A program made the position numbers and the translations under genes. The notes beneath the pieces were generated by a model. The model saw nothing but the letters and a program-made list of their open reading frames with translations. It was not told where the DNA came from and ran no database searches. This document shows positions 1 to 63,128 of a stretch of DNA of 63,128 nt, piece by piece. Each line of letters starts with the position of its first letter. Position 1 is the first letter of the stretch. The DNA is from a virus: the IMG/VR virus record IMGVR_UViG_3300025266_000001, positions 1 through 63,128 of that record; one strand, 5' to 3'.

Positions 1-127
1 CTGCAGAAGTAGGTTCTGGTGCAATCTCGGCAGGTGGTGATGTAGGAAATAAAGGATCTGAAGGTGTATTCTACACAGTAAACCAACGTGGAAACGTTTG
101 GGGTGGTGGATTTCCAACGACTCTTCC
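1..127. repeat. terminal direct repeat, copy 1 (contig join)
   Basis: Bases 1-127 are identical to 63002-63128. The capsid reading frame continues through the join, so the repeat is the overlap of a circular or circularly permuted genome of about 63,001 bp. The length 127 is a common assembler k-mer size, which makes an assembly overlap likelier than a biological terminal repeat. Confidence 0.9.
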
Positions 128-680
128 TGAATGGGATACTATCGTTGGTCGTTTAGACAAGCAAGGATCTATTGAAGAAAATGTAATCTTCGTTGATAGA
201 GACTTCGGTTTTGCTGTTGATGATATGTTAGCTACAATTAATGGTTATGCAGGTGCAGCTTCTGCAAATGCAGCGTCGTTTGGTTTATTTGAAAACGACC
301 GTGATATGGCTCTAAACCTTGGTTTCTCAGGATTCCGTAGAGGTTATGATTTCTATAAATCAGATTGGAAATATTTGAATGATCCTACTATGAGAGGTGG
401 TTTACCAACTGCAGCAGGTTCAGGAAAAGTAAACGGACTATTAGTTCCAGCAGGATCTACTACTGTTTACGATCAGATTTTAGGGAAGAACGCTAAGCGT
501 CCATTCTTGCACGTACGTTACCGTGCTTCAGAAACTGAAGACAGACGTTACAAAACTTGGATTACAGGTTCTGCTGGTGGTGCTGACAACTCTGATCTTG
601 ATGCAATGGAGGTTAACTTCCTTTCTGAAAGAGCAGTGTGTACTTTAGGTGCTAACAACTTCTTCTTGTTTCAAAACTAG
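1..680 (+). CDS. major capsid protein, C-terminal part
   Basis: This is the 3' part of the capsid gene that begins at 62242; the first complete codon here starts at base 3 and the frame is open to the stop at 678-680. Joined over the contig ends the gene encodes about 479 residues. The C-terminal motif LGANNFFLFQ resembles the end of crAss-like capsid proteins, which carry an HK97 fold and form the icosahedral shell. It follows portal and scaffold genes, as usual for head modules. A strong hairpin follows the stop codon. Codon use is richer in C-ending codons than in neighbours, as expected for a highly expressed protein. Confidence 0.85.
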   Translation, partial: AEVGSGAISAGGDVGNKGSEGVFYTVNQRGNVWGGGFPTTLPEWDTIVGRLDKQGSIEENVIFVDRDFGFAVDDMLATINGYAGAASANAASFGLFENDRDMALNLGFSGFRRGYDFYKSDWKYLNDPTMRGGLPTAAGSGKVNGLLVPAGSTTVYDQILGKNAKRPFLHVRYRASETEDRRYKTWITGSAGGADNSDLDAMEVNFLSERAVCTLGANNFFLFQN

Positions 681-697
681 GGAGTAATATTTAATAA

Positions 698-722
698 GGG
701 TGGTCGCAATTTGCGACCGCCC
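698..722 (+). terminator. hairpin after the capsid gene
   Basis: GGGTGGTCGCAA pairs with TTGCGACCGCCC with one G-T wobble and almost no loop. There is no T tract, so it may be a partial terminator or a 3' mRNA stabiliser that sets off the abundant capsid message. Confidence 0.6.
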
Positions 723-761
723 ATTATTAATGAATTTTAATTTTAATTTTAATTATATTTA

Positions 762-1505
762 ATGAAAACAAAGATTGCACAGACTAACAAGGTCTATAAA
801 CTGACTCGTGATGAAGCTCCTTTATCTTATATGATACCTACAAGGCACACATCACAATTTCCATTACTATGGTTTGATGAAGAGAACAACGTTAATAAAA
901 CGCTTCGTTATTCCCGTAATCAAAAATCTGTATTTGAGGATGAACAAGATGGAAATATAATAGTAGAACCAATTATTTTTGAAGATGGTTTTCTTCACGT
1001 ACCAAAGGATAATCCGATGTTACAACAGTTTCTTTATTATCATCCATTAAACGGTAAGCGTTTTATAGAGGTAAACAAAGAAGTAGATGCGCAGGTGGAA
1101 GTTGAAAGACTTACAACAGAAGTAGATGCTCTTATTGAGGCGCGCAATCTGTCTATAGATCAAATTGAATCCATTGGTAGAGTGTTGTTTAATAAAGACA
1201 CATCTAAGGTTACAACCTCAGAACTAAAGAGAGATATCTTAGTATATGCTAAGAACGATCCTCACACGTTTTTAGAGGTTATTAGCGACCCTACTTTAAA
1301 ATTGCAAGCCAATGTGTCACAATTTTTTGATAAAGGCTTACTGACCTTTAGAAAGAGTAATAAAGAAGTGTGGTATAATACCGCTTCTAATAAAACAAAA
1401 ATGCTAAACGTACCGTTTGGAGAAGAGCCAATGTTTATTGTTTCAACCTTCTTACAATCAGATGATGGTATCGAGGTGTTGAAGATTCTAGAAAAACTAC
1501 TCTAG
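762..1505 (+). CDS. conserved protein downstream of capsid
   Basis: A 247-residue soluble protein with no signal peptide or membrane segment. Residues about 110-185 form a charged helical region (EARNLSIDQIESIGRVLF, then a LKRDILVYAKNDPHTFLE motif) that I recall from similar genes next to capsid genes in Bacteroidota phages. Its place directly after the capsid suggests a virion or assembly role, such as an auxiliary capsid or head-completion factor; this is inference from context. The ATG follows an A/T-rich leader without Shine-Dalgarno sequence. A good intrinsic terminator follows within 30 bases, so it closes the capsid transcription unit. Confidence 0.7.
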   Translation: MKTKIAQTNKVYKLTRDEAPLSYMIPTRHTSQFPLLWFDEENNVNKTLRYSRNQKSVFEDEQDGNIIVEPIIFEDGFLHVPKDNPMLQQFLYYHPLNGKRFIEVNKEVDAQVEVERLTTEVDALIEARNLSIDQIESIGRVLFNKDTSKVTTSELKRDILVYAKNDPHTFLEVISDPTLKLQANVSQFFDKGLLTFRKSNKEVWYNTASNKTKMLNVPFGEEPMFIVSTFLQSDDGIEVLKILEKLL

Positions 1506-1527
1506 ATTAAAAATAAAGTGTTATATT

Positions 1528-1564
1528 AGAACCTCTTCCCAAAAAGAAGAGGTTCTTTTTTTTT
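1528..1564 (+). terminator. intrinsic terminator
   Basis: AGAACCTCTTC pairs with GAAGAGGTTCT around a seven-base loop and is followed by an unbroken run of T. It separates the capsid unit from the ring-protein unit, whose promoter box begins three bases later. Confidence 0.9.
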
Positions 1565-1566
1565 GT

Positions 1567-1574
1567 TATCTTTG
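1567..1574 (+). promoter_or_regulatory. Bacteroidota-type -7 box
   Basis: TATCTTTG matches the TAnnTTTG consensus exactly. It follows a terminator and lies 15 bases before the ATG of the first connector gene. A five-codon open frame (MFTDD) starts at 1580 and overlaps the real start. Confidence 0.75.
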
Positions 1575-1589
1575 TAAAAATGTTTACAG

Positions 1590-2594
1590 ATGATTAACTC
1601 AGTTAGAAATACAGTATTGTCTGTGCTTAATAAAAATAATTACGGATATATTTCTCCGTCAGATTTCAACTTGTTTGCGCAGCAGGCGCAGTTGGATATC
1701 TTTGAAAATTATTTCTACGAGTACAACAATCAAATAAATAAAGAAAACTCACGTTTGTCTGGTACAGGATATGCGGATGTTACAAAGGGAATAGAGGAGG
1801 TTATTGATATGTTTTCAGTATCAAACCCATTAACTTTACGTCTATATTCTACCTTAACCCCCTTGCTTCCGGCAACATCTAACACTTATTATTTGCCATC
1901 TCAGACAACCACAGGGGATGACTACTACTTGATAAATAAAGTTTTAATCTATACCTCTCTATTATCTAGTGGTCTTACCGATCAAATTGTGGGTGGATCT
2001 AATACGTGCATAGACACCACGGCAACATTCATTTCTGACGGAGTAAAGGTTGGAGATACTATAGCTCTAATAAGATCTGGAATAACACAATATGTTGTGG
2101 TTGAAGTTGTTACCTCTGAAACGGAATTAGTAACTACAAATAGTATTTACAGCAGTCAGGTTTGGAACGCTATCAATATTCAATATGCCATATACAATAA
2201 TGATTTACAAGAGGCGGAAAAGGTTACGCATAGTAAAATTACTATGCTAAACAACTCTCTTCTTACGGCACCATCATTGACGTATCCAGCCTATACCGGA
2301 GAGTCTTTGGTAATAAACGCATTTCCTAGCACAATAAACAATATAGGTAGGGTTTTATCTCAATACATAAGATACCCAAAAAATCCTAAGTGGACATACC
2401 AGTCGTTGGGGACGAGTGGGGAGCCTTCTTTTGATCAATCACAACCAGACTATCAAGATTTTGAATTACCTTTAGATGACGAAGGCGACTTAGTAAAAAA
2501 GATCTTACAATACGCAGGGGTGTCAATACGAGAGGTATCTGTAGTACAGTTTGCAGGGGGTCTTGAGAATTTAGAAAATCAGCAACAGCAATAA
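1590..2594 (+). CDS. ring protein (head-tail connector), crAss-like R1 type
   Basis: A 334-residue protein whose N-terminus (MINSVRNTVLSVLNKNN, then YGYISPSDFNLFAQQAQLDI) is the conserved opening of connector proteins in crAss-like and related phages. These proteins stack as dodecameric rings under the portal. The C-terminus is a Gln-rich tail (ENQQQQ). The start was chosen because this motif begins directly at the ATG. It is followed after two bases by the second ring gene, so the two are probably made together. Family assignment rests on remembered sequence resemblance. Confidence 0.75.
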   Translation: MINSVRNTVLSVLNKNNYGYISPSDFNLFAQQAQLDIFENYFYEYNNQINKENSRLSGTGYADVTKGIEEVIDMFSVSNPLTLRLYSTLTPLLPATSNTYYLPSQTTTGDDYYLINKVLIYTSLLSSGLTDQIVGGSNTCIDTTATFISDGVKVGDTIALIRSGITQYVVVEVVTSETELVTTNSIYSSQVWNAINIQYAIYNNDLQEAEKVTHSKITMLNNSLLTAPSLTYPAYTGESLVINAFPSTINNIGRVLSQYIRYPKNPKWTYQSLGTSGEPSFDQSQPDYQDFELPLDDEGDLVKKILQYAGVSIREVSVVQFAGGLENLENQQQQ

Positions 2595-2596
2595 TT

Positions 2597-3520
2597 ATGG
2601 CATATATATCACAGTATCAGTATTATGAAAACGGCGGCGCAGACCCTATAGACGAAAATTGGGGATCATATCAATATGTTTCTTTGTTTGAAATAGTCAA
2701 TAATTTTATGTTGATGTATCAGGGAAACCATAGTCTTGTGAATAACGAAGAGAGATTTAAGGTATTGTTTCACGCAAAACGAGCAATACAAGAATTAAAC
2801 TATGACGCTTTTAAAGAGATTAAAGTTTTAGAACTAAGTGTGGATGACCAGCTTAGGTATATATTACCTTCAGACTATGTGAATTGGGTTAGAATTTCAC
2901 AAGAGGTAAACGGTATTCTGTACCCTCTTAGCGAGAACATCCAAACAAATTGGTCGGCAGCATATCTTCAAGATAACACAGGAAAGATATTATTTGATAT
3001 TGACGGAAACGCATTGTCTCCGCAATTTTCAGAGTTAGATTATGCTAGGATATTTACTATACAGCCAACAATATACCTAAACCAAGGATCTTCATATAAT
3101 GGTCAGATGGGCTATAACGATGGAGGGGATTGGTACTTTGAAAGACAGATTGGGAGTCGGTTTGGACTAAACACTGAGACAGCAAACTCTAATCCTACTT
3201 TTAAAATAAACAGCAAAACGGGTGTAATTAATTTTAGTTCAGGTATGGCTTATAAGCTAATTGTTCTTGAGTACATATCAGATGGTATGGAGAATGGCAA
3301 CGACAGCAAGATTACCGTTAACAAAATGTTTGAAGATTTCTTGTATGCATATATTGAGTATGCAATTTTAAGCTCAAAGCTTGGTGTTCAGGAATATGTA
3401 ATTGCAAGAGCGCGAAAAAGAAAACGTTCTCTATTAGCAAATGCAAAGATAAGAATTAGTAACATACATCCGGGCAGATTATTAATGAATATGCGAGGAA
3501 AAGATAAGTGGTTAAAGTAA
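2597..3520 (+). CDS. ring protein / P22 gp4-like tail accessory factor
   Basis: A 307-residue protein with the features of crAss-like ring proteins: an N-terminal helical region (VSLFEIVNNFMLMYQGNHSL, then AKRAIQELNYDAFKEIKVLE), a central beta-rich insert (VDDQLRYILPSDYVNWVRI), and a basic C-terminus (RARKRKRSLLANAKI). P22 gp4-like proteins close the portal and attach the tail. Its position between the first ring gene and the large tail-hub gene, with 2-base and 1-base spacing, fits that role. Confidence 0.72.
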   Translation: MAYISQYQYYENGGADPIDENWGSYQYVSLFEIVNNFMLMYQGNHSLVNNEERFKVLFHAKRAIQELNYDAFKEIKVLELSVDDQLRYILPSDYVNWVRISQEVNGILYPLSENIQTNWSAAYLQDNTGKILFDIDGNALSPQFSELDYARIFTIQPTIYLNQGSSYNGQMGYNDGGDWYFERQIGSRFGLNTETANSNPTFKINSKTGVINFSSGMAYKLIVLEYISDGMENGNDSKITVNKMFEDFLYAYIEYAILSSKLGVQEYVIARARKRKRSLLANAKIRISNIHPGRLLMNMRGKDKWLK

Positions 3521-3521
3521 T

Positions 3522-6500
3522 ATGGCAAATATAACAAGAAGTTTTAGTTCGGGTGTGATGAACAAAATGGTCGATGATCGTCTTATTCCTAACGGTCAAT
3601 ATGTCGATGCACTAAATGTTCGTATGGGATCTACCGAAACCTCTGAGGTTGGTGTTGTAGAAAATTCTAAAGGGAACTCCATACTAACTGGGCTATCATT
3701 TGAAGGAACTCCTCTAAGCGATTTGGCACGATGTATTGGAGCTTATGCGGATGGCTCTAACGAGACGTTATATTGGTTTGTACACGACTCTAATTTCACA
3801 CCATCAAGTACGGGGAAGATTGATATGGTGGTGTCGTATGACACTAAATCCGATAGCACGGTGTACCATATTATTTCTGTAGATGATGGGGATGGTATAA
3901 ATACAACTTTAAACTTTGATCCAAGATACCTAGTAACGGGTGTAGATAAGATAGAGGATTTATTGTTTTTCACAGACAACCATACTGACCCAAAAAAAAT
4001 AAATGTAACAAGAAACTATGCCAATCCTATATTAGGAGTGGATGGATTTTCTCTAGAGTCAGTACTTGTTATAAAAAAACCACCCACAACTGCACCAACT
4101 ATTGTTTCGGTTTCAACTCCGAGTCAAGATAATTTTCTAGAGGATAGGTTTGTTTGTTTTGCATATAGATACAGATATGAGGATGGGGAATATTCTGCAA
4201 CATCTCAATTTAGTAACCCTTCTTTTATACCAAAAACATTTGATTATAGTGTTGCAACCGCATTAAACGAGGGAATGTTAAATTCCACCAATATGTGCAA
4301 TATCACATATAACTCAGGAGGACCCCTTGTAAAGTCTGTCGATCTTTTATTTAAGGATATGAACAGTTCTGTAATTAAGATTATAGAGAAGATAAACAAA
4401 GAAGATTCAGGTATAGCAAATGATCAAGAGTATACTTTTTCTTTTCAAAACAGTAAAATATTCACAATACTTCCATCATCAGAGATTCTTAGGTTGTATG
4501 ATAATGTTCCGTTACTATCTGAGTCTCAGACACTTATGGGTAACAGGCTTATGTATGGCAACTATCTTGAGGGTTATGATTTAAAAGATAGATTTGACAA
4601 TCCTACACAATTTAATTATACCGTTAATTTTGAGAGTGAACTAGTTGGATACAAGGAGCTTGGATATACCACACCTCAAGGCGTTTATACCTTAGATGTT
4701 CCAACTACAGTTTCTGGTTCAACCCTAGAGTTTGATCTTACAGATCAGGTTTTAGCAGCAGGAGCTGTTCTTAGTTTTATTGTTAGGTATTCACACCAAG
4801 AGTGGTCGGGATCTGATATTCCTTATCCTTCAGAAGACACAGAGGACATAACGATTAACTTTATATATACATTGACACAAAGTTTTGGATCAGCTCTTGA
4901 GCTTTCTCAATCACCTGATTTTCAATTTCAGGTAGGTGTTGCCAATACAGATATAGTTGCCGATTCTTGTTCAGGGGGGAGCTTTACAGATATATTTAAT
5001 TGTTCAATTCCTAACGAACTTGCAAATGGAATGTCTTCTGTTTTTAAGTATGCGAGTGGTGTCACAGGAATTCTTGGCTCTATCGCTATAACCTCTCCGT
5101 CTGCCAATGTGATAAATCTTCAACTCCCTGCTATGCAATTTGTTGATGATCCAACAGGTGTTGCTATAACATATACAGCCTATGAGTATTACAAAATAAC
5201 CCTTGCCGATATTAGCTTTCAAACAATTGGTGACCCTAAAAGTTTACACAGTAACAGAGGATATGAGATTGGTATAGTCTATATGGATGAGTATAATCGT
5301 ATGTCAACAGCATTGGTTAGTCCTGAAAATAATATACACATACCTTGTGAAAACTCCGATACCGCCAATAGAATAATGGTAAACATACCAACAATACAGG
5401 TGGCTCCTTATTGGGCAAAACGATATAAGTTTGTAATAAAACCAGATAAGAAGGACTATAATATTATCTATACCAACTTCTTTTTTAGAGACCCCACCAC
5501 GGGATCCGACTTCTTTTTACTTGATGGACAAAACTCAACTAAGATAGAAGAGGGTGATCAGCTTATTATCAAAACAGATACTCAAGGACCGTTAAGAACC
5601 TGTGCTAACACTACTGTATTAGAGAAAAAAGCACAGTTAGAAAACTTCCTTACGCCACCCCCTGCAGACTCAGAAGGTGTAGAGATTCCCGTTCCTGCCG
5701 GAACGTATATGAAGCTAAACGCTAATAACTTCTCTACAGAAACAGGAGATCTTCCCGTTATTGCATATGGAATGAAGACTAAGATATCAAACGCTTTTGA
5801 TGGTCCTTGTCCAGAAATAAAATACCCGGTAGACACCCCTAACCCTTCATACGATCCGGCTGGACCGGCAGACAGCACCAATCCTAAAAGAATACCGTAT
5901 CCTATTACGCCCGGAACACATATAACTATATTTCTAAGTAGTGACAGGAGAGGGAAGGCAGGGGTCGAAGAAAAGCATTGGGAGGTAACGGCAGATTTTG
6001 TGTCTCCTGTTGAATACCCTAGCTTTAGAGAATGGTTTGACGGTGAAAATATTGCGAATACATTAGATGCTCAGTCACAAGAGGTTGGTGGAGTTTCGGG
6101 TCCTAACTACGACCCGGCATATCCAGCGCCACCTGCGCCGTGTGTTTCTACCAAGGTTACTTCTAGATTTTTAGCTGAGGGGCTTATAGTCAATGGTGAT
6201 GAAAAATTGTTTTTCGTGTTCAAAGGATCTAAGGGATATACAAATAGATATAAAAGTGTAAAGGCAAAAATGAAGATTACGGTAGTTCGATCATTTGGAA
6301 CGATTGCTTTTGAATCAATACCTTTAGATGCGGAGCCAGATTTATGGTACGAGTCTGACGAGTCTTTTCCTATTGACGAATTAGGGCAGCACTCAGGTAA
6401 TTTTCAAGATCAAAACCTTAGCTCAAATCTGCCTGCAATAATCAACACATCTTTCTTTAATTGCTATTCATTTGGTAATGGCGTTGAGAGCTATAAGATT

Positions 6501-8384
6501 CAAGATTCTATTATAGGAAAGGAGTTGGTCCTTGGAAATCGAGCAACAACAACAAACTCTAAGTTATATGGTGCCGAACAAAGATTTAGTGATATAACGT
6601 ATAGCGGTGTGTATAACACAGAATCAAACATAAATAAACTTAATGAGTTTAATGTTGGATTGTTAAACTTTAAATTATTAGAATCATCGTTTGGTCCTAT
6701 CAATAAGTTGTTTGCAAGAGAGACAGATATTCTAACCCTACAGGAAGATAAGATATCCTATGTATTGGGAGGTAAAAACTTATTGTCTGATGCAGGCGGA
6801 GGCAGTGCTTTATTATCAGTGCCTGAAGTGTTAGGTATTCAAATTGCAAGGGTAGAAGACTACGGCATCTCTCACAACCCAGAAAGCTTTGTTGAATGGG
6901 GATCTGACAAGTTCTTTACCGATGCCAAGAGAGGAGCGGTTTTAAACTTAAAAGGACAAGGAAACAGTGAGCAGTTGGCGGTAATTTCTCAGGCAGGTAT
7001 GAGACCTTGGTTTAGAGACTTATTTAATAGCTCTTTTCAAACACAAAAATTAGGTGGGTTTGATCCATATATGAATGAGTATGTATTGGCATCTAATGCT
7101 ATATTAACGCCGGTACCCGAATCATTTAAAAATTGCGGATTTACAGAAACAATAATAGTTACTGATCAAAACCCCTACACATATACTTATGATTTAGGGA
7201 ATTTAGTTGGTACAGTTGATGTTGATTATTCTGTTCTACAGCCCTTGTCGGGAACGTTTACTGTAACAGCAGTATACAACGGAGTTACAACCACTACAGG
7301 ACCTGTAACGGCAAATGGAACCCTATCTTTTGATAAGGATGATATACTAGCTGATACGGTACAGATTTCCATAACAGCAACTGACACTGCCAATATAACT
7401 CTTAACGTAAAGTGTCCTTTAGGAGATACTGTTACTGTGGTTTTAGTGAGCATATCATCTCCGGTCGATATAGATAAGCAGATACACAACCAATATAGAT
7501 GGACCGATAACACATTTCAGTCTCCAATACATTCGGATCAAGTAACCTTTTTAGGTGGGTCTTCTCCTGTAGTTTCTTTATACCAAACCATTACGGGACC
7601 ACAGGGTGGAGGTGTTATTCCTTCAAACAATGCGGATGTAATAATTATGTCAAATAAGGTTGGATCTGATACGTATGATTTTAATATGTATTCAGACAGT
7701 TTTAAATATCTAAGATCCAATACTTTATATAATAATACAACATCAGAGATAAACGCTCTGATACTTGCAAGCGCAGCATCGACCCCTATAAACCCACCGG
7801 CTAATGGAAATACTGATTATAACTCAACATTTACAATGCCAACGGTTGGGGATTATTTATATTTAGTTTGGGATTATAGAAACAGTACTCCAATAGATTT
7901 ATGTTTCGCCGTCTTGTCAACAGATGCTTGTTGTGACTGCGCGCCAGCATCGGCAATTTATCAGGTAAGAGATTGTGAAACAGCTACTATATATACCGTA
8001 GAAGACACGTACTTAAACGGATTAGGCATTAACTCGACAGTTCAGTTTGTTTTAGGAATTGGAGTAGGGGCAGGAACGTTTGTACATTGCGGTGAGATAA
8101 TAGGCTTTGGAACGGTGCCTGACGCAACACTGTTTTCTAATGAAACTCAGACTTGTGGAGACACTATAAACTGTAATTTTGAATCGTCTCAAGGTTGTAC
8201 TACATATTCAGTATCTTCCTTTGGAAACTTCCCAGAGCAATTTTGTTACACCCCCTGCGATGGTAGTGGGTACACTTGCATTATGCTAGACCCTTCTGGT
8301 GGCGGAGACAGCGAAACAGTTTGCGCAGTAACAGGATCAGCAACATACTCCGGACCAATTGGATCAGGAGGATCTTGTCCTTAA
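3522..8384 (+). CDS. P22 gp10-like tail hub / muzzle protein
   Basis: A 1620-residue protein. The N-terminus (SFSSGVMNKMVDDRLIPNG, then QYVDALNVRMG and a GVVENSKGN motif) is the diagnostic opening of the stabilisation or muzzle protein of crAss-like phages, which builds the distal end of the short tail. The middle is beta-rich. The last 150 or so residues are unusually Cys-rich (CCDC, CNFESSQGC, CYTPCDGSGYTC), suggesting disulfide-locked or metal-binding domains exposed at the tail tip. The next gene shares this Cys-rich character. It starts one base after the ring gene stop. Confidence 0.85.
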   Translation: MANITRSFSSGVMNKMVDDRLIPNGQYVDALNVRMGSTETSEVGVVENSKGNSILTGLSFEGTPLSDLARCIGAYADGSNETLYWFVHDSNFTPSSTGKIDMVVSYDTKSDSTVYHIISVDDGDGINTTLNFDPRYLVTGVDKIEDLLFFTDNHTDPKKINVTRNYANPILGVDGFSLESVLVIKKPPTTAPTIVSVSTPSQDNFLEDRFVCFAYRYRYEDGEYSATSQFSNPSFIPKTFDYSVATALNEGMLNSTNMCNITYNSGGPLVKSVDLLFKDMNSSVIKIIEKINKEDSGIANDQEYTFSFQNSKIFTILPSSEILRLYDNVPLLSESQTLMGNRLMYGNYLEGYDLKDRFDNPTQFNYTVNFESELVGYKELGYTTPQGVYTLDVPTTVSGSTLEFDLTDQVLAAGAVLSFIVRYSHQEWSGSDIPYPSEDTEDITINFIYTLTQSFGSALELSQSPDFQFQVGVANTDIVADSCSGGSFTDIFNCSIPNELANGMSSVFKYASGVTGILGSIAITSPSANVINLQLPAMQFVDDPTGVAITYTAYEYYKITLADISFQTIGDPKSLHSNRGYEIGIVYMDEYNRMSTALVSPENNIHIPCENSDTANRIMVNIPTIQVAPYWAKRYKFVIKPDKKDYNIIYTNFFFRDPTTGSDFFLLDGQNSTKIEEGDQLIIKTDTQGPLRTCANTTVLEKKAQLENFLTPPPADSEGVEIPVPAGTYMKLNANNFSTETGDLPVIAYGMKTKISNAFDGPCPEIKYPVDTPNPSYDPAGPADSTNPKRIPYPITPGTHITIFLSSDRRGKAGVEEKHWEVTADFVSPVEYPSFREWFDGENIANTLDAQSQEVGGVSGPNYDPAYPAPPAPCVSTKVTSRFLAEGLIVNGDEKLFFVFKGSKGYTNRYKSVKAKMKITVVRSFGTIAFESIPLDAEPDLWYESDESFPIDELGQHSGNFQDQNLSSNLPAIINTSFFNCYSFGNGVESYKIQDSIIGKELVLGNRATTTNSKLYGAEQRFSDITYSGVYNTESNINKLNEFNVGLLNFKLLESSFGPINKLFARETDILTLQEDKISYVLGGKNLLSDAGGGSALLSVPEVLGIQIARVEDYGISHNPESFVEWGSDKFFTDAKRGAVLNLKGQGNSEQLAVISQAGMRPWFRDLFNSSFQTQKLGGFDPYMNEYVLASNAILTPVPESFKNCGFTETIIVTDQNPYTYTYDLGNLVGTVDVDYSVLQPLSGTFTVTAVYNGVTTTTGPVTANGTLSFDKDDILADTVQISITATDTANITLNVKCPLGDTVTVVLVSISSPVDIDKQIHNQYRWTDNTFQSPIHSDQVTFLGGSSPVVSLYQTITGPQGGGVIPSNNADVIIMSNKVGSDTYDFNMYSDSFKYLRSNTLYNNTTSEINALILASAASTPINPPANGNTDYNSTFTMPTVGDYLYLVWDYRNSTPIDLCFAVLSTDACCDCAPASAIYQVRDCETATIYTVEDTYLNGLGINSTVQFVLGIGVGAGTFVHCGEIIGFGTVPDATLFSNETQTCGDTINCNFESSQGCTTYSVSSFGNFPEQFCYTPCDGSGYTCIMLDPSGGGDSETVCAVTGSATYSGPIGSGGSCP

Positions 8385-8399
8385 TAAAAAAATAAAATT

Positions 8400-9305
8400 A
8401 TGGCAGTATATTACTTAGACGGAACAACCCTATCAAACTCAACGGCAGTATATGACGATGAGGCATTAACGATATGTGCAACAGATGGATTTTATTCAAA
8501 TGGATCTGTTGTTAGGGAATTATTAAATTGCAGCCTTCAGCCTCAGCAGGATTGTGCTGAATGCGTATTGCCTTGTGGCGAAAATATTGTGCCACCCGCA
8601 GGTGGAGAAGGACTTTACAACCTAACATTTTCAGCCGGGGCTAATTTAGGGGCGATTGTGGTTTACTTTAACCCAGACACAATACCTGATGGTATTAGAG
8701 TATTATATGATGGGACTTATCAGAATGCAGTGTCATCTCCTACCACCGGAAGAATACAAACAACAAGTGGCGTTGCAGATGCTTTTACGATATTAGGAGA
8801 TCCTACGTATGTCTGTACTCCAGCAACGGGAATATATGATTATTTTGATGGTTTTGCAGGAGGAGTTTGGGTTCCCGGAAATCCGACCACACAATCTGTA
8901 ACAATTAATGGTGGCGATGATCAGCGTGGAGGTGAAAATGAATATAGCACTATGGTTATACCAAAAACAAACATTCTACCTAGCAATGTAGATGTTCAGG
9001 TTATAGGACCCTGCGCAAGCACCGGGTGGTCTATAGATGTTGGTTGCCCAATAACGCTACCAAGCTTTGCTTCATCTGTAATGACAGGGTCAACCGCCTG
9101 TTCTGCAGCTACCGAAACCTATTACTTTGCTAAACGATATGTAGATAAAGATGATTCGTTGGTAGTTTTTCCCATTCTGCATAATTGGGTGTTCTCTGAT
9201 TCCACCGGGGCAACCGTATTGATAGATGGAAATTATGTTATGTCCAACAGTAATATCATAACGGTGGTTAGTGGGGTTGTTACAGCCGTAAACGCTTGTT
9301 CTTAA
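8400..9305 (+). CDS. Cys-rich putative tail structural protein
   Basis: A 301-residue beta-rich, Thr/Ser/Gly-rich protein with no membrane segment. Cysteines cluster near residues 45-65 (DCAECVLPCG) and recur in pairs to the C-terminus, which ends in Cys-Ser. The opening MAVYYLDGTTLSNSTAVYDD looks like a repeated adhesin-type beta strand motif. Position directly after the tail hub gene, 15 bases downstream, suggests a virion surface or tail-tip component. I do not recognise the family. Confidence 0.65.
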   Translation: MAVYYLDGTTLSNSTAVYDDEALTICATDGFYSNGSVVRELLNCSLQPQQDCAECVLPCGENIVPPAGGEGLYNLTFSAGANLGAIVVYFNPDTIPDGIRVLYDGTYQNAVSSPTTGRIQTTSGVADAFTILGDPTYVCTPATGIYDYFDGFAGGVWVPGNPTTQSVTINGGDDQRGGENEYSTMVIPKTNILPSNVDVQVIGPCASTGWSIDVGCPITLPSFASSVMTGSTACSAATETYYFAKRYVDKDDSLVVFPILHNWVFSDSTGATVLIDGNYVMSNSNIITVVSGVVTAVNACS

Positions 9306-9325
9306 CTAATAAAAAAAAATAAACA

Positions 9326-10135
9326 ATGTCAGCAGTACCAAATATAAATAATACACTAACATATAGCGAGTCTGTATCTGGGTGGACATCTTTTTATTCC
9401 TACGATCCGGACTGGATGGTAGGTATGAACAACTATTTTTATACGTTTAATAAAGGTAATCTTTACCGGCATAATGTAAATGAGGTCCGAAACAATTTTT
9501 ACGGCGCACAGTTTACAACCACATTGCAATCAGTGTTTAATGATATACCACTTGAAAACAAGCTGTTTAAAACTATAAATTTAGAGGGGGACAGTGCTTG
9601 GAGCGCAACAATAGCCACCGACATTCAAGACTCAGGATATATTGAGAAGGATTGGTTTGTTAAAAAGGAGGGGGCTTGGTATTCGTTTATAAGAAACTCA
9701 GGGTCTACTCCGGCAGGGGCGGATGAGTACCCACTTCGATCTTTAAATGGTATTGGGAACAGCTTAGTGGTAAGCGCACCTATAGCTGGGATTATAACTA
9801 TTGACTTTTCTTTAACTATTAACATTGGCAATATTGTGAGTGTTGGAGATTTAATTTATTTTACATCTGCAAATGTTCCTCAGTTAGCGGGTAAGATTAC
9901 AGAGATTAATGTAAACCTACAAGGAGGCATCAACCAGCTTGTAATTGATAACTCAGCACTGGTTGGAGTGGTGCCAATTCCATCTTCAATAGAGTATTTT
10001 TTATATATTAAAAATTCGGTTGCTGAGTCTCACGGAGTCCTAGGTCATTATGCGGTTGTCAACCTAATAAATGACAGCACAGAAAAAATAGAGTTGTTTG
10101 TAATTGAGTCAGAGGTTATGAAATCATTTCCTTAA
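9326..10135 (+). CDS. putative tail structural protein
   Basis: A 269-residue protein with a motif I recall from the C-terminal regions of large tail proteins of Bacteroidota phages: GMNNYFYTFNKGNLYRHN, followed by VRNNFYGAQF and an FKTINLEGDSAWS segment. It may be a separated domain of the tail hub, since in related phages such sequence is part of the hub protein. Located between the Cys-rich protein and the cupin-like gene, 20 bases downstream of the former. Confidence 0.65.
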   Translation: MSAVPNINNTLTYSESVSGWTSFYSYDPDWMVGMNNYFYTFNKGNLYRHNVNEVRNNFYGAQFTTTLQSVFNDIPLENKLFKTINLEGDSAWSATIATDIQDSGYIEKDWFVKKEGAWYSFIRNSGSTPAGADEYPLRSLNGIGNSLVVSAPIAGIITIDFSLTINIGNIVSVGDLIYFTSANVPQLAGKITEINVNLQGGINQLVIDNSALVGVVPIPSSIEYFLYIKNSVAESHGVLGHYAVVNLINDSTEKIELFVIESEVMKSFP

Positions 10136-10142
10136 AATTCTT

Positions 10143-10150
10143 TATCTTTG
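10143..10150 (+). promoter_or_regulatory. -7 box, possibly leaderless promoter
   Basis: TATCTTTG matches TAnnTTTG. The next ATG starts only five bases after the final G, about where transcription is expected to begin, so the mRNA of the downstream gene would have essentially no leader. Confidence 0.65.
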
Positions 10151-10154
10151 CATT

Positions 10155-10682
10155 ATGGAAGATATGGTTTTAGTTAAATCCCCAATAGACATAGTACAAG
10201 ACATTAGCCTAAACAGGGGAATGATGTGGGAAAAAATATCCGTATTTTTAGATCAGTTAAAGACAATTGATAGTGCACTAACACATAAGGCTGGAACGCC
10301 TCAGTCAAAAGAAATGATCGAGGTATTTCCTTTAAAACAAACAATAGAGGGTGGCTTATATACAAGAGAGATCTTTATGCCAGAAGGGTCTTTAGTTGTT
10401 AGTATGATTCATAAGCAACAACATCCTTCTTTTTTATTAAAAGGGAAGGTATCTTATCTGACAGATGCAGGTGAGGTAAAAACAATTATAGGACCTACAA
10501 CTATATTTACTCAAATAGGAACTCAAAGAGTTTTATATATGCACGAAGATACAGAGTGGGTTTGCGTGTATAAGACAGAGGCAAAAACATTTGAAGAGGC
10601 GGAGGCAGATGTATATACGGATAACTACAAAGATTTGCCACTAGAATTAATAGAAAAAAATAAAGTATTATGGCAGGATTAA
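10155..10682 (+). CDS. cupin-like protein
   Basis: A 175-residue protein. The central part (GGLYTREIFMPEGSLVVSMI, then HKQQHPSFLLKGKVSYLTD and GPTTIFTQIGTQRVLYM) has the strand-turn pattern of a single cupin barrel, with His residues where cupins bind metal. The C-terminal helix is acidic. Similar proteins occur beside tail and internal protein genes in other phages; their function is unknown to me. The gene probably starts its own, nearly leaderless, transcript and overlaps the next gene by 13 bases. Confidence 0.6.
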   Translation: MEDMVLVKSPIDIVQDISLNRGMMWEKISVFLDQLKTIDSALTHKAGTPQSKEMIEVFPLKQTIEGGLYTREIFMPEGSLVVSMIHKQQHPSFLLKGKVSYLTDAGEVKTIIGPTTIFTQIGTQRVLYMHEDTEWVCVYKTEAKTFEEAEADVYTDNYKDLPLELIEKNKVLWQD

Positions 10683-11485
10683 TATTAGGTATTGCTGGAT
10701 TAGCGGTAAGTATTGGGACAACAGCAATGTCCTTTTCTGAGAAAGCAAAGCAGGAAAAGAGATCAAGAGCTATCGGGGCTAAGGCTCAAAAAATGATGGA
10801 TGAAGCTAGAGATAAGTTAAAAATAAATTTTGCAGATGCATTATCTATTAACAAAGAGCCCTATGAAAGAGAGCGTGAGGCTATGCTGTCTGCAGGTGCG
10901 CAGGTTATGGAGCAAGCTATGGAGAGCGAAAGAGGTGGCGGAGCCACCGCTGGAAGAGTATTGGCAGCACAACAAGAGGGTCAGGGTCAAATTCGTGATA
11001 AGATGAGTCAGGATTTATTTAATCTTGAGGCGGCACAAGCAGAAGAAGATTCAAGGCTTAGGGACATAAATGTTCAGATGGATTTAGGTGAGGTAGAAGG
11101 TGCACAGGCTGCTGCTGCTGCTGCTGAAAACGCTGCGAACATAGCGCAACAACAAGGTGTGCAAGGCATATCTAATGTTGCTCAACAAGGACTGGCAATG
11201 GTACCTTTATACCAAAAAACAGGAGGTGTTCGTGCAGCAAATAAACTAGGAAGACAGGCTAAAAGAGCAGGTAAAGATGTTCAGTCAACTATAATGGCAG
11301 GATCGGTTACGCAAGATGCTACAGGTACTGCGGCAGGATCAGATTACGTACCAGAAAAAACAATTTGGGGACAAGGCACTGCTAATGAGTATGATATTTC
11401 GGGTTATGCAAATGCTCAGAGTGACATACAGAGAAGAGATTGGTTGGCTCAGAACGAAGCATTTACACGAGGTATAACTTTCTAA
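10670..11485 (+). CDS. internal virion protein (T7 gp14-like or crAss cargo protein)
   Basis: A 271-residue protein with an N-terminal hydrophobic segment (LILGIAGLAVSIGTTAMSF) and a long Ala/Gln/Glu-rich coiled region (residues about 95-170). This composition matches small internal or ejection proteins of podoviruses, which leave the capsid with the DNA and help form a channel. It is the first of three adjacent genes rising from 271 to 652 to 3067 residues, the same order as T7 gp14-gp15-gp16. It overlaps the cupin-like gene, so translation may be coupled. Confidence 0.65.
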   Translation: MAGLILGIAGLAVSIGTTAMSFSEKAKQEKRSRAIGAKAQKMMDEARDKLKINFADALSINKEPYEREREAMLSAGAQVMEQAMESERGGGATAGRVLAAQQEGQGQIRDKMSQDLFNLEAAQAEEDSRLRDINVQMDLGEVEGAQAAAAAAENAANIAQQQGVQGISNVAQQGLAMVPLYQKTGGVRAANKLGRQAKRAGKDVQSTIMAGSVTQDATGTAAGSDYVPEKTIWGQGTANEYDISGYANAQSDIQRRDWLAQNEAFTRGITF

Positions 11486-11498
11486 AAAAATAAATTAA

Positions 11499-13457
11499 AT
11501 GGCAACATATTATAAGTATCAAGAACGTGATCCTAGTAGTGAAATAAATTGGGCAGAAGTTGGGGCAAATTTTTCAGGGATGCTTCAAGAGGAGTCTCGT
11601 GTTCGTACAGAAAAGAAACAGGCGATTGACGATTCAACCAGAGAACAACAACGTGTATTAGACAATGCTGTTCAGGGCGATAGTGCCAATATGAACCAAT
11701 GGACATTGGATTATGCTGCAAATGCCACGGAACAAATGATGATGACAAACCGGCTTATGAAGTCCGGGGATTTAAGTATGAAAGAGTTCACTATGATGCG
11801 CCAAAATTTATCAGACGGTACAGATCAGGCGTTTACTTTGTCTCAAGAATACCAGTCTGAATATGCGGATAAGATGGCGCGTGCTGATTGTAAAGATCCT
11901 TCTGGAGTTGGGTGCTCTCAACAATTAGAATTGGATATGATGGCTAGTGCTGAAGGTTTTGGAAACTTCAACAAGTCACAGCTTGTTATTGACCCACAGA
12001 CAGGAAAGGTAAATGTTGGTTTCTACAAGGATAATGGTGAAGGCGTTATGGAGTTAGATTCAAACCCTAACAGTTTAGTTGGTATAAACAATCTACGAAA
12101 CAGAATAAAAGGAAAGATTGAGCTGTATGATATGTCGGGCGAGGTAGCTAAAGCTGCGGAAAGTTTTGGAAAGTACGAAGCTGTTACACGAGAAATAGGA
12201 TCTTTATACAGAAAAGGTCAAATAACAATTACATCTGATGTTACTCAGAGGGGTGTGGAAATAAAAGAATCTGTAAAGAGTGGATTACTAACCCAAGACG
12301 AGGCAGATAGATTAAACGAAATAACTCCGGGATGGGATAGTGTCGAAGATGCTTGGCTAGAGGGTCAATTATCAAACACATATAATGTGTCTTCGTTGTT
12401 GACTAATAATTTAGGTCAAATAGATGGAGTATCTTACTCGTTTACTTGGGACGAAAAAGAGGTGGATGCTACAACTATTTTATTAAAGAATGTAGATGGT
12501 GCCGCGGTACCTGATTGGGAAACTAAGTTCGGTAAAGAACAAAGACAAAAAGCAAAAGATGGTTTAAGAACAGTGTTGCGTGGGGCTTTAGATCATACAC
12601 AAAAAGTAACTACACCAGCAGATAGTCCGGGATTCGCTCCAGCTCCATCTGCAATGAAAATGAAATTTGAAAAAGAAAAAGACGAGCAACTCTCTTCTCA
12701 AAGATCTTGGAACTCTTTATTTTCTTTAACTCCTGCCGAAAGAAATTCTATACTGGGTACTCTACTTAACAGTGAGACAGCAACCAGTAGAGGACTAATT
12801 GGGGCTGAGTTTTCTGCAGACGGAAGCGCAATAGAATATAGATATCAAGACCCATCTCTAAATAACATAGTAACTATCCCTGAAAACCCAACAGAATCTC
12901 AATGGGCAATTTTAGGTAATGCAATCACAGGGCTAGAAGATCCTACCGAAGCAGCGAGTGCTGGTAATTTTGGTGGTGATTTTATGGTTTTTGATCCAAC
13001 AGAAGGTGTAGGAGCTAGAAGATCAGGTAACGCATCACAATACAAGGTGGAGCTTGCTAATTATATTGAAAAAGATTTAACCTCAGAAGCTCTTTTAGAT
13101 TTAACAAAAGAACAAGTAGAGGTTGCAAAAATAATTACTAATGGACCCCTTGGAGCTTTAGGATTTACAGCAATTCCTTCAGGAAGTTGGGGAGGTGATA
13201 ATACCAAAATAACACACCCATCTATTGAAGAGATATTTGATTTAGATTCTGATTTTAATGACACTGATTCAGGCAAAGAAAACGCCGCCACTGAGCTCGG
13301 AAGGTTCAATACGTTTATAGCTAAAGCATTAGCGAGTCAGACGCTAGACTTGGCTAAGAAAAATAAATGGATAGGCGGAAGTCGCGTTCCGAGCTCAAGA
13401 CCCGCTCCTGCAACAACAACCGGTACAGGTAATGTACCTAGAATTCCTAAAAATTAA
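11499..13457 (+). CDS. internal virion / ejection protein
   Basis: A 652-residue protein, mostly helical and charged, rich in Gln and Asn. There is no signal peptide or clear catalytic motif. A short Cys pair (CKDPSGVGC) lies near residue 130. The C-terminal tail is Pro/Arg/Thr-rich (SSRPAPATTTGTGNVPRI). Size and place, between the gp14-like gene and the giant ejection protein, suggest a gp15-like internal core or cargo protein; that is inference. Four bases separate it from the next start. Confidence 0.6.
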   Translation: MATYYKYQERDPSSEINWAEVGANFSGMLQEESRVRTEKKQAIDDSTREQQRVLDNAVQGDSANMNQWTLDYAANATEQMMMTNRLMKSGDLSMKEFTMMRQNLSDGTDQAFTLSQEYQSEYADKMARADCKDPSGVGCSQQLELDMMASAEGFGNFNKSQLVIDPQTGKVNVGFYKDNGEGVMELDSNPNSLVGINNLRNRIKGKIELYDMSGEVAKAAESFGKYEAVTREIGSLYRKGQITITSDVTQRGVEIKESVKSGLLTQDEADRLNEITPGWDSVEDAWLEGQLSNTYNVSSLLTNNLGQIDGVSYSFTWDEKEVDATTILLKNVDGAAVPDWETKFGKEQRQKAKDGLRTVLRGALDHTQKVTTPADSPGFAPAPSAMKMKFEKEKDEQLSSQRSWNSLFSLTPAERNSILGTLLNSETATSRGLIGAEFSADGSAIEYRYQDPSLNNIVTIPENPTESQWAILGNAITGLEDPTEAASAGNFGGDFMVFDPTEGVGARRSGNASQYKVELANYIEKDLTSEALLDLTKEQVEVAKIITNGPLGALGFTAIPSGSWGGDNTKITHPSIEEIFDLDSDFNDTDSGKENAATELGRFNTFIAKALASQTLDLAKKNKWIGGSRVPSSRPAPATTTGTGNVPRIPKN

Positions 13458-13460
13458 ATA

Positions 13461-16400
13461 ATGAACGAAGATTATCTTTTAGAACTTTATTCCTTTCTTG
13501 GAACTCAAGATCAAACATTTTCTCAGGACGTAGCTTTTGAGCAATTTGTTTTGGATATGGGCAATGAATCTTATGCAGGGAATATAAGAGGATTTTTAGC
13601 AGAGAAGGATCCTAATTTTGGAAAGGACGTTTCTTTAGACGAATTTCTGATTGACATAAAAAAAAAAGATGGAGTCGAAGTTGTCGATTCAGTATCGGAG
13701 GCTGGTCCTTTGGATTTACAACAACCATCCGTTACTAAGGAAAAAATTACTGAGGAAGATTTTTTTCAAGGTGGTTTTGGCGATGCTTTAAGGGCTTTTG
13801 ATTCTATTAGCCCTATAGGTCTTGGTGATTTTGTAGACGATATGGCTCGTTCAATTGCTAGTGGTAGAGCTCAGGGATTAACTTCAGAGAACGCTGCCGA
13901 CCTAATGATCTATGGAGCAGGGTCTTCTGAGGAAGATATAGAAAGCTTTTTAGAAGCAAATAAAAATTCTCAAAATTACGGAGCGTCTGCGGAGATGCAG
14001 GACTATCAAAGAATTTACGAAGAAGAAGGCAAAGGTGTGTGGGGTGTGGTAAAAGGATTAGCCCACAACCCGTCCGTTTTAAATGAGGTAATATTAACCT
14101 CCCTATCTTCTTTAGCTAACAACTCAGATGCAATGATTGCGGGTGGAGCTGTTATAGGAACCAGCGCCGGAGTTGGAGCGTTAACCGCAGGGACCGCAGC
14201 AACGGCTGTTGTTCCGGTTGTAGGAACTGTAGTGGGGGCAGCGGCTGGGGCGTACTCAGGTGCTGTGGCAGCAATGCCATACGCCTTTGGAGCAGCAAGC
14301 GCAATGGTTGAGATGGGGGCTACTTTTAGTGAGCTCCTTCAGGAAGAGCTAGGCAATCAGGAAATGACTGCTGAAAATGTTAGAGAGATATTAGAGGACC
14401 CAGAAAAATTCACAAGCATTCGCAACAAAGCAATTGCAAGAGGTGCTATTATAGGAACATTAGATGCCTTTACAGGAAAAGTTGCTAGCGGTGTAGGAGC
14501 AAAAATTCTTACCAGTTCAGCGAAAAAAAGTGTAACAGGAATGGCGACGAGAGGAGGGGTAATGAAGTCTATTGGAACAGGAGCTGGTATCGAATCAATA
14601 GGTGGGTCTGCAGGAGAATCTCTTGCTAGAGCAGCTATTGGACAAGACCAAGATATTTCAGACATAATGCTAGAGGGTGTTACTAATTTACCCGGAGGTG
14701 TTAGATCTACTCTTCAGGCTAGGTTATCAAAGCCAATCTACAAGGTTAATGGTAAAAAAGAAACGGCTCAAACTATTGATGAGTTGATAGCTACAATGAC
14801 TCCAGACCAGTTGGCATCTTCAGATATTAAAATATCTAACGACTACGAAGGAAGGGCTAAAAAAATACAAGATATAATTGTTACAGGAAAAACCAGACAG
14901 CTTGTTGCGCTGGCAAACCCTGAATTAAATGACGCGACTCTTGATGCTATAACAGCACTAGAACTACAGGTAAAAAGTTTTGAAAACAATAAAACTGAAA
15001 CAGGAAAATCTAAAGTATCAGAACTCAAAGCCGCTATTGCTGATCTTCAGGAAATACAATTAGCCGATGAGGTATCACAAGACGTAAAAAATACCTTTGA
15101 GTCTTTAGAGAGTTCCGAACAAATACAAAGAAAAACAGAAGCGGGCAGGGTGTTGCTTGAAGAAAAAACAACAGCATTAGGTCCGGATTCTCAGGAGAAT
15201 GTTAGTATCACAGATGAAGAAATAACCCAACGTGCATTAGAAATATTCTCAAAAGAAAAACCGATATCAAACAATAATATTAATAAACAGTATAATCAAT
15301 TAAGTCCTAAGTTAAAACTTACTTATGTAGAGCAAGCCTCAGACATAATGCAAGAAGAGGCTGAGGATCAAGGACTTACTGAGTTTAATTTTACAGAAGA
15401 AGATATAAACGAACGTGCGGCTATTTTATTGAATGAAGATCTTCAGGGCTCAAAATTACAAGTAGAAGATAACGAGAGCGTAGTTGGTACGTCAGTAGAT
15501 AAAAAAGGAAGAACTGTTACATATATATCTAAGACAACCAAAAAAGATGGGGTAACTAAAACTTCATTTAATTTTAATAGAGACGATAAAGATGCTAGTC
15601 AAAGAGGGGCAGCAGGAGTTACTCTTGATGAAGGGTTACCTGATGGTTATAAGGTGTCAGAAAATGATGCTATAGAAGGGTATGAAATTACAAAGGTATA
15701 CGAAGTAAGAGAGGGTGATAACGGAAATAACGCAGCGACTGTAGAGTTCACATCACCGGAAGAATCGTTTAGAGGAGAGGTAGTATTAGAAGAGACAAAT
15801 GAAGTGGCTAAAACCCCACAAAAAGAAACACAAGCTTCGGACAAAGTTGATGAAATCAATAAACGCAGGGAGGAAGAATTAGACAGCAAGGCAGGTAGGG
15901 TGTTTCCAATTACAATAGAAAACACAAAAGAAAATAGCAACTTAATAAAAGAGAAAAAAAACCAAGAAAAAAAAATAGACGAAATAAACGCTAAGTATGA
16001 TTCTGAGATAGCTAATTTAACCAACGAAGAGCAGGCGGATATTGAAACATTTTTCAGTCCTGATAGTAAGGTTGATGACACCAACACCCTATCCGGATCT
16101 AACCTTGGTATAAATAGAAACAAGGCTCCTAAGTTAAATAGTCAGCAAAATAAAAACAAAAATAGATTGGTTAGGATTGCTGAGATGGGAGCTAAAGCCA
16201 TTGCAAAAGTTTTACCTGATGTAAGAATGGTTCTTCACGAGAGCAATGAGGAGTATTTAAGGTTTGCGAAAGAAGGAAAAGGAAGAGCAGAGTACCACCC
16301 TGAGAATAATATAATTCACATTAATTTATCAGAGGCTACTACATCAACAGTCCCACACGAAATATTTCACGCAGTTCTTATTAATAAAATAAAAGGAGAC

Positions 16401-19400
16401 CCCGCCATTGCTAAGGCGGCAGAGGCTATGATGCTTTCTGTTAGAAAAAGTTTGTCAAATAATAGCGAGTTGGCACAGAAAATTGACAAGTTCGCTGCTG
16501 CATATACAGGAACTCAAGAGCAGTTCCAGAACGAAGAAAGACTTGCGGAGTTGATAGGAATCCTCTCATCTGCTGAGGCGTTTAAAGGATTAAGTAAGCC
16601 AACAAAAAACATTATCATTCAATGGTTAAAAGATTTTGCTAAAAAATATGGTATAAAAATAGGATCTGATTTTGGAAAAAAAGATTCAGATGTAATTGAT
16701 CTACTAAACACCATTGCAAGAAAAACAAGAACAGGTGAAGAAATAGAGGAATCAGATATTAAGTCATTGGAAGAATTAGACAGCGGGACCAATCCTGTTG
16801 GAACTCCAACTAAGATAGAGCCTTCTAAATCTAGACAACAGAAAATTAAGTTTAAAGATTCATATAATAAGTCTTTAGTAAACTCATCACTTAGTATAGA
16901 TCTTAATGCTCTTATAGAAGATATACACACTAAGAATCAAAAAGTTTGGTTTTGGGTAGCTGATCAGCTTGGTATTGATAAAGAGTTAGGATTAGACGGA
17001 GGACCTAGTTTTGCTCATCAGAACCCCAATGAAATATGGGCAAGCGGTATGAAGCTTAAGGCGATTGAAAAAAATATAGCTGAAACAGATTATTTATTTA
17101 TTATAAGCGGTTCTCCTACTCAAAGCCAATTGTTTAATAAAAAAGTTTATGATAATACTATTGAAAAACTAGGAGACTTTAATACATTTAAAGATCAGGC
17201 AATAAGTACTAATGCAAAATCTGAAATTATTCAGGTACTGGAGGCACACGATAGTTGGGCATCTTTGAGAGAGGACTCAACCACGGATACCGCGGCAAAA
17301 AAGAAAACCCCAAACAAAGAAGCAATAGATAAAAAAATAGGTACAGGTAGAAAGAAATTTTTATATGCTTTAGGTAAAACTCAAAACACTCCTAATACAA
17401 AGTTCACTCAATATATGAACTCTATTGATGGATACACAGACCAAAATACTTTTAGAGATGGGTTCTATAGAGAGAATGATTTTAAGCAGAATGATATTAT
17501 GTTGGTATTAAAACCAACAGGTGTACAGGCGGGATCGAATCATTCAACATATGAGAATACAGTTCTCGGAGAGGTGGTTGGGGTTCCAGATACTAAGATA
17601 GATGCGTCAGAAATTATGCCAAACGAAATGCGCATAAAAATGGAGGGGAAGCCAAGAAATAATACTTCTCAATCAGTAGCCCCTTACGGATCGGGTCGTA
17701 GAAATATAGAGCCTAAGAGTAAGTCGGCAACGAGACAACAGAAGTCTTATAAAAAATCTGATTTATCCTCTAAGAATATGATTGGGTTTTTAGATTCCTT
17801 AGAAAACGCTTTAGGTATAAATGAGAATGGCGAGCAAATTGATTCTGGTGATGGGGTTATTCCAAAATTTATAAACAATGGAATTATAGACAAAGATTTG
17901 TTGGCAGGTGTTTTACTGTATGAGGCTCCTCAGAGAGTTTTATTTATCAGTGTTAACCCCACTCTTGAAGTTGTTAATTTTTTAGAGCTACTGAATAGCC
18001 AACTAAATGACAAGCTAATTTTAGGGACTATCTCATACATAAAAGACCAACTCCCTTACTTAGAGAAAACAAAAAACATTGTAGATGAAAAGATGGGGAT
18101 AATGGAAGATTTAGGAGGATCTAAAAAAGCCTCGTTATCAGATAAAATAAAGTCACAACAAACAGCTCAGTCTTCACTTGCCCTTAAGATGAAAGTAGGA
18201 AAGGCTATGACGGAAACTATAAATAAAACATACGACGCAATATGGAAAAAATATATAGAAGAAGATAATGGAACTAAATCGCTAGATAATAAATCCCCTT
18301 CAGTAAGACAACAGAAGGATGACTATAAACCCAATGATCCTGTAATAGTGACAAGACCGGTGGAGGTTATTAACGCCCCTAAAGGTGTCTTTGTAAATGT
18401 TGGTATGATAGAGGGTCAGACTGATGTAGAAATATCACAAGAAACAATAGAGTCTCGTCTTCCAAAAGATGTTAAGATAATTAAATCTAAGGTTAAAAAG
18501 AAAGAAGTAGGAGAGACAGAGGATACGCTACTGCTAAAACTATCTAGACCACTTACAAATACTGAGATGAAAGACTTCTTAGTTAGCAACAAGCAACAGG
18601 CTATAGGGCAAATGGTTGACGGCAAAGGAATCTTATATGGTAATGATCAGACAGAGATAGATGATAATTGGGGAGGAGAGTTTTCCCCTCAGTATTTTCC
18701 AACATTCAATGGCACGGTATTAAAATCTAGCCCAAAGGCTCGTCAGCAGAAAGATAATGAGAGAGAAAGTAGTTTAGAAAGAGCTATGTCTGAGATAGAT
18801 AATATAATTTCTAAATCTAAGAAGAGAGGTACGAAGTTTTCTAAGATCCCTCAAAATGTAGTTAATTACTTACAAGGAACTAAGGTATATGAGGAATCTA
18901 CTGATGTACAAAGAGAACAGATGGTCCGTGACGTTCGAGAACTGTTAGGAATAAAAGAAAAAAAAGCCCCGTCTGTTAAGCGTATACTTGGGGACTTAAA
19001 GTCGGCAAAAACTTTTACATTAACTGATAAGCAGTTGGTGATCAAAACAATAAAGGATCTAAATAGAGGGGCAAACACTGCTGTTAAATCTTTTAGAATC
19101 GCTAGTCAGATATTGGCTAAAGAATTTACCGGAATGGTAAAGAGTGGAAACTTAACAATAAGACAATCAGCAGCATTGGTTAGAAAATTTAGCAAGGTTG
19201 ATATGCTAAGCGATGCTTCTATAGAAAACTTTGTAGAGTATATGGCTAGGGTGGTTAATAATGCAGACTATCTAAACCAAATAAGTAAGGCGAGAAAATT
19301 AGCCTCTCGTGCTAAAAAGAATATTACTAAAAAGATTGGTATAGCAGATGCAATCTCCAATCAATTAAGAACTATTTTTTCCATTAAGCCTACACTTATT

Positions 19401-22400
19401 CCTGAGTCTGTGTTCCAAAACTACTTGTCATTGTTAGAAATGTTTGGAGAGAATGCAGCGGTTCTTAGCCCTTCAAATATAAGTGAAGTCAACGAAATGA
19501 CTCAGGATATATTAAGGGTTATGGATGAAGAGTTCTCTATGGTAGAGGAGCTGGCTCAGAGATATGAGGCATATGACACGAAGGTAGAGAAAGATGGAAA
19601 CATTAATTTTGCTGAGACCGTAAAAAATATGTTAAATGAAAATCTGATAGACGAGACAGAGGCTGATCTTATGATGAAGCACAGGTCTAGCATTGTTCCT
19701 TCGGTAGAAAAGACAGTTAAAACTGAAGCGGAGATACAGGCAGAAAAGGATCAGGTTATAAAAAACATTCTTGAATCTAAGAAGGTATCTTCTTCTTCTT
19801 TACCTAGTAGAGACGAGGTTCTTTTGGCAAAGAAGTTTAAGAGCTTAGTAAAAAACAAAGAGGTTTTAAATAATTTATCTTTGGAAGATCTTAATCAGAT
19901 AGAAAAATTAATTCAGAATATAAACAACGGATACCTACCACACCTTTCACAGATAATGACTGAGAAAATGAATGCTATCATTGATGGTAATAAATTATCT
20001 TCAGCAATTAAGTCTGCAAAAATACCACGCTTCTCTAAGATGTATGCTAAGTTAAAAAACATTATACTTAGAAATAAAAGAGGAGCTATTTCTGAAGCCA
20101 TTAGAAGAAATCCTTTGTATTATATTGATCAAGTATTTGGAAATTTTAAAAGCAAAGCAATTTTCAATTCTTTATTTGAAAGGTCTTCTGTTGCTCAGGA
20201 AAAATTTAGTGTAGATTTAAAATCTGAAAACGGCAAGATAGATAAAGCGGAACAAGAGGTGTTCAAATCTTTTAAAAGAGATGGGAATAAAACATTGATA
20301 TCTAAGTTTAAGCAGATGGTTTATATGATCCAACTTGAACACGATTCTAACATAGGAAACCCGGAGGTTAATCAAGCGTCAGGGTTTATTAAAAAAACTA
20401 TTGAAAAGATCGACGCAGGGGAAACCACCTTTACTATGGATGATGCGGTTATGCTTCAAGAAATTTATGACAAATTTAGTTTTAAAGATAGTAATGGAAA
20501 GAGTCTAGAAATAGATATAGATAAACTGTATAAATCTTTTAATAAAGCTGAGGTTGAGTCTATTAAAACCATACAAGAAGTTAATAGAGGTCTTGGAGAA
20601 AAAGCTGTGTTCACGAGTGCTATTATTCGAGGAGATAAAATAAGCCCTAGAGATAATTATGTACACCTAAACGTATTAGCTGACACCAAGTCTGAGGCTT
20701 CGGTAGCCCCGACTACAATATCAGACTTTAATAAAAGCTTAAGACCATCTACAAAAGCAAAGTCTTTAATTAAAAGACAGGGTGTAACTTCGGCAATTAA
20801 CTTTGATATATATGCTTCAGCTCGCAAGGGTGTTAAAGGAGTTTTGTTAGACTATCATCTTACAGAGCCTATTAGAACTGCTAGAAGGACTATCATACAA
20901 GCAGAGGCTGCTCTTAAAGGAAATAAAACCAGAGTTGACACGGGAGATAGAGAAACTCTAACTGCAATCAAGGAAGCTTTTAATGAGGTTGTAGAAAATC
21001 TATTAACTAATTCATACACAGAAACATCTATAGGATCCGAGGCTTTAAAGTGGATACAGAAAAACGGGTACCGTGCAATTTTAGCAAGTGCTCCTAGATG
21101 GGTGGCTGAACTTTCATCTAACGCAGCTTTCGCTATGATCACTAATCCTGTTTCATTTATAGCGGGTAGTAAGTTCGGAGTTAGATTTCTAAACAGCGAT
21201 GTGGCTTCAAAATCAATGAGAGCATTAGGTAGCAAACAAACCACTCGCGTGTATCCTAACGATGATATGTCCGCCAGAATGGTAGACTCTAGACTTCTTA
21301 ATCAGACCGAGGGGGTGCGAGGAGGAAGAGCCGAGGGTAAGGTAAAAAACAAGCTAAAACAGATATGGAACACAACAGGCAAGAAGTATCAAGGAGCAGT
21401 GTCTGTGGTAGCGGATGGTTTAATTTCTACTCCAGATAAAATCGTAATGAGACCAATGTGGTTTGGTAAATTCTCAAATGAGTTTAAAAAAATAACAGGG
21501 ATCTCCCCAGACTTTGATAAGATTTCTGAACAGGACGAGGCTTATATGTCTAAATACGAATTAGAACTAAACCAATCTACTAAGGTTGCGGATGAAACAT
21601 CTGTAATGACGGGGTCAACCGCCAATCCTTTTATGGGGATATTGAAAGGTACAAGTAATCCTAATCAACATATTACCGTAAAGGCATTTAATGCTTTCAA
21701 TAATTTTATGACTACGTTTTTAATTTATGAATATGTAACGGCAAGAACAGGGATTGTAAATGCAATAGGAAGGGGTCACCTTACTAAAACAAAAGGAGCG
21801 CAACTACTTGCGGGATCTGTAACACGTATGGTAATGTACACGATGATGTCTCAGGTGTTATCGGAAGCATTAGGAGGATTAGCCGAAGATGAACCGGAAG
21901 AACCAAAGGATATAGAAAAAAAATTAGGTCAAGCATTTGCATCCACGTTCTCATCTATGCTATTTGGTAGAGACTTCGGAAACTCAACCAAGGCTATTGT
22001 AAATTGGGGGCTAGAAGAATTTAATAAAGAGTATTTAGATGGCTTAAGAGATGGCGATTATGACGTATATAAAGATAGTATCCAATACCAAATTGTTCCA
22101 AAGAGCAAAAGCGGTAAGGGGACTTCTATTGGTGATTGGCTAGTTAATATGTCAGCGTCATTAGGACCTATGGTAAAGACAATTGATCTTATATTAAAAA
22201 AAGCTACAGAAGGTCCTAAAAAAACGGAGGGTGCTATTCAAAGAAGATCAGATGAAATTTCTATTAGAATCCCATTAGAAGTTTTGGGTAATACGGGGTT
22301 CATTCCAATGTACAAAGATGTTAGAAAATTAGTTCTTAAATCTATGTATGACGGTATGGCTCAGAAAGCCGCAGCGTCTAAGGATAAAAAACAAAGAGCT

Positions 22401-22664
22401 ATAGATCTTCTTCAGGGATATGAAAACCAAACGGATATGAAGAGATATAATCCGAGTCTTTGGGCAGATACTTTTGGACCAAACTCTCCCGACTACTACT
22501 CCAATCAGCAGAAGCTAAAAGAGAAGAGTAACCTTAGAAAAGAAAAACAAAGATTAAAAGATCTTGAGAATGGATATTATCCTTTAAAGAAAAAAGGATT
22601 GTTTAGTGGACAAAAGAAAAAGGGATTGTTTAGCGGGCAAAAAAGAAAAGGACTGTTTGATTAA
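13461..22664 (+). CDS. giant polyvalent internal virion protein with zinc metallopeptidase motif
   Basis: A 3067-residue protein, the largest in the genome. A Gly/Ala-rich hydrophobic stretch at about residues 224-287 could enter a membrane. At about residues 965-969 lies HEIFH, an HEXXH zinc-peptidase motif, with a candidate third ligand Glu near residue 1025 (EERLAEL). Four copies of an RQQK motif, at residues about 1125, 1425, 1616 and 1761, mark apparent domain borders. The C-terminal third resembles the large polyvalent proteins of phages, and the end carries a short tandem repeat (KKGLFSGQ). I see no DxDGD motif, so it is not the giant crAss RNA polymerase. A gp16-like ejection role that delivers several enzyme activities to the host is likely. 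No promoter is seen inside. Confidence 0.75.
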   Translation: MNEDYLLELYSFLGTQDQTFSQDVAFEQFVLDMGNESYAGNIRGFLAEKDPNFGKDVSLDEFLIDIKKKDGVEVVDSVSEAGPLDLQQPSVTKEKITEEDFFQGGFGDALRAFDSISPIGLGDFVDDMARSIASGRAQGLTSENAADLMIYGAGSSEEDIESFLEANKNSQNYGASAEMQDYQRIYEEEGKGVWGVVKGLAHNPSVLNEVILTSLSSLANNSDAMIAGGAVIGTSAGVGALTAGTAATAVVPVVGTVVGAAAGAYSGAVAAMPYAFGAASAMVEMGATFSELLQEELGNQEMTAENVREILEDPEKFTSIRNKAIARGAIIGTLDAFTGKVASGVGAKILTSSAKKSVTGMATRGGVMKSIGTGAGIESIGGSAGESLARAAIGQDQDISDIMLEGVTNLPGGVRSTLQARLSKPIYKVNGKKETAQTIDELIATMTPDQLASSDIKISNDYEGRAKKIQDIIVTGKTRQLVALANPELNDATLDAITALELQVKSFENNKTETGKSKVSELKAAIADLQEIQLADEVSQDVKNTFESLESSEQIQRKTEAGRVLLEEKTTALGPDSQENVSITDEEITQRALEIFSKEKPISNNNINKQYNQLSPKLKLTYVEQASDIMQEEAEDQGLTEFNFTEEDINERAAILLNEDLQGSKLQVEDNESVVGTSVDKKGRTVTYISKTTKKDGVTKTSFNFNRDDKDASQRGAAGVTLDEGLPDGYKVSENDAIEGYEITKVYEVREGDNGNNAATVEFTSPEESFRGEVVLEETNEVAKTPQKETQASDKVDEINKRREEELDSKAGRVFPITIENTKENSNLIKEKKNQEKKIDEINAKYDSEIANLTNEEQADIETFFSPDSKVDDTNTLSGSNLGINRNKAPKLNSQQNKNKNRLVRIAEMGAKAIAKVLPDVRMVLHESNEEYLRFAKEGKGRAEYHPENNIIHINLSEATTSTVPHEIFHAVLINKIKGDPAIAKAAEAMMLSVRKSLSNNSELAQKIDKFAAAYTGTQEQFQNEERLAELIGILSSAEAFKGLSKPTKNIIIQWLKDFAKKYGIKIGSDFGKKDSDVIDLLNTIARKTRTGEEIEESDIKSLEELDSGTNPVGTPTKIEPSKSRQQKIKFKDSYNKSLVNSSLSIDLNALIEDIHTKNQKVWFWVADQLGIDKELGLDGGPSFAHQNPNEIWASGMKLKAIEKNIAETDYLFIISGSPTQSQLFNKKVYDNTIEKLGDFNTFKDQAISTNAKSEIIQVLEAHDSWASLREDSTTDTAAKKKTPNKEAIDKKIGTGRKKFLYALGKTQNTPNTKFTQYMNSIDGYTDQNTFRDGFYRENDFKQNDIMLVLKPTGVQAGSNHSTYENTVLGEVVGVPDTKIDASEIMPNEMRIKMEGKPRNNTSQSVAPYGSGRRNIEPKSKSATRQQKSYKKSDLSSKNMIGFLDSLENALGINENGEQIDSGDGVIPKFINNGIIDKDLLAGVLLYEAPQRVLFISVNPTLEVVNFLELLNSQLNDKLILGTISYIKDQLPYLEKTKNIVDEKMGIMEDLGGSKKASLSDKIKSQQTAQSSLALKMKVGKAMTETINKTYDAIWKKYIEEDNGTKSLDNKSPSVRQQKDDYKPNDPVIVTRPVEVINAPKGVFVNVGMIEGQTDVEISQETIESRLPKDVKIIKSKVKKKEVGETEDTLLLKLSRPLTNTEMKDFLVSNKQQAIGQMVDGKGILYGNDQTEIDDNWGGEFSPQYFPTFNGTVLKSSPKARQQKDNERESSLERAMSEIDNIISKSKKRGTKFSKIPQNVVNYLQGTKVYEESTDVQREQMVRDVRELLGIKEKKAPSVKRILGDLKSAKTFTLTDKQLVIKTIKDLNRGANTAVKSFRIASQILAKEFTGMVKSGNLTIRQSAALVRKFSKVDMLSDASIENFVEYMARVVNNADYLNQISKARKLASRAKKNITKKIGIADAISNQLRTIFSIKPTLIPESVFQNYLSLLEMFGENAAVLSPSNISEVNEMTQDILRVMDEEFSMVEELAQRYEAYDTKVEKDGNINFAETVKNMLNENLIDETEADLMMKHRSSIVPSVEKTVKTEAEIQAEKDQVIKNILESKKVSSSSLPSRDEVLLAKKFKSLVKNKEVLNNLSLEDLNQIEKLIQNINNGYLPHLSQIMTEKMNAIIDGNKLSSAIKSAKIPRFSKMYAKLKNIILRNKRGAISEAIRRNPLYYIDQVFGNFKSKAIFNSLFERSSVAQEKFSVDLKSENGKIDKAEQEVFKSFKRDGNKTLISKFKQMVYMIQLEHDSNIGNPEVNQASGFIKKTIEKIDAGETTFTMDDAVMLQEIYDKFSFKDSNGKSLEIDIDKLYKSFNKAEVESIKTIQEVNRGLGEKAVFTSAIIRGDKISPRDNYVHLNVLADTKSEASVAPTTISDFNKSLRPSTKAKSLIKRQGVTSAINFDIYASARKGVKGVLLDYHLTEPIRTARRTIIQAEAALKGNKTRVDTGDRETLTAIKEAFNEVVENLLTNSYTETSIGSEALKWIQKNGYRAILASAPRWVAELSSNAAFAMITNPVSFIAGSKFGVRFLNSDVASKSMRALGSKQTTRVYPNDDMSARMVDSRLLNQTEGVRGGRAEGKVKNKLKQIWNTTGKKYQGAVSVVADGLISTPDKIVMRPMWFGKFSNEFKKITGISPDFDKISEQDEAYMSKYELELNQSTKVADETSVMTGSTANPFMGILKGTSNPNQHITVKAFNAFNNFMTTFLIYEYVTARTGIVNAIGRGHLTKTKGAQLLAGSVTRMVMYTMMSQVLSEALGGLAEDEPEEPKDIEKKLGQAFASTFSSMLFGRDFGNSTKAIVNWGLEEFNKEYLDGLRDGDYDVYKDSIQYQIVPKSKSGKGTSIGDWLVNMSASLGPMVKTIDLILKKATEGPKKTEGAIQRRSDEISIRIPLEVLGNTGFIPMYKDVRKLVLKSMYDGMAQKAAASKDKKQRAIDLLQGYENQTDMKRYNPSLWADTFGPNSPDYYSNQQKLKEKSNLRKEKQRLKDLENGYYPLKKKGLFSGQKKKGLFSGQKRKGLFD

Positions 22665-22671
22665 TAAAAAA

Positions 22672-22728
22672 GTCAACAGAATTGACCGAAATCGAAAACC
22701 ATTGACTTGATGTTTTAGCGTACATCAA
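22672..22728 (+). promoter_or_regulatory. two small inverted repeats after the late operon
   Basis: GTCAA/TTGAC (22672-22686) and TTGATGT/ACATCAA (22707-22728) lie in the 98-base gap after the giant gene. They could be a weak terminator or an operator for the small gene that follows. There is no T tract. Confidence 0.4.
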
Positions 22729-22761
22729 ATATACGAATTTTAATTTTAAAACCACATAGCT

Positions 22762-22953
22762 ATGCCATTTAAAAGTGAAGCACAAAGAAAGTTTATGTAT
22801 AAGAATCATCCGGAAATTGCGGAGCGTTGGACTAAGGAAGGTAGTAGCACTACCCAACTCCCCGAAAGGATTCATCCTAAGAAAAAGAAGAAGAGTAAGT
22901 TTGCAAACGAGAAGCCTATGAAAAAAATACAGAAAATATTTAGGAGAAATTAA
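22762..22953 (+). CDS. small basic protein of the MPFKSEAQR type
   Basis: A 63-residue, Lys/Arg-rich protein. The opening MPFKSEAQRKFMYKNHPEIA is a recurring small phage protein motif, usually near structural genes; its function is unknown to me. The C-terminal half is strongly basic (KKKKKSKF), which suggests nucleic acid binding or virion packaging. It is the last + strand gene of the late block and its 3' end overlaps the convergent nuclease gene by 14 bases. Confidence 0.7.
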   Translation: MPFKSEAQRKFMYKNHPEIAERWTKEGSSTTQLPERIHPKKKKKSKFANEKPMKKIQKIFRRN

Positions 22954-23365
22954 TCTCCCATAGGTTTTCACCTTTAGATATATCTAAATATGATATCTCT
23001 TTTTCAATTTTTTCTCTGTCTCCAAAGTCTGTGTTTCTAGGTAGCATTTTCTTTTGCCAATCCAAAACAATATCTGAAATGTAAAACCCCCAGATTCCTT
23101 TGGGGGTTGAATTAATATACACAGGTTTTGTGCCGTACTGTTCAGCTCTATCTATAAGAGCATCATACTTTTTCTTTTCTAATATCAATGTGCTGTAATG
23201 GGTCCTCCGACATTTTAATTCTATATCTAAATTAAACTCAGTAGAAAAACAATCAGAGCTTGCGTACTTAGAGGCGCTCTTAACTAGATCAGAAATAAAA
23301 TTTTCCTTTATCCAAGAAAATAAATTCTCCTCCCTATTTGGGATAGGCGATGTGGTATTACTCAT
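22940..23365 (-). CDS. putative PD-(D/E)XK nuclease, small
   Basis: A 141-residue protein. Residues about 45-100 carry the pattern of a restriction-type nuclease core: a strand with Asp (NLDIELKCRR, giving D-ELK), then a helix and a strand (KPVYINSTPKGIWGFYI). Such small nucleases act as Holliday junction resolvases or end-processing enzymes. It is the last gene of the replication and recombination operon and its start overlaps the previous gene by 8 bases. The exact nuclease class is uncertain. Confidence 0.5.
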   Translation of the reverse strand: MSNTTSPIPNREENLFSWIKENFISDLVKSASKYASSDCFSTEFNLDIELKCRRTHYSTLILEKKKYDALIDRAEQYGTKPVYINSTPKGIWGFYISDIVLDWQKKMLPRNTDFGDREKIEKEISYLDISKGENLWEINFS

Positions 23366-23546
23366 CCTTAACAGAGGTGTCTATATCATTTAAGGTAGAC
23401 ACCAGCCCTGATATAACGGCGGATAGCTCTTTAAACTCACGATCCACTAAGCACTCATAAACAGAGTTACAAGAGTCGTGTATGTTATCCATCAGGTTGT
23501 TGATGTGTATTAGCCTTTCGTTGTCTTGTGCTGATAATTTAGTCAT
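23358..23546 (-). CDS. small conserved phage protein
   Basis: A 62-residue acidic helical protein with the motif NNLMDNIHDSCNSVYECLVD, which I recall from early regions of other Bacteroidota phages without known function. It sits between two early genes with a 2-base gap upstream and an 8-base overlap downstream, so it is part of the replication operon. Confidence 0.65.
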   Translation of the reverse strand: MTKLSAQDNERLIHINNLMDNIHDSCNSVYECLVDREFKELSAVISGLVSTLNDIDTSVKDE

Positions 23547-23548
23547 CT

Positions 23549-23773
23549 TTAATGATTAAGAAATAAAGTTCCCATTAGGGGGTTTATTTTTTTGATTAAT
23601 AGATATATCTTTCTTGATTGTATTCGAGCTTCTTCCTTTGTTTTTTTAGTAGAGTCGGTTCCTAGGTTACAGTATATATCACAATCAATTCTAAGTAGTT
23701 CATCTATCTTCTTCTGGTCAGACCAGCTCTTAAACCCCGCAATTTTATCTATGTCGTTGGTATTATATTCCAT
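23549..23773 (-). CDS. small hypothetical protein
   Basis: A 74-residue, Lys/Asp-rich soluble protein without recognisable motif. Its start overlaps the end of the DnaA-domain-like gene by 11 bases and it ends 2 bases before the next start, a pattern typical of translationally coupled early genes. Confidence 0.6.
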   Translation of the reverse strand: MEYNTNDIDKIAGFKSWSDQKKIDELLRIDCDIYCNLGTDSTKKTKEEARIQSRKIYLLIKKINPLMGTLFLNH

Positions 23774-24326
23774 TATAAAATTTATTTAACTTGGTTTCTG
23801 TTTCCTCTTCTCTGCCTAGGCGAGTACGTTGCACTACGATATCAATAAGCTTTTGAACCCGCCCTGTAGATGAGGTAGTGCGATCTCTCTCTCTGTTTAA
23901 TTCCTTTTTTAAATTATCTATTTCCAAATATAGGACTTTTTTTTCTATATTTATAGATATAATATCGTTTATTAACCCTCTGTTGCGGTATAACAGGGAG
24001 ACATTTTCATTGCTTGGTTCATAAGAATTGTTAAGAGTCCTGTCAAAATCTCTTTTTACTAATGTAAATTTTATATTAAAGTCTTCGTCTGTATGGAGAT
24101 ACATATCCAACTGCTTCATATAATGTATAATAGTGGCGTGGTGTTTTTCTATAAGGTTCCCAATGTCTGCAAACCCATAACCCCTTCTTCTCATTAACAC
24201 TCCAAAAGTGACACGGGCATTTACGTTATTTATTTTTCTATTTTTATCTAACAGTTTACATTGAAAATATTCTTCACATAACTTCATTAAAAATTCTCCG
24301 TCTTTGATAAGGTTTTTGTTCTTCAT
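23763..24326 (-). CDS. DnaA domain IV-like DNA-binding protein
   Basis: A 187-residue protein. Residues about 35-75 (TFGVLMRRRGYGFADIGNLI, then EKHHATIIHYMKQLD) have the helix-turn-helix and H-A/S-T-hydrophobic-H signature of the DNA-binding domain of DnaA. The rest is a predicted coiled coil ending in a charged tail. There is no AAA+ ATPase domain, so it cannot load helicase like DnaA; a role in binding phage or host origin sites is plausible. A second protein with the same type of domain is encoded at 31620-31916. Confidence 0.6.
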   Translation of the reverse strand: MKNKNLIKDGEFLMKLCEEYFQCKLLDKNRKINNVNARVTFGVLMRRRGYGFADIGNLIEKHHATIIHYMKQLDMYLHTDEDFNIKFTLVKRDFDRTLNNSYEPSNENVSLLYRNRGLINDIISINIEKKVLYLEIDNLKKELNRERDRTTSSTGRVQKLIDIVVQRTRLGREEETETKLNKFYNGI

Positions 24327-24391
24327 AGTGTGATTGAATTTAATTATTAATTAATATTTTAGTAGATTTCATTTACAGATAGCTTAAGAAA

Positions 24392-24631
24392 CTACCCTCT
24401 ATACACCTCTGTTTTTAATCCATATTTTTCTAGCTCTTTTAAACGATACTCTTGGAGCTTAGATAGTTTCCCTTTTGGAGTCTTCACCTCGCTAAAGAGC
24501 ACTTCAGTATTTGGTGGTATGGCAATTATATCAGGTATGCCATTCTTGTTTGTTTTGATAAGCTTAAGTACGTAGTAGCCCTCGCCCTCTAGTTGCTTAA
24601 TTCTTTTAGATTGTATTTGTTGCTCTGTCAT
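24392..24631 (-). CDS. VRR-NUC domain nuclease
   Basis: A 79-residue stand-alone VRR-NUC domain. The motifs are present in order: an N-terminal helix, YYVLKLIKTNKNGIPDII (catalytic Asp in GIPD), FSEVKTPKGKLS (E-x-K), and a helix with a conserved Gln-Tyr (LSKLQEYRLKELE). Phage versions of this length are replication and repair nucleases, probably structure-specific. The gene is preceded by a possible structured leader at 24648-24707. Confidence 0.85.
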   Translation of the reverse strand: MTEQQIQSKRIKQLEGEGYYVLKLIKTNKNGIPDIIAIPPNTEVLFSEVKTPKGKLSKLQEYRLKELEKYGLKTEVYRG

Positions 24632-24647
24632 AATGTTAAAAATGGTT

Positions 24648-24707
24648 GCTAGGTTCTAGATTATAAGGCTCGAAAGTTTTAAATCTGCATTGCTTTTCAA
24701 ACCTAGC
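24648..24707 (-). ncRNA. possible structured leader upstream of the VRR-NUC gene
   Basis: On the - strand, GCTAGGTT and AACCTAGC form a perfect 8-bp outer stem around 44 bases that hold an inner AGATT/AATCT stem. It lies 17 bases before the VRR-NUC start. It could be a regulatory leader or RNA-processing site. No known riboswitch class is recognised. Confidence 0.35.
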
Positions 24708-24744
24708 CCCCACCTATTATAGTTCCGTCAGGATAGTAAAAAGT

Positions 24745-25047
24745 TTATTCACTTAAATTTAATTCTTTTTTAACTTCCTCCCAATACTCACTGGTATATT
24801 TATCTACATCTTGATAGTTTGGGGGTCTGCCATTTACTGATGGCAAGCACCTCACTAACTCATCTACACATATCAAAGCAGACAACCTAGCTAGTAATTC
24901 AGTTTCTTCTTCTAAAAGTTTACCGTATTCTTGGCTACCATCTGCACAATTAATGCCGCTTATAAATTCTGGAATATGAAAATCAGTTTCCATAATTAGT
25001 TCACTAAACTTATAAACTAACTCTTTTGCTTTTTCTTGTGGTGTCAT
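24745..25047 (-). CDS. hypothetical early protein
   Basis: A 100-residue soluble, acidic, mostly helical protein (MTPQEKAKELVYKFSELI at the N-terminus). It contains three Cys, without a clear zinc motif. It overlaps the upstream 88-residue gene by 4 bases (ATGA-type coupling). A 113-base gap follows with a possible structured leader. The opening resembles small hypothetical proteins of Bacteroidota phages; function unknown. Confidence 0.65.
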   Translation of the reverse strand: MTPQEKAKELVYKFSELIMETDFHIPEFISGINCADGSQEYGKLLEEETELLARLSALICVDELVRCLPSVNGRPPNYQDVDKYTSEYWEEVKKELNLSE

Positions 25048-25310
25048 AATTTATCTGTATTTTTTCCTAAAAATTTTAACCCCACTTCAAGTATTTCTTT
25101 TGCGTTACATCTATATAAGTAATCTATTTCGTATTTTTCAGTGGCAGTTTCTAGTTGGTATTTAAGTAAGCCTGTAGCATAACTAACAAATGATTCTTTT
25201 TCATCTTCACTACAGGCATCATAAGATTGTAGGGCTAATGCTAAATTTAATAATCTTAAGGCAAAAGTCTTATCTTTTACAATTCTATTTTCTTTTATTG
25301 GATTTTTCAT
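25044..25310 (-). CDS. hypothetical early protein
   Basis: An 88-residue helical protein (LRLLNLALALQSYDACSEDE is the central helix) without known motif. It overlaps both neighbours by 4 bases, the helicase upstream and the 100-residue gene downstream, so all three are likely translated in series. Confidence 0.6.
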   Translation of the reverse strand: MKNPIKENRIVKDKTFALRLLNLALALQSYDACSEDEKESFVSYATGLLKYQLETATEKYEIDYLYRCNAKEILEVGLKFLGKNTDKL

Positions 25311-26752
25311 TTATGATCTTTATTAAAATGTCTTAATGTATAGTCCTTCTTTTTGGTCACTGCCTTGTATATGTCTTTCTCAATTCCCCCTTCGGAGAAG
25401 ACCCAATACACATCAGACTCCAGCCTTTCTTTAGTGGTCATCCTGTCCCTTGATTGCCAATAACTGGTGGCACTAAAATCTATGTTGTAATATACTAATG
25501 CCTCAGCTTTTTGTAAGGATATACCCTCCCGTCCGGAGACTATTTGTAGGGCTATAGATTTTTCTGTGGTATCAAAAACCTCTAGGTCTGTACATAGCTG
25601 ATCACCGTACACCTCCTTTAGCGCGTTTAGCTCCTCCTTAAATTTATAGAAGATACCTATCTTCGCATACTCAAAGTTATCATAAATGTATTCAGCTTTA
25701 GAGAGGTCTAAGATAGTAGAATTTCCTGATTCAAACTTCACGGTTCCGGAATAAATTTGATGTAGCTTCATCATCAGCTTTACAGGAGTGTCGGCTAATA
25801 TCACCTCTTCTCTCCCCTCAACAACCAAATCTCTTTTTAACTTAGAAGCAATCTTGTAAGTCAATTCTGACATCTTCACGAACAATGTGTGTTCCCTTGT
25901 GTCAACCTTAAAGCCAGCCTCTTTCTGCGTGTAGCTAATAGTGTATGGACACATAGCATCAATAATAGTTTCAAGTCCCTTAGAGTAGTCCTTAATCATC
26001 AACCCGTTGATCTTACGCTCTGTTATATTAGCGTAGTCATCAGAAAACCTATAGAAATTTTTGTACGATGTAAAAGGATTTCCTTTTATACCATATACCT
26101 GATGATACATTTGGCAATAGGATTCCGGAGTTGGGGTTCCAGACAACAGAATCACATACGGATCACAAAGCTTTATCATATCCCTAACTTGCTTAGCTCT
26201 ATTGCTCGGCTTTGGGAACGCCCCCATACCGTGAGCCTCATCAAGCACAATAAAATCCCACTTAGTATTAGGAAGTTTATGTATACTCTCGTAGTTGATG
26301 ACAGTCAAGTTGTGCTCAGGACCTAAAAGAGTGTAGTCATTCTCAATACTACTTATTGCTTTTTTCTTTGTGAGAAACAAGACCTCCTTGGCTCCAGATT
26401 TATCAGCAATCCCTAATGAGGTTAATGTTTTTCCGGTTCTAACCTCCATAGCTAGGTACAGAAATCTTGATTTTTTTAAAATCTCAGACCCTTTGATTAT
26501 TATTTCTTTCTGATAATCTCTAAACTCTATCTGTGTTTTTGTTTTCATTCTGTAGTGTTTTACACTTCTGTTTATCTTAGATATTGTTTCTTGAGGCGTA
26601 CTGTGTTTTAATCTTTTATTAATAAAAGAAGCCTTACCCCTTCCAACCTTTACCTCGACAGTTTGGTTTACAACACTAGCTAACAACGAGCATTGCTTAT
26701 ACATCATAAGATCAGAGTATCCATATATTCTCTCTATTATATCCTCTTTCAT
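25307..26752 (-). CDS. SF2 helicase (DEAD/SNF2-like)
   Basis: About 481 residues from the chosen ATG, which overlaps the primase stop (ATGA). Superfamily 2 motifs appear in order: a Q-like motif (FRDYQKEII), Walker A (MEVRTGKTLTS), DEAH box (IVLDEAHGMG), motif III (LLSGTPTPES), and a C-terminal RecA-like lobe with motifs V and VI (SGREGISLQKA and QSRDRMTTKER). An ATP-driven DNA translocase for replication or recombination is expected. A longer start 14 codons upstream exists but would run deep into the primase gene. Confidence 0.88.
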   Translation of the reverse strand: MKEDIIERIYGYSDLMMYKQCSLLASVVNQTVEVKVGRGKASFINKRLKHSTPQETISKINRSVKHYRMKTKTQIEFRDYQKEIIIKGSEILKKSRFLYLAMEVRTGKTLTSLGIADKSGAKEVLFLTKKKAISSIENDYTLLGPEHNLTVINYESIHKLPNTKWDFIVLDEAHGMGAFPKPSNRAKQVRDMIKLCDPYVILLSGTPTPESYCQMYHQVYGIKGNPFTSYKNFYRFSDDYANITERKINGLMIKDYSKGLETIIDAMCPYTISYTQKEAGFKVDTREHTLFVKMSELTYKIASKLKRDLVVEGREEVILADTPVKLMMKLHQIYSGTVKFESGNSTILDLSKAEYIYDNFEYAKIGIFYKFKEELNALKEVYGDQLCTDLEVFDTTEKSIALQIVSGREGISLQKAEALVYYNIDFSATSYWQSRDRMTTKERLESDVYWVFSEGGIEKDIYKAVTKKKDYTLRHFNKDHK

Positions 26753-29154
26753 TGCTCCGTAGTTAGTGGCTTTATTGATACAATCTCCATCCATTTACCC
26801 ATACCATCTCTTCCGTCTTCAGGAATCTCACCTGTGGTAAATTTTGCGTATTTAAAAAGCCATTTATAAAACTTATTTTTAGATATAGAATCATTACCAT
26901 TTGGAGCATAATCGGAATTAAGCTCAATAAAATCAAAGTATAATATTTGCATTGTTAATCTCTCATTAACTTTTAGTAATGGATTTTTTATAAATCCATC
27001 AATCAATCCACACCATTCTGCAAAATCTTGATTAGTATCCTGAATAAATTGTCTTGTTTTAACATTTACAAATGTAGATTCAATTAATCCCTTACTAAGA
27101 AACAACATTAAACAGTAAATCATATAGTTATCAAACTGGCACCACTCATCATCATTCCAATCAGCAAAAAAGTGTTTACCAAACTCATCAAGAGGAGTGT
27201 GGTTTTTATTATAACATTGATGAACCTCAAGTTCCCATTTCCTTCTTGCAAAGGAATTACCTGAACCACTGATGGCATAATTGGTGGTGATAGCAATCTT
27301 AGGAGACTTAGAGAACGGTATCTTAATAGCGTCCTTGTTCTTCTTCTCTAGAGTAAGTCCCTCTGTTACCACAGAAAATAATCTCTCAAAATTAAAATGC
27401 TTCTTCACATCATCAAAACATAAGATCTGCGTGTCTGCTGATACCAGTTGATATGGGAACGATCGCTCAAAAGCAAACTGCTTACCATCAATAACTACCA
27501 ACTTCTTCATCTGACTAATAGCATTCATAAACAACCCCTTGCCTGTTCCTCCTTCTGGATTGTCAGATATAACCTCATCATTTAATATTACCGCAGGGCA
27601 GTAAGACAGGTTCTTATACCCGTGCATAAGGAACCCAATTGTAGACTCCATTGTTTTCACACGGTCCTTGTCCTCTGCGCTTATACGTTTTATAAACGTC
27701 TTATAATCACACTCTGTATCCTTGCATATGGTAAATTTTCTATCTATAACGTGGTCCTTCCACACATATCCCCCTAAATCAAGATAGTCAATAGGCTCCA
27801 CCCCTTTGCTTGTAACTTTTACCGCACAGTTTTTATAGTACAAGTACGATATGTCCTTAGAATCTTCAATGAAATAGATATCTATAGTTGAAAGAAGTGT
27901 AAGAAACTCTTCCTTAAAAAATCGAGTTTGGTCTGCAAAATAATTATAGATAGACATATCGTCCAACTCTATAACGTGGCTCAGTATAAAATCCTTAATC
28001 TCTTTGTCAGATGTGTGATCAATAAGATTGTCGGTTACCTTAACAAACACATAGTTCTTTCCCCCTTCCGGATTGAACTTAAAAAAACCATTCTCCTCAA
28101 GGAACGTCTTAAATAAAATATGAACTATTTTAATTGTTCCCTTGTCGCTTTTTTCCCAAAAAGTTTTTTGAGCAGTCTCCTTCTCAATACGATTTAATAC
28201 CGACTCTATTAGCTGACTATCAATTGCGGTTTCTTCTAGTTGATAGCGGATTTCCTTTTTTGATACTCCTCTGATTAGTTTTGTTTTTATTTGGTTTATT
28301 TTATCCTCATCCTCGTAGTACTTGGTTCCAAAATTGTTCTTGTTAGAATATGCTGAGTCTAATGTTCTTTTTATTTCTTCAAGAGAGAAATCATCAGATG
28401 CGTATTGGTTTAAAATATATGCGGCTAATGATTCTGCGATTCCGTAGTCGTTAAATGCCATTGCAAGGACGAACACATTTTGGTTTCTATGCCCCTCAAC
28501 CATTGGATATTTTTTAGACCACCATTTTACAAGTATATCAACCACTTTGTTTTCGTCGGTAATTGGAAGCGTAGCTATATCACGATTCTTTACAATCTCT
28601 ACGTACTCTGGCTCCTCAATTTTATCCCATACAGATGAGTTCTCGTTAACATATATCAGAGGATCGTAAGACTCGTAGCATACTCGTGACACGTTCTTTA
28701 CCACCTTATCAAAGTTTGGAGAATCAAAATGTTTCTCAAGGGAGTTGAAGTAATTTACGTGGTTATCTTTATCTGCCGGTATCTTTACCAAAACCTTTAG
28801 ACCATTTCCAGAAGGAGATATAAATACAGAGAACACGAACTTGCTCTTGCATAAGTTCTCCTTGTCTTGCAATAAATCTTTTTGTTTTGGGTATCCATCA
28901 AAGTCTAAACAGATAATACCACTGTGCTTAGAAATGGATAGATCGTTTCTCTTTGTGAAGATGCCACTGAAGCAAACTGCGGGCAATAATTTCTTTAGGT
29001 CGTTTCTTTCTGCTTTATTCTTTTCTTTTCGTATTGACTTTACAAGCTCTTTAGTTGCTCCTTCCTTGATTCTATTGAGAACAACGCTAACCTGTCTGTG
29101 GAAGGGAGCTTCTGTTTCCTTTATGTTTTTGAAGATTGTGACTGTTTGATTCAT
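26749..29154 (-). CDS. primase-helicase (BT4734-like primase + SF3-type helicase)
   Basis: An 801-residue protein. Residues about 15-200 resemble the BT4734/BF3469 N-terminal domain of Bacteroidetes mobile-element primases (SGIICLDFDGYP, then VFSVFISPSGNGLKVLVK). The C-terminal half is a D5/SF3-like helicase with Walker A GGTGKG near residue 536, Walker B CFDDVKK near 580, and a sensor region (IAITTNYAISG). This type of fusion primes and unwinds phage DNA. No DNA polymerase is encoded, so it would hand over to the host replisome. The region upstream (29155-29311) is an iteron and AT-rich module that may be the origin. Confidence 0.85.
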   Translation of the reverse strand: MNQTVTIFKNIKETEAPFHRQVSVVLNRIKEGATKELVKSIRKEKNKAERNDLKKLLPAVCFSGIFTKRNDLSISKHSGIICLDFDGYPKQKDLLQDKENLCKSKFVFSVFISPSGNGLKVLVKIPADKDNHVNYFNSLEKHFDSPNFDKVVKNVSRVCYESYDPLIYVNENSSVWDKIEEPEYVEIVKNRDIATLPITDENKVVDILVKWWSKKYPMVEGHRNQNVFVLAMAFNDYGIAESLAAYILNQYASDDFSLEEIKRTLDSAYSNKNNFGTKYYEDEDKINQIKTKLIRGVSKKEIRYQLEETAIDSQLIESVLNRIEKETAQKTFWEKSDKGTIKIVHILFKTFLEENGFFKFNPEGGKNYVFVKVTDNLIDHTSDKEIKDFILSHVIELDDMSIYNYFADQTRFFKEEFLTLLSTIDIYFIEDSKDISYLYYKNCAVKVTSKGVEPIDYLDLGGYVWKDHVIDRKFTICKDTECDYKTFIKRISAEDKDRVKTMESTIGFLMHGYKNLSYCPAVILNDEVISDNPEGGTGKGLFMNAISQMKKLVVIDGKQFAFERSFPYQLVSADTQILCFDDVKKHFNFERLFSVVTEGLTLEKKNKDAIKIPFSKSPKIAITTNYAISGSGNSFARRKWELEVHQCYNKNHTPLDEFGKHFFADWNDDEWCQFDNYMIYCLMLFLSKGLIESTFVNVKTRQFIQDTNQDFAEWCGLIDGFIKNPLLKVNERLTMQILYFDFIELNSDYAPNGNDSISKNKFYKWLFKYAKFTTGEIPEDGRDGMGKWMEIVSIKPLTTEQ

Positions 29155-29311
29155 TGTTGTGTTGATGTTATGTTGATTTTGTGTTGATTTTTTAACCCTA
29201 ACTTCTTGATCCTCAGTATGACTACTCTTTGTGTTGATTTTTTACTACGTATATAAGAAAAAAAAATAATATATATAGTAAATAATATATATATAGTATA
29301 GGGGGTCTTTT
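29155..29311. repeat. iteron module A with AT-rich tract (candidate origin)
   Basis: TTRTGTTGAT occurs at 29157, 29168, 29179 and 29229 (offsets 0, 11, 22, 72). It is followed by conserved sequence containing GACTACTCTTT, an AT-rich tract (29250-29300) and a short G run. The same module with identical spacing is at 45120-45201. It sits immediately before the primase start codon. Binding sites for a replication initiator or an early-gene regulator are the obvious readings. Confidence 0.7.
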
Positions 29312-29336
29312 CCTTTTTCAACATCGACTAGAGCTA

Positions 29337-29363
29337 AAAAAAGGGGAGTTAAATTTCTCCCCT
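29337..29363 (-). terminator. intrinsic terminator
   Basis: On the - strand GGGGAG and CTCCCC pair around eight bases and are followed by seven T. It ends the recombination gene block, just upstream of iteron module A. Confidence 0.85.
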
Positions 29364-29386
29364 CTTTACTACTCTAAAAGACTGGT

Positions 29387-29671
29387 CTAGAACGGCAGAT
29401 CCTCTACCGGAGCGGTCACTGGTACCGGAGCGGTCACTGGTACCGGAGCATCAGTCTTTGGTTGAGCCTCCCAAGTATCCAACTCACAGTAAAACCCTCC
29501 CTTTTGGGATTGCTTTATGTCGATGTTAACCCACCCGTTCTTTTGGTGTTGGTTTAGAAAGGCAATACCCTCGTCTACTTTAATTGATTGTTTTCCAATC
29601 ACCCACTCTGGAGCGTTCTCTTGTCTCTTAAATGAGAATCCATCTGCGAAAATTTTTGGTTTTTGTTCCAT
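29387..29671 (-). CDS. putative ssDNA-binding protein
   Basis: A 94-residue protein from the chosen ATG (MEQKPKIFADGFSFKRQE); a 30-codon upstream extension overlaps another gene and is unlikely. The body looks like a small beta-barrel. The C-terminus is a flexible repeat (APVPVT twice, from an 18-bp tandem DNA repeat) ending in EDLPF, the acidic-Phe tail through which single-strand binding proteins recruit partners. Its place after the annealing protein and exonuclease genes supports the assignment. Confidence 0.55.
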   Translation of the reverse strand: MEQKPKIFADGFSFKRQENAPEWVIGKQSIKVDEGIAFLNQHQKNGWVNIDIKQSQKGGFYCELDTWEAQPKTDAPVPVTAPVPVTAPVEDLPF

Positions 29672-29675
29672 AACT

Positions 29676-29825
29676 TTACAAGTTTTTAATATTAATTGAT
29701 TGATCCAATGTTTCCATCGTAGCGAGAATGATATTATCTTTCTCTTTACGGGTGCTGACATCCATCGGAATTTTTAATATCAGCACACGGGTATTAGGTT
29801 TAAATAATCTTTTTAAGTAATTCAT
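29676..29825 (-). CDS. small hypothetical early protein
   Basis: A 49-residue ORF (MNYLKRLFKPNTRVLILKIP at the start). It begins within the stop codon of the exonuclease gene (TAATG overlap) and ends four bases before the ssDNA-binding candidate. Tight packing and a sensible amphipathic sequence support a real gene. No family recognised. Confidence 0.6.
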   Translation of the reverse strand: MNYLKRLFKPNTRVLILKIPMDVSTRKEKDNIILATMETLDQSINIKNL

Positions 29826-30562
29826 TATAATATTTCATCTACATAAAAGAACCGGATGTCCTCTGTTGGATTATCTCCATAGAATCTATGGTATTGGGTT
29901 ATCGCTCGGTCAACCTTCTCCTCGCCCCTTCTAATGAACTCCTGAGAGGGTCTGAAGATGCCTAACTTACCGTTAGTCTTGTCTACAACATAAAAAATAA
30001 GAGGTTTTCCAAATAAAGTTTGGTATATGTAGCACTGACTGTCGTAGTTATACTTCTTAGCTGAGTATTTAAAATCAGCAATCTTACTCGTGGTTTTTAG
30101 ATCAATTATTTTATCCGTACATAAAATATCAGCCTTTCCTTTCCAAAGAACTCCCTTGATTTCCTTAATCATCGGAACCTCGTACCGGTTTCCTTCTTGT
30201 CTAATACCTTCAAAAAACGGCAGGTTTTGCATCATCGTATCTACACAACCCTTTATCTCTATACCTTCCTTCTCTAGCATTATAATATCTTGTGAGCTTT
30301 CGGTAACCGCTTCTTTATAGGCTTTCGTGACCCGTGAAGATACGTCAATAAATTTTGTCTCCTTAGCCTTCTCCGGCTCAAGAATTAATTGATGGAAGTA
30401 TCTACCTTTATGGAAGTTTATATTGTCTGGCTGAGGTTTTCTAAAATCTACAGGATTATCAAGCAAGGATCCTATGTCAGAGTTAGATAAAAATTGCTTG
30501 CCAAACGCTCCGTAATAGTCCTCGTCAATTAGAAGTCTATTAATAGTTTTTTGGTCCATCAT
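29825..30562 (-). CDS. PD-(D/E)XK exonuclease (DUF3799/RecE-type)
   Basis: A 245-residue nuclease. An early His/Gly motif (FHKGRYFHQLILEPE), the catalytic strand pair (WKGKADILCTDKIIDLKTT, giving D and D-L-K), and a helix with Tyr/Gln (YNYDSQCYIYQTLFG) are in the order found in RecE/lambda-exonuclease-like enzymes. It overlaps the DUF1071 annealing protein gene by 4 bases; such pairs form two-component phage recombination systems that resect double-strand ends and anneal the strands. Confidence 0.82.
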   Translation of the reverse strand: MMDQKTINRLLIDEDYYGAFGKQFLSNSDIGSLLDNPVDFRKPQPDNINFHKGRYFHQLILEPEKAKETKFIDVSSRVTKAYKEAVTESSQDIIMLEKEGIEIKGCVDTMMQNLPFFEGIRQEGNRYEVPMIKEIKGVLWKGKADILCTDKIIDLKTTSKIADFKYSAKKYNYDSQCYIYQTLFGKPLIFYVVDKTNGKLGIFRPSQEFIRRGEEKVDRAITQYHRFYGDNPTEDIRFFYVDEIL

Positions 30563-31218
30563 TTTGCAGATACCGTTTTAGTGATGGTGGCTTTTACATT
30601 TGCAGAGATCTTGTACTTACGGGATAATGAATCAATAATACGCTTTACGCCCATAGACTTGCTTTCTTCAACGTATTTTAAAACCCTATCCCAATTAGCA
30701 TCACCCGTTTTTAATACAATCAGTCCTGCATCTACTGCAGTTGGTTTTGATATAGGTAAAACCGCTATTGGTTCTGAAGCTTCAGTTTCCGGCAAGTCTT
30801 CACCCGCATAGATATATATACCCATTCCGTGCATAGCTAAATTTTTAACTAGACACCTCATTAGTGTTTTATTGATATCAAAAGTCGTGGCGGGTGCCAC
30901 TTCCTTATCTCCATAACGAGTAGTGTAAGAATACCCCTCTTTTTTCATTGACTTGTTGGCACCGTCCATTACCGGTAGCCACATTGATAATGTCTCTCCC
31001 GCAATTGTAACTGTACTATGACACATAAATCCAAGGTTTTCATCATACTCGATTCCCCCCATTTCATATGTAGCGTCTGGACACGCTTTTTTAACTTCGC
31101 TCCAAGCCCAAGCCCAAGACAAATATGATAGGTTGTTTTTCTTATCAACCTTAGAGTTGACATTAATCGCTGACAATTTTTCAAAGGTAGTCGCTTCCTT
31201 TTCTTCTGATTTTGACAT
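30559..31218 (-). CDS. DUF1071 (Sak-type) single-strand annealing protein
   Basis: A 219-residue protein. The motifs NLSYLSWAWAWSEVKKACPD near the N-terminus and MHGMGIYIYAGEDLPE in the middle are diagnostic of DUF1071, a RAD52-like recombinase family of phages. The C-terminal third is a less conserved helical tail. It anneals complementary strands in partnership with the exonuclease encoded by the overlapping next gene. Confidence 0.88.
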   Translation of the reverse strand: MSKSEEKEATTFEKLSAINVNSKVDKKNNLSYLSWAWAWSEVKKACPDATYEMGGIEYDENLGFMCHSTVTIAGETLSMWLPVMDGANKSMKKEGYSYTTRYGDKEVAPATTFDINKTLMRCLVKNLAMHGMGIYIYAGEDLPETEASEPIAVLPISKPTAVDAGLIVLKTGDANWDRVLKYVEESKSMGVKRIIDSLSRKYKISANVKATITKTVSAK

Positions 31219-31219
31219 T

Positions 31220-31630
31220 TTATTTTGATTTTAATAGATTTAATTTTTGTGAGATTCTAGAGTATCGTGCCATAAGAACTGCACGACTCATCTTCCATCC
31301 CAATATTGCTTTTTTACTAACCCTTCCATTTACCTCTTGCTTAATGTGCGCCTCAATGTTAATAAGTTTTAGTCGAATATTCGTCAAAGATAATGTATAA
31401 ACCCCATATCTCCACCCTTTTTCAAAAAAAAGATTATATTCCTGCTCCTCAACCTCCTCATAATAGTCACCACCCTTGGTGGTGTTGTATATTTTTATTC
31501 TGAGTGTCTCACGATCCATTATGGATTTTATACCATATACGATTCTAGCCTCACAACACTTGCTATTAAGGTTCGTAGAATATTGATCATCTACTGACTG
31601 CTGGAACACATCTGCTAAATTATACTTCAT
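31220..31630 (-). CDS. conserved early protein
   Basis: A 136-residue protein with a central aromatic motif (FFEKGWRYGVYTLSLTNIRL) followed by a basic helix (KKAILGWKMSRAVLMARYS). I recall similar proteins in early regions of Bacteroidota phages, always without known role. One base separates it from the annealing protein gene, and its start overlaps the DnaA-domain-like gene by 11 bases. Confidence 0.6.
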   Translation of the reverse strand: MKYNLADVFQQSVDDQYSTNLNSKCCEARIVYGIKSIMDRETLRIKIYNTTKGGDYYEEVEEQEYNLFFEKGWRYGVYTLSLTNIRLKLINIEAHIKQEVNGRVSKKAILGWKMSRAVLMARYSRISQKLNLLKSK

Positions 31631-31916
31631 CCTTAATGGTTTTTACTACTAGCTGGTAATCCTTGTCTTTTTTTACTATTTTTGCTGTCTTACGAATTCC
31701 ATAAGTGATAGAGGAGTGGCTTATAATGTATCCCCTTTCCGCCATATACTCTTGGATGTAAACCAGTCTCATAGGTCGTTTTGCACACAAATAATATAGC
31801 AGGTGTCGGGAATCAACAGCATCTTTTCTTTTGTTTTTTTCAAACAGCAGTTTGTCTTCAATGCTAAAAAGATCACACACCCTGTTTACATATTGGTTAA
31901 AAACGTCTTGCTTCAT
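31620..31916 (-). CDS. small DnaA domain IV-like protein
   Basis: About 98 residues from the ATG that gives MKQDVFNQYVNRVCDLFSIE. The rest (RHLLYYLCAKRPMRLVYIQE, then ISHSSITYGIRKT) has the fold signature of the DnaA DNA-binding domain, with S-S-I-T in place of H-S/A-T-V. It has no ATPase domain. With the protein at 23763-24326 the operon encodes two such domains, which may read host DnaA boxes or phage iterons. Confidence 0.6.
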   Translation of the reverse strand: MKQDVFNQYVNRVCDLFSIEDKLLFEKNKRKDAVDSRHLLYYLCAKRPMRLVYIQEYMAERGYIISHSSITYGIRKTAKIVKKDKDYQLVVKTIKDEV

Positions 31917-32052
31917 TATGTTTTTGATTTGAATAAATTGATCCAAAAGATTTAAATAAATTAGTTAATACATTTGTTACGTCTATAGTTTCCGGAGACA
32001 TACGCTCTCTTGACTTCCGTTTTTTAGCGGTAACTTTGTTTGATTTGATCAT
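31897..32052 (-). CDS. small basic early protein
   Basis: A 51-residue ORF with a Lys/Arg-rich N-terminus (KKRKSRERMS). It starts three bases after the previous gene stops and overlaps the next by 20 bases. Composition and packing favour a real nucleic-acid-binding peptide; no family recognised. Confidence 0.5.
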   Translation of the reverse strand: MIKSNKVTAKKRKSRERMSPETIDVTNVLTNLFKSFGSIYSNQKHNEARRF

Positions 32053-32055
32053 AAT

Positions 32056-32355
32056 TTAAGTTGTTGTGTAGTCAAAGGGTTTGTATTCTTCTTCGGTATT
32101 TTTTATTGCAATAATCAGTAGTATAAGGTATCCACAGAGATCAAATAATGTGTCTTCTGTAGCATCATTTAGTCCTTTGTTTTTTATTCTTGAAAGCTTA
32201 TCGTCTATTCTTGTGCACAAAGAGTCCACTGCGTCCCCGTTGCTGAAGATGTGAATTGGCTCTAGGGCTGAATTTCCATAAGCCTCGTTCTTTTCTAGTA
32301 GCATATTACGAACCTCGTCCGTTACGCTTATAATTCTTGATCTATTATCAGACAT
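32056..32355 (-). CDS. Nmad1 / DUF1599-like protein
   Basis: About 99 residues starting at MSDNRSRIISVT. The stretch MLLEKNEAYGNSALEPIHIF followed by IDDKLSRIKN and TLFDLCGYLILL matches nucleotide modification associated domain 1 (DUF1599), an all-alpha domain found in phages near genes for modified bases. No modification enzymes are obvious here. It is the first gene of the replication operon; a 27-codon upstream extension is probably leader. Confidence 0.75.
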   Translation of the reverse strand: MSDNRSRIISVTDEVRNMLLEKNEAYGNSALEPIHIFSNGDAVDSLCTRIDDKLSRIKNKGLNDATEDTLFDLCGYLILLIIAIKNTEEEYKPFDYTTT

Positions 32356-32482
32356 TTTAATATAATTTAATTTTAACGAATTTACGACTAATTTAGGTCT
32401 AAAACTAATTATTTCCACCCTATTAGGTATAAACAAAGGTTGTGGGGGGTATATTATACCTTATCGGGTTCAATTAAATAAT

Positions 32483-32543
32483 GCCTAAAGATATTCCCGT
32501 TACGTTGCTACGCAAGAGGCTTTACTTTGCTATATCTAAAGGC
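32483..32543 (-). ncRNA. large imperfect stem-loop in the early leader
   Basis: GCCTAAAGATAT and ATATCTAAAGGC form a 12-bp stem with two central mismatches around 37 bases, with a small inner hairpin (TTGC/GCAA). It lies between the cassette array and the replication operon. The rest of the gap 32356-32592 shows only a weak promoter-like AACCTTTG on the - strand near 32430. Confidence 0.35.
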
Positions 32544-32592
32544 ACTATCGTTGTTATCCCGTAATTGTGGTGTTATCCGACGTTAGGTGCAA

Positions 32593-32883
32593 TTAATAAG
32601 CACCGTTACTAAACCAATATTTCGTTTCACAATCTTCGCAACAATGTACTTCATCCCAATCCCAATAACTACCATCTAAAGTAGAACCTTTGCTTTCATT
32701 AAAGCATTTAGGATATTGCTCGTTGTTCACTACATAAGTTTCTGTTGTGTCATTGTGTACTGTGCCACAATTAGGGCAAGAGTATTCTTTACCCTTAACT
32801 GCACCTAACAATGTATATAAATCATTGCATTTAGGCATTGGCTTAGTTCCGTTCAATTTATGTTCAATATCTGCTGTATTCAT
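32593..32883 (-). CDS. cassette protein with CxxC pairs
   Basis: A 96-residue protein with two CxxC knuckles (CPNCGTVH and CCEDCETK), a likely zinc ribbon. The cassette proper begins inside the gene at 32808 (codons for LLG|AVKG); the N-terminal third (MNTADIEHKLNGTKPMPK) is encoded in the loop of the attC-like site 32806-32934. The cassette end repeats the start in inverse (GTTAGGTGCA with TGCACCTAAC). Last cassette of the array. Confidence 0.7.
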   Translation of the reverse strand: MNTADIEHKLNGTKPMPKCNDLYTLLGAVKGKEYSCPNCGTVHNDTTETYVVNNEQYPKCFNESKGSTLDGSYWDWDEVHCCEDCETKYWFSNGAY

Positions 32884-32934
32884 AGTTCTGTGTTTATTTA
32901 TTAATAATGCAACGCTTCATATACTAGTCCGTTA
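32806..32934 (-). repeat. attC-like site 1
   Basis: Left arm TAACGGACTAGTATATGAAG followed by CGTTGC pairs with right arm GCAATGATTTATATACATTG followed by TTAGG. The loop holds the start and N-terminal codons of the downstream cassette gene. Confidence 0.7.
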
Positions 32935-32943
32935 TGTGTAATG

Positions 32944-33225
32944 CTACCCAAAGTTATCTATGTCAGCACTATCTCTATATTTCATTTCACAACCAATACA
33001 CTCAATATCTTCTAGTTCACTTTTTGTCATTTCACCTAAGTGATGTATGTTTTTTTCGTGTTCGGGTATCTTTTCACCGCACGCACTACACATAACACCA
33101 GATAAAATTAATTGCTCTTTTAGTGCTTCCCAAATAAGTTCAGGGCTATTAAATTCTGACCTAAATTCATCTTCAAAAGTATCTTCAATCTTACTTACTT
33201 TTTTTATAAATTCTGCTTTTTTCAT
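32944..33225 (-). CDS. chimeric cassette protein, QLILSGV joint, CxxC pairs
   Basis: A 93-residue protein. Residues 1-41 are an acidic helix ending KEQLILSG, encoded in the loop and right arm of attC-like site 33093-33288; from V onward the 164-bp cassette encodes MCSACGEKIPEHEKNIHH and a second pair, CIGC, a likely zinc ribbon. Cassette ends match in inverse over 12 of 13 bases (GTTATGTGTAGTG against CATTACACATAAC). Confidence 0.72.
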   Translation of the reverse strand: MKKAEFIKKVSKIEDTFEDEFRSEFNSPELIWEALKEQLILSGVMCSACGEKIPEHEKNIHHLGEMTKSELEDIECIGCEMKYRDSADIDNFG

Positions 33226-33288
33226 TTGTGTATTTTTATTTAATTTGTTTCTTAATTCTACGCAACTAATCTTATCTGCGATACGTTA
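33093..33288 (-). repeat. attC-like site 2 (QLILSGV type)
   Basis: Right arm GCAATTAATTTTATCTG then GTGTTATG pairs with left arm CAGATAAGATTAGTTGC (here CGCAGATAAGATTAGTTGCG at 33260-33280 on the - strand). The loop encodes the N-terminal helix of the chimeric gene. Confidence 0.75.
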
Positions 33289-33495
33289 TGTGGCATTTAC
33301 TGCACGTCTAACATCAACCCAATATTTTCTAACAGAAACCACTCCCCAATTTTCTGCTTGTAATTCAATTTCGTCAATTACCTTATTTACTACTTTATTT
33401 GTTTCTTTATCGCTTGGCATATAACCATTGTCTTCATCCCATTCATATTGTTGAAACTTTTCTAATAAATCTTCTGCTTTTAATTTTGGACTCAT
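33286..33495 (-). CDS. cassette protein, hypothetical
   Basis: About 69 residues starting MSPKLKAEDLLEKFQQYEWD, then a coiled acidic-basic region with one WG motif. Whole gene lies inside its cassette (33286-33515), whose ends are inverse over 10 bases (GTTATGTGGC). I recall the opening from similar phage and plasmid proteins, function unknown. Confidence 0.65.
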   Translation of the reverse strand: MSPKLKAEDLLEKFQQYEWDEDNGYMPSDKETNKVVNKVIDEIELQAENWGVVSVRKYWVDVRRAVNAT

Positions 33496-33512
33496 AATAA
33501 AATAACGCCACA

Positions 33513-33639
33513 TAACAAAATATAAAAATAATAGCCTAGTTACGTGGTCTTATTAAAGGCTATTGTGTATTAATTAATTTAGTTTATAATTGAATATTTG
33601 TTTACTTTTTATCGGCTACTATTATTATACTAACCGTTA
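33513..33639 (-). repeat. attC-like site 3
   Basis: Contains a perfect AATAGCC/GGCTATT stem (33530-33564) and arms TAACGGTTAGTATAATAATA and TATTATTTTTATATTTTG before GTTATGTGG. It is noncoding and lies between two cassettes. Confidence 0.6.
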
Positions 33640-33655
33640 CCAAAAATAAAAAATA

Positions 33656-33913
33656 CTAATCTTTCATCTTTTTAATAAAGTCCGTGAAGTGTAGAGTGTA
33701 TGCAGGATGAAATCCATTGTGTTTTAAAATACTTTCATCCATTATTATATCCATTGGTGTTTTAGGTATAATTTTGTCTTTTACTTCTTCTGTTAATGTT
33801 TCGTCAAGGTATTTATAAAACTCAATTCCAAGTCCGTCAATATCTTCATTGGTTAGTGTTTTACCAGCTTCTTTCCAATTTTTTCTAATAAAGTATCTAA
33901 AAATGTCTGTCAT
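33656..33913 (-). CDS. cassette protein, hypothetical
   Basis: About 85 residues from the ATG giving MTDIFRYFIRKNWKEAGKTL. It is soluble, with a DGLGIEFYKYLDETL helix in the middle. The upstream codons belong to the attC-like site. Cassette ends match in inverse over 9 bases (GTTACCAAA). Confidence 0.65.
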   Translation of the reverse strand: MTDIFRYFIRKNWKEAGKTLTNEDIDGLGIEFYKYLDETLTEEVKDKIIPKTPMDIIMDESILKHNGFHPAYTLHFTDFIKKMKD

Positions 33914-33939
33914 AATTATCCGTATTTTTTTACATTTGG

Positions 33940-33992
33940 TAACACCGTATAAAATCCATTGCGAAAAGCAACGTATCTTATACAATTCGTTA
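33940..33992 (-). repeat. attC-like site 4 (compact, clearest example)
   Basis: Only 53 bases. On the - strand TAACG, GTATAAGATACGTTGC, loop TTTTC, GCAATGGATTTTATAC, GGTGTTA. The stem has one or two mismatches and unpaired bases, as in classical attC hairpins. Confidence 0.8.
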
Positions 33993-33995
33993 TGC

Positions 33996-34211
33996 TTAAT
34001 TTTTTAGCCAACATTCTATCCATAAGTTAAGCCAAAGTACTTGTATATCTATTGCGAAATGGTATTTACCTATATTGTTTTGTTTGTTAACTTTTAGCAC
34101 AAATCCAAAGTCTAGCCAATCCCAAATTATGTGAGGTTTAAAAAACATAAGCATAACACCGTATAAAGTCCATTGCTTTTTATCTTTTTGGTCACTTATT
34201 TCTTTACTCAT
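33996..34211 (-). CDS. chimeric cassette protein, QWTLYGV joint
   Basis: A 71-residue protein. The first 18 codons (MSKEISDQKDKKQWTLYG) come from the loop and arm of attC-like site 34154-34278; the 167-bp cassette supplies the rest, rich in Trp and Ile (DIQVLWLNLWIECWLKN). Cassette ends are inverse over about 16 bases (GTTATGCTTA). The C-terminal sequence resembles small conserved phage proteins. The first codons are shared with the gene at 35007. Confidence 0.7.
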   Translation of the reverse strand: MSKEISDQKDKKQWTLYGVMLMFFKPHIIWDWLDFGFVLKVNKQNNIGKYHFAIDIQVLWLNLWIECWLKN

Positions 34212-34278
34212 AATTTCTGTTTATTAATTAGTTTTGTCGCTTAATTAAAGGTTGCAACGTACCTTATACAGTCCGTTA
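34154..34278 (-). repeat. attC-like site 5 (QWTLYGV type)
   Basis: Left arm TAACGGACTGTATAAGGTAC then GTTGC pairs with right arm GCAATGGACTTTATACGG then TGTTATG. The loop carries a start codon and the N-terminal codons of the downstream gene. Confidence 0.75.
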
Positions 34279-34295
34279 GCAAACATAATTTGCTA

Positions 34296-34523
34296 CTATT
34301 CGCATTCATTACAATGTTCTTTTCTTCTTCCATTTTCATCGACTGTATAACCATATCCATCACAATTACCGCAAACAACGGATTTGCTAACAACGGGTAT
34401 CGTTAATGCTGTGTTGCAAGTTTCAATAATCATTTTACCCCATTCCTCATCAACTCGACCAAGTTTTATACCTGTTAAAAGTTGTACTTTTACTTGCTCA
34501 ATATCGTTTTTTAATTCTTCCAT
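34296..34523 (-). CDS. chimeric cassette protein with CxxC pairs
   Basis: A 75-residue protein. The N-terminal 45 or so residues form a helix ending TIPVVSKS; the recombination point falls in the VVS codons. The 115-bp cassette encodes a zinc-knuckle-like end (CGNCDGYGYTV and HCNECE), similar to the DnaJ-type CxxCxGxG repeat. Cassette ends are inverse over 9 bases (GTTAGCAAA). Confidence 0.7.
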   Translation of the reverse strand: MEELKNDIEQVKVQLLTGIKLGRVDEEWGKMIIETCNTALTIPVVSKSVVCGNCDGYGYTVDENGRRKEHCNECE

Positions 34524-34576
34524 TTTTATTAAGTTTTGTTATTATTAAATCGCACTAACCATACCCAAATACGTTG
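34388..34576 (-). repeat. attC-like site 6
   Basis: Left arm GGGTATGGTTAGTGC and right arm GCATTAACGATACCC pair over 13 of 15 bases, with quite different sequence from the other sites, so the stem is conserved and not the bases. The loop codes for the N-terminal helix of the next gene. Confidence 0.7.
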
Positions 34577-34592
34577 TGCTTAATACGGAATA

Positions 34593-34916
34593 CTAATAAA
34601 GGTATGGGTGCAAAGTTTGCAAACTATCTTTTTTTACTTCTTCCCAGATTATTTGATTATCCCAAGTGCAAGGCACAAACACTTGTTTGCAGTATAATTT
34701 AACTCCTGTTTTTCTAAGTTCAGATATTACATCTTCCATCTCTTCGTCACTCATATTGTTTGCGCCTTTTATGTTCTTGCTTACAAAGTCAGCGACTTGC
34801 AAACTCTCAGGTTGTTCGCATACATAACAACGGGTTTGTTTATCCGAGCAAGAAAAAAGTACTAAGCACAACAATGTATAAAGTGCATAGCGAGTAAGCG
34901 TTTTAATTAAGTTCAT
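34593..34916 (-). CDS. chimeric cassette lipoprotein
   Basis: A 107-residue protein with a lipoprotein signal: basic N-region (MNLIKTLTRYALYT), hydrophobic core and lipobox LVLFSC, followed by a Cys-containing mature domain (CYVCEQPESL). The junction lies inside the signal peptide: the first 16 or so codons are in the attC-like site 34869-34993 and the rest in the 298-bp cassette. Cassette ends are inverse over 14 positions with one mismatch (GTTGTGCTTA). A phage-encoded envelope lipoprotein could act in superinfection exclusion; this is inference. Confidence 0.65.
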   Translation of the reverse strand: MNLIKTLTRYALYTLLCLVLFSCSDKQTRCYVCEQPESLQVADFVSKNIKGANNMSDEEMEDVISELRKTGVKLYCKQVFVPCTWDNQIIWEEVKKDSLQTLHPYLY

Positions 34917-34993
34917 TTTGTATCTATTTAAGTTCTTTATAATTCAATATTTCGTGCTGTTTAGGTCGCTACGACACCTTATACTAGACGTTA
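34869..34993 (-). repeat. attC-like site 7
   Basis: Left arm TAACGTCTAGTATAAGGTGT then CGTAGCG pairs with right arm CGCTATGCACTTTATACATT then GTTGTG. Stem sequence is again different but paired. Confidence 0.72.
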
Positions 34994-35006
34994 GAGTGCA
35001 TTGTGC

Positions 35007-35240
35007 TTAAATTACATCACCACATTTGGAGCAGGCGGTTATATCTACGCCACAAGTTATATCTGCTTGGTAATCGTGTTCGCACAACGTACCCTTCGGC
35101 ACACTAACACCAGATAAAATTAATTGCTTGGCTTCTAGCTTTTCTACATAAGACTCTAATTGGTCAACGTATTCTAAAAATCTCATTTTAGAACCTTCAT
35201 AATACATTACTCTTTCTGGTTTTGTTATTTCTTTACTCAT
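35007..35240 (-). CDS. chimeric cassette protein, QLILSGV joint, Cys-rich end
   Basis: A 77-residue protein. A coiled-coil N-terminal half ending EAKQLILSG lies in the attC-like site 35105-35297; the 117-bp cassette encodes VSVPKGTLCEHDYQADITCG and ACSKCGDVI, a likely metal site (C, H, CxxC). Cassette ends are inverse over 9 of 10 bases (GTTAGTGTGC with GCACTCTAAC). Its first codons (MSKEIT) match the gene at 33996. Confidence 0.72.
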   Translation of the reverse strand: MSKEITKPERVMYYEGSKMRFLEYVDQLESYVEKLEAKQLILSGVSVPKGTLCEHDYQADITCGVDITACSKCGDVI

Positions 35241-35297
35241 CGTTTATTTATTTAATTCGTTAATATTTCCGCAACTAATCTTATCTGTATAACGTTA
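35105..35297 (-). repeat. attC-like site 8 (QLILSGV type)
   Basis: Left arm CAGATAAGATTAGTTGC and right arm GCAATTAATTTTATCTG pair over 17 positions with two mismatches. The 30 bases after the left arm are shared with the site at 37211-37399. Confidence 0.78.
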
Positions 35298-35420
35298 TAC
35301 ACAATAAATTAAACCTAACACTATCAATCCAACAAATAAAGTCATACCAACATAGTGTTTAATTAATTCTCTTGTCTTGTTAATATTTTTACCCTGTAAT
35401 TCTAATAAAGCTAATTTCAT
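35295..35420 (-). CDS. small single-pass membrane protein with canonical SD
   Basis: A 41-residue protein with a C-terminal membrane helix (VGMTLFVGLIVLGLIYCV). It is preceded by AAGGAGG seven bases before the ATG, a near-perfect Shine-Dalgarno sequence and rare in this genome. Cassette ends are inverse over 9 bases (GTTATACAC with GTGTATAAC). An in-frame ATG seven codons upstream overlaps the SD and is less likely. Confidence 0.65.
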   Translation of the reverse strand: MKLALLELQGKNINKTRELIKHYVGMTLFVGLIVLGLIYCV

Positions 35421-35504
35421 ATAATATCCTCCTTGTAACATAATTTTGTTTTTTAAATGGTTTAATTAAAAGTGTATAACATCGTACATAATTAATAAAT
35501 AAAA

Positions 35505-35645
35505 CTAACTGCGTGCTAGCTTTGTTTCAAGTTCGTATAGTGTAGTTAAACTAAGTACTGTATGGTTTCCATCATTTAAGCAGTCTCTAACAAGTCTAAT
35601 TAAGTACCTTCTTTCTGCTTCTGTTATTTTAATTTCGTGTTTCAT
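35505..35645 (-). CDS. small hypothetical protein, possibly inside an attC-like loop
   Basis: A 46-residue ORF (MKHEIKITEAERRYLIRLVR at the start), helical, no membrane segment. It lies wholly between two cassette boundaries (35480 and 35680), so it is either an extra gene within a long attC-like loop or a cassette whose own ends have decayed. The sequence looks protein-like; function unknown. Confidence 0.55.
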   Translation of the reverse strand: MKHEIKITEAERRYLIRLVRDCLNDGNHTVLSLTTLYELETKLARS

Positions 35646-35691
35646 AATTCGTAATTTTAAAATTCATATTCTAATTCGCCGTTATGCGCAA

Positions 35692-35898
35692 TTAAAGTCC
35701 GTCATTTAACTCTTGTGGTTCTTTATTACATTTAGCACATATATACCCATATAGATGGTCTTTCACTTTTCCGAGTTCTTCTACATCCCAAAGTTCCTCA
35801 CCGTCTTTTTCAGTCACTTTTACTTTAAACTTTTCATTCCAAACATTGTATATCCTAATAAATTCATCAGAACCACATTCACATTTATAATATTTCAT
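35692..35898 (-). CDS. zinc-ribbon cassette protein
   Basis: A 68-residue protein with an N-terminal CECGSDEF knuckle and a C-terminal CAKCNKEP knuckle, a classical zinc ribbon. Its 242-bp cassette has inverse ends over 9 bases (GTTATGCGC with GCGCATAAC), and a palindrome AAGCGCAT/ATGCGCTT (35914-35946) lies at the upstream junction, where the attC-like site is shortened to about 30 bases. Confidence 0.7.
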   Translation of the reverse strand: MKYYKCECGSDEFIRIYNVWNEKFKVKVTEKDGEELWDVEELGKVKDHLYGYICAKCNKEPQELNDGL

Positions 35899-35953
35899 TT
35901 TTAAATCAATTAAAAGCGCATAACAACGTATAAAATTAATGCGCTTGGTTATA

Positions 35954-36175
35954 CTACTTTTCTAGTACATATCTAAGGTGTTTAACCTCTTTTCCTTTCG
36001 TGTGCACTTGTATTCCTATGCTTGTAGGTGTGCCGTTATTGTCAGCCATTCCGCAAACACTTACAACCTCGCTTACTTCAATTACTTCGTGCTGTTCTTT
36101 TTCTACAACCATATAAGGGTAGTTAATAGAACCGTTTTTAAAATCCTCAATCTCTTTTTTTGTAAAATATTTCAT
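35954..36175 (-). CDS. cassette protein, hypothetical
   Basis: About 73 residues from the ATG giving MKYFTKKEIEDFKNGSINYP. A beta-rich middle with EVIEVSEVVSVCGMADNNGT suggests a small barrel. The 13 upstream codons are leader. Boundary match is weak here. Confidence 0.6.
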   Translation of the reverse strand: MKYFTKKEIEDFKNGSINYPYMVVEKEQHEVIEVSEVVSVCGMADNNGTPTSIGIQVHTKGKEVKHLRYVLEK

Positions 36176-36208
36176 TGTTTTTTGTTTAAGTTTATTATTA
36201 ACTAACCC

Positions 36209-36332
36209 TAACACAAAATATAATGCATAGCTAGTATTGGTTTATTTATTAAGTTGTTCGGTATTTCCGAACTACTGTATTATTTATTTTGGTTCGTGTA
36301 TTGTAACGCTACGCACCATATTCAAAACGTTA
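36209..36332 (-). repeat. attC-like site with internal hairpin
   Basis: Left arm TAACGTTTTGAATATGGTGC then GTAGC and right arm GCTATGCATTATATTTTG then TGTTAGG pair. A perfect GTTCGG/CCGAAC hairpin sits between them. Noncoding; together with flanks it fills the 166-base gap 36176-36341. Confidence 0.7.
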
Positions 36333-36341
36333 TGTGTAATA

Positions 36342-36515
36342 CTACTTATCTCGCCAAGTCCATCCTAAACACCATTTGCAAAACAGTCGGTTTATTAACT
36401 TTGGTTTTTTTGTGAAATTAAATTCAATCGTATTTACTTTTGTCCCTGTAATTTCGTAACTACCTACAACTTTAGGTGTTTCAATTTGATTTAATGTAAA
36501 TGTGTTATTTTCCAT
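36342..36515 (-). CDS. cassette protein, hypothetical
   Basis: About 57 residues starting MENNTFTLNQIETPKVVGSY. The C-terminal KPKLINRLFCKWCLGWTWRD is a short basic-aromatic tail that I recall from other phage and plasmid small proteins, where it follows similar N-termini. Function unknown. Confidence 0.6.
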   Translation of the reverse strand: MENNTFTLNQIETPKVVGSYEITGTKVNTIEFNFTKKPKLINRLFCKWCLGWTWRDK

Positions 36516-36553
36516 TTTAATTAAGTTTGTGCTAAACGTTAGCATTAATATTA

Positions 36554-36739
36554 TTAATCACAACCGCACTCGTAGTTATTATTAGTGTTCATTTCCTCTT
36601 TGCAGTCTCGGCATCTAAGTATTATTCGTGTGGTTAGTTGGTTCAACCGTTCATTTATTAAGTCTGTTAAGTCTTTTTTTGATAATCCACTTCTAATATG
36701 AAAATTCAATTCATTTAAAAAAAGTTCTTCTCCTGTCAT
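36554..36739 (-). CDS. cassette protein with Cys pairs
   Basis: A 61-residue protein with an acidic helix (MTGEELFLNELNFHIRSGLS) and a C-terminal metal-site-like motif (CRDCKEEM and YECGCD). Its downstream junction is a very short CTAAACGTTAGC, as if the attC-like body had been deleted. Confidence 0.6.
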   Translation of the reverse strand: MTGEELFLNELNFHIRSGLSKKDLTDLINERLNQLTTRIILRCRDCKEEMNTNNNYECGCD

Positions 36740-36794
36740 AATTCATTTATTTAATCCGTTAAAAATCTAATCATATACTCAACGTTGTAGCCAA

Positions 36795-37049
36795 TTATTT
36801 GCTATCCTCTATAAATCGTTTAACTATTCTCTCCAAAGCAAGGTCTTTGTAATTGGTAGGCATAGCGTATTTCAATACCGCAAATAACTGTTCGCTTTGC
36901 CCTACAACATCGGCTATAATTAATTGCTGGGCTTCTGCTCCTTTATGAAATCCGTGCATAAAACCATTGCATTCATCTTGGTTAAATCCTAACTTAATAT
37001 AATCATTAAGTGCTTTTTGAAACTCTTCTGTGTATTTTTCGTTTGTCAT
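36795..37049 (-). CDS. chimeric cassette protein, QQLIIADV joint
   Basis: An 84-residue helical protein. The N-terminal 45 residues end in EAQQLIIAD, encoded in attC-like site 36905-37103; the 123-bp cassette gives VVGQSEQLFAVLKYAMPTNY and a basic helix. The joint peptide differs from QLILSGV because the stem bases differ, with compensation on the other arm. Confidence 0.65.
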   Translation of the reverse strand: MTNEKYTEEFQKALNDYIKLGFNQDECNGFMHGFHKGAEAQQLIIADVVGQSEQLFAVLKYAMPTNYKDLALERIVKRFIEDSK

Positions 37050-37103
37050 TATCTATAAATTTTAGTGTTATTATTTTGCAACTAATCATAGCCGTGAGCG
37101 TTA
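36905..37103 (-). repeat. attC-like site with compensated stem
   Basis: Left arm CGGCTATGATTAGTTGC and right arm GCAATTAATTATAGCCG pair. Relative to the QLILSGV-type sites (CAGATAA with TTATCTG), both arms have changed so that pairing is kept, which is covariation evidence for a selected stem. Confidence 0.8.
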
Positions 37104-37106
37104 GAG

Positions 37107-37343
37107 TTAATTGCCCTTTTCAGGTGTTATCCTTTTACCACATTCGCAACTTAAATAAGTCCAATCAGAGTTTACATAGTATTTGCATTCGTGGACGGGC
37201 AACGTAACACTAACACCAGATAACTTTAATTGCTCTTTATGGTATTGTTTAGCAAATTCGGTCATTGCATTTAGTATACTTTCATTACTATTACCTACCT
37301 CTACACCGTTTAAGTGTTTGTTTAATATTATTTGTTTATTCAT
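37107..37343 (-). CDS. chimeric cassette protein, QLKLSGV joint, Cys-rich end
   Basis: A 78-residue protein: a helix ending KEQLKLSG in the attC-like site, then a cassette-encoded domain with HECKYYVNSDWTYLSCECGK, a likely zinc site. Cassette ends are inverse over about 15 bases (GTTAGTGTTACGTTGCCC with GGGCAATTAACTCTAAC), one of the best matches. Confidence 0.72.
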   Translation of the reverse strand: MNKQIILNKHLNGVEVGNSNESILNAMTEFAKQYHKEQLKLSGVSVTLPVHECKYYVNSDWTYLSCECGKRITPEKGN

Positions 37344-37399
37344 TGTATTTTATTTAATTCGTTAATATTTCCGCAACTAATCTTATCTGTATAACGTTA
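37211..37399 (-). repeat. attC-like site (QLILSGV type)
   Basis: Left arm CAGATAAGATTAGTTGC and right arm GCAATTAAAGTTATCTG, the latter with one extra mismatch. It shares about 50 bases with the site at 35105-35297, including TATTTCCGC on the + strand. Confidence 0.75.
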
Positions 37400-37585
37400 G
37401 CAACCATTAGACCACCAAGTTTCGCACTTTTTACAAGCATAAGAATTTTCTGTAAGTGTTGTTTTATGTCCTTTAGATTTACATTTATGGCAAACGGAAT
37501 TGCTAACAACACCTATATTTAATTGCTTACTTTCTTCCGTTTCTCTAAGGTTTCTAATTAATAATTTACTGTTTCCTTTTCTCAT
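37397..37585 (-). CDS. chimeric cassette protein with two CxxC knuckles
   Basis: A 62-residue protein. The N-terminal half (basic, ending KQLNIGVVS) is in the attC-like site 37504-37631; the 110-bp cassette encodes a zinc ribbon (CHKCKSKG and CKKCETWW). Cassette ends are inverse over 8 bases (GTTAGCAA). Confidence 0.7.
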   Translation of the reverse strand: MRKGNSKLLIRNLRETEESKQLNIGVVSNSVCHKCKSKGHKTTLTENSYACKKCETWWSNGC

Positions 37586-37631
37586 AACTTTATTATTCTA
37601 ATACGCAACTCTCGTTATCTGTACAACGTTA
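37504..37631 (-). repeat. attC-like site, diverged arms
   Basis: Boundaries GTTAGC and TATAACG are clear, but the arms (CAGATAACGAGAGTTGC and GCAATTAAATATAGGTG) pair only partly. Confidence 0.55.
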
Positions 37632-37640
37632 TATTTAATG

Positions 37641-37925
37641 CTAGATTCCAATGTATTCAAAAACGTGTCCAACAAATTCACCTTTTTGATATTGGTAAGT
37701 TCCAATGTATTTTCTATCCACACCCATATCATATTTGATTTCGTGACCTGTTCCAAATAATTCAAAAATCCTTTCCTCTTTTCCATTGTCTGTTTTAACC
37801 ATTACCCACATACAGGGCTTAAATGTTTTTTGGTCTTGTTGCACCGAAAGTATTTCAGCGTCTTTAGGTATTTGCAATTTTGTAAGTTCTTCAAACTCTA
37901 ATTCATATTTCCAAATCGTGTACAT
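37641..37925 (-). CDS. DUF7352-like cassette protein
   Basis: A 94-residue beta-rich protein. The pattern MYTIWKYELE, then IPKDAEILSVQQDQ, MWVMVKTDNGKEERIFELFG, TGHEI and YIGTYQYQKGEFVGHVFE matches a widely spread small phage and bacterial domain that I know as DUF7352; its function is unknown. Its 338-bp cassette is complete and has inverse ends (GTTATATTTTAGTGC with GCATTAAATATAAC). A shorter frame at 37598-37786 is a shadow. Confidence 0.75.
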   Translation of the reverse strand: MYTIWKYELEFEELTKLQIPKDAEILSVQQDQKTFKPCMWVMVKTDNGKEERIFELFGTGHEIKYDMGVDRKYIGTYQYQKGEFVGHVFEYIGI

Positions 37926-37955
37926 ATTTATTTTGTTTTTAATTAATTAACCGCA

Positions 37956-38093
37956 CTAAAATATAACACCAGATAAAATTAATTGCTTATTTCTATCATT
38001 TAAAATCGTATATGCTTCAGCTGTAATGTCTCCGTTCTGGTGTAATCGCTTTAAAATACGTTCAGTTTCTTTTAATTGTTTTTTGTTCTTCAT
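37956..38093 (-). CDS. short ORF ending at a cassette joint (QLILSGVIF)
   Basis: A 45-residue helical ORF (MKNKKQLKETERILKRLHQN at the start). It runs through the attC-like site and ends three codons after the recombination point, because the next cassette brings a stop codon. It shows what an N-terminal module looks like when not fused to a useful C-terminus. Confidence 0.6.
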   Translation of the reverse strand: MKNKKQLKETERILKRLHQNGDITAEAYTILNDRNKQLILSGVIF

Positions 38094-38145
38094 TGTTTAT
38101 TTTGTTAAGTTATTATTCACGCAACTAATCTTATACAATTCGTTA
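37964..38145 (-). repeat. attC-like site (QLILSGV type)
   Basis: Left arm TAACGAATTGTATAAGATTA then GTTGC, right arm GCAATTAATTTTATCTG then GTGTTATA. The loop is nearly filled by the 45-codon ORF. Confidence 0.72.
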
Positions 38146-38316
38146 CCCCTCCACATTCAGTATATCACATTTTCTTTTACCAATGTGTAGTTCTACTAAA
38201 GCCGTATCAATCAAGCTGAAGTCTTCTGAATAGTCATAGAACAGACCTTCAATCTCCAGTACTTCTCTTACTGTTGTACAGTTTGCTATGGCTGATATAA
38301 ATTCTTCTTTAGTCAT
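38143..38316 (-). CDS. hypothetical cassette-region protein
   Basis: A 57-residue acidic protein (MTKEEFISAIANCTTVREVL at the start) that looks like a small helical domain. Its stop codon overlaps a CGTTACC boundary. The 123-base gap downstream of the next gene up (38317-38439) shows only weak arms and AT-rich sequence. Confidence 0.6.
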   Translation of the reverse strand: MTKEEFISAIANCTTVREVLEIEGLFYDYSEDFSLIDTALVELHIGKRKCDILNVEG

Positions 38317-38439
38317 TTAGATTGGTTTTGTGGTGGTGGTGTTGGGTAATAAAAATTAACAATACTTTAAAGATGTTTATCAATTTACTAATCTTTCCAT
38401 AATTTTTTCTTTCCTTATTACTATTCGTTGTAAAACATA

Positions 38440-38688
38440 TTATTGACCTAATCTTTTTTGTTTCATCGAGCAACCTAAACATTGTTGTTTACATTCTTCA
38501 CTTTCCTTTACGTTAACTGCATAGCAATAAGACGATTTTACAACACCGCATAAATCAAATGCAACCATATACCCCATCTTAAAACCAAACGCACCGTCAA
38601 GGTTGTTTATATATCCCTTTTTTTCAGCTTCGTTACAGAGGTTATCCATTACTTTAGCCTGTTCTTTTGTTAATTTTATTTTATCCAT
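38440..38688 (-). CDS. Cys-rich cassette protein
   Basis: An 82-residue protein. An N-terminal helix (MDKIKLTKEQAKVMDNLCNE) is followed by a FGFKMGYMVAFDLCG segment and a Cys cluster (CKQQCLGCSMKQ), a possible metal site. On its upstream side the boundary motifs abut (CAACGTTG at 38721-38728), so the attC-like body between it and the next gene is missing. Confidence 0.65.
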   Translation of the reverse strand: MDKIKLTKEQAKVMDNLCNEAEKKGYINNLDGAFGFKMGYMVAFDLCGVVKSSYCYAVNVKESEECKQQCLGCSMKQKRLGQ

Positions 38689-38700
38689 AATTATATTTAA

Positions 38701-38877
38701 TTACACTTGATTTATACGTACAACGTTGTAATCACATTTAACAACATCGGGCTTTTCTTGTTTTTTTATATAATCATTCGCTTTTTTTTCAGATGTAAAT
38801 CGTTTAGTATATCTTTCTATTATCGTTTCATAGTGTACTACCCAAACACCCCTTCTTAATTTTTGTTTTGTAAACAT
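38701..38877 (-). CDS. hypothetical cassette protein
   Basis: A 58-residue basic protein (MFTKQKLRRGVWVVHYETII at the start) with a short beta hairpin and helix (RFTSEKKANDYIKKQE), a common small fold in phage proteins. Its cassette ends match over about 7 bases (GTTGTAA). The last codons run through the abutting boundary motifs. Confidence 0.6.
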   Translation of the reverse strand: MFTKQKLRRGVWVVHYETIIERYTKRFTSEKKANDYIKKQEKPDVVKCDYNVVRINQV

Positions 38878-38914
38878 TTTTATAAAATTTTAGTTAATAT
38901 TTCCGTACTACTTA

Positions 38915-39128
38915 CAACAACATATATAAACAATTAAAAATCACTTCTTGCCATTTATTAACCATAGTTCTACTAAAACCATAGCAGCAATTAAGCAAAT
39001 TGTATTTTCAAATCCTTGAAAGTGTTTAAGTGCTACCAGAATTAAAGTGATTACTACTGCTACTATTGCGTCTGTTATTCTTTTGTTCATTTTATCTAAT
39101 TTTTAAAAGTTCATATATGAGTACGTTA
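38915..39128 (-). repeat. attC-like site enclosing a whole gene
   Basis: Left arm CATATATGAAC then TTTTAAAAAT pairs with right arm ATTTTTAATTGTTTATATAT then GTTGTTG. The 150-base gene 38941-39090 occupies the loop. Confidence 0.6.
38941..39090 (-). CDS. small two-helix membrane protein in an attC-like loop
   Basis: A 49-residue protein with two membrane helices (IVAVVITLILVALKHF and TICLIAAMVLVELWLI). It lies completely between the paired arms of one attC-like site, so it is carried by the site and not by the cassette. Holin-like or envelope-acting roles are possible; neither is shown. Confidence 0.6.
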   Translation of the reverse strand: MNKRITDAIVAVVITLILVALKHFQGFENTICLIAAMVLVELWLINGKK

Positions 39129-39136
39129 TGCCACAA

Positions 39137-39379
39137 TTAAAGGTTTTTAGCCTTCCATTCTAATTGCTCTATTACACCATTACAATCTAAATCATACTGT
39201 TCAGCTATGTGCTTACCTAAAACCTTTAACAGTTCACTTTGTTGGCTAACACCAGATAAAATTAATTGCTCTTTTAGTTCTTTATTTTCAGATTTTAAGC
39301 TAGAATTATTATCCATTAATTTAATATTGTCTTTAGCTAAATATTCTGCTCTTTTTTTATAATCTATCTCTTTTTTCAT
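39137..39379 (-). CDS. chimeric cassette protein, QLILSGV joint
   Basis: About 80 residues from MKKEIDYKKRAEYLAKDN. The N-terminal coiled coil ends KEQLILSG at the recombination point 39248; the cassette (39126-39248) encodes VSQQSELLKVLGKHIAEQYD and a short helix. Ends are inverse with small gaps (GTTAGCCAACAA with TTGTGGCATAAC). It is the first cassette of the array; upstream, the left arm is reduced to GGTTAGTTGCG and no clean boundary is seen. Confidence 0.65.
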   Translation of the reverse strand: MKKEIDYKKRAEYLAKDNIKLMDNNSSLKSENKELKEQLILSGVSQQSELLKVLGKHIAEQYDLDCNGVIEQLEWKAKNL

Positions 39380-39446
39380 TGTATTTTTATTTAATTCTGT
39401 TAATAATTTACGCAACTAACCCTAACCGCATACGCTACCTACGACA

Positions 39447-39608
39447 CTACTCTTCGTCTTTCAATTCCTTTTCCACTTCCTTTAGCCAATTATTTATAAC
39501 CTTGTCACACCATAAGTCTATTAATAAAGTTGATCCTACTACAACCCTAACCAATGTAAAAGGAAGGTGTAGTAATGTAGTGGTGTACAGTGTTGTTTTT
39601 TTAATTAT
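39447..39608 (-). CDS. small membrane-like ORF without canonical start
   Basis: A 53-codon open frame (KKTTLYTTTLLHLPFTLVRV, then VVGSTLLIDLWCDKVIN and an acidic tail) that looks like a single-pass membrane protein. The only plausible full-length start is ATA at 39608 followed by ATT AAA AAA; a TTG at 39554 would give 35 residues. It begins right after the tRNA-like element. Either a non-AUG start, a mutated start or a pseudogene. Confidence 0.35.
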   Translation of the reverse strand: MIKKTTLYTTTLLHLPFTLVRVVVGSTLLIDLWCDKVINNWLKEVEKELKDEE

Positions 39609-39612
39609 TAGT

Positions 39613-39665
39613 AGATAGTGAGGAATCGAACCTCATACTCGTCAGTAGTGCACACACACCTATCT
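39613..39665 (-). ncRNA. tRNA-like minihelix 1
   Basis: On the - strand a perfect T-arm (TGAGG, loop TTCGATT, CCTCA) is flanked by an acceptor-like stem AGATAG/CTATCT. The 24 bases between contain no anticodon arm that fits. It lies 10 bases after the stop of the 190-residue gene. Acceptor plus T-arm is the minimal substrate of RNase P and RNase Z, so a processing signal is possible. Confidence 0.5.
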
Positions 39666-39674
39666 TTTGATACA

Positions 39675-40247
39675 TTATCCTTTTACTACGTTAACTGAAT
39701 AACCTAACTTCTCCTCAATCTGAGCAACTGTTAGGTCTGTTTTTTGTTCGATGATGGTAGCCCATTTGCCTTTTTTGAACACGTCATATCCAAAAGACCC
39801 CGAACCCCACCACAAAACATTATTGCTTTTTAATGTTTTAAACCCGCCCTTATCTAACGTGCGATTACGTGACGACCCCATACCTTTAATAGTAACCCCC
39901 TCTTTAAACCCTCTCTTCTTAGCTTCGTTTATTAAAGCAGTTTCGACTTCTTCGTCGGTGGCAGGGGTAAGCGTGTTTGACGGTGGCGCAGAAAAATCAC
40001 GAGTGTCTTCACTAAATATGCTATGTCCAACAACACTCCATCTTCTAAAATCGCCTTGGTATCCTACAAACGGAAATACAGAGCCTTTTGACAAATCACA
40101 ATAATGCTCGGTAAGCTTATACCACTTACCAACCACCAATTCAGTTTCCTTGAATAGTTTTGGGAACTCCTTTTCTATCTTGGTTTTCCAATCTGTACAC
40201 GCTTCGTTGTGAGCTTGTAAAATAAATTCTTTTCTTGATTCTTTCAT
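39675..40247 (-). CDS. conserved phage hypothetical protein
   Basis: A 190-residue protein. An N-terminal helix is followed by an SH3-like stretch (LVVGKWYKLTEHYCDLSKGS) and a segment PATDEEVETALINEAKKRGF, then KEGVTIKG, that recurs in early proteins of Bacteroidota phages. The C-terminus repeats an enzyme-like helix (TVAQIEEKLGYSVNVV). Possibly an adaptor or nucleic-acid-binding protein; not known. tRNA-like elements lie directly before and after it. Confidence 0.65.
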   Translation of the reverse strand: MKESRKEFILQAHNEACTDWKTKIEKEFPKLFKETELVVGKWYKLTEHYCDLSKGSVFPFVGYQGDFRRWSVVGHSIFSEDTRDFSAPPSNTLTPATDEEVETALINEAKKRGFKEGVTIKGMGSSRNRTLDKGGFKTLKSNNVLWWGSGSFGYDVFKKGKWATIIEQKTDLTVAQIEEKLGYSVNVVKG

Positions 40248-40308
40248 AATGTTATTTTATATTTATGTAAAGTTATAAAAATTATCCTTAATTTACTAAT
40301 AAGGTTGT

Positions 40309-40349
40309 GAATAGGGAGGAATCGAACCTCCCAAAGCACCGTGCTATTC
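40309..40349 (-). ncRNA. tRNA-like minihelix 2
   Basis: T-arm GGAGG, loop TTCGATT, CCTCC is flanked by GAATAG/CTATTC; a four-bp AGCA/TGCT hairpin replaces D and anticodon arms. It begins one base after the stop codon of the small Cys-rich gene. The box GGTTCGATTCC is identical to that in minihelix 1. Confidence 0.5.
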
Positions 40350-40350
40350 T

Positions 40351-40449
40351 TTAATCCTCAGACTCCGTAAAGTCTGCGTGTTCTCTACACTCACTACAAA
40401 TGTCTGTTTCATACCAGCGGTCTACACCACAACAATCTGAATATTCCAT
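40351..40449 (-). CDS. tiny Cys-rich protein
   Basis: A 32-residue protein with SDCCG near the N-terminus and DICSECREHADF near the C-terminus, a four-Cys metal-site pattern that I recall from small phage proteins. Its stop is followed at once by tRNA-like minihelix 2. Confidence 0.6.
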   Translation of the reverse strand: MEYSDCCGVDRWYETDICSECREHADFTESED

Positions 40450-40460
40450 ACGTTTCTTTT

Positions 40461-40832
40461 TTAGCCGAAAATAACTTCGCCAAAGGCAACAGTCTGCAAT
40501 ACACAGTCCGCATCCATAGCGTCATCATTCTCGTTGATTAAATTTAATAAACTCTCTGAGTCAGTTTTACTGACCTTCGTATATACATCTTTTAAATACA
40601 CGGGAAAGGTTTCCCCGCTCTCTATATCGTAAAAAATAATAGGATTTCCGTCCTCTAAAATCTGCTGAAGGACATCCTCGTGGCTCGGATTTTTTATCTT
40701 TTTACTCGCTAATTCGTAGTGATTAGAACTGTAAGTTAATTCTATTCCGTACCCCTCTATCCATCCCAATCCGTTGCACATTGAGGTATGAAAGATTTCC
40801 ATACTCTCCTCTTTTGATAATTTAATTTCCAT
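40461..40832 (-). CDS. conserved phage hypothetical protein
   Basis: A 123-residue acidic protein. The stretch SHEDVLQQILEDGNPIIFYD, then LKDVYTKVSK, SLLNLINENDDAMDAD and LQTVAFGEVIFG is a pattern I know from many unrelated phages, with no assigned function. It starts five bases downstream of the next gene's stop and is followed by the tiny Cys-rich gene. Confidence 0.7.
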   Translation of the reverse strand: MEIKLSKEESMEIFHTSMCNGLGWIEGYGIELTYSSNHYELASKKIKNPSHEDVLQQILEDGNPIIFYDIESGETFPVYLKDVYTKVSKTDSESLLNLINENDDAMDADCVLQTVAFGEVIFG

Positions 40833-40837
40833 AATTT

Positions 40838-41068
40838 CTAATTGTGTTTGTTTTCTCGTGCGTGTTCAAATAATTGCTCGTCGATTGAGTCTTCTAAAAA
40901 AGCCGTGAAGAACGTGGTAATATCCATTCCATTTAAAGTAACCCTAGTTACCTGTAGCTCTTCTTCAGGAGGAGTCTCATAATCTCCATCCCACCAATAA
41001 TAGTCATACTCGACTGCTAGTTCGTAGCTTAATGCTTCTTCGATCGTAAATGTTCCTTTTGTTTTCAT
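40838..41068 (-). CDS. hypothetical early protein
   Basis: About 76 residues starting MKTKGTFTIEEALSYELAVE. Aromatic, acidic middle (YDYYWWDGDYETPPEEE) and a C-terminal helix. It starts two bases after the upstream stop; a longer start would overlap that gene by 65 bases. Function unknown. Confidence 0.6.
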   Translation of the reverse strand: MKTKGTFTIEEALSYELAVEYDYYWWDGDYETPPEEELQVTRVTLNGMDITTFFTAFLEDSIDEQLFEHARENKHN

Positions 41069-41069
41069 A

Positions 41070-41408
41070 TTAATATGATGAGGTTGGTCTACTCTGATTT
41101 TTTTCAAATGTAGCACTCTCGTACTCGTCTTCATCGTGGTTAGTCAGTTCGTGAAAGTATCTCATTAGCTTTTCTCCAATGGCATCTAACTCCTTGAACC
41201 TATCACTAAACTCAAGTTGTAAGCGCACGTTAGAAACGCTTGCTCTTATGGTATCATTTACCTGAATTGCCCCCAACATACCGCCACCTAAGTAGTTCTG
41301 ATATGCGGACATCTTATGCCCCTTAAAACCTAATGGTGTTAAGTTAATTTCTACTCCTCCACCTCGTGAAGACACCTCTTGTCGTAATGTGATTTTTTTA
41401 AAGTTCAT
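41070..41408 (-). CDS. hypothetical early protein downstream of a hammerhead
   Basis: A 112-residue protein with a Gly-rich beta segment (YQNYLGGGMLGAIQVNDTI), then helical and acidic. Its mRNA leader would begin at the cleavage site of hammerhead 1, giving a 19-base leader (UUAACUUAAAAUACAAUCG). Function unknown. Confidence 0.65.
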   Translation of the reverse strand: MNFKKITLRQEVSSRGGGVEINLTPLGFKGHKMSAYQNYLGGGMLGAIQVNDTIRASVSNVRLQLEFSDRFKELDAIGEKLMRYFHELTNHDEDEYESATFEKNQSRPTSSY

Positions 41409-41422
41409 TCGATTGTATTTTA

Positions 41423-41471
41423 AGTTAAGACGCTTCTCAGCGTTTCGCCCTTACAGGTTCATCAGTTAACT
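41423..41471 (-). ncRNA. hammerhead ribozyme 1
   Basis: On the - strand all core elements occur in order: stem I AGTTAA, CTGATGA, stem II CCT-GTAA-GGG (an A-C mismatch replaces the usual first G-C), GAAA, stem III closed by a GAGA tetraloop, GTC, then TTAACT completing a 6-bp stem I. Cleavage is expected after the C at 41429. The stop codon TAG of the upstream gene overlaps stem I. Type I arrangement (stem I open). Confidence 0.85.
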
Positions 41472-41769
41472 ACACCTCAATTTCAGATATTACCCCATCA
41501 ATCTCTTGATATTGCATATCCTCCTCCCAGTCAGTCCAGTAATAAATTTCTTCGTTGTATGCCCAATCCATAAGTTCATCATCGGTTAATGATATCGACT
41601 GCACCTCATTGCCATCCTCGTCGGAAGGTGTCCATTCCTCGGCTCTTATCAGCTTAATCAAGTCCTTTTCGTACTTCACATATATGGTTTCCTGAAGTAA
41701 GAAGCCTTCGTCCATTCCTTCGCTTGTCACAGAACACTGTCGTGCCCATAATTTTCTTTCCTTAGTCAT
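41470..41769 (-). CDS. hypothetical acidic early protein
   Basis: A 99-residue protein (MTKERKLWARQCSVTSEGMD at the start) with an acidic, Trp-containing C-terminal half (DWAYNEEIYYWTDWEEDMQY). Its stop codon is part of hammerhead 1, so ribosomes reaching the stop would cover the 5' strand of stem I. Confidence 0.6.
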   Translation of the reverse strand: MTKERKLWARQCSVTSEGMDEGFLLQETIYVKYEKDLIKLIRAEEWTPSDEDGNEVQSISLTDDELMDWAYNEEIYYWTDWEEDMQYQEIDGVISEIEV

Positions 41770-41791
41770 CTTAGTTTAATTTAAGTTAGCT

Positions 41792-41836
41792 ACCTGCGCC
41801 CCATCGAAGGGCAGTATCGGAATACAACACGCAGGT
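41792..41836 (-). ncRNA. three-way-junction leader 1
   Basis: Outer stem ACCTGCG/CGCAGGT encloses hairpins GTAT-TCCG-ATAC and CCC-TTCGAT-GGG. It is followed by GCTAACTTAAAT and the ATG of the downstream gene. Two other leaders have the same plan and tail. Confidence 0.5.
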
Positions 41837-41847
41837 AAGAAGGGGAA

Positions 41848-42048
41848 TTAGTTACATTCTGTGCTATAGGCATCTTGATAGTCCTTTAACCTAGATGTCG
41901 GATTGTCATACAGTCCGCTCGGAAGCATTATACGTGCGTGAGGTAAGCCCCAGTTTTTTTGAGTCTGTAACTCAATACACATACCTCGTAGTTCATTGTT
42001 GTTCATCTCAGAAGGAATTACTGAGGAATATTTGTTGTAATGTATCAT
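41848..42048 (-). CDS. hypothetical early protein
   Basis: A 66-residue protein (MIHYNKYSSVIPSEMNNNEL at the start) with no known motif. It ends 12 bases before three-way-junction leader 1 and starts 12 bases after the upstream gene. Confidence 0.55.
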   Translation of the reverse strand: MIHYNKYSSVIPSEMNNNELRGMCIELQTQKNWGLPHARIMLPSGLYDNPTSRLKDYQDAYSTECN

Positions 42049-42060
42049 AGTTTTAAGTTG

Positions 42061-42441
42061 TTAAATTTCATAATTATTATCAATCCAAGTCAAAAGGGTT
42101 TTTTTGTTGGTCACCCCTAGCATCATAAATAGCTTGAAAAAGTTTAGCGTTCCACCAATATCATTGGACTGGTTTAATGCGTTCCACTTCTCATTTAAGT
42201 GCCTTCCAGTAAGTAAACTGTCTGCCCATACAAGGTCAATCCAATTGTTCGGAAAGTTGTTAGCAAAATACATAAATGTCGTTATCTCACTATCATCATC
42301 AACAGACTCAGTTACAACCATCCTGTGCTTCTGAGCTTCTAACACTAGCACAGGTAAACAAAGGTTATAAAGTTCTTCGCTATTAAACTTAGCTACCAAC
42401 TCTGCGTGGTTTTTACTTTCAAAATATACTTTTATCATCAT
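42061..42441 (-). CDS. conserved phage hypothetical protein
   Basis: About 126 residues from the ATG giving MMIKVYFESKNHAELVAKFN. The longer TTG start would lie in the three-way-junction leader. The segment ELYNLCLPVLVLEAQKHRMV, then VTESV resembles small conserved proteins of other Bacteroidota phages. Function unknown. Confidence 0.65.
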   Translation of the reverse strand: MMIKVYFESKNHAELVAKFNSEELYNLCLPVLVLEAQKHRMVVTESVDDDSEITTFMYFANNFPNNWIDLVWADSLLTGRHLNEKWNALNQSNDIGGTLNFFKLFMMLGVTNKKTLLTWIDNNYEI

Positions 42442-42471
42442 TCTAAAATTTAAGTTAGCTTCGGGAAGCAA

Positions 42472-42505
42472 TTTCGCTTTGCTCTAAGTACGTCTACGTA
42501 TCCCG
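42472..42505 (-). ncRNA. three-way-junction leader 2
   Basis: Outer stem CGGGA/TCCCG, inner hairpins TACG-TAGA-CGTA and AGCAA-AGCGAAA-TTGCT, followed by AAGCTAACTTAAAT and the ATG. It starts about 10 bases after the upstream stop codon. Confidence 0.5.
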
Positions 42506-42514
42506 TTGTTGTTT

Positions 42515-42814
42515 TTAAGATTGTTGTTGGTTGTGCCACTTAATGAATTGAACTACCATATCATACGAAGGTGTTATTCTTCCCGTAACTAGTTCATCCC
42601 GAATCAATAGAAATTCTTCAAGGTCATAGACTCCTTCAATCTTTTCTATTTTTTGAACTACTTCCATTAGCCAGTCCCACGAAGTATGGTAGTGGGTGTC
42701 CTGTAGGGTTCTTTCGTTGTCATCTGAATATCTTACCATTTTGTGCCCGTTTCCTTCATAGGTTTCAAAACCCATAAACTCTGCTACCAATCTATTACTT
42801 TCTTGCTTCTGCAT
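42515..42814 (-). CDS. conserved phage hypothetical protein
   Basis: A 99-residue protein. NRLVAEFMGFETYEG followed by YHTSWDWLMEVVQKIEKIEG is a combination seen in many phage early proteins without known function. No membrane segment. It is followed by three-way-junction leader 2. Confidence 0.7.
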   Translation of the reverse strand: MQKQESNRLVAEFMGFETYEGNGHKMVRYSDDNERTLQDTHYHTSWDWLMEVVQKIEKIEGVYDLEEFLLIRDELVTGRITPSYDMVVQFIKWHNQQQS

Positions 42815-42846
42815 ATCGTTTTATTTTAGTGGTTTAAAATTGTGTT

Positions 42847-43086
42847 CTATATCCTCGGCACAAAATGCTCATCCTGTACCATTAGTCCAGTAAAATCGTG
42901 GACAATATCGCTCTGTGAGAAGTATGACGCATCGCTGAACAGTCTGTCTGCCCAGTCCGCATTATTCATCACAAATACACCACATACACCTATAACAGTT
43001 AACCGTTGCAGGTCAGCGTAGTGGTTTAATACATTCGTTGGTATAGCGTCTTTCAATAGTTCTGATAATTCTGTAATTCGTTTCAT
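42847..43086 (-). CDS. hypothetical early protein
   Basis: A 79-residue protein (MKRITELSELLKDAIPTNVL at the start), soluble. Its start overlaps the stop of the upstream membrane protein by ATGA. Function unknown. Confidence 0.6.
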   Translation of the reverse strand: MKRITELSELLKDAIPTNVLNHYADLQRLTVIGVCGVFVMNNADWADRLFSDASYFSQSDIVHDFTGLMVQDEHFVPRI

Positions 43087-43250
43087 AATTTGTTACGTGT
43101 TAAAATGATTAGAATGGTATTAAAAATAATTAGCAATTCAAGCACAACAATACTGTCAATGCCTATGCCATCTACGCCTTCATTTACTGCCCACATAAAA
43201 ATGCAGAGCAAAACTAATAGCGTCATAAATAAAATGTCCTTTGTTTTCAT
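43083..43250 (-). CDS. small two-helix membrane protein
   Basis: A 55-residue protein with two membrane helices (ILFMTLLVLLCIFMWAV and SIVVLELLIIFNTILIIL) joined by an acidic turn. Start follows three-way-junction leader 3; stop overlaps the next start. Holin-like size, but placed among early genes, so an envelope or exclusion function is equally possible. Confidence 0.62.
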   Translation of the reverse strand: MKTKDILFMTLLVLLCIFMWAVNEGVDGIGIDSIVVLELLIIFNTILIILTRNKL

Positions 43251-43271
43251 ACTGAATATTTAAAGTTAGCC

Positions 43272-43317
43272 ATCTGCGTAGTTATCGCTACTATGAAATG
43301 CCCATTGCATCGCAGAT
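43272..43317 (-). ncRNA. three-way-junction leader 3
   Basis: Outer stem ATCTGCG/CGCAGAT, inner hairpins ATGC-AATGG-GCAT and TAGT-AGCGATA-ACTA, followed by GGCTAACTTTAAAT and the ATG of the membrane protein. Confidence 0.5.
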
Positions 43318-43378
43318 TATTTGGTCTCGCTATATGGGGAGTCTTTATACTTTTCCCTAGCAAAATTCGTATATCACT

Positions 43379-43484
43379 TCAGCGCCCACATCATTAACCC
43401 CATCTACAGATGGCTAAACACTTGATTATCGTGCTAGAAACCAAACAGCTATTAGCTATTGGCTGACAGTATTTTATGCGCTGA
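43379..43484 (-). ncRNA. structured noncoding segment
   Basis: TCAGCGC and GCGCTGA close a region with a bulged CCAA..AGCT/AGCT..TTGG hairpin and a CATC/GATG hairpin. It lies in the 315-base gene-free gap between the genes at 43250 and 43566, after hammerhead 2. The gap has no ORF of note, so it may be a stable small RNA released by the ribozyme. Confidence 0.4.
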
Positions 43485-43516
43485 TATCACTATACTATTA
43501 CAATATGTCAATGAAC

Positions 43517-43566
43517 GATAACGACGCTTCTCAGCGTTTCGCCTCATAAAGGCTCATCAGGTTACC
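43517..43566 (-). ncRNA. hammerhead ribozyme 2
   Basis: A textbook core on the - strand: stem I GGTAAC, CTGATGA, stem II GCC-TTTATGA-GGC, GAAA, stem III with GAGA tetraloop, GTC, and GTTATC completing stem I (6 bp with one G-U). Cleavage is expected after the C at 43523. The G of the upstream stop codon TAG is the first base of stem I. Stem III and its loop are identical to hammerhead 1 over 18 bases. Confidence 0.92.
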
Positions 43567-43802
43567 TAATATAAGTCAGACTTCTTAATAGCACTGACCT
43601 CCGCTTTAGGTAACTCGTCACAGTACGTTAAAAACATATCGAAAGACCTTCCACAGTTTCTGTCCGCAACCCGCCACGATGCAGATAGTTCTTCATCAGC
43701 ATTCTCAATATCATCTCGTAGATTGTTGTAAGTGTTATACTTTACCAACCACGATATCGCCTTGTTCACCGTGGATTGATGTTTTGGGTTGATTGCTTTC
43801 AT
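43566..43802 (-). CDS. hypothetical early protein
   Basis: A 78-residue protein (MKAINPKHQSTVNKAISWLV at the start), helical, no known motif. The stop codon TAG leads directly into hammerhead 2. A 12-base gap separates it from the upstream gene. Confidence 0.6.
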   Translation of the reverse strand: MKAINPKHQSTVNKAISWLVKYNTYNNLRDDIENADEELSASWRVADRNCGRSFDMFLTYCDELPKAEVSAIKKSDLY

Positions 43803-43814
43803 AATGATATAGAT

Positions 43815-44048
43815 TTAGTATTGGTTTTGAATAAATGTTGAACATATAGCACTTACGTAGCCATCTCCATCTAGAGAAATCCAGCCACTGCTAGTCATCT
43901 CTTTACAGAATTTTGAGTAGGTCATATTTAAAGTGTTTTCTGCCCCGCCTTCACAATAATCTTTAGCACATTCATATGCTAATTTCTTGTTGGTGAATAC
44001 TCCTAGTATCCCATCTTGATTTCCTTGTACTACTATTAGTTTTTTCAT
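43815..44048 (-). CDS. hypothetical early protein
   Basis: A 77-residue protein (MKKLIVVQGNQDGILGVFTN at the start) with a beta-alpha opening and a Gly-rich turn; similar openings occur in small phage proteins. It follows a short ORF by two bases. Confidence 0.6.
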   Translation of the reverse strand: MKKLIVVQGNQDGILGVFTNKKLAYECAKDYCEGGAENTLNMTYSKFCKEMTSSGWISLDGDGYVSAICSTFIQNQY

Positions 44049-44050
44049 AA

Positions 44051-44149
44051 TTATATAGATTTATATTGGTTGGCTTCATTTACCGCTGACGCATTAGGCG
44101 TAGCGCTTGTAGTTGTTAACGCAGTTTTAATTAGTCGAGTATTAGTCAT
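44051..44149 (-). CDS. tiny leader ORF
   Basis: A 32-residue Thr/Ala-rich ORF (MTNTRLIKTALTTTSATPNA at the start), first of the leftward block. It may be a leader peptide. Only spacing (2 bases to the next start) supports translation. Confidence 0.4.
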   Translation of the reverse strand: MTNTRLIKTALTTTSATPNASAVNEANQYKSI

Positions 44150-44281
44150 TTATTCGTTATTTATGATGCAATGTGCTGAACATCAGCTACTTACGTCGGT
44201 TTTCTAAGAGGGAGTATCTCTCCCATAGAACAAATCTCGACTAATTCTAGACTATAACCTAATTAATTCTCGACTAATTCT
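44132..44281. promoter_or_regulatory. 11-bp phased TTCTCGACTA sites, left cluster
   Basis: ATCTCGACTA (44234), TTCTAGACTA (44245) and TTCTCGACTA (44267) fall on one 11-bp register; an inverted copy TAGTCGAGTA is at 44132. They lie before the first leftward gene and overlap a promoter-like GAGATTTG on the - strand, so operator function is likely. A GGGAG/CTCCC hairpin is at about 44211-44225. Confidence 0.55.
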
Positions 44282-44285
44282 GTTT

Positions 44286-44615
44286 ATGTGGGAATTAACT
44301 CACATTTATCCGCACCATATTTCTAGGACAGAGTTTAAGCAAGGTCTGAAGGGGTTTAGTTTCTCAGTGTTTGCGGGGGTTGTGGGCGCATTGCTAGTCG
44401 GATATTGTGCGGACAAGCGCGGAAGCGGGCGCAGGCGGTGGCGGTGGGGATACTGGTTGCGGGTGCGCAGGCGGTGGCGGTGGGGTGTATCAAAACGCCA
44501 AAAAAACGGAGCGGAAAGTTTCAAATCAACAAGGGGCTATCACAAAAAAAATCGTTTTCCTACAAGGGATCCTCCTCGTAGATCTATATATTACCCAAAC
44601 CCTCTGGATATCTAA
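44286..44615 (+). CDS. doubtful ORF over G-rich repeats
   Basis: A 109-codon frame whose first 45 residues look real, with a membrane-like helix (FSFSVFAGVVGALLVGYCAD), but which then translates the G-rich repeat into Arg/Trp. In another frame the repeat reads as a Gly-rich tail with GCGCAGGGGG. A short membrane protein with a frameshift, or chance, are both possible. Confidence 0.25.
   Translation: MWELTHIYPHHISRTEFKQGLKGFSFSVFAGVVGALLVGYCADKRGSGRRRWRWGYWLRVRRRWRWGVSKRQKNGAESFKSTRGYHKKNRFPTRDPPRRSIYYPNPLDI
44429..44485 (+). repeat. G-rich direct repeat
   Basis: A 21-base GC-rich unit (containing GGCGGTGGCGGTGGGG) occurs at 44429-44449 and 44465-44485. Each copy has four G runs and could form a G-quadruplex. 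The surrounding genome is about one-third GC, so this is a sharp compositional island in the control region. Confidence 0.7.
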
Positions 44616-44629
44616 TAAATTTTTTTTCG

Positions 44630-44637
44630 TATCTTTG
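44630..44637 (+). promoter_or_regulatory. -7 box, possibly leaderless promoter
   Basis: TATCTTTG, an exact TAnnTTTG match; the ATG of the 52-residue gene starts five bases after its last G. First promoter of the rightward middle block. Confidence 0.65.
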
Positions 44638-44641
44638 TGGG

Positions 44642-44800
44642 ATGGATGATTGGTCTCTTGAGTTACAGAACAGGTTGGGTATAGGGTTAGCGTTTGGTTG
44701 GTCTTGGTACGAGCAGGATTCGGAGTTTGATTATTCGGAGTTCATTTTATTTTTAGGGGTAGTAAGTTTAAATTTTAAATACGAAAGATATGAAGTATAA
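44642..44800 (+). CDS. small hypothetical protein
   Basis: A 52-residue protein with an amphipathic, aromatic sequence (GIGLAFGWSWYEQDSEFDYS) and a short hydrophobic stretch (FILFLGVVSLNF). It overlaps the next gene by 11 bases. Promoter spacing suggests a leaderless mRNA. No family recognised. Confidence 0.6.
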   Translation: MDDWSLELQNRLGIGLAFGWSWYEQDSEFDYSEFILFLGVVSLNFKYERYEV

Positions 44801-44978
44801 GAGTATGGGTGGGTTGACTGTCAAGGACGGGAGATTGGTTAACGATAGATCTGCGGGTTTATCTGGCATTTCTGAAGCCAACAATTTAAGGAATATGAAG
44901 AGTCATTCTGACAAGGTTGGTATGATTTCTGATGGAATATTATTGGCTGAAGCCAAGAAGAAAATGATGGGAATGTAG
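44790..44978 (+). CDS. small hypothetical protein
   Basis: A 62-residue basic protein, Ser/Asn/Met-rich (KSHSDKVGMISDGILLAEAK). A strong terminator follows, so the two small genes form their own unit ahead of groEL. Function unknown. Confidence 0.6.
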   Translation: MKYKSMGGLTVKDGRLVNDRSAGLSGISEANNLRNMKSHSDKVGMISDGILLAEAKKKMMGM

Positions 44979-45003
44979 TTTTATTTTGATTGATTGATTG
45001 TGA

Positions 45004-45030
45004 GAGGGGATTAGGGTCCCCTCTTTTTTT
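45004..45030 (+). terminator. intrinsic terminator
   Basis: GAGGGGA pairs with TCCCCTC around six bases, followed by seven T. Confidence 0.9.
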
Positions 45031-45055
45031 GTTTTATACTTTTTTCTCCGTCTAA

Positions 45056-45087
45056 TTCTCGACTAGTTCTCGACTAGTTCTCGACTA
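45056..45087. promoter_or_regulatory. 11-bp phased TTCTCGACTA sites, right cluster
   Basis: Three perfect copies of TTCTCGACTA at 45056, 45067 and 45078, exactly 11 bp apart. The same sequence lies in the left cluster 0.8 kb away. One helical turn spacing suggests cooperative binding of a repressor or initiator. Confidence 0.7.
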
Positions 45088-45117
45088 ATAGTCTCTTTAA
45101 GGTGTTGGTTTTAACAC

Positions 45118-45260
45118 TGTTGTGTTGGTGTTATGTTGATATTATGTTAATATTTTTGATCTAACTATCTGATCTTCAGTACGACTACTCTTTATGTTGA
45201 TTTTAAAACGATTTTGAAATAATAAATAAATATATATATATACAATATCTCCACCCCCCC
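45118..45260. repeat. iteron module B with AT-rich tract
   Basis: TTGTGTTGGT (45120), TTATGTTGAT (45131), TTATGTTAAT (45142) and TTATGTTGAT (45192) have the same offsets as module A. GACTACTCTTT is shared, then comes AT-rich DNA (45206-45245) and a C run. It lies before the groEL promoter. Overall identity to module A over about 90 bases is roughly 80 percent. Confidence 0.7.
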
Positions 45261-45307
45261 CCTAGAGAGAAAAAAAAACAACATTTTTTTTATATGAATT
45301 AATTGTC

Positions 45308-45315
45308 TACCTTTG
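45308..45315 (+). promoter_or_regulatory. groEL -7 box
   Basis: TACCTTTG matches TAnnTTTG and lies 29 bases before the chosen groEL ATG. Confidence 0.75.
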
Positions 45316-45344
45316 TCTTTATTATAAATAAAAAATCAAATCAA

Positions 45345-46925
45345 ATGTCAGAACTAGGATACTCTCCAAAGAACTTATTGTTCGATGACACGGGCAGAAA
45401 AAAACTAATTAAAGGGATTACTACAATTGCTTCAGCAGTTAAGTCGACACTTGGACCTTCGGGTCAGACAGTGCTGATTGAATCGCCTCACCACACACAC
45501 GGAATAACTGTCACCAAGGATGGAGTAACTGTCGCTAAGGCGGTAGACTTATTAGATCCTGTCGAGAACCTTGCGGTTCGTATGATGAAGGAGGCAGCCG
45601 ATAGGACGGCAACGGAAGCGGGTGATGGTACGACAACGGCTATTGTCTTAACTGAAGCACTTGTTAGTTCTGGGTTTGATTTACTTAATCAAGATGGCAT
45701 CAACAAGACTGAGGTATTGCGTGAGCTTGTATCTCTAACCAATGATGTTTGTAAGAACTTAAAGAAGAAATCTAAGCGGGTTACTCAAAAAAGGTTAAGG
45801 GATGTGGCTACTATATCGGCTAACAACGACAAGAACTTAGGAAAGATTATATCTGATGTCTATTCAAAGGTTGGCAAGACGGGTATCGTTACTGTTGATA
45901 AGTCACAGACGAGCACCACTCATTATGAGACAACAAATGGGCTGAAGGTAGACAGGGGTTATTCGAGTGATCTGTTTATAAATGATCACCGGAAGGACGA
46001 GTGTATTTTAGAAGACACATATGTACTTGTGAGTGACGCTGAGATAAATAACTTACTTACTATTGAGAGCATACTAAAACCAATTATACAAGACGGCAAG
46101 AGATTGTTGATCATCGCGCCTTGTTCTCAGAATGTGCTAAACACTTTATCGGCAAATGTAATGAAGGGCGGGTTGAAAATATGTGCTATCACGCCACCGA
46201 ACTTTGGGTACAAGCAACACGAGCTAATGAATGACATTGCGCTTACTGTTGGGGCTACATATTTTTCTGAGAAGACTGGTGATGACTTAAGTATTATAAC
46301 TGTTGCTGATTTGGGGAGTGCCTCGAAGGTAATTGTATCTAGGGACTCTACTATTATTGTAAAGGATACCATAGAGGATGAGCCTGCGGTAACTGAGAGG
46401 GTTGAGCAATTGTGGGCAGCCCACAAGATGGCGAGCAACAAAACAGATAGAGACTTCATACTATCACGGATAGCTTCCCTTACGGGAGGTGTTGGTGTGA
46501 TATATGTTGGAGGAGCCACTGACCTAGAGCAGAAGGAGCTTTATGATCGTGTGGATGATGCGGTGTGTGCTGTTCGTTCGGCACTTGAAGATGGTATTCT
46601 TCCGGGTGGAGGGATAGCACTTCTAAATGAGTCAATAAACCTACCATCTAGTGCCGCGGGACATATTTTAGGTGCAGCACTTAGGGCTCCATTTAATCAG
46701 ATTTGCGAGAACGCCGGTGCTAATCTTATAACACCACCACTTAAAGCATATGATGAGGGATGGGACATAAAAAACAATTCTGAGTATGGCAATATGTACA
46801 GGATGGGGATCATTGATCCTTTGAAGGTAACTAAGTCGGCGCTGCAGAGCGCGGTATCGGTTGCTGTAACAATATTATCTACCAATGCTATTATCACAAT
46901 GGCACGGACATATGAGACAAATTAA
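45345..46925 (+). CDS. groEL: phage-encoded GroEL chaperonin
   Basis: A 526-residue group I chaperonin. Hallmarks are present: SAVKSTLGPSGQTVLI and ITVTKDGVTVAKAVDL near the N-terminus, the ATPase motif AGDGTTTAIVL, and DAVCAVRSALEDGILPGGGI with the catalytic Asp region near the C-terminus. The Gly-Gly-Met tail is missing. ATG at 45345 is chosen over an upstream TTG because the promoter box overlaps that TTG. It is followed by groES, so the phage brings a full folding machine, probably for its own capsid or tail proteins. A few large phages are known to carry GroEL; a phage groEL-groES pair is uncommon. Confidence 0.95.
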   Translation: MSELGYSPKNLLFDDTGRKKLIKGITTIASAVKSTLGPSGQTVLIESPHHTHGITVTKDGVTVAKAVDLLDPVENLAVRMMKEAADRTATEAGDGTTTAIVLTEALVSSGFDLLNQDGINKTEVLRELVSLTNDVCKNLKKKSKRVTQKRLRDVATISANNDKNLGKIISDVYSKVGKTGIVTVDKSQTSTTHYETTNGLKVDRGYSSDLFINDHRKDECILEDTYVLVSDAEINNLLTIESILKPIIQDGKRLLIIAPCSQNVLNTLSANVMKGGLKICAITPPNFGYKQHELMNDIALTVGATYFSEKTGDDLSIITVADLGSASKVIVSRDSTIIVKDTIEDEPAVTERVEQLWAAHKMASNKTDRDFILSRIASLTGGVGVIYVGGATDLEQKELYDRVDDAVCAVRSALEDGILPGGGIALLNESINLPSSAAGHILGAALRAPFNQICENAGANLITPPLKAYDEGWDIKNNSEYGNMYRMGIIDPLKVTKSALQSAVSVAVTILSTNAIITMARTYETN

Positions 46926-46956
46926 AAGAAACTATGCTTGTATTTGAGTATCACCC

Positions 46957-46976
46957 AATATTGGGACTGCAATATT
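46957..46976 (+). promoter_or_regulatory. hairpin between groEL and groES
   Basis: AATATTG and CAATATT form a 7-bp stem around GGACTG in the 78-base gap. It may adjust the ratio of the two messages. A 33-codon ORF from 46934 that overlaps groES is probably chance. Confidence 0.4.
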
Positions 46977-47003
46977 ATTTTCAACCAATAAAAAAAAATA
47001 AAA

Positions 47004-47261
47004 ATGAGACCAATAGGAAAATATATATTAATTAAGACAATACCAGAGGAGGTTAGGGCTGAGTCTGGTTTAATTCTGTCTGCTGAAGATGTATCTAAGC
47101 TTCGTTACAAAAAAGGTTCTGTTGTGGAGCCGGGTGGCGATGTTTATTTACTAACGTCAGGCGATAGTATTTATTACGATACTAGTGCTGGATATACGAT
47201 GGTTATAAATGGCGAGACCTACACGATCATTAGGGAGTCTGATGTCGTTGTTGTCTTATAA
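47004..47261 (+). CDS. groES: phage-encoded GroES co-chaperonin
   Basis: An 85-residue GroES-like protein. The opening MRPIGKYILIKTIPEE aligns with the GroES first strand, ESGLILS takes the place of the mobile-loop GGIVL that contacts GroEL, and GSVVEPGGD with SGDSIYYD match the barrel. It is slightly shorter than bacterial GroES (about 97). Direct partner of the preceding groEL. Its 3' end overlaps the convergent winged-helix gene by 32 bases. Confidence 0.85.
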   Translation: MRPIGKYILIKTIPEEVRAESGLILSAEDVSKLRYKKGSVVEPGGDVYLLTSGDSIYYDTSAGYTMVINGETYTIIRESDVVVVL

Positions 47262-47703
47262 AGACATTCATTTTTTTTATCATATCGCGATATAGTCTAT
47301 CGGTGTAGCTAATATTAGCTAAGAATAACGGGTTGGTGCTTCTGTTTTCAGGGAATTCCTCCCCGTTTAGTTTTTTATACATTGATCCGATCATACGTCT
47401 TCCTTTGTATGATATTTCGTACAATGTTGCTTCCTTGCCCTTTCTTTTCCGGAAGACAACTATCCATCCGTCTCTCATAAGGTTGCTAAATCTTTTTGTA
47501 CTCCAAGACAGTAGCTCATCGAACTCATAAAATTTTGACTTGTTAAAATACTTTTCTGAATAAAGGAACAGAAGGACATCTAGATCTCCTGTTTTTAGGT
47601 TGTACTTTGCCTTCATAAAATATCGGATGACTCTCCAATACTTTAAATAATCTTGTGGCGGTTTAAAGTTATATTCCATTTGAATTGTTATTAAAATTTT
47701 CAT
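47230..47703 (-). CDS. winged-helix DNA-binding regulator (MarR-like)
   Basis: A 157-residue protein (start may be eight codons later at MEYNFKPPQDYL). GDLDVLLFLYSEKYFNKSKF, then ELLSWSTKRFSNLMRDGWIV and ATLYEISYKGRRMI form the helix-helix-wing plan of MarR-type regulators. It is the only leftward gene in this block and is transcribed from a divergent promoter facing the next gene, so it probably regulates the chaperonin, lysis or tail genes. Confidence 0.72.
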   Translation of the reverse strand: MKILITIQMEYNFKPPQDYLKYWRVIRYFMKAKYNLKTGDLDVLLFLYSEKYFNKSKFYEFDELLSWSTKRFSNLMRDGWIVVFRKRKGKEATLYEISYKGRRMIGSMYKKLNGEEFPENRSTNPLFLANISYTDRLYRDMIKKMNVFIRQQRHQTP

Positions 47704-47725
47704 TAAATTTGCATATACAAATATA
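47704..47725. promoter_or_regulatory. back-to-back -7 boxes
   Basis: TAAATTTG on the + strand (47704-47711) and TATATTTG on the - strand (47718-47725 as CAAATATA) lie within 22 bases between divergent starts 32 bases apart. The rightward box serves the 82-residue gene, the leftward box the regulator. Little room remains for two polymerases, which suggests mutually exclusive transcription. Confidence 0.6.
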
Positions 47726-47734
47726 GTAAAAATT

Positions 47735-47983
47735 ATGGGTTGCGAAGGAAAAACAGGACAGGCATTAAAGGATTGCGAGAAAAAGTCTAAGGTTTATAAG
47801 GCGAGTGAAGGCACTGTTGCTGATTTGAACGCGGCTAATTTTAAGAACAAGGACGTTATGAAGTGGTCTACCCCTAAGAAAAGGGTTGCTAAGAGCGGTG
47901 GTTCGGATCCTATAAGAGGATTGGGACAGTTAGGTCAAACCACAAGGATAGCTAGGCAAGGTACAAAAAGAAATAAAAAATGA
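47735..47983 (+). CDS. small basic hypothetical protein
   Basis: An 82-residue protein with two N-terminal Cys (MGCEGKTGQALKDCEKKSK) and a basic C-terminus (KRNKK). Gly-Gln-rich middle. First gene of the rightward lysis block. A 17-codon ORF overlaps its stop (47980-48033) but is doubtful. Confidence 0.6.
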   Translation: MGCEGKTGQALKDCEKKSKVYKASEGTVADLNAANFKNKDVMKWSTPKKRVAKSGGSDPIRGLGQLGQTTRIARQGTKRNKK

Positions 47984-48045
47984 GTAAAATAGGCAGGTAC
48001 GAGATAAGCATTCAGTACATTAAAAACATATAAATAAAAACCACT

Positions 48046-48198
48046 ATGAAAAATCAGGGTTACAATTCAAGGTTGGATGAGCACTTAGGGGCTAAGAACG
48101 GAAAGAACAGTATGAGCAAGGTTGCTCGCAGAGCTATGTCAAAGGGGATGTCAAAGAAGATGACCGGTCACGCATACTCAACGGTAGATAAAAAATGA
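48046..48198 (+). CDS. small basic hypothetical protein
   Basis: A 50-residue Lys/Met/Ser-rich protein (SKVARRAMSKGMSKKMTGHA). Overlaps the next start by 4 bases (ATGA). Composition resembles the protein at 44790-44978. Function unknown. Confidence 0.55.
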   Translation: MKNQGYNSRLDEHLGAKNGKNSMSKVARRAMSKGMSKKMTGHAYSTVDKK

Positions 48199-48317
48199 GA
48201 AAGTTCAGAAAATACTTAGTGATACTTAAGGGGTCTTGGAACTCAATGCTATATTGGTTGATGTTTAAAAATTATAAATGTTGTGGCATCGAAGGGTGTG
48301 ACTGTAAAATAAAATAA
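48195..48317 (+). CDS. small Cys-rich protein
   Basis: A 40-residue protein with an amphipathic or membrane-associating helix (YLVILKGSWNSMLYWLMF) and a Cys-rich tail (CCGIEGCDCKIK). ATGA coupling with the preceding gene supports translation. Confidence 0.5.
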   Translation: MRKFRKYLVILKGSWNSMLYWLMFKNYKCCGIEGCDCKIK

Positions 48318-48320
48318 AAA

Positions 48321-48476
48321 ATGGAATCAAAAGGACTTGGTGATACTATCGAAAAGATAACCACTGCCACAGGTATTAAGAAAGTTGTTGATACAGTATC
48401 AAAAGTTTTAAATAAACCTTGCGGATGTCAGGATAAAAAGAATAAATGGAACGAGGCTTTTCCTTATAAAAAATAA
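48321..48476 (+). CDS. small conserved protein with PCGC motif
   Basis: A 51-residue protein: GLGDTIEKITTATGIKKVVD, then NKPCGCQDKKN and a C-terminal EAFPYKK. I recall the same order (helix, CGC motif, FPYKK end) from proteins next to lysis genes in Bacteroidota phages. Function unknown. Confidence 0.7.
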   Translation: MESKGLGDTIEKITTATGIKKVVDTVSKVLNKPCGCQDKKNKWNEAFPYKK

Positions 48477-48479
48477 AAA

Positions 48480-48659
48480 ATGAATATGTCTGATATAAAA
48501 TTGTATGCAATAAACCTCGTTACTCTAGCTATGTCATTTTCTCAGCTAGATATGATTCTTAAAATTACACTACTAGCCGCATCAATCGGATACACAATAC
48601 AGCGTTGGTATTTACTAGACAAAGAAAGAAGAGATAAAAAAAATGAGAAAGATAAATAA
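48480..48659 (+). CDS. putative small holin
   Basis: A 59-residue protein with hydrophobic segments (YAINLVTLAMSFSQLDMILK, then ITLLAASIGYTIQRW) and a highly charged C-terminus (DKERRDKKNEKDK), the usual plan of small holins. It overlaps the amidase gene by 17 bases, so the pair would be made together for lysis. Confidence 0.65.
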   Translation: MNMSDIKLYAINLVTLAMSFSQLDMILKITLLAASIGYTIQRWYLLDKERRDKKNEKDK

Positions 48660-49074
48660 AATTATAGTTCATTGCTCTGCAACTAGGGAGGGTCAGCATA
48701 TTGATGTTGATACTATCCGGGGATGGCACGTAAATGAGAGAGGGTGGTCTGACATTGGCTATCATTATGTTATTTACTTAGATGGGAGTATTCACACAGG
48801 TAGAGATATCAGAAGATCAGGAGCTCACACAAAGGGTCACAACAAAAACAGCATTGGTGTGTGCTATATTGGTGGTGTAGAGGCTGATGGAAAGACTCCA
48901 AAGGACACTAGAACTGATGCTCAGAAAGAAGGATTAACAACGCTACTAACAGAATTAAAAACGATTAATTATTGTGAGGCTATTATCCACGGACACCGTG
49001 ATTTTTCAAGCAAGGCTTGTCCTAGTTTTGATGCTACGAAAGAGTACGAGTCTATAAGCAACTACTATGAGTGA
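48643..49074 (+). CDS. N-acetylmuramoyl-L-alanine amidase (endolysin)
   Basis: A 143-residue amidase_2 enzyme of the T7 lysozyme type. Zinc ligands can be read as His10 (IIVHCSAT), His118 and Cys126 (GHRDFSSKACPSFD), with the same eight-residue spacing as in T7 lysozyme. WHVNERGWSDIGYHYVIYLD and GSIHTGRDIRRSGAHTKGHN are the other family motifs. It cuts peptidoglycan between MurNAc and Ala at the end of infection. No signal peptide, so it needs a holin. Confidence 0.93.
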   Translation: MRKINKIIVHCSATREGQHIDVDTIRGWHVNERGWSDIGYHYVIYLDGSIHTGRDIRRSGAHTKGHNKNSIGVCYIGGVEADGKTPKDTRTDAQKEGLTTLLTELKTINYCEAIIHGHRDFSSKACPSFDATKEYESISNYYE

Positions 49075-49549
49075 TAATAAGAACACAATAAAAAATGGTG
49101 GCGAAGGAACCTTTGTAGGAAAGATCCTCAGAGGCATAGCCGGCGTGTCTCCTGACATTTTAAATATACTTGGCACCGTAACGGGTGTGGACGGATTAAA
49201 CCGCTTAGGAGACGCTATACGAGGCAGTGATGACATCCCACAAAACGATAAAGATTTATTGTTAGCAGAACTTGATAAAGATGTTGAGGTTGCTAAGGAA
49301 ATTACCAAGCGTGAGGTTGAGATCACCAAGCGATGGGAGTCTGATATGAAGTTTGGAAGTACGCTGGCTCGAAACATAAGACCATTGGTGGTTGCTAATT
49401 TTACTTTGTTAATTGATTTTCTACTTATATCTTCTCAGTATGGCAGACCACTTGGTGAAGCCTACTTACCTTTAGTTATGACATTAGGAATTACTGTCAT
49501 TGGCGGATACTTTACACTAAGGGAATATGGCAAGACAAAAATAAAATAG
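49067..49549 (+). CDS. 3TM holin-like protein
   Basis: A 160-residue protein of the GTA-type 3TM holin family: N-terminal amphipathic region, a charged helix (VEVAKEITKREVEITKRWES), then RNIRPLVVANFTLLIDFLLI and LPLVMTLGITVIGGYFTLRE as membrane segments. It overlaps the amidase gene by 8 bases. With the 59-residue protein this may give holin and a second lysis factor. Confidence 0.78.
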   Translation: MSDNKNTIKNGGEGTFVGKILRGIAGVSPDILNILGTVTGVDGLNRLGDAIRGSDDIPQNDKDLLLAELDKDVEVAKEITKREVEITKRWESDMKFGSTLARNIRPLVVANFTLLIDFLLISSQYGRPLGEAYLPLVMTLGITVIGGYFTLREYGKTKIK

Positions 49550-49565
49550 CTTTATTTTAATTATG

Positions 49566-49573
49566 TATCTTTG
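49566..49573 (+). promoter_or_regulatory. -7 box for the tail-fibre block
   Basis: TATCTTTG, 19 bases before the ATG of the first tail protein gene, after the lysis genes. Confidence 0.7.
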
Positions 49574-49592
49574 TGGGGATAAAATCTTTTAG

Positions 49593-50312
49593 ATGGCAAG
49601 AATAGCGACATACGCTCTAGATACAGATATAATAGGCACTGACAAATGGATTGGCACCTCGGTAAACTCCGCAAATGCCACAAAAAACTTTACCATAGAT
49701 GCGGTTGCTGAGTTCTTAAATGTATCTGGGATTATAGAGTCTCAGGCATTAAGATATAGATATCAAGATAGAATTGGTAACGAGGTAAGAAACAGGGGCA
49801 CGATCTCTTTTTTAACAACAGCGGGAGCGGCAGTTTCATTTTCTTCGATATCATCTTGGATGTTAAGCACATATGCCTTAACAAATAAAGAGGTACATAC
49901 GTTTTACACGACACCGCTAATAGGATCAACTGTTCTTGTGACCAATGCTGAGAACCCAAGCAACTGGGCAATTTATTTATGGGACAGTTCGGCTCAGGTT
50001 GTATTGGAGCCTTTGTTCTATGATATTGGATTAACATACATATCAGGATCGGGGAACTTAGTGGCTGGTGATGATTATCTTATTTCTTTATTGGGGTATG
50101 ATTATTCTGGTGGAAACGACAAGAACTTTGTTTTTACACAAGCCGTGGCTTCGGACACTTGGATCGTGCCTCATAACCTAGGTAAGTATTGTGCGGTATC
50201 GGTAATAGACACAGCGGGAAGTGTTGCATATGGCAATGTTAAATACGACAGTTTAAATCAGGTAACAATAACATTTAGCGCGCCATTCTCAGGGAAGGTG
50301 TACTGTAATTAG
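49593..50312 (+). CDS. tail fibre/appendage protein with C-terminal trimerisation-type domain
   Basis: A 239-residue protein. The N-terminus MARIATYALDTDIIGTDKW is closely related to that of the gene at 53913, so both probably attach to the same virion site. The C-terminus (SDTWIVPHNLGKYCAVSVID, ending FSAPFSGKVYCN) is a widespread beta-rich end domain of phage fibres. Central part less conserved. Confidence 0.75.
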   Translation: MARIATYALDTDIIGTDKWIGTSVNSANATKNFTIDAVAEFLNVSGIIESQALRYRYQDRIGNEVRNRGTISFLTTAGAAVSFSSISSWMLSTYALTNKEVHTFYTTPLIGSTVLVTNAENPSNWAIYLWDSSAQVVLEPLFYDIGLTYISGSGNLVAGDDYLISLLGYDYSGGNDKNFVFTQAVASDTWIVPHNLGKYCAVSVIDTAGSVAYGNVKYDSLNQVTITFSAPFSGKVYCN

Positions 50313-50345
50313 ATATAATATTAACATAAACAAAAACAAACAATT

Positions 50346-52043
50346 ATGGCAGTTCTAATTTTAGACAATCTTGAGTTGGGAGAAAATCAATTATTGAATG
50401 CCTCTCTTCAACAAGTATCTTCAGATCCAGCAGGATTTGAAGCACAAATAATTTACAACACAACAAGCAATACCTTTAAGTACTACAACGGAAGCGTGTG
50501 GGTTTCATTAGATGGCAGCGGTGATATTAGTGCGGTTATAGCCGGTAACGGGCTAACAGGTGGTGGCACTTCAGGGTCAGTAACATTAACGGTAGGATCA
50601 GGGGATGGTATTACTGTAGCGGCATCTTCTGTAGGTGTAGATTCAACGGTAGTAAGAACAACTGGAGCACAAACAATTGGTGGTCTAAAGACATTTAGCT
50701 CTATACCTATTGTTGGAACAGCACTGACGGCAGACAACTCTACACAAGCAGCGTCAACAGCTTGGGTAAATCTTCAGGGATATTCAACTACGGTAGGGGT
50801 GGTTACCTCTGTATCGGGATCATCAGGTGCTGATGTTGGAATAAACATAACAGGAACTGCTGCGGTGCCAATTGTGAATGCAACATTAAATACAACGGCG
50901 GTAATAGCGGGTTCATATACCTATTCATCAATAACTGTAGATGCACAGGGTAGATTAACTTCTGCGTCGAGTGGTGCCGCTCCGGGAACAATGAACTCCT
51001 TTAGAATGCAAGGGGATACAGGAACGATTGAGTCAATCACAGACAACCAAATTCTTAGTATTGTGGGTGGCACAGGTGTAGACACCATATCTTCTTCGGC
51101 AGATACCTTAACCATAGCTCTTAATCTTGATGAACTTCCAACAGTAACATTATACAACGGCTCCACTGAGTATATACCAATGGTTACTGCGGCTAATGTA
51201 TCGAGTAAAATACTAGGAAACAACATATCATTATCCCAGTTAGGCGCTCCAACGGCAAGTTTGGATATTGGTTCAAACAAATTAATTAATGTCCTTACCC
51301 CAACGCTGGCGCAAGACGCAGCAAACAAGGCTTATGTAGATGCGAGTGTGTCAGGATCGGGAGCTTTGATCTATCAAGGCGGATATGATGCCGCGACAAA
51401 CACTCCAAATCTGGATGCGACTCCGGTAATAACAATCAATAAAGGTTTTACATACACGGTAACTGTGGCGGGATTGTTCTTTACGGAGCAGGTTGAGGTT
51501 GGTGATTTAATTATTGCAGAGATAAACACGCCTACAGTGCTTACGGATTGGACAACTGTTCAGAACAACGTAGATATTGCATCATCAACTACTGTTGGTA
51601 TTGCTTCCTTTCCTGTGGCGGGAGGTCTTAGCATCACATCATTAGGAGCTGTAAGTATGCCTGATTTGGGAACGGCAAGTGCGGTTGGGTCGGCAAGTCA
51701 ATCATTAACTATCACAACGGATGCAAAAGGAAGGATTAGTGCTAAGTCAGCACAAACCATTGCAATTACAGCTTCTCAGGTAACTGACTTCTGTACGGCG
51801 GTTAGTTCTTGTGTAGCAACAGACACCGCATATGCGGCTAACATTGGAGATGGTGCTGCTACATCGATAGCCGTGACACACGGTTTAGGAACGGCTGACG
51901 TAGCTGTTGAGCTTTATAATATCGCAAGTGGACAGACGGTATATGCTACGGTGGTTAGAACATCAATAAATGTTGTAACTATATCAACATCGGTTGCAAT
52001 AGCATTGAATGCTGTTAGAGTTTTAGTTAAAAAAATAGGATAA
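50346..52043 (+). CDS. tail fibre protein
   Basis: A 565-residue fibre protein, Thr/Ser/Gly/Val-rich. An N-terminal FEAQIIYNTTSNTFKYYNGS motif resembles fibre base modules; DAANKAYVDASVSGSGALIY is a recurrent fibre motif. The C-terminal domain (VTHGLGTADVAVELYNIASG) is again of the end-domain type. Host recognition is likely. It is followed after one base by the next fibre gene. Confidence 0.8.
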   Translation: MAVLILDNLELGENQLLNASLQQVSSDPAGFEAQIIYNTTSNTFKYYNGSVWVSLDGSGDISAVIAGNGLTGGGTSGSVTLTVGSGDGITVAASSVGVDSTVVRTTGAQTIGGLKTFSSIPIVGTALTADNSTQAASTAWVNLQGYSTTVGVVTSVSGSSGADVGINITGTAAVPIVNATLNTTAVIAGSYTYSSITVDAQGRLTSASSGAAPGTMNSFRMQGDTGTIESITDNQILSIVGGTGVDTISSSADTLTIALNLDELPTVTLYNGSTEYIPMVTAANVSSKILGNNISLSQLGAPTASLDIGSNKLINVLTPTLAQDAANKAYVDASVSGSGALIYQGGYDAATNTPNLDATPVITINKGFTYTVTVAGLFFTEQVEVGDLIIAEINTPTVLTDWTTVQNNVDIASSTTVGIASFPVAGGLSITSLGAVSMPDLGTASAVGSASQSLTITTDAKGRISAKSAQTIAITASQVTDFCTAVSSCVATDTAYAANIGDGAATSIAVTHGLGTADVAVELYNIASGQTVYATVVRTSINVVTISTSVAIALNAVRVLVKKIG

Positions 52044-52044
52044 T

Positions 52045-53190
52045 ATGGCAGTTGAATTTATAGGAGGTTTAAATGTAGATGGAAATGTTGGAATTGGAAC
52101 AGAAACGCCATTGTCGGCGTTGGACGTTGTAAGCACGACGGGTATTAGACTTGCACATTCTTCGTCACCTTCGGGGTATTTTATAGAAATTAAAAGTAAT
52201 TACAGTTCGACATTTCCATTTAATATCGGAGTTAATAATTACGGTAAACCGATAGGGGTTCAGAAAAATTTAGGTTCATCTAGCGCAGTTACTTATGTAG
52301 GTGGTTTTTATGGTTTAGCTTTAACGGCAGGAAATAATGGAGATCCTATTTCAAGTGATGTAAAGGTCTTTATAGAGCCGTCAGGTAATGTAGGAATTGG
52401 AACAACAGGACCAGCTGTTGAGTTAGACGTTGTGGGTGATGGACAGTTCCAAGGTGTTACTCCTAGAATAGTGCTAAAAGAAACCGGAACATCTAATGAT
52501 TTCTCAATCAAAGTGCAGACTGATGGTAGGTTAAGTTTCTTAAATGATAATTTAGCTTCTGAAGTTGTGACATTTTTGCAGTCAGGTAAAGCTGGGATCG
52601 GGACTACGAGTCCTACCTATCTTCTTGACGTAGAAAGTATATCTACAGGTACCATAACTTTAGCTCAGTTCAAAACAAACGAAAGCGTATACAACGGTGT
52701 ATTGGTAGCGGCTAATGCTAGTAGCGGATGGATCGGAAATGGAGTTATGGGATCCGACGAAGGTATAAAGTTTGAAGACACAACTAGATCGGTACAGATA
52801 TATGCAAATGGAGCTGAAAGAATGCGTATCGATCCCTCTGGAAATGTAGGAATTGGTATAACTCCTACCACATATAAGTTTGATGTCAGTGGTAACGGCA
52901 GGCTTTCTAGCACAGTAACAGCAACCAACTTTATATTGTCTTCAGATAAAAGATTCAAAGAAAATATATATGATATCTCACCAAAGGAAATAGCTGTCAA
53001 ATGGAAATCCTTTAATATAAAAGATTCAGACGAGGGTTACAGAGTAGGTGTTATTGCTCAAGAGCTAGAAATTAAACATCCGGAATTTGTACAAACAGAT
53101 GAAGAAGGATTCAAGTCTGTTAAGTACATTGACCTACTAATATCTAAGATATCAGAACTAGAAAATAGGATTAAACAACTAGAAAGGTAA
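52045..53190 (+). CDS. tail fibre/spike with intramolecular chaperone (peptidase S74)
   Basis: A 381-residue protein. Repeats of the type NVGIGT..P...LDV form the shaft. The C-terminal 90 residues (SSDKRFKENIYDISP, then YRVGVIAQELEIKHPEFV and a coiled end) are a peptidase_S74 domain, which folds the trimer and then cuts itself off. The Ser-Asp of the cleavage motif is present. Stop and next start overlap (TAATG). Confidence 0.88.
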   Translation: MAVEFIGGLNVDGNVGIGTETPLSALDVVSTTGIRLAHSSSPSGYFIEIKSNYSSTFPFNIGVNNYGKPIGVQKNLGSSSAVTYVGGFYGLALTAGNNGDPISSDVKVFIEPSGNVGIGTTGPAVELDVVGDGQFQGVTPRIVLKETGTSNDFSIKVQTDGRLSFLNDNLASEVVTFLQSGKAGIGTTSPTYLLDVESISTGTITLAQFKTNESVYNGVLVAANASSGWIGNGVMGSDEGIKFEDTTRSVQIYANGAERMRIDPSGNVGIGITPTTYKFDVSGNGRLSSTVTATNFILSSDKRFKENIYDISPKEIAVKWKSFNIKDSDEGYRVGVIAQELEIKHPEFVQTDEEGFKSVKYIDLLISKISELENRIKQLER

Positions 53191-53594
53191 TGGCAATCCC
53201 AGATACAACTACTTTTTCACTTAGCGATGTGGTAACCGAGATTATCCCAACAACTAATGATTTAGTTGATTGTTTTGCAGATGCAGTAGCAGGTAAGTTT
53301 GATGCAACCTACTCTGGAGATCAAAACCAGTTACTTAACTTTAGAAATTATGGTGCCGTAACCACCACGGCTTTCTCTAGTTCTATAAATGAAAGATCTG
53401 TTTGTAGTGCAACGATAGATCAAACATATTATCACTCAGGCACAGGGTCCTTACCTGTGGTAGGGGATACGGTGTGGACAGACCAAGGAACAACCCCTTT
53501 AGGGCTTGGTAACAGAAGAAAATCAGGAACAACAACATATAATATAACCAGTTCCACTACAGGGTTAGTAGATAGTGTAGGTACGTGTGATTAA
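53190..53594 (+). CDS. putative virion appendage protein
   Basis: A 134-residue protein with an N-terminal motif TTTFSLSDVVTEIIPTTNDL and a QLLNFRNYG turn that I recall from small virion proteins of Bacteroidota phages. The C-terminal half is Thr/Ser/Gly-rich beta sequence with two Cys. It is coupled to the S74 fibre gene. Confidence 0.65.
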   Translation: MAIPDTTTFSLSDVVTEIIPTTNDLVDCFADAVAGKFDATYSGDQNQLLNFRNYGAVTTTAFSSSINERSVCSATIDQTYYHSGTGSLPVVGDTVWTDQGTTPLGLGNRRKSGTTTYNITSSTTGLVDSVGTCD

Positions 53595-53621
53595 TAAATT
53601 AATAAATAAATATATTTTTCA

Positions 53622-53629
53622 TATCTTTG
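53622..53629 (+). promoter_or_regulatory. -7 box
   Basis: TATCTTTG, 31 bases before the ATG of the small coiled-coil gene; AT-rich leader between. Confidence 0.7.
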
Positions 53630-53659
53630 TAAAAATTATAAATCATAAATTAAATTAAA

Positions 53660-53911
53660 ATGAAAAAATTAACAGAAAAGGAACTAACAACAATTCAAGG
53701 ATTGGTAAACGAATTTAACCAAACAAAAGTTCAGCTTGGCGATTCAGTAATCTCTCAAGCTAATCTTATCAAGAAGGTAGAAGATCTTAAAGTCTCTTAT
53801 GCAAAATCAGAGAAATCTTTGATTAAAAAATATGGCAAGGACGCTGTAATAAATATTGAAACAGGAGAGGTTAAGGATCCTGAAGAAACACAACTAGAAA
53901 CGGCAAAATAA
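53660..53911 (+). CDS. small coiled-coil protein
   Basis: An 83-residue helical protein (MKKLTEKELTTIQGLVNEFN, then LIKKYGKDAVINIETGEV). I recall the closing INIETGEV motif from proteins near tail genes of crAss-like and other Bacteroidota phages, function unknown. It starts a unit with its own promoter and ends one base before the next fibre gene. Confidence 0.7.
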   Translation: MKKLTEKELTTIQGLVNEFNQTKVQLGDSVISQANLIKKVEDLKVSYAKSEKSLIKKYGKDAVINIETGEVKDPEETQLETAK

Positions 53912-53912
53912 T

Positions 53913-55262
53913 ATGGCAAGAATTAGTACATATCCAATGGACGCAATCCCTACGGTTGCAGACTACGTAATAGGAACAGATGCGGATGATTTGGATATTA
54001 CTAAAAACTATCTTATTGGAGATATAATTGGGTTAGGTGGCGGAGGTACCGTAACCTCAATCACTCCGGCTGCTTCTACAGGAGTGGGAACGGCAATAAC
54101 TACGATTGGTATCATTACATTTACAGGGGCTGGAGGAATTACAACCTCTATTAACGCTGCCAATGAAATAACTATTACAGGCTCAGGCGGAAGTGGTGTT
54201 TGGACAACTAATGGTTCTGACATATACAACAATAACGCCGGTAATGTAGGCATTGGATCCGCATCGGTACCATCTGCCCCCTTAGAGGTAACGGGAAGAA
54301 TATCTCAAATAGGATTAAATAACAGTACATTTATTGGTTTTGAGTCGGGAGCAAACGACACTGGAGGGTACAACACAGCAGTGGGCTATCAAGCCTTAAA
54401 GGCAAATATAGGAGGGAGTTCTAATGTGGCTATAGGCTACAACTCTTTGTTGTTAAACACCTCTGGAGGAAATAATTCTTCTATAGGATATAACTCCCTG
54501 CAAAACAATACAATAGGAAGTAATAACCTAGCCATAGGAACACAGAGCTTACAGGCAAACATATCAGGAAGCCAAAATGTTGCTATTGGATCAGGGTCTT
54601 TAGGAGTTAATACAATAGGCGGAGGAAACACTGCTTCCGGAACTCAAGCTCTTAGTCAGAACTTGTCGGGAAATAACAACTCCGCAGTAGGATTTGCTTC
54701 TTTAATTAGCAACACTATAGCAGATAACAACTCTGCGGTAGGGTATTCTTCTTTGCAGAGCAACACCTCAGGAGCTAATAACTCCGTGATAGGATCTTAT
54801 GCATTGTCTAGTAGCACCACGGGGTCAAGTAATATTGCGGTGGGTAGCGATGCCGGAAGGTATGAAAAAGTATCTGGTGCTGCGGTAAACACATTATCAA
54901 CGCAAAGTGTGTTTTTAGGGGCGGATACATTATCTAACACTAGCGGAGAAACAAACCAAATAGTAATAGGTTACGGAGCTATTGCGGGCGGTAGTAATAC
55001 AGTTTCTATAGGAAACTCTAATATCGTATCAACATTCTTAAAGGGGGATGTTTCCACTATAGGAAACATATCCGGAAAGATTGTTAAAACCCTTGGATAT
55101 ACTTATGCTGATTTATTGGTTGCTGTTCCAGTACCTGCAGCCGGAATGAGGTCATACATAACAGATGCTCCGGTAGTTTTAGCTTGGAGAGACGTTGCCT
55201 CCGGTGGCAGTACGGTTGTGGCGGCGGTATTTTATGACGGAACAAATTGGATATATAGTTAA
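53913..55262 (+). CDS. tail fibre with YadA-like head repeats
   Basis: A 449-residue protein. After an N-terminal anchor (MARISTYPMDAIPTVADYVI) shared with the gene at 49593 come about ten 17-residue repeats of the form NxAIGxxSLxxNxxGxN, the left-handed beta-roll repeat of trimeric autotransporter adhesins (YadA head). The C-terminal domain (RSYITDAPVVLAWRDVASGG) is a fibre end module. Adhesion to the host surface is likely. Confidence 0.82.
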   Translation: MARISTYPMDAIPTVADYVIGTDADDLDITKNYLIGDIIGLGGGGTVTSITPAASTGVGTAITTIGIITFTGAGGITTSINAANEITITGSGGSGVWTTNGSDIYNNNAGNVGIGSASVPSAPLEVTGRISQIGLNNSTFIGFESGANDTGGYNTAVGYQALKANIGGSSNVAIGYNSLLLNTSGGNNSSIGYNSLQNNTIGSNNLAIGTQSLQANISGSQNVAIGSGSLGVNTIGGGNTASGTQALSQNLSGNNNSAVGFASLISNTIADNNSAVGYSSLQSNTSGANNSVIGSYALSSSTTGSSNIAVGSDAGRYEKVSGAAVNTLSTQSVFLGADTLSNTSGETNQIVIGYGAIAGGSNTVSIGNSNIVSTFLKGDVSTIGNISGKIVKTLGYTYADLLVAVPVPAAGMRSYITDAPVVLAWRDVASGGSTVVAAVFYDGTNWIYS

Positions 55263-55280
55263 TAGTAAATTTAATAAAAA

Positions 55281-55508
55281 ATGGATATACGCAAGATATC
55301 GGTAGGTCCTGATTACAAGTCAGGGGCGATGCATTACATTTCAGGTCAGACAGTCCTTAACGGAAACTACAAGATTCATCTTATAAAGTTTGACACCTCT
55401 AGAAGCTCTATAGTAATCTGGATCCAAAATCAAAAGGAAGAAGTAGTATTATGGAAAGAGTTTACTAGTACAATGCCAATATCTATTGAGTATAATATAA
55501 ACTTCTAA
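55281..55508 (+). CDS. small conserved protein upstream of packaging genes
   Basis: A 75-residue beta-rich protein (MDIRKISVGPDYKSGAMHYI at the start) of a type I recall from crAss-like and other Bacteroidota phages just before the terminase genes. Function unknown. It ends directly before the next start. Confidence 0.7.
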   Translation: MDIRKISVGPDYKSGAMHYISGQTVLNGNYKIHLIKFDTSRSSIVIWIQNQKEEVVLWKEFTSTMPISIEYNINF

Positions 55509-56072
55509 ATGAAATCTCCATATAATTTTATAGTAAAGCCCATAGATGGGAAGAGGTATAATAATTCAAAAAAAATAGGAGGTATTGATTTAATAATCAG
55601 CACCTCCGAGGAAGACCATCGGTTTTCAAACAGATACGCTGAGGTTATTGAGACACCTTTAAAGTATAAGGGACCTATATCTATAGGTGATACCCTACTA
55701 GTCCACCATAATGTTTTTAAATTTTACAACGATGTCAAAGGTCGTCAGAGAAGTGGAAGGAGTTATTTTAAGGATGACTTGTTTTTTATAGATCACGAAC
55801 AGTTTTTTTTATATCACAATGGAAAAGAATGGAAGTCTTATGACAGATACTGTTTTGTAAAACCAGTTCCTGTTAGTGAGTCTTATATATTTAAACCCTT
55901 TAGCGACGAGCCATTAGTTGGCTTAATGAAGTTCCCAAACGAATATCTAATCAGTAAGGGTGTTAATAAGGGGGATCTAGTTACATTTGCTCCTGAGAGT
56001 GAGTATGAGTTTACGGTAGATGACGAGAAGCTATATAGAATTTATGATCATCAGATAAGTATGGTGATATGA
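55509..56072 (+). CDS. GroES-like fold protein near terminase
   Basis: A 187-residue protein. FIVKPIDGKRYNNSKKIGGI and DLIIST, then GPISIGDTLLVHHNVF, follow the strand order of GroES, with a mobile-loop-like KKIGGIDLI; a second half (YCFVKPVPV, then GVNKGDLVTFAPESEYEFT) appears to repeat the fold. I recall this protein type next to terminase genes. It may be a phage co-chaperonin or a structural cousin. It overlaps the next ORF by ATGA. Confidence 0.5.
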   Translation: MKSPYNFIVKPIDGKRYNNSKKIGGIDLIISTSEEDHRFSNRYAEVIETPLKYKGPISIGDTLLVHHNVFKFYNDVKGRQRSGRSYFKDDLFFIDHEQFFLYHNGKEWKSYDRYCFVKPVPVSESYIFKPFSDEPLVGLMKFPNEYLISKGVNKGDLVTFAPESEYEFTVDDEKLYRIYDHQISMVI

Positions 56073-56245
56073 GTAAAAAAGAAAATTGGATTTTCTTCGC
56101 AGAGGATTGGAACGAAGAGAACCTACCAATCAGAAAAATCAAACGAATAAAAGATGACATCAAAAGAAATAAAGATAGAAATAATAAAAGCCGGGGAAAG
56201 AGCCGTGAAGGAGCTGATAGAGGTTGCGAAGGAGAAAATTATTAA
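56069..56245 (+). CDS. small ORF overlapping the TerS candidate
   Basis: A 58-residue ORF (MSKKENWIFFAEDWNEENLP, then basic). ATGA coupling to the previous gene supports translation, but its last 30 codons overlap the TerS candidate in another frame and are low-complexity (RNNKSRGKSREG). It may be real only in part. Confidence 0.4.
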   Translation: MSKKENWIFFAEDWNEENLPIRKIKRIKDDIKRNKDRNNKSRGKSREGADRGCEGENY

Positions 56246-56435
56246 AATTGATCCTGAAGATGCTCTGTCTGCGGACAGGTTAAAAAACGCAGCGGCTACA
56301 AAGAAACTCGCAATATTTGACGCTTTTGATATTCTCAGCAGGATTGATCTAGAAAGAGATGCTATTGAAATGTCTGAAAAAGGCGAAAGTAAAACTGATA
56401 CCAAACAAGGATTTGCAGAAAGAAACTCAAAATAA
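56154..56435 (+). CDS. putative terminase small subunit
   Basis: A 93-residue helical protein. SADRLKNAAATKKLAIFDAF followed by DILSRIDLERDAIEM is the conserved core of the small gene that precedes TerL in crAss-like phages. TerS recognises the packaging site and loads TerL. It overlaps the TerL frame by 77 bases. Confidence 0.6.
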   Translation: MTSKEIKIEIIKAGERAVKELIEVAKEKIIKIDPEDALSADRLKNAAATKKLAIFDAFDILSRIDLERDAIEMSEKGESKTDTKQGFAERNSK

Positions 56436-58641
56436 CCTATATACAGTACTAAAAGACTATGTACCTAAGAGTGTGGTTACCCTTAAAAATAAAGGGAAGT
56501 CGTGGGCATATGGCTATGACTCAAAATATGAGATTATTGTTATATCAAAAGATGGGACAATAGGGGATATAATAAATATAAGTGGGTTGGTTATAGCTCT
56601 CCCGGCACCAGATAAAAAATGCTGGACAAGAGATACGAAAAAAGAGGAACAGTATTGGGAACGGCAGGAGTTGCCTAAGCCTTTAGATAAAATTAAAAAC
56701 ATACATCAATGGAATGATATGGACTCATCATTTAAAGATAGATGGGTTGATTACATTGAACAAGAATTTGACCATAGGGAGTATGGGATGTTCTTTAAAA
56801 ACAATGGGAATATATCTTACATAACAGGATCCCATTATATGTATATCCAATGGGCTAGTATTGATATTGGATACCCCGACTTTAGGGAGGCAAATAGAAT
56901 TTTTTGGATTTATTGGGAGGCTTGCAAGGCTGATAAGAGGAGTTTTGGAATGGATTACCTAAAGATTAGACGTTCAGGATTTTCTTTTATGTGCTCCTCT
57001 GAGTGTGTAAACACAGGCACACTCGCAAAAGATGCGAGGGTTGGAATACTATCTAAGACAGGTGGTGATGCTAAGAAGATGTTTACGGATAAGGTTGTTC
57101 CTATTTCTAATAGGCTGCCGTTCTTCTTCAGACCTATACAGGATGGTATGGATAAACCAAAGACTGAATTAGCTTTTAGGGTTCCAGCATCAAAGATCAC
57201 AAAGAAAAATATGTTCACTGTACAAGATGATGATATAGAGGGTCTTGATACAACAATTGACTGGAAGAATACCGATGACAACTCTTATGATGGTGAGAAG
57301 CTATTATTACTAGGTCACGACGAATCTGGTAAATGGATTAAGCCAAATAATATATTGAACAACTGGCGAGTTACAAAAACTTGTTTGAGATTAGGTAGCA
57401 AGATTATAGGCAAGTGTATGATGGGATCAACATCAAATGCTTTAAGTAAAGGTGGTGATAACTTTAAAAAATTATTTGAAGATTCATCTACATTAAAACG
57501 AAATAGAAATGGACAGACTCGTAGTGGATTGTATTCTTTATTCATTCCAATGGAGTGGAATATGGAGGGTTTTATTGATAGGTATGGTATGCCGGTTTTT
57601 AAAACACCTAAAGTTCCCGTAATGGGAATTGATGGTGAAATGATCGATCAGGGTGCTGTAGATTATTGGCAAGCCGAGGTTGATTCTTTAAAAAATGACG
57701 CTGATGCTTTGAATGAATTTTACCGTCAGTTCCCAAGATCTGAGTCTCACGCCTTTAGGGATGAGAGTAAACAGTCTTTGTTTAATCTAACTAAAATATA
57801 TCAGCAGATTGATTATAATGATTCTTTAATAAAGGAGCATCATATAACAAGGGGGTCTTTCTCTTGGAAGGATGGTATAAAAGATAGTAAGGTTATATTT
57901 AGCCCAAACAATAGTGGAAGGTTTTATATATCTTGGAATCCTAAGCCCCAAATGCAGAATAACTTTACAATAAAAAATGGTGTCAAATATGCAGGTAATG
58001 ATCATATTGGAGCATTTGGATGTGATAGTTATGACATATCAGGTACCGTTGGTGGTGGCGGATCTAACGGAGCACTTCACGGATTAACCGGGTTCCATAT
58101 GAATGAAGCTCCAATAAACACTTTTTTCTTAGAGTATATTGCCCGCCCACAGACGGCAGAGATATTTTATGAAGATGTATTAATGGCTTGTGTATTTTAT
58201 GGGATGCCAATCCTAATTGAGAACAACAAACCTAGGTTATTATATCATTTTAAGAATAGAGGATACAGGGGTTTCTGTATAAACAGACCAGACAAGCATT
58301 ACACAAAATTATCAAAGACAGAGAAAGAGTTAGGAGGAATACCAAACTCAAGCGAGTCTGTGAAGCAGGCTCACGCCACGGCGATAGAATCTTATATTGA
58401 GAAACATATTGGGATGGATACCATTGGAGATATGGGGGACTGCATATTTATGAGGACATTAGAAGATTGGGCAAAGTTTGATATTAGTAATAGAACGAAG
58501 CACGATGCCTCTATAAGTTCCGGTCTAGCTATAATGGCAAACCAAAAAAATCTATATTTACCTCAGCAAAAACAATCAAAAATAAAGATTAACTTTGCAA
58601 CATACAATAATAAAGGAACAATTAGCGAAATGATTAAATGA
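56359..58641 (+). CDS. terL: terminase large subunit
   Basis: A packaging motor of up to 760 residues. The crAss-like features are clear: YITGSHYMYIQWASIDIGYP, FREANRIFWIYWEACKADK, and KIRRSGFSFMCSSE, the deviant Walker A, near residue 200. The nuclease domain starts near residue 554 (CDSYDISG) with further acidic residues (GDMGDCIFMRTLED near the end). The true start may lie downstream of 56435, since the first 25 codons overlap TerS; an in-frame TTG at 56413 is one option. It overlaps the portal gene by ATGA. Confidence 0.92.
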   Translation: MLLKCLKKAKVKLIPNKDLQKETQNNLYTVLKDYVPKSVVTLKNKGKSWAYGYDSKYEIIVISKDGTIGDIINISGLVIALPAPDKKCWTRDTKKEEQYWERQELPKPLDKIKNIHQWNDMDSSFKDRWVDYIEQEFDHREYGMFFKNNGNISYITGSHYMYIQWASIDIGYPDFREANRIFWIYWEACKADKRSFGMDYLKIRRSGFSFMCSSECVNTGTLAKDARVGILSKTGGDAKKMFTDKVVPISNRLPFFFRPIQDGMDKPKTELAFRVPASKITKKNMFTVQDDDIEGLDTTIDWKNTDDNSYDGEKLLLLGHDESGKWIKPNNILNNWRVTKTCLRLGSKIIGKCMMGSTSNALSKGGDNFKKLFEDSSTLKRNRNGQTRSGLYSLFIPMEWNMEGFIDRYGMPVFKTPKVPVMGIDGEMIDQGAVDYWQAEVDSLKNDADALNEFYRQFPRSESHAFRDESKQSLFNLTKIYQQIDYNDSLIKEHHITRGSFSWKDGIKDSKVIFSPNNSGRFYISWNPKPQMQNNFTIKNGVKYAGNDHIGAFGCDSYDISGTVGGGGSNGALHGLTGFHMNEAPINTFFLEYIARPQTAEIFYEDVLMACVFYGMPILIENNKPRLLYHFKNRGYRGFCINRPDKHYTKLSKTEKELGGIPNSSESVKQAHATAIESYIEKHIGMDTIGDMGDCIFMRTLEDWAKFDISNRTKHDASISSGLAIMANQKNLYLPQQKQSKIKINFATYNNKGTISEMIK

Positions 58642-61073
58642 AAGATGTTAAAATAAACATAACATCCGAAGGTTTTCCAAGCCAATTTGTGTCGGATTCA
58701 ATTAAAGCTTCAGAAGAATTTGGCTTGCAGATAGGGCAAGCTATTCAGTATGAGTGGTTTAAGAAAGACGGTGATGGAGGAAGGTACTACGGACAGTGGA
58801 GAAAATTCCATAAACTAAAACTGTATGCTCGCGGGGAGCAGTCGGTGGCAAAATATAAAAACGAATTAGCAGTTGATGGCGATTTATCTTATCTAAATTT
58901 AGACTGGACACCCGTACCTATATTGCCTAAGTTTATTGATATTGTTGTAAACGGTATGTCAGACAGACAGTTTAAGGTTAAGGCTTATGCACAGGATGCT
59001 ATGTCTCAATCCAAGCGAAGCAAGTATCAGGATATGATTGAGGGGCAGATGATTGCAAAGCCTATCTTAGAATCTATTTCAGAAAAGACGGGGGCAAATC
59101 CTTTTGTTACGGAACCAAACTCTCTGCCGGCTACGGATGAAGAGTTGTCTTTATATATGCAACTAAACTACAAGCCTGCAATTGAAATTGCAGAGGAAGA
59201 GGCTATCAACACATTATTTGACGCAAACCACTATGATGATATTCGTAAAAGAATTGATTATGATGAGACAGTTCTTGGAATAGGTATTGCTAAGCACGAG
59301 TTTTTGATGGGGGATGGAGTAAAAATTTCTTACGTTGATCCTGCAAATGTAGTTTATAGCTATACTGAAGACCCGCACTTTAAAGACTGTTTTTATTGGG
59401 GAGAAATTAAATGCTTACCAATTATTGAGTTAAAAAAAATTGATCCTACACTAACAAATGAAAACCTAGAAGAGATTTCTAAGTATGGGCAAGATTGGTA
59501 CGACCATTATGATGTATCACAATCTCAACAAAATGATATATTTCAACGAGACTCAGCCACTATAATGTACTTTAATTACAAAACAACTAAGGATGTTGTT
59601 TATAAGAAAAAAATTAAAGACAACGGAAACAAGAGTATGATTGAAAAAGATGACCAATTCAATCCTCCTATAGAAATGCAAGAAGAAGGTAAGTTTGAAA
59701 AGGTTTCAAAAACTATTGATGTATGGTATGAAGGGGTTATGGTTATGGGAACTAACATCTTGCTTCAATGGAAGTTGTCAGAAAATATGGTACGCCCACA
59801 GTCGGCAACTCAACACGCTTTACCAAACTATGTTGCTTGTGCTCCAAGAATGTACAAGGGTGTTATTGAGTCTTTAACCAGTAGAATGATTCCATTTGCA
59901 GATTTAATTCAGATAACTCATTTGAAACTTCAGCAAGTTATATCAAGGGTTGTTCCGGACGGTGTGTTTATTGATGCAGATGGTCTTAACGAGGTAGACC
60001 TAGGAACAGGAGCCGCTTATAATCCAGAGGACGCTTTAAGGCTATACTTCCAAACGGGTAGTGTAATAGGAAGAAGCTACACTCAAGACGGAGATTACAA
60101 TCAAGGAAAGGTTCCTATTAAAGAATTAAACTCTAGTTCGGGCGCATCGAAAACCCAAATGCTTTTAACCAACTACAATCACTATCTGAATCAGATCAGA
60201 CAGGTTACAGGTTTAAATGAGGCTAGAGACGCAAGTATGCCTGATTCAAACTCTTTAGTTGGGGTTCAAAAACTAGCGGCATTAAATTCTAATACTGCTA
60301 CGAGGCACATTCTTGATGCTAGTCTTTATATTTATAAGAGTTTGGCGGAGGCGTTAACCTATAGGGTAGCTGATATTTTACAATACTCAGACTTCGCAGA
60401 TGAATTTGTTAATCAAATTGGAAAGTATAACGTAAGTATTCTTAATGATATCAAAGATTTATATATTTATGATTTTGGTATTTTTATTGAGATATCTCCA
60501 GATGAGGAGCAGAAAGCGCAGCTTGAACAAAATATTCAGGTAGCTTTATCTAAAGGGGGGATTGATCTTGAGGATGCTATTGACATTAGAGAATTAAGAA
60601 ACCTTAAGCTTGCAAATCAGTTATTAAAAATGAAGCGCAAGGGGAAGATGGATAGGGAGCAGAAACAGGCACAAGAGAGCCAAGCGATGCAAAACCAGAT
60701 GCAGATGAACCAGCAGCAGATGGCTTCAGAAATGGCACTGCAAAAATTCCAATTAGAAATGCAGGGTAAGATGCAACTTAAACAAAGTGAGGTAGCCTTT
60801 GAAATCGAGAAGATGAAAAACGAAGCCCAGCTTAAGTCTCAGTTAATGAACCAAGAGTTTCAGTTAAATATGCAGTTGCGTGGTATTGAGACCAATCAAC
60901 TTCAGGATAGGGAAGATAAAAGAGAAGGGGCAAAGGCAAACAGAATTAGCCAACAAAACTCTGAACAGTCTAAACTAATAAACCAAAGGAAAAATAACCT
61001 AGCACCAATTAACTTTGAGTCGAATGAAGACAGTTTGGACGGGTTTGATCTAGCGGAATTTAATCCACGATAA
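58638..61073 (+). CDS. portal protein
   Basis: An 811-residue portal of crAss-like type. INITSEGFPSQFVSDSIKAS, RYYGQWRKFHKLKLYARGEQ and LPKFIDIVVNGMSDRQFKV are the family's N-terminal motifs. A long Gln/Met-rich coiled coil at residues about 680-760 (QMQMNQQQMASEMALQKFQ) forms the portal barrel. Twelve copies make the entry and exit ring for DNA. Start overlaps the TerL stop. Confidence 0.9.
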   Translation: MKDVKINITSEGFPSQFVSDSIKASEEFGLQIGQAIQYEWFKKDGDGGRYYGQWRKFHKLKLYARGEQSVAKYKNELAVDGDLSYLNLDWTPVPILPKFIDIVVNGMSDRQFKVKAYAQDAMSQSKRSKYQDMIEGQMIAKPILESISEKTGANPFVTEPNSLPATDEELSLYMQLNYKPAIEIAEEEAINTLFDANHYDDIRKRIDYDETVLGIGIAKHEFLMGDGVKISYVDPANVVYSYTEDPHFKDCFYWGEIKCLPIIELKKIDPTLTNENLEEISKYGQDWYDHYDVSQSQQNDIFQRDSATIMYFNYKTTKDVVYKKKIKDNGNKSMIEKDDQFNPPIEMQEEGKFEKVSKTIDVWYEGVMVMGTNILLQWKLSENMVRPQSATQHALPNYVACAPRMYKGVIESLTSRMIPFADLIQITHLKLQQVISRVVPDGVFIDADGLNEVDLGTGAAYNPEDALRLYFQTGSVIGRSYTQDGDYNQGKVPIKELNSSSGASKTQMLLTNYNHYLNQIRQVTGLNEARDASMPDSNSLVGVQKLAALNSNTATRHILDASLYIYKSLAEALTYRVADILQYSDFADEFVNQIGKYNVSILNDIKDLYIYDFGIFIEISPDEEQKAQLEQNIQVALSKGGIDLEDAIDIRELRNLKLANQLLKMKRKGKMDREQKQAQESQAMQNQMQMNQQQMASEMALQKFQLEMQGKMQLKQSEVAFEIEKMKNEAQLKSQLMNQEFQLNMQLRGIETNQLQDREDKREGAKANRISQQNSEQSKLINQRKNNLAPINFESNEDSLDGFDLAEFNPR

Positions 61074-61090
61074 ATATAAAATTTATTGTG

Positions 61091-61098
61091 TAACTTTG
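61091..61098 (+). promoter_or_regulatory. -7 box for scaffold and capsid genes
   Basis: TAACTTTG matches TAnnTTTG and lies 25 bases before the scaffold ATG, allowing strong separate expression of scaffold and capsid. Confidence 0.7.
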
Positions 61099-61122
61099 TA
61101 ATATTATTAAATTTAATCAAAT

Positions 61123-62220
61123 ATGGAATTTCAAGTAAAAGATCTAGGAGAGACAGACGGTAAGTCTGTACAAGAAGTTGAGCAAAACCTACTCAATAAA
61201 CACGCATCAGAAAATGCAGAAGGGGCGGATGGCGCAGAGGCTTTGAAAGAAGTTGAAGCTGAAGAGGTATTAGAAGCAGATCCGGCAAAAGAAGGATTAA
61301 ACGAAGAACAAGTTCTTTCATTTATTGAAGAAAAATATGGTAAGCAAATAAATTCTCTTGATGAATTTACGCAAGCTAGAGAAGAGTCAGAACCTCTTCC
61401 TGAAGATGTGGCGGCTTACTTTAAATATAAAAAAGATACAGGGCGTGGGATCGAGGATTTTGTTAATTTAAGCAAAAATATCGACGAAATGAACCCTGAT
61501 AAATTGCTAAAGAGCTATTTAATGGCAACCGAAGAAGGTCTTGATGAAGATGATATCGACATTATGATAGAGGATTATTCATACGACGAAGATCTTGATG
61601 AAGAGTCAGACATTAGAAAAGCAAAATTAGCGAAGAAGAAGATAATTGCTAAAGCTAAAAATTATTTTGAAGCTGAGAAAGAAAAATACAAAGTACCTCT
61701 TGAGTCAAGGGGTGGTTCTATTTCTGAGGAAGATTCAAAAAACTTAGAGGCATATAAGCAATCTGTTCAAGAAGCAAATACTTACGAGGAGGCACTAGAT
61801 CGCAGAAGCGAATGGTACACTACCAAGTTGGATGAAACCTTTAACAACGAATTCAAGGGCTTTGAGTTTGAAATAGGAGACAGTAAACTTGTGTATTCTC
61901 CGGGAGATTCTACAGAATTACGTAAAGCACATTCGGATCCGGCAAACTTCACAAAGAAGTTTTTAACGGAGGATGGTCTTTTGAAAAATTCCAAAGGATA
62001 TCATAAGGCTTTGTCTATTGCAATGAACCCCGATAAATATGCCGAGTTCTTTTTTGAGCAAGGTAAAGCAGAGGCACTTGATGGTGCAATGCGTAAGGCA
62101 AAAAATGTAAATATGTCTCCGCGCCAAACACCACAACCAGCTGCGCTTTCGGGAGGAATGCAAATACGAGCAGTAGGAGACGACAAAGGTCGTGGACTAA
62201 AAATTAGAAGTAAAAAATAA
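61123..62220 (+). CDS. scaffold-like capsid assembly protein
   Basis: A 365-residue, very acidic protein (ENAEGADGAEALKEVEAEEV near the N-terminus; DEDDIDIMIEDYSYDEDLDE in the middle) with a Lys-rich C-terminus. Low complexity, helical content and position between portal and capsid genes are typical of scaffold proteins, which guide head assembly and are then lost. The C-terminal end (RAVGDDKGRGLKIRSKK) may bind the capsid. Confidence 0.75.
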   Translation: MEFQVKDLGETDGKSVQEVEQNLLNKHASENAEGADGAEALKEVEAEEVLEADPAKEGLNEEQVLSFIEEKYGKQINSLDEFTQAREESEPLPEDVAAYFKYKKDTGRGIEDFVNLSKNIDEMNPDKLLKSYLMATEEGLDEDDIDIMIEDYSYDEDLDEESDIRKAKLAKKKIIAKAKNYFEAEKEKYKVPLESRGGSISEEDSKNLEAYKQSVQEANTYEEALDRRSEWYTTKLDETFNNEFKGFEFEIGDSKLVYSPGDSTELRKAHSDPANFTKKFLTEDGLLKNSKGYHKALSIAMNPDKYAEFFFEQGKAEALDGAMRKAKNVNMSPRQTPQPAALSGGMQIRAVGDDKGRGLKIRSKK

Positions 62221-62241
62221 TAACTTAAAAAAAAAACGATT

Positions 62242-63128
62242 ATGGCAGTACAAGCAGTACCGGGATATAACTTGCAGCCAAGTGCGCAACAAGTACCTTT
62301 AGCAACAAATTACATCAAGGATTTTAATTTCTTGAATCAATATCTTCCTGACACTTACGAAAAAGAATTCGAGCGTTATGGAAACAGAACAGTAGCATCA
62401 TTCTTGAGAATGGTGGGAGCTGAAATGCCTTCTAACTCTGACCTTATCAAATGGGCAGAACAAGGAAGGTTGCACACTAAATACACTAACTGTGCAACAG
62501 CGGCACTTGTAAATGCGTCAACAGCAACATTTACAGTGGGTGATGTAGGAATTCCTCCATACACAGCTGACAATGCAATTGCTGTTCGTGTTGGACAGAC
62601 AGTAATGTTAACCGATAATGCGGGTGGTGCAAACAACAAAGCAATCGTAACCGCAGTAAATGTAGGAGCAGATACTTTTACAGTTGCATTTTATGAAGCA
62701 GCTGGTTTAGCAGTAGCGGGAGCCGGAGCAGTATTTACTGTGTTCATTTATGGTTCTGAATTCAAAAAAGGAACTAACGGAATGGTAGGTTCTTTAGAAG
62801 CTGATGATATCTTCTTCGAGAATTCTCCAATCATTATCAAGGATAAGTATTCTGTATCAGGTTCTGATATGGCGCAAATTGGATGGGTAGAAGTTACTAC
62901 TGAAAATGGAGCAAACGGGTACCTATGGTATATGAAATCTGAGCACGAAACAAGACTTCGTTTTGATGATTACTTAGAAACTTCAATGATTGAGGCAGTT
63001 CCTGCAGAAGTAGGTTCTGGTGCAATCTCGGCAGGTGGTGATGTAGGAAATAAAGGATCTGAAGGTGTATTCTACACAGTAAACCAACGTGGAAACGTTT
63101 GGGGTGGTGGATTTCCAACGACTCTTCC
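62242..63128 (+). CDS. major capsid protein, N-terminal part
   Basis: The 5' part of the capsid gene (MAVQAVPGYNLQPSAQQVPL, then KDFNFLNQYLPDTYEKEFER). Over the join it continues at base 3 of the window and ends at 680 (about 479 residues in all). The opening with Tyr/Glu-rich helix and the C-terminal GANNF motif are as in crAss-like capsids. The middle inserts a beta-rich domain (residues about 90-170). The leader is A-rich with no Shine-Dalgarno sequence. Confidence 0.87.
   Translation, partial: MAVQAVPGYNLQPSAQQVPLATNYIKDFNFLNQYLPDTYEKEFERYGNRTVASFLRMVGAEMPSNSDLIKWAEQGRLHTKYTNCATAALVNASTATFTVGDVGIPPYTADNAIAVRVGQTVMLTDNAGGANNKAIVTAVNVGADTFTVAFYEAAGLAVAGAGAVFTVFIYGSEFKKGTNGMVGSLEADDIFFENSPIIIKDKYSVSGSDMAQIGWVEVTTENGANGYLWYMKSEHETRLRFDDYLETSMIEAVPAEVGSGAISAGGDVGNKGSEGVFYTVNQRGNVWGGGFPTTL
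63002..63128. repeat. terminal direct repeat, copy 2 (contig join)
   Basis: Identical to bases 1-127. See copy 1. Confidence 0.9.

Follow-up and report, generated by a model that had tools for sequence, protein, structure and literature searches.

An integron-like cassette array without integrase in a podovirus-like marine phage, and related arrays on Flavobacteriaceae chromosomes

What kind of element is formed by the run of small genes in the middle of the phage record IMGVR_UViG_3300025266_000001, whose whole length of 63,128 nt (hereafter the window) was analysed? An earlier note had proposed an integron-like array of about twenty small same-strand genes bounded by GTTR. The array proved real, as minus-strand genes in about 19-20 cassettes, with GTTA or GTTG at 20 of 20 boundaries (read by eye and not independent), although its span had to be corrected to a start at 32,582 and a last site ending near 39,436, without GTT. 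Each cassette has the layout G|TTR, body, YYAAC, attC.

32582..39436, plus strand: whole cassette array, about 19-20 cassettes, sites reading R''-L''-VTS-L'-R' on this strand
32522..32584, plus strand: left boundary with the first R' box GTTAGGTGC, no attC arms before it, own R'/R'' match perfect

Cassette identity shows in the ends. Over six bases each side, in the 16 cassettes with both ends pairable, the six bases after GTT and the inverse of the six before AAC agree at 5.5 of 6 positions, vs 2.07 for other pairings and 2.0 for the next cassette's box, and the observed sum was reached in none of 100,000 permutations. Such AAC..GTT boxes (R'' and R') with cassette-specific matching ends are a hallmark of attC sites. 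The four end matches quoted previously are all real, with positions off by one or two bases; of the 14-16 bases claimed, the strong part covers about 6-9, past which a conserved CAAT-rich motif adds to the match. Degenerate boundaries occur around 35,478-35,683, 36,200-36,784, and 38,142-38,430. No PF00589 match was found in the whole phage record, in agreement with the previous statement that an integrase is lacking. With at least two attC sites and no integrase nearby, the array has what defines a CALIN, whereas a complete integron would have intI and attI with the array: the window holds no intI, and its left boundary is at most suggestive, a possible attI-like site (..GTTATCCCGTAATTGTGGTGTTATCCGAC|GTT). 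Thus, the sequence supports 32,582-39,436 as an integron-like, integrase-less cassette array.

The palindromes noticed between the genes turned out to be genuine paired arms by the covariance model R1, which was trained on 55 bacterial chromosomal sites only. Across the 63 kb it gave ten sites at E<2e-4 and 4-5 weaker-scoring ones at boundaries read by eye; every one of these is on the minus strand, between 32,807 and 39,436, and no convincing match lies outside the array region. A simple hairpin scan of the sequence was too noisy.

32807..32933, minus: attC-like site 1, 127 nt (R1 50.7 bits, E 1e-8)
33094..33287, minus: attC-like site 2, 194 nt, protein-coding, encoding N-module ..KEQLILSGV (R1 E 3e-5)
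33514..33638, minus: attC-like site 3 (R1 E 5e-7)
33941..33991, minus: attC-like site 4, compact, 51 nt with minimal loop (R1 E 1e-7)
34155..34277, minus: attC-like site 5 (R1 E 2e-8)
34389..34575, minus: attC-like site 6, protein-coding, ..TALTIPVV (PWM 35.2 bits; weak partial R1 match, E 0.7)
34870..34992, minus: attC-like site 7 (R1 E 2e-9)
35106..35296, minus: attC-like site 8, protein-coding, ..AKQLILSGV (R1 E 1e-4)
35478..35683, minus: degenerate attC-like site 9, in which R'' and R' can still be recognised but the arms are weak
36210..36331, minus: attC-like site, top model match of the window (R1 66.9 bits, E 3e-12)
36906..37102, minus: attC-like site, protein-coding, ..AQQLIIADV (R1 E 1.5e-8)
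37212..37398, minus: attC-like site, protein-coding, ..EQLKLSGV (PWM 48 bits; R1 E 0.26)
37505..37630, minus: attC-like site of the about 125-nt class, protein-coding, ..KQLNIGVV (PWM 45 bits; R1 E 0.23)
37965..38144, minus: attC-like site with a short ORF stopping just beyond R'', ..NKQLILSGVIF* (R1 E 1.6e-5)
38542..38727, minus: attC-like site, protein-coding, ORF 38440-38688 reading through L''/R'' (R1 E 0.09)
39248..39436, minus: last attC-like site, L' present, GTT of R' missing (GCTACC) (R1 E 1.6)

Compensatory changes affect 13 of 15 arm pairs and 95% of cells are paired, a level that 0 of 500 shuffles reach and that collapses when the alignment is slid. Mismatches on the top strand are directional (1162 A.C vs 37 G.T), thereby placing T.G on the bottom strand, and they fall on two positions that phage and host sites have in common. 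The bottom strand is predicted to fold into a hairpin, and imperfectly paired L''/L' arms that favour this strand are those of attC sites. The spacers beside R'' and R' are unequal in length. An extrahelical base in L'', the feature that sets polarity in attC sites, is absent; instead, the arms are of equal length and carry the two fixed A.C (bottom T.G) positions.

Genes and sites are oriented differently in phages and chromosomes. Genes are antisense to the attC direction in 61 of 65 viral cassettes (7/7 in the window) vs 14 of 384 chromosomal ones; in 370 of these 384 the gene runs towards its own attC, which lies at its 3' end, an arrangement the phages do not share. Sites running the other way, with co-directional genes that start in the previous cassette, were considered and rejected, since body and attC are homologous together up to GTT. 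Furthermore, sites of ~185 nt encode an N-terminal module ending in ..QLILSGV in 56 of 70 viral vs 1 of 73 chromosomal cases, where shuffled sequence leads one to expect 0.7%. By their predicted reading frames, the phage proteins would consist of two parts, the long attC giving the N-terminal and the cassette body the C-terminal half, and the two modules appear to reassort between phages at the R'' box. Four such genes from the window are the following.

32944..33225, minus: cassette gene, N-module within attC, Cys-rich C-module in the body
35007..35240, minus: cassette gene, N-module in attC and C-module in the body, ..AKQLILSGV + SVPKGTLCEHDYQ..CSKCG
37107..37343, minus: cassette gene, N-module in attC and C-module in the body, N part related to L022 and other phages
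39137..39379, minus: cassette gene, ..KEQLILSGV + SQQSELLK.., similar C-modules in L019, L028, L013

When ten window cassette proteins were scanned against Pfam and PHROG, the single solid match was DUF7352. An earlier reading had missed both the antisense genes and the protein-coding long sites. Very tentatively, phage arrays might be regarded as a combinatorial protein-making device, in which the attC hairpin would supply the N-module (start codon, about 40 residues, ..QLILSGV) and the body the C-module, and site-specific recombination at R'' would join N- and C-modules in any combination without loss of frame, alongside ordinary exchange of cassettes at R'. Inverted, the R'' box is the in-frame codon GTT (Val).

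As to the carrier, its terminase is closest to that of a 60-kb Podoviridae sp. (73.5%) and then to Elemovirus phages (47%), not filed under Crassvirales. The label "crAss-like", which would call for shared terminase, portal, and capsid genes, finds no support in this terminase comparison; judged by this gene, the carrier is a podovirus-like marine phage. The array is absent from 18 relatives of the window phage, and P12002L carries the window's family of sites. Evidence for a crossover at G|TT comes from chromosomal pairs and from other phages, the window having no close array-bearing relative. Among 46 chromosomal cassette pairs with a common body, identity stays at about 1.0 up to and including GTT, then drops to about 0.63 with the following base. 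Between phi19:3 and phi13:2, both isolated phages, the stretch of 99% identity coincides exactly with one cassette, its two limits being at G|TT. In the sister pair P12002S and P12002L, all differences lie inside the array and the left flank is common up to GTT, but one junction, in the L'-R' spacer of P12002L, falls 7-8 bases short of GTT. The postulated G|TT crossover is thereby upheld, with this one departure.

Sites of the window's class are present in 133 of 150 sampled Flavobacteriaceae genomes, and the chromosome-trained model recovers the phage sites. A looser pattern search matched marine Flavobacteriaceae, the likely hosts of the phage; a long exact L' pattern had no match in viral contigs. 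On the chromosomes, the sites form long arrays beside a tyrosine recombinase that resembles XerA/IntI, with an attI-like boundary: in 12 of 12 arrays, a short distance downstream of the recombinase gene comes the first R' box, which matches the first R'' perfectly over 8 nt. The recombinase occurs in 98 of 133 genomes with sites vs 3 of 17 without (Fisher p 1e-5), and 35 of the 133 have none at the threshold used. A small tree places it apart from the IntI and XerC/D clades. A Chryseobacterium plasmid with a related recombinase yielded no site of this type, and the Baltivirus tyrosine recombinase (418-433 aa), a candidate array integrase, proved to be a divergent member of the arm-type integrases. 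A search of 84,980 genomes found no phage-type L'' (..CCAGATAAARTTAATTGC), and the fetched chromosomal arrays hold no relatives of window cassettes; thus, exchange between phage and host pools was not seen.

Since the window lacks an integrase and its 18 relatives lack the array, acquisition with a host recombinase acting in trans is the best reading, plausible because the same sites adjoin a tyrosine recombinase in the hosts. The "host IntI" invoked in the earlier note is only loosely right, as the host enzyme lacks the IntI insertion. With a probability of roughly 80%, we read the region as a CALIN of the marine Flavobacteriaceae integron-like class residing in a podovirus-like phage. During infection, the host recombinase would act in trans on single-stranded, folded phage sites, and may insert, delete, and reorder cassettes, giving a fast-changing set of small early phage genes, to which phage homologous recombination within the repeated arms would contribute.

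It might instead be that homologous or single-strand-annealing recombination by phage enzymes (RecT, Erf) on the repeated, conserved attC arms does all the work, no site-specific recombinase now acting on phage arrays. The P12002L junction off GTT is as expected from such recombination, RecT is annotated near Baltivirus arrays, and two near-identical site pairs (L007/L010, L023/L029) diverge in the bases immediately preceding GTT. Nevertheless, we regard this as unlikely: arm exchange would scramble the R'/R'' pairs, whereas each cassette keeps its own, left flanks end at GTT, and the phi19:3/phi13:2 boundaries are exact. The array could also be a relic of a single past capture, whether from a host or from another phage, that today only decays or drifts, as the missing recombinase, the degenerate sites at 35,478 and near 36.2-36.8 kb, and the lack of GTT in the last site would suggest. 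Near-perfect own-end matches and paired arms in most cassettes, and cassette content that differs between sister phages of other lineages, make this decidedly improbable. Hardly credible is a role as transcript structures (terminators or regulators) with incidental end matches. G-U pairs suit RNA, and in phages it is the coding strand that folds, but on chromosomes, where the folding strand is the same, genes run the opposite way (370/384), which would put the wrong strand into a transcript; matching ends specific to each cassette and G|TT breakpoints would stay unexplained, and an Rfam scan gave no match.

Taken as a CALIN, the array ties a phage to a large, apparently undescribed integron-like system of marine Flavobacteriaceae, where standard surveys found almost no integrons in Bacteroidetes (PMC9024848), and suggests that an integron can be run by an enzyme without the IntI insertion. 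Recombination sites here double as protein-coding sequence; genes, and possibly protein halves, could be swapped as units, making modular protein shuffling by site-specific recombination testable in the cultivated phages P12002L/S, phi13:2, phi18:3, and phi19:3.

Cassette arrays in virulent phages, including Polaribacter phage P12002L, have already been reported (Qi et al. 2023, PMC9892861), and a P12002L site, which probably belongs to the window's family, was recombined there by IntI1 via the bottom strand. Like the window, those CALINs combine attC sites and cassettes with a lytic phage lacking an integrase. They are reported as short clusters (at least two sites), vs about 16-19 sites in the window, where the genes also uniformly oppose the sites; coding attC sites, a further trait of the window, go unmentioned in the text consulted. 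The earlier note was not aware of a described crAss-like phage with such an array; taken as "not described", this goes too far for cassette arrays of phages as a whole and is fair for this class in the literature searched. What looks new is an integron-like class of Flavobacteriaceae with a recombinase devoid of the IntI insertion, and, in phages, genes running against attC sites that encode an N-terminal module.

The host array recombinase resembles both XerA (NF040815, 190-221 bits; PDB 5hxy, its best fold) and IntI (TIGR02249, 179-202 bits; PDB 2a3v, the next). It differs from IntI in scoring under the TIGR02249 cut-off of 265 and in missing, relative to IntI1 and 2a3v, about 43 residues of the I2 region near patch III, the IntI-specific insertion that grips folded attC. 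The Vibrio superintegron (VCR) shares with the flavobacterial chromosomal arrays long runs in which similar sites accompany unrelated genes, a gene direction that follows that of the sites, crossover at G|TT, and an attI-like start beside a tyrosine recombinase. Vibrio-type sites carry an extra base in L'', whereas the flavobacterial arms are equal in length with two fixed T.G pairs, and the flavobacterial recombinase, without the IntI insertion, bears a ~90-residue N-terminal extension and is encoded by a gene pointing towards the cassettes.

Between 32.58 and 39.44 kb, the window carries minus-strand genes separated by imperfect palindromes, which the earlier note had read as an integron-like cassette array bounded by GTTR. 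All 20 boundaries read here carry GTTA or GTTG, and the claimed inverse end matches hold as well: in 16 pairable cassettes, the bases after GTT are the inverse of those before AAC of the same cassette at 5.5 of 6 positions, against 2.07 of 6 for other pairings, a value reached in none of 100,000 permutations. A covariance-model check, of the kind that had been proposed, returned ten sites at E<2e-4, every one on the minus strand, with a model (R1) containing no phage sequence; its E-values are rough, and where R1 gave E above 0.05, the weak sites of the window were assigned by position and weight matrix. From 14 window sites, two half-site weight matrices were built; at a threshold giving well under 0.01 sites per kb in random sequence, they located 91 sites across 30 phage loci, in three length classes of about 50, 122 and 188 nt. 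Since the matrices derive from sites like those they pick out, mismatch counts lean towards the consensus. The phage-type L'' AACACCAGATAAARTTAATTGC is present in 24 viral contigs and in 0 of the 84,980 genomes searched. Elsewhere, the window phage encodes a GroEL-type chaperonin (45303-46925; phrog_5725, E 1e-128), also found in its closest annotated relative, MW202828, and one open frame of 3067 aa (13461-22664).

A looser pattern matched at least 118 stretches, nearly all in marine Flavobacteriaceae, and among the matches listed 103 loci hold complete sites (414, mostly 120-125 nt). Two matches, in Paceibacterota and Planctomycetota MAG contigs (L039, L050), are probably misbinned flavobacterial DNA. 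In the covariance model (R1), built from 55 chromosomal sites that were themselves located with matrices that began from window sites, the bottom strand is 95% paired with changes on both sides in 13 of 15 pairs, a pairing reached in 0 of 500 shuffles; with this model, sites turn up in 133 of 150 genomes of Flavobacteriaceae and in 59 of 247 of Bacteroidota. These chromosomal arrays adjoin a tyrosine recombinase of 355-403 residues, which co-occurs with the sites (98 of 133 genomes with sites versus 3 of 17 without). The first R' box lies a short way downstream of its gene and matches the first R'' perfectly over 8 nt in 12 of 12 arrays, a position and match expected of an attI. Where chromosomal loci have a cassette body in common (46 pairs), identity is ~1.0 through GTT and falls at the next base.

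Exchange with G/TT breakpoints, as had been predicted, is found in isolated phages: the Cellulophaga phages phi19:3 and phi13:2 have one cassette in common within differing surroundings, as a 371-bp segment of 99% identity that runs precisely from one G|TT to the next, and phi18:3 and phi19:3 have a common left flank up to GTT with different cassettes beyond. Among phages related to the window phage, 18 that have its terminase lack the array. The Polaribacter phages P12002S and P12002L differ only within their own array, whose flanks are 100% and 99.6% identical between them; one of the junctions there falls 7-8 nt short of GTT, a position that suits homologous recombination, not the site-specific kind. 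The P12002L site that Qi et al. tested flanks methyltransferase genes, and on that ground it would belong to the site family described here. Cassette 3 (33286-33513) has an 83% DNA relative in phi18:3, gp027 (L001 7986-8204), located outside the phi18:3 array and on the opposite strand; it may be a gene that was turned into a cassette, or one that escaped from it.

The phage arrays are a variant of their own. Genes follow the site direction in 370 of 384 chromosomal cassettes and oppose it in 61 of 65 viral ones (window, 7 of 7). Sites of the 185-nt class are protein-coding on the reverse strand in 56 of 70 viral versus 1 of 73 chromosomal cases, with a frame that starts at ATG, ends in QLILSGV or a variant in register with the GTT codon of R'', and is expected from shuffled sequence at 0.7%. 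Differences between related modules fall by codon position as 56, 34 and 72, highest at the third (p 0.001, the pairs being partly non-independent). From the site, which encodes an N-module, the frame runs on into the cassette body as a C-module of about 30-60 residues, often cysteine-rich and in many cases stopping no more than about 20 nt from R'. Near-identical N-modules join unrelated C-modules in three pairs of loci (L023/L029, L007/L010, L157/L160), the DNA break falling exactly at AAC, and L014/L018 have one C-module with unrelated N-modules. Chromosomal sites, too, are found with genes that are unrelated to each other (2,304 pairs), so site sharing alone is not special; special to the phage sites is that it unites protein halves in frame. 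One cassette gene (34593-34916) has an unusual lipoprotein-like signal (LFSC), other small cassette proteins being Cys-rich.

We infer the host of the window phage from its relatives, and the host recombinase would work in trans on phage sites, with R'' possibly serving as a second junction; for the phage, the gain would be a set of small early genes that turns over rapidly. The cassette pools of phages and hosts look separate, and exchange is thus likely mostly phage-to-phage. Two array-bearing viral contigs encode XerA/IntI-like recombinases of 269-281 residues:

L033 1474-2283, phage G007: XerA/IntI-like recombinase, about 5 kb from the array
L034 1213-2058, phage G024: XerA/IntI-like recombinase

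Given the proximity in G007, the enzyme may in some cases be supplied by the phage itself. In Baltivirus phages (L031, L032, L035), an arm-type tyrosine recombinase of 418-433 aa lies near an attI-like array start.

For Bacteroidetes, IntegronFinder 2.0 reported a single complete integron, in Salinibacter, and otherwise just integrases that lack cassettes (PMC9024848), and our search of open-access journal papers found none on flavobacterial integrons. A recombinase of the host array family also occurs on the Chryseobacterium plasmid NZ_CP041688 (L289 8974-10017), ahead of accessory genes (RidA, Crp/Fnr, GLPGLI) that run in its direction; a search of this plasmid found no site of the phage/flavobacterial type, and the locus may be a plasmid integron that uses a different kind of attC. 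The host array recombinase scores highest to NF040815 (XerA; 190-221 bits) and reaches 179-202 bits with the integron integrase model, below the cut-off of 265. It carries an N-terminal extension, is without ~43 residues of the IntI-specific insertion, and falls outside both the IntI and the XerC/D clades in a small tree. Its best fold matches are XerA and IntI4, and with IntI it has the C-terminal SPLD motif in common.
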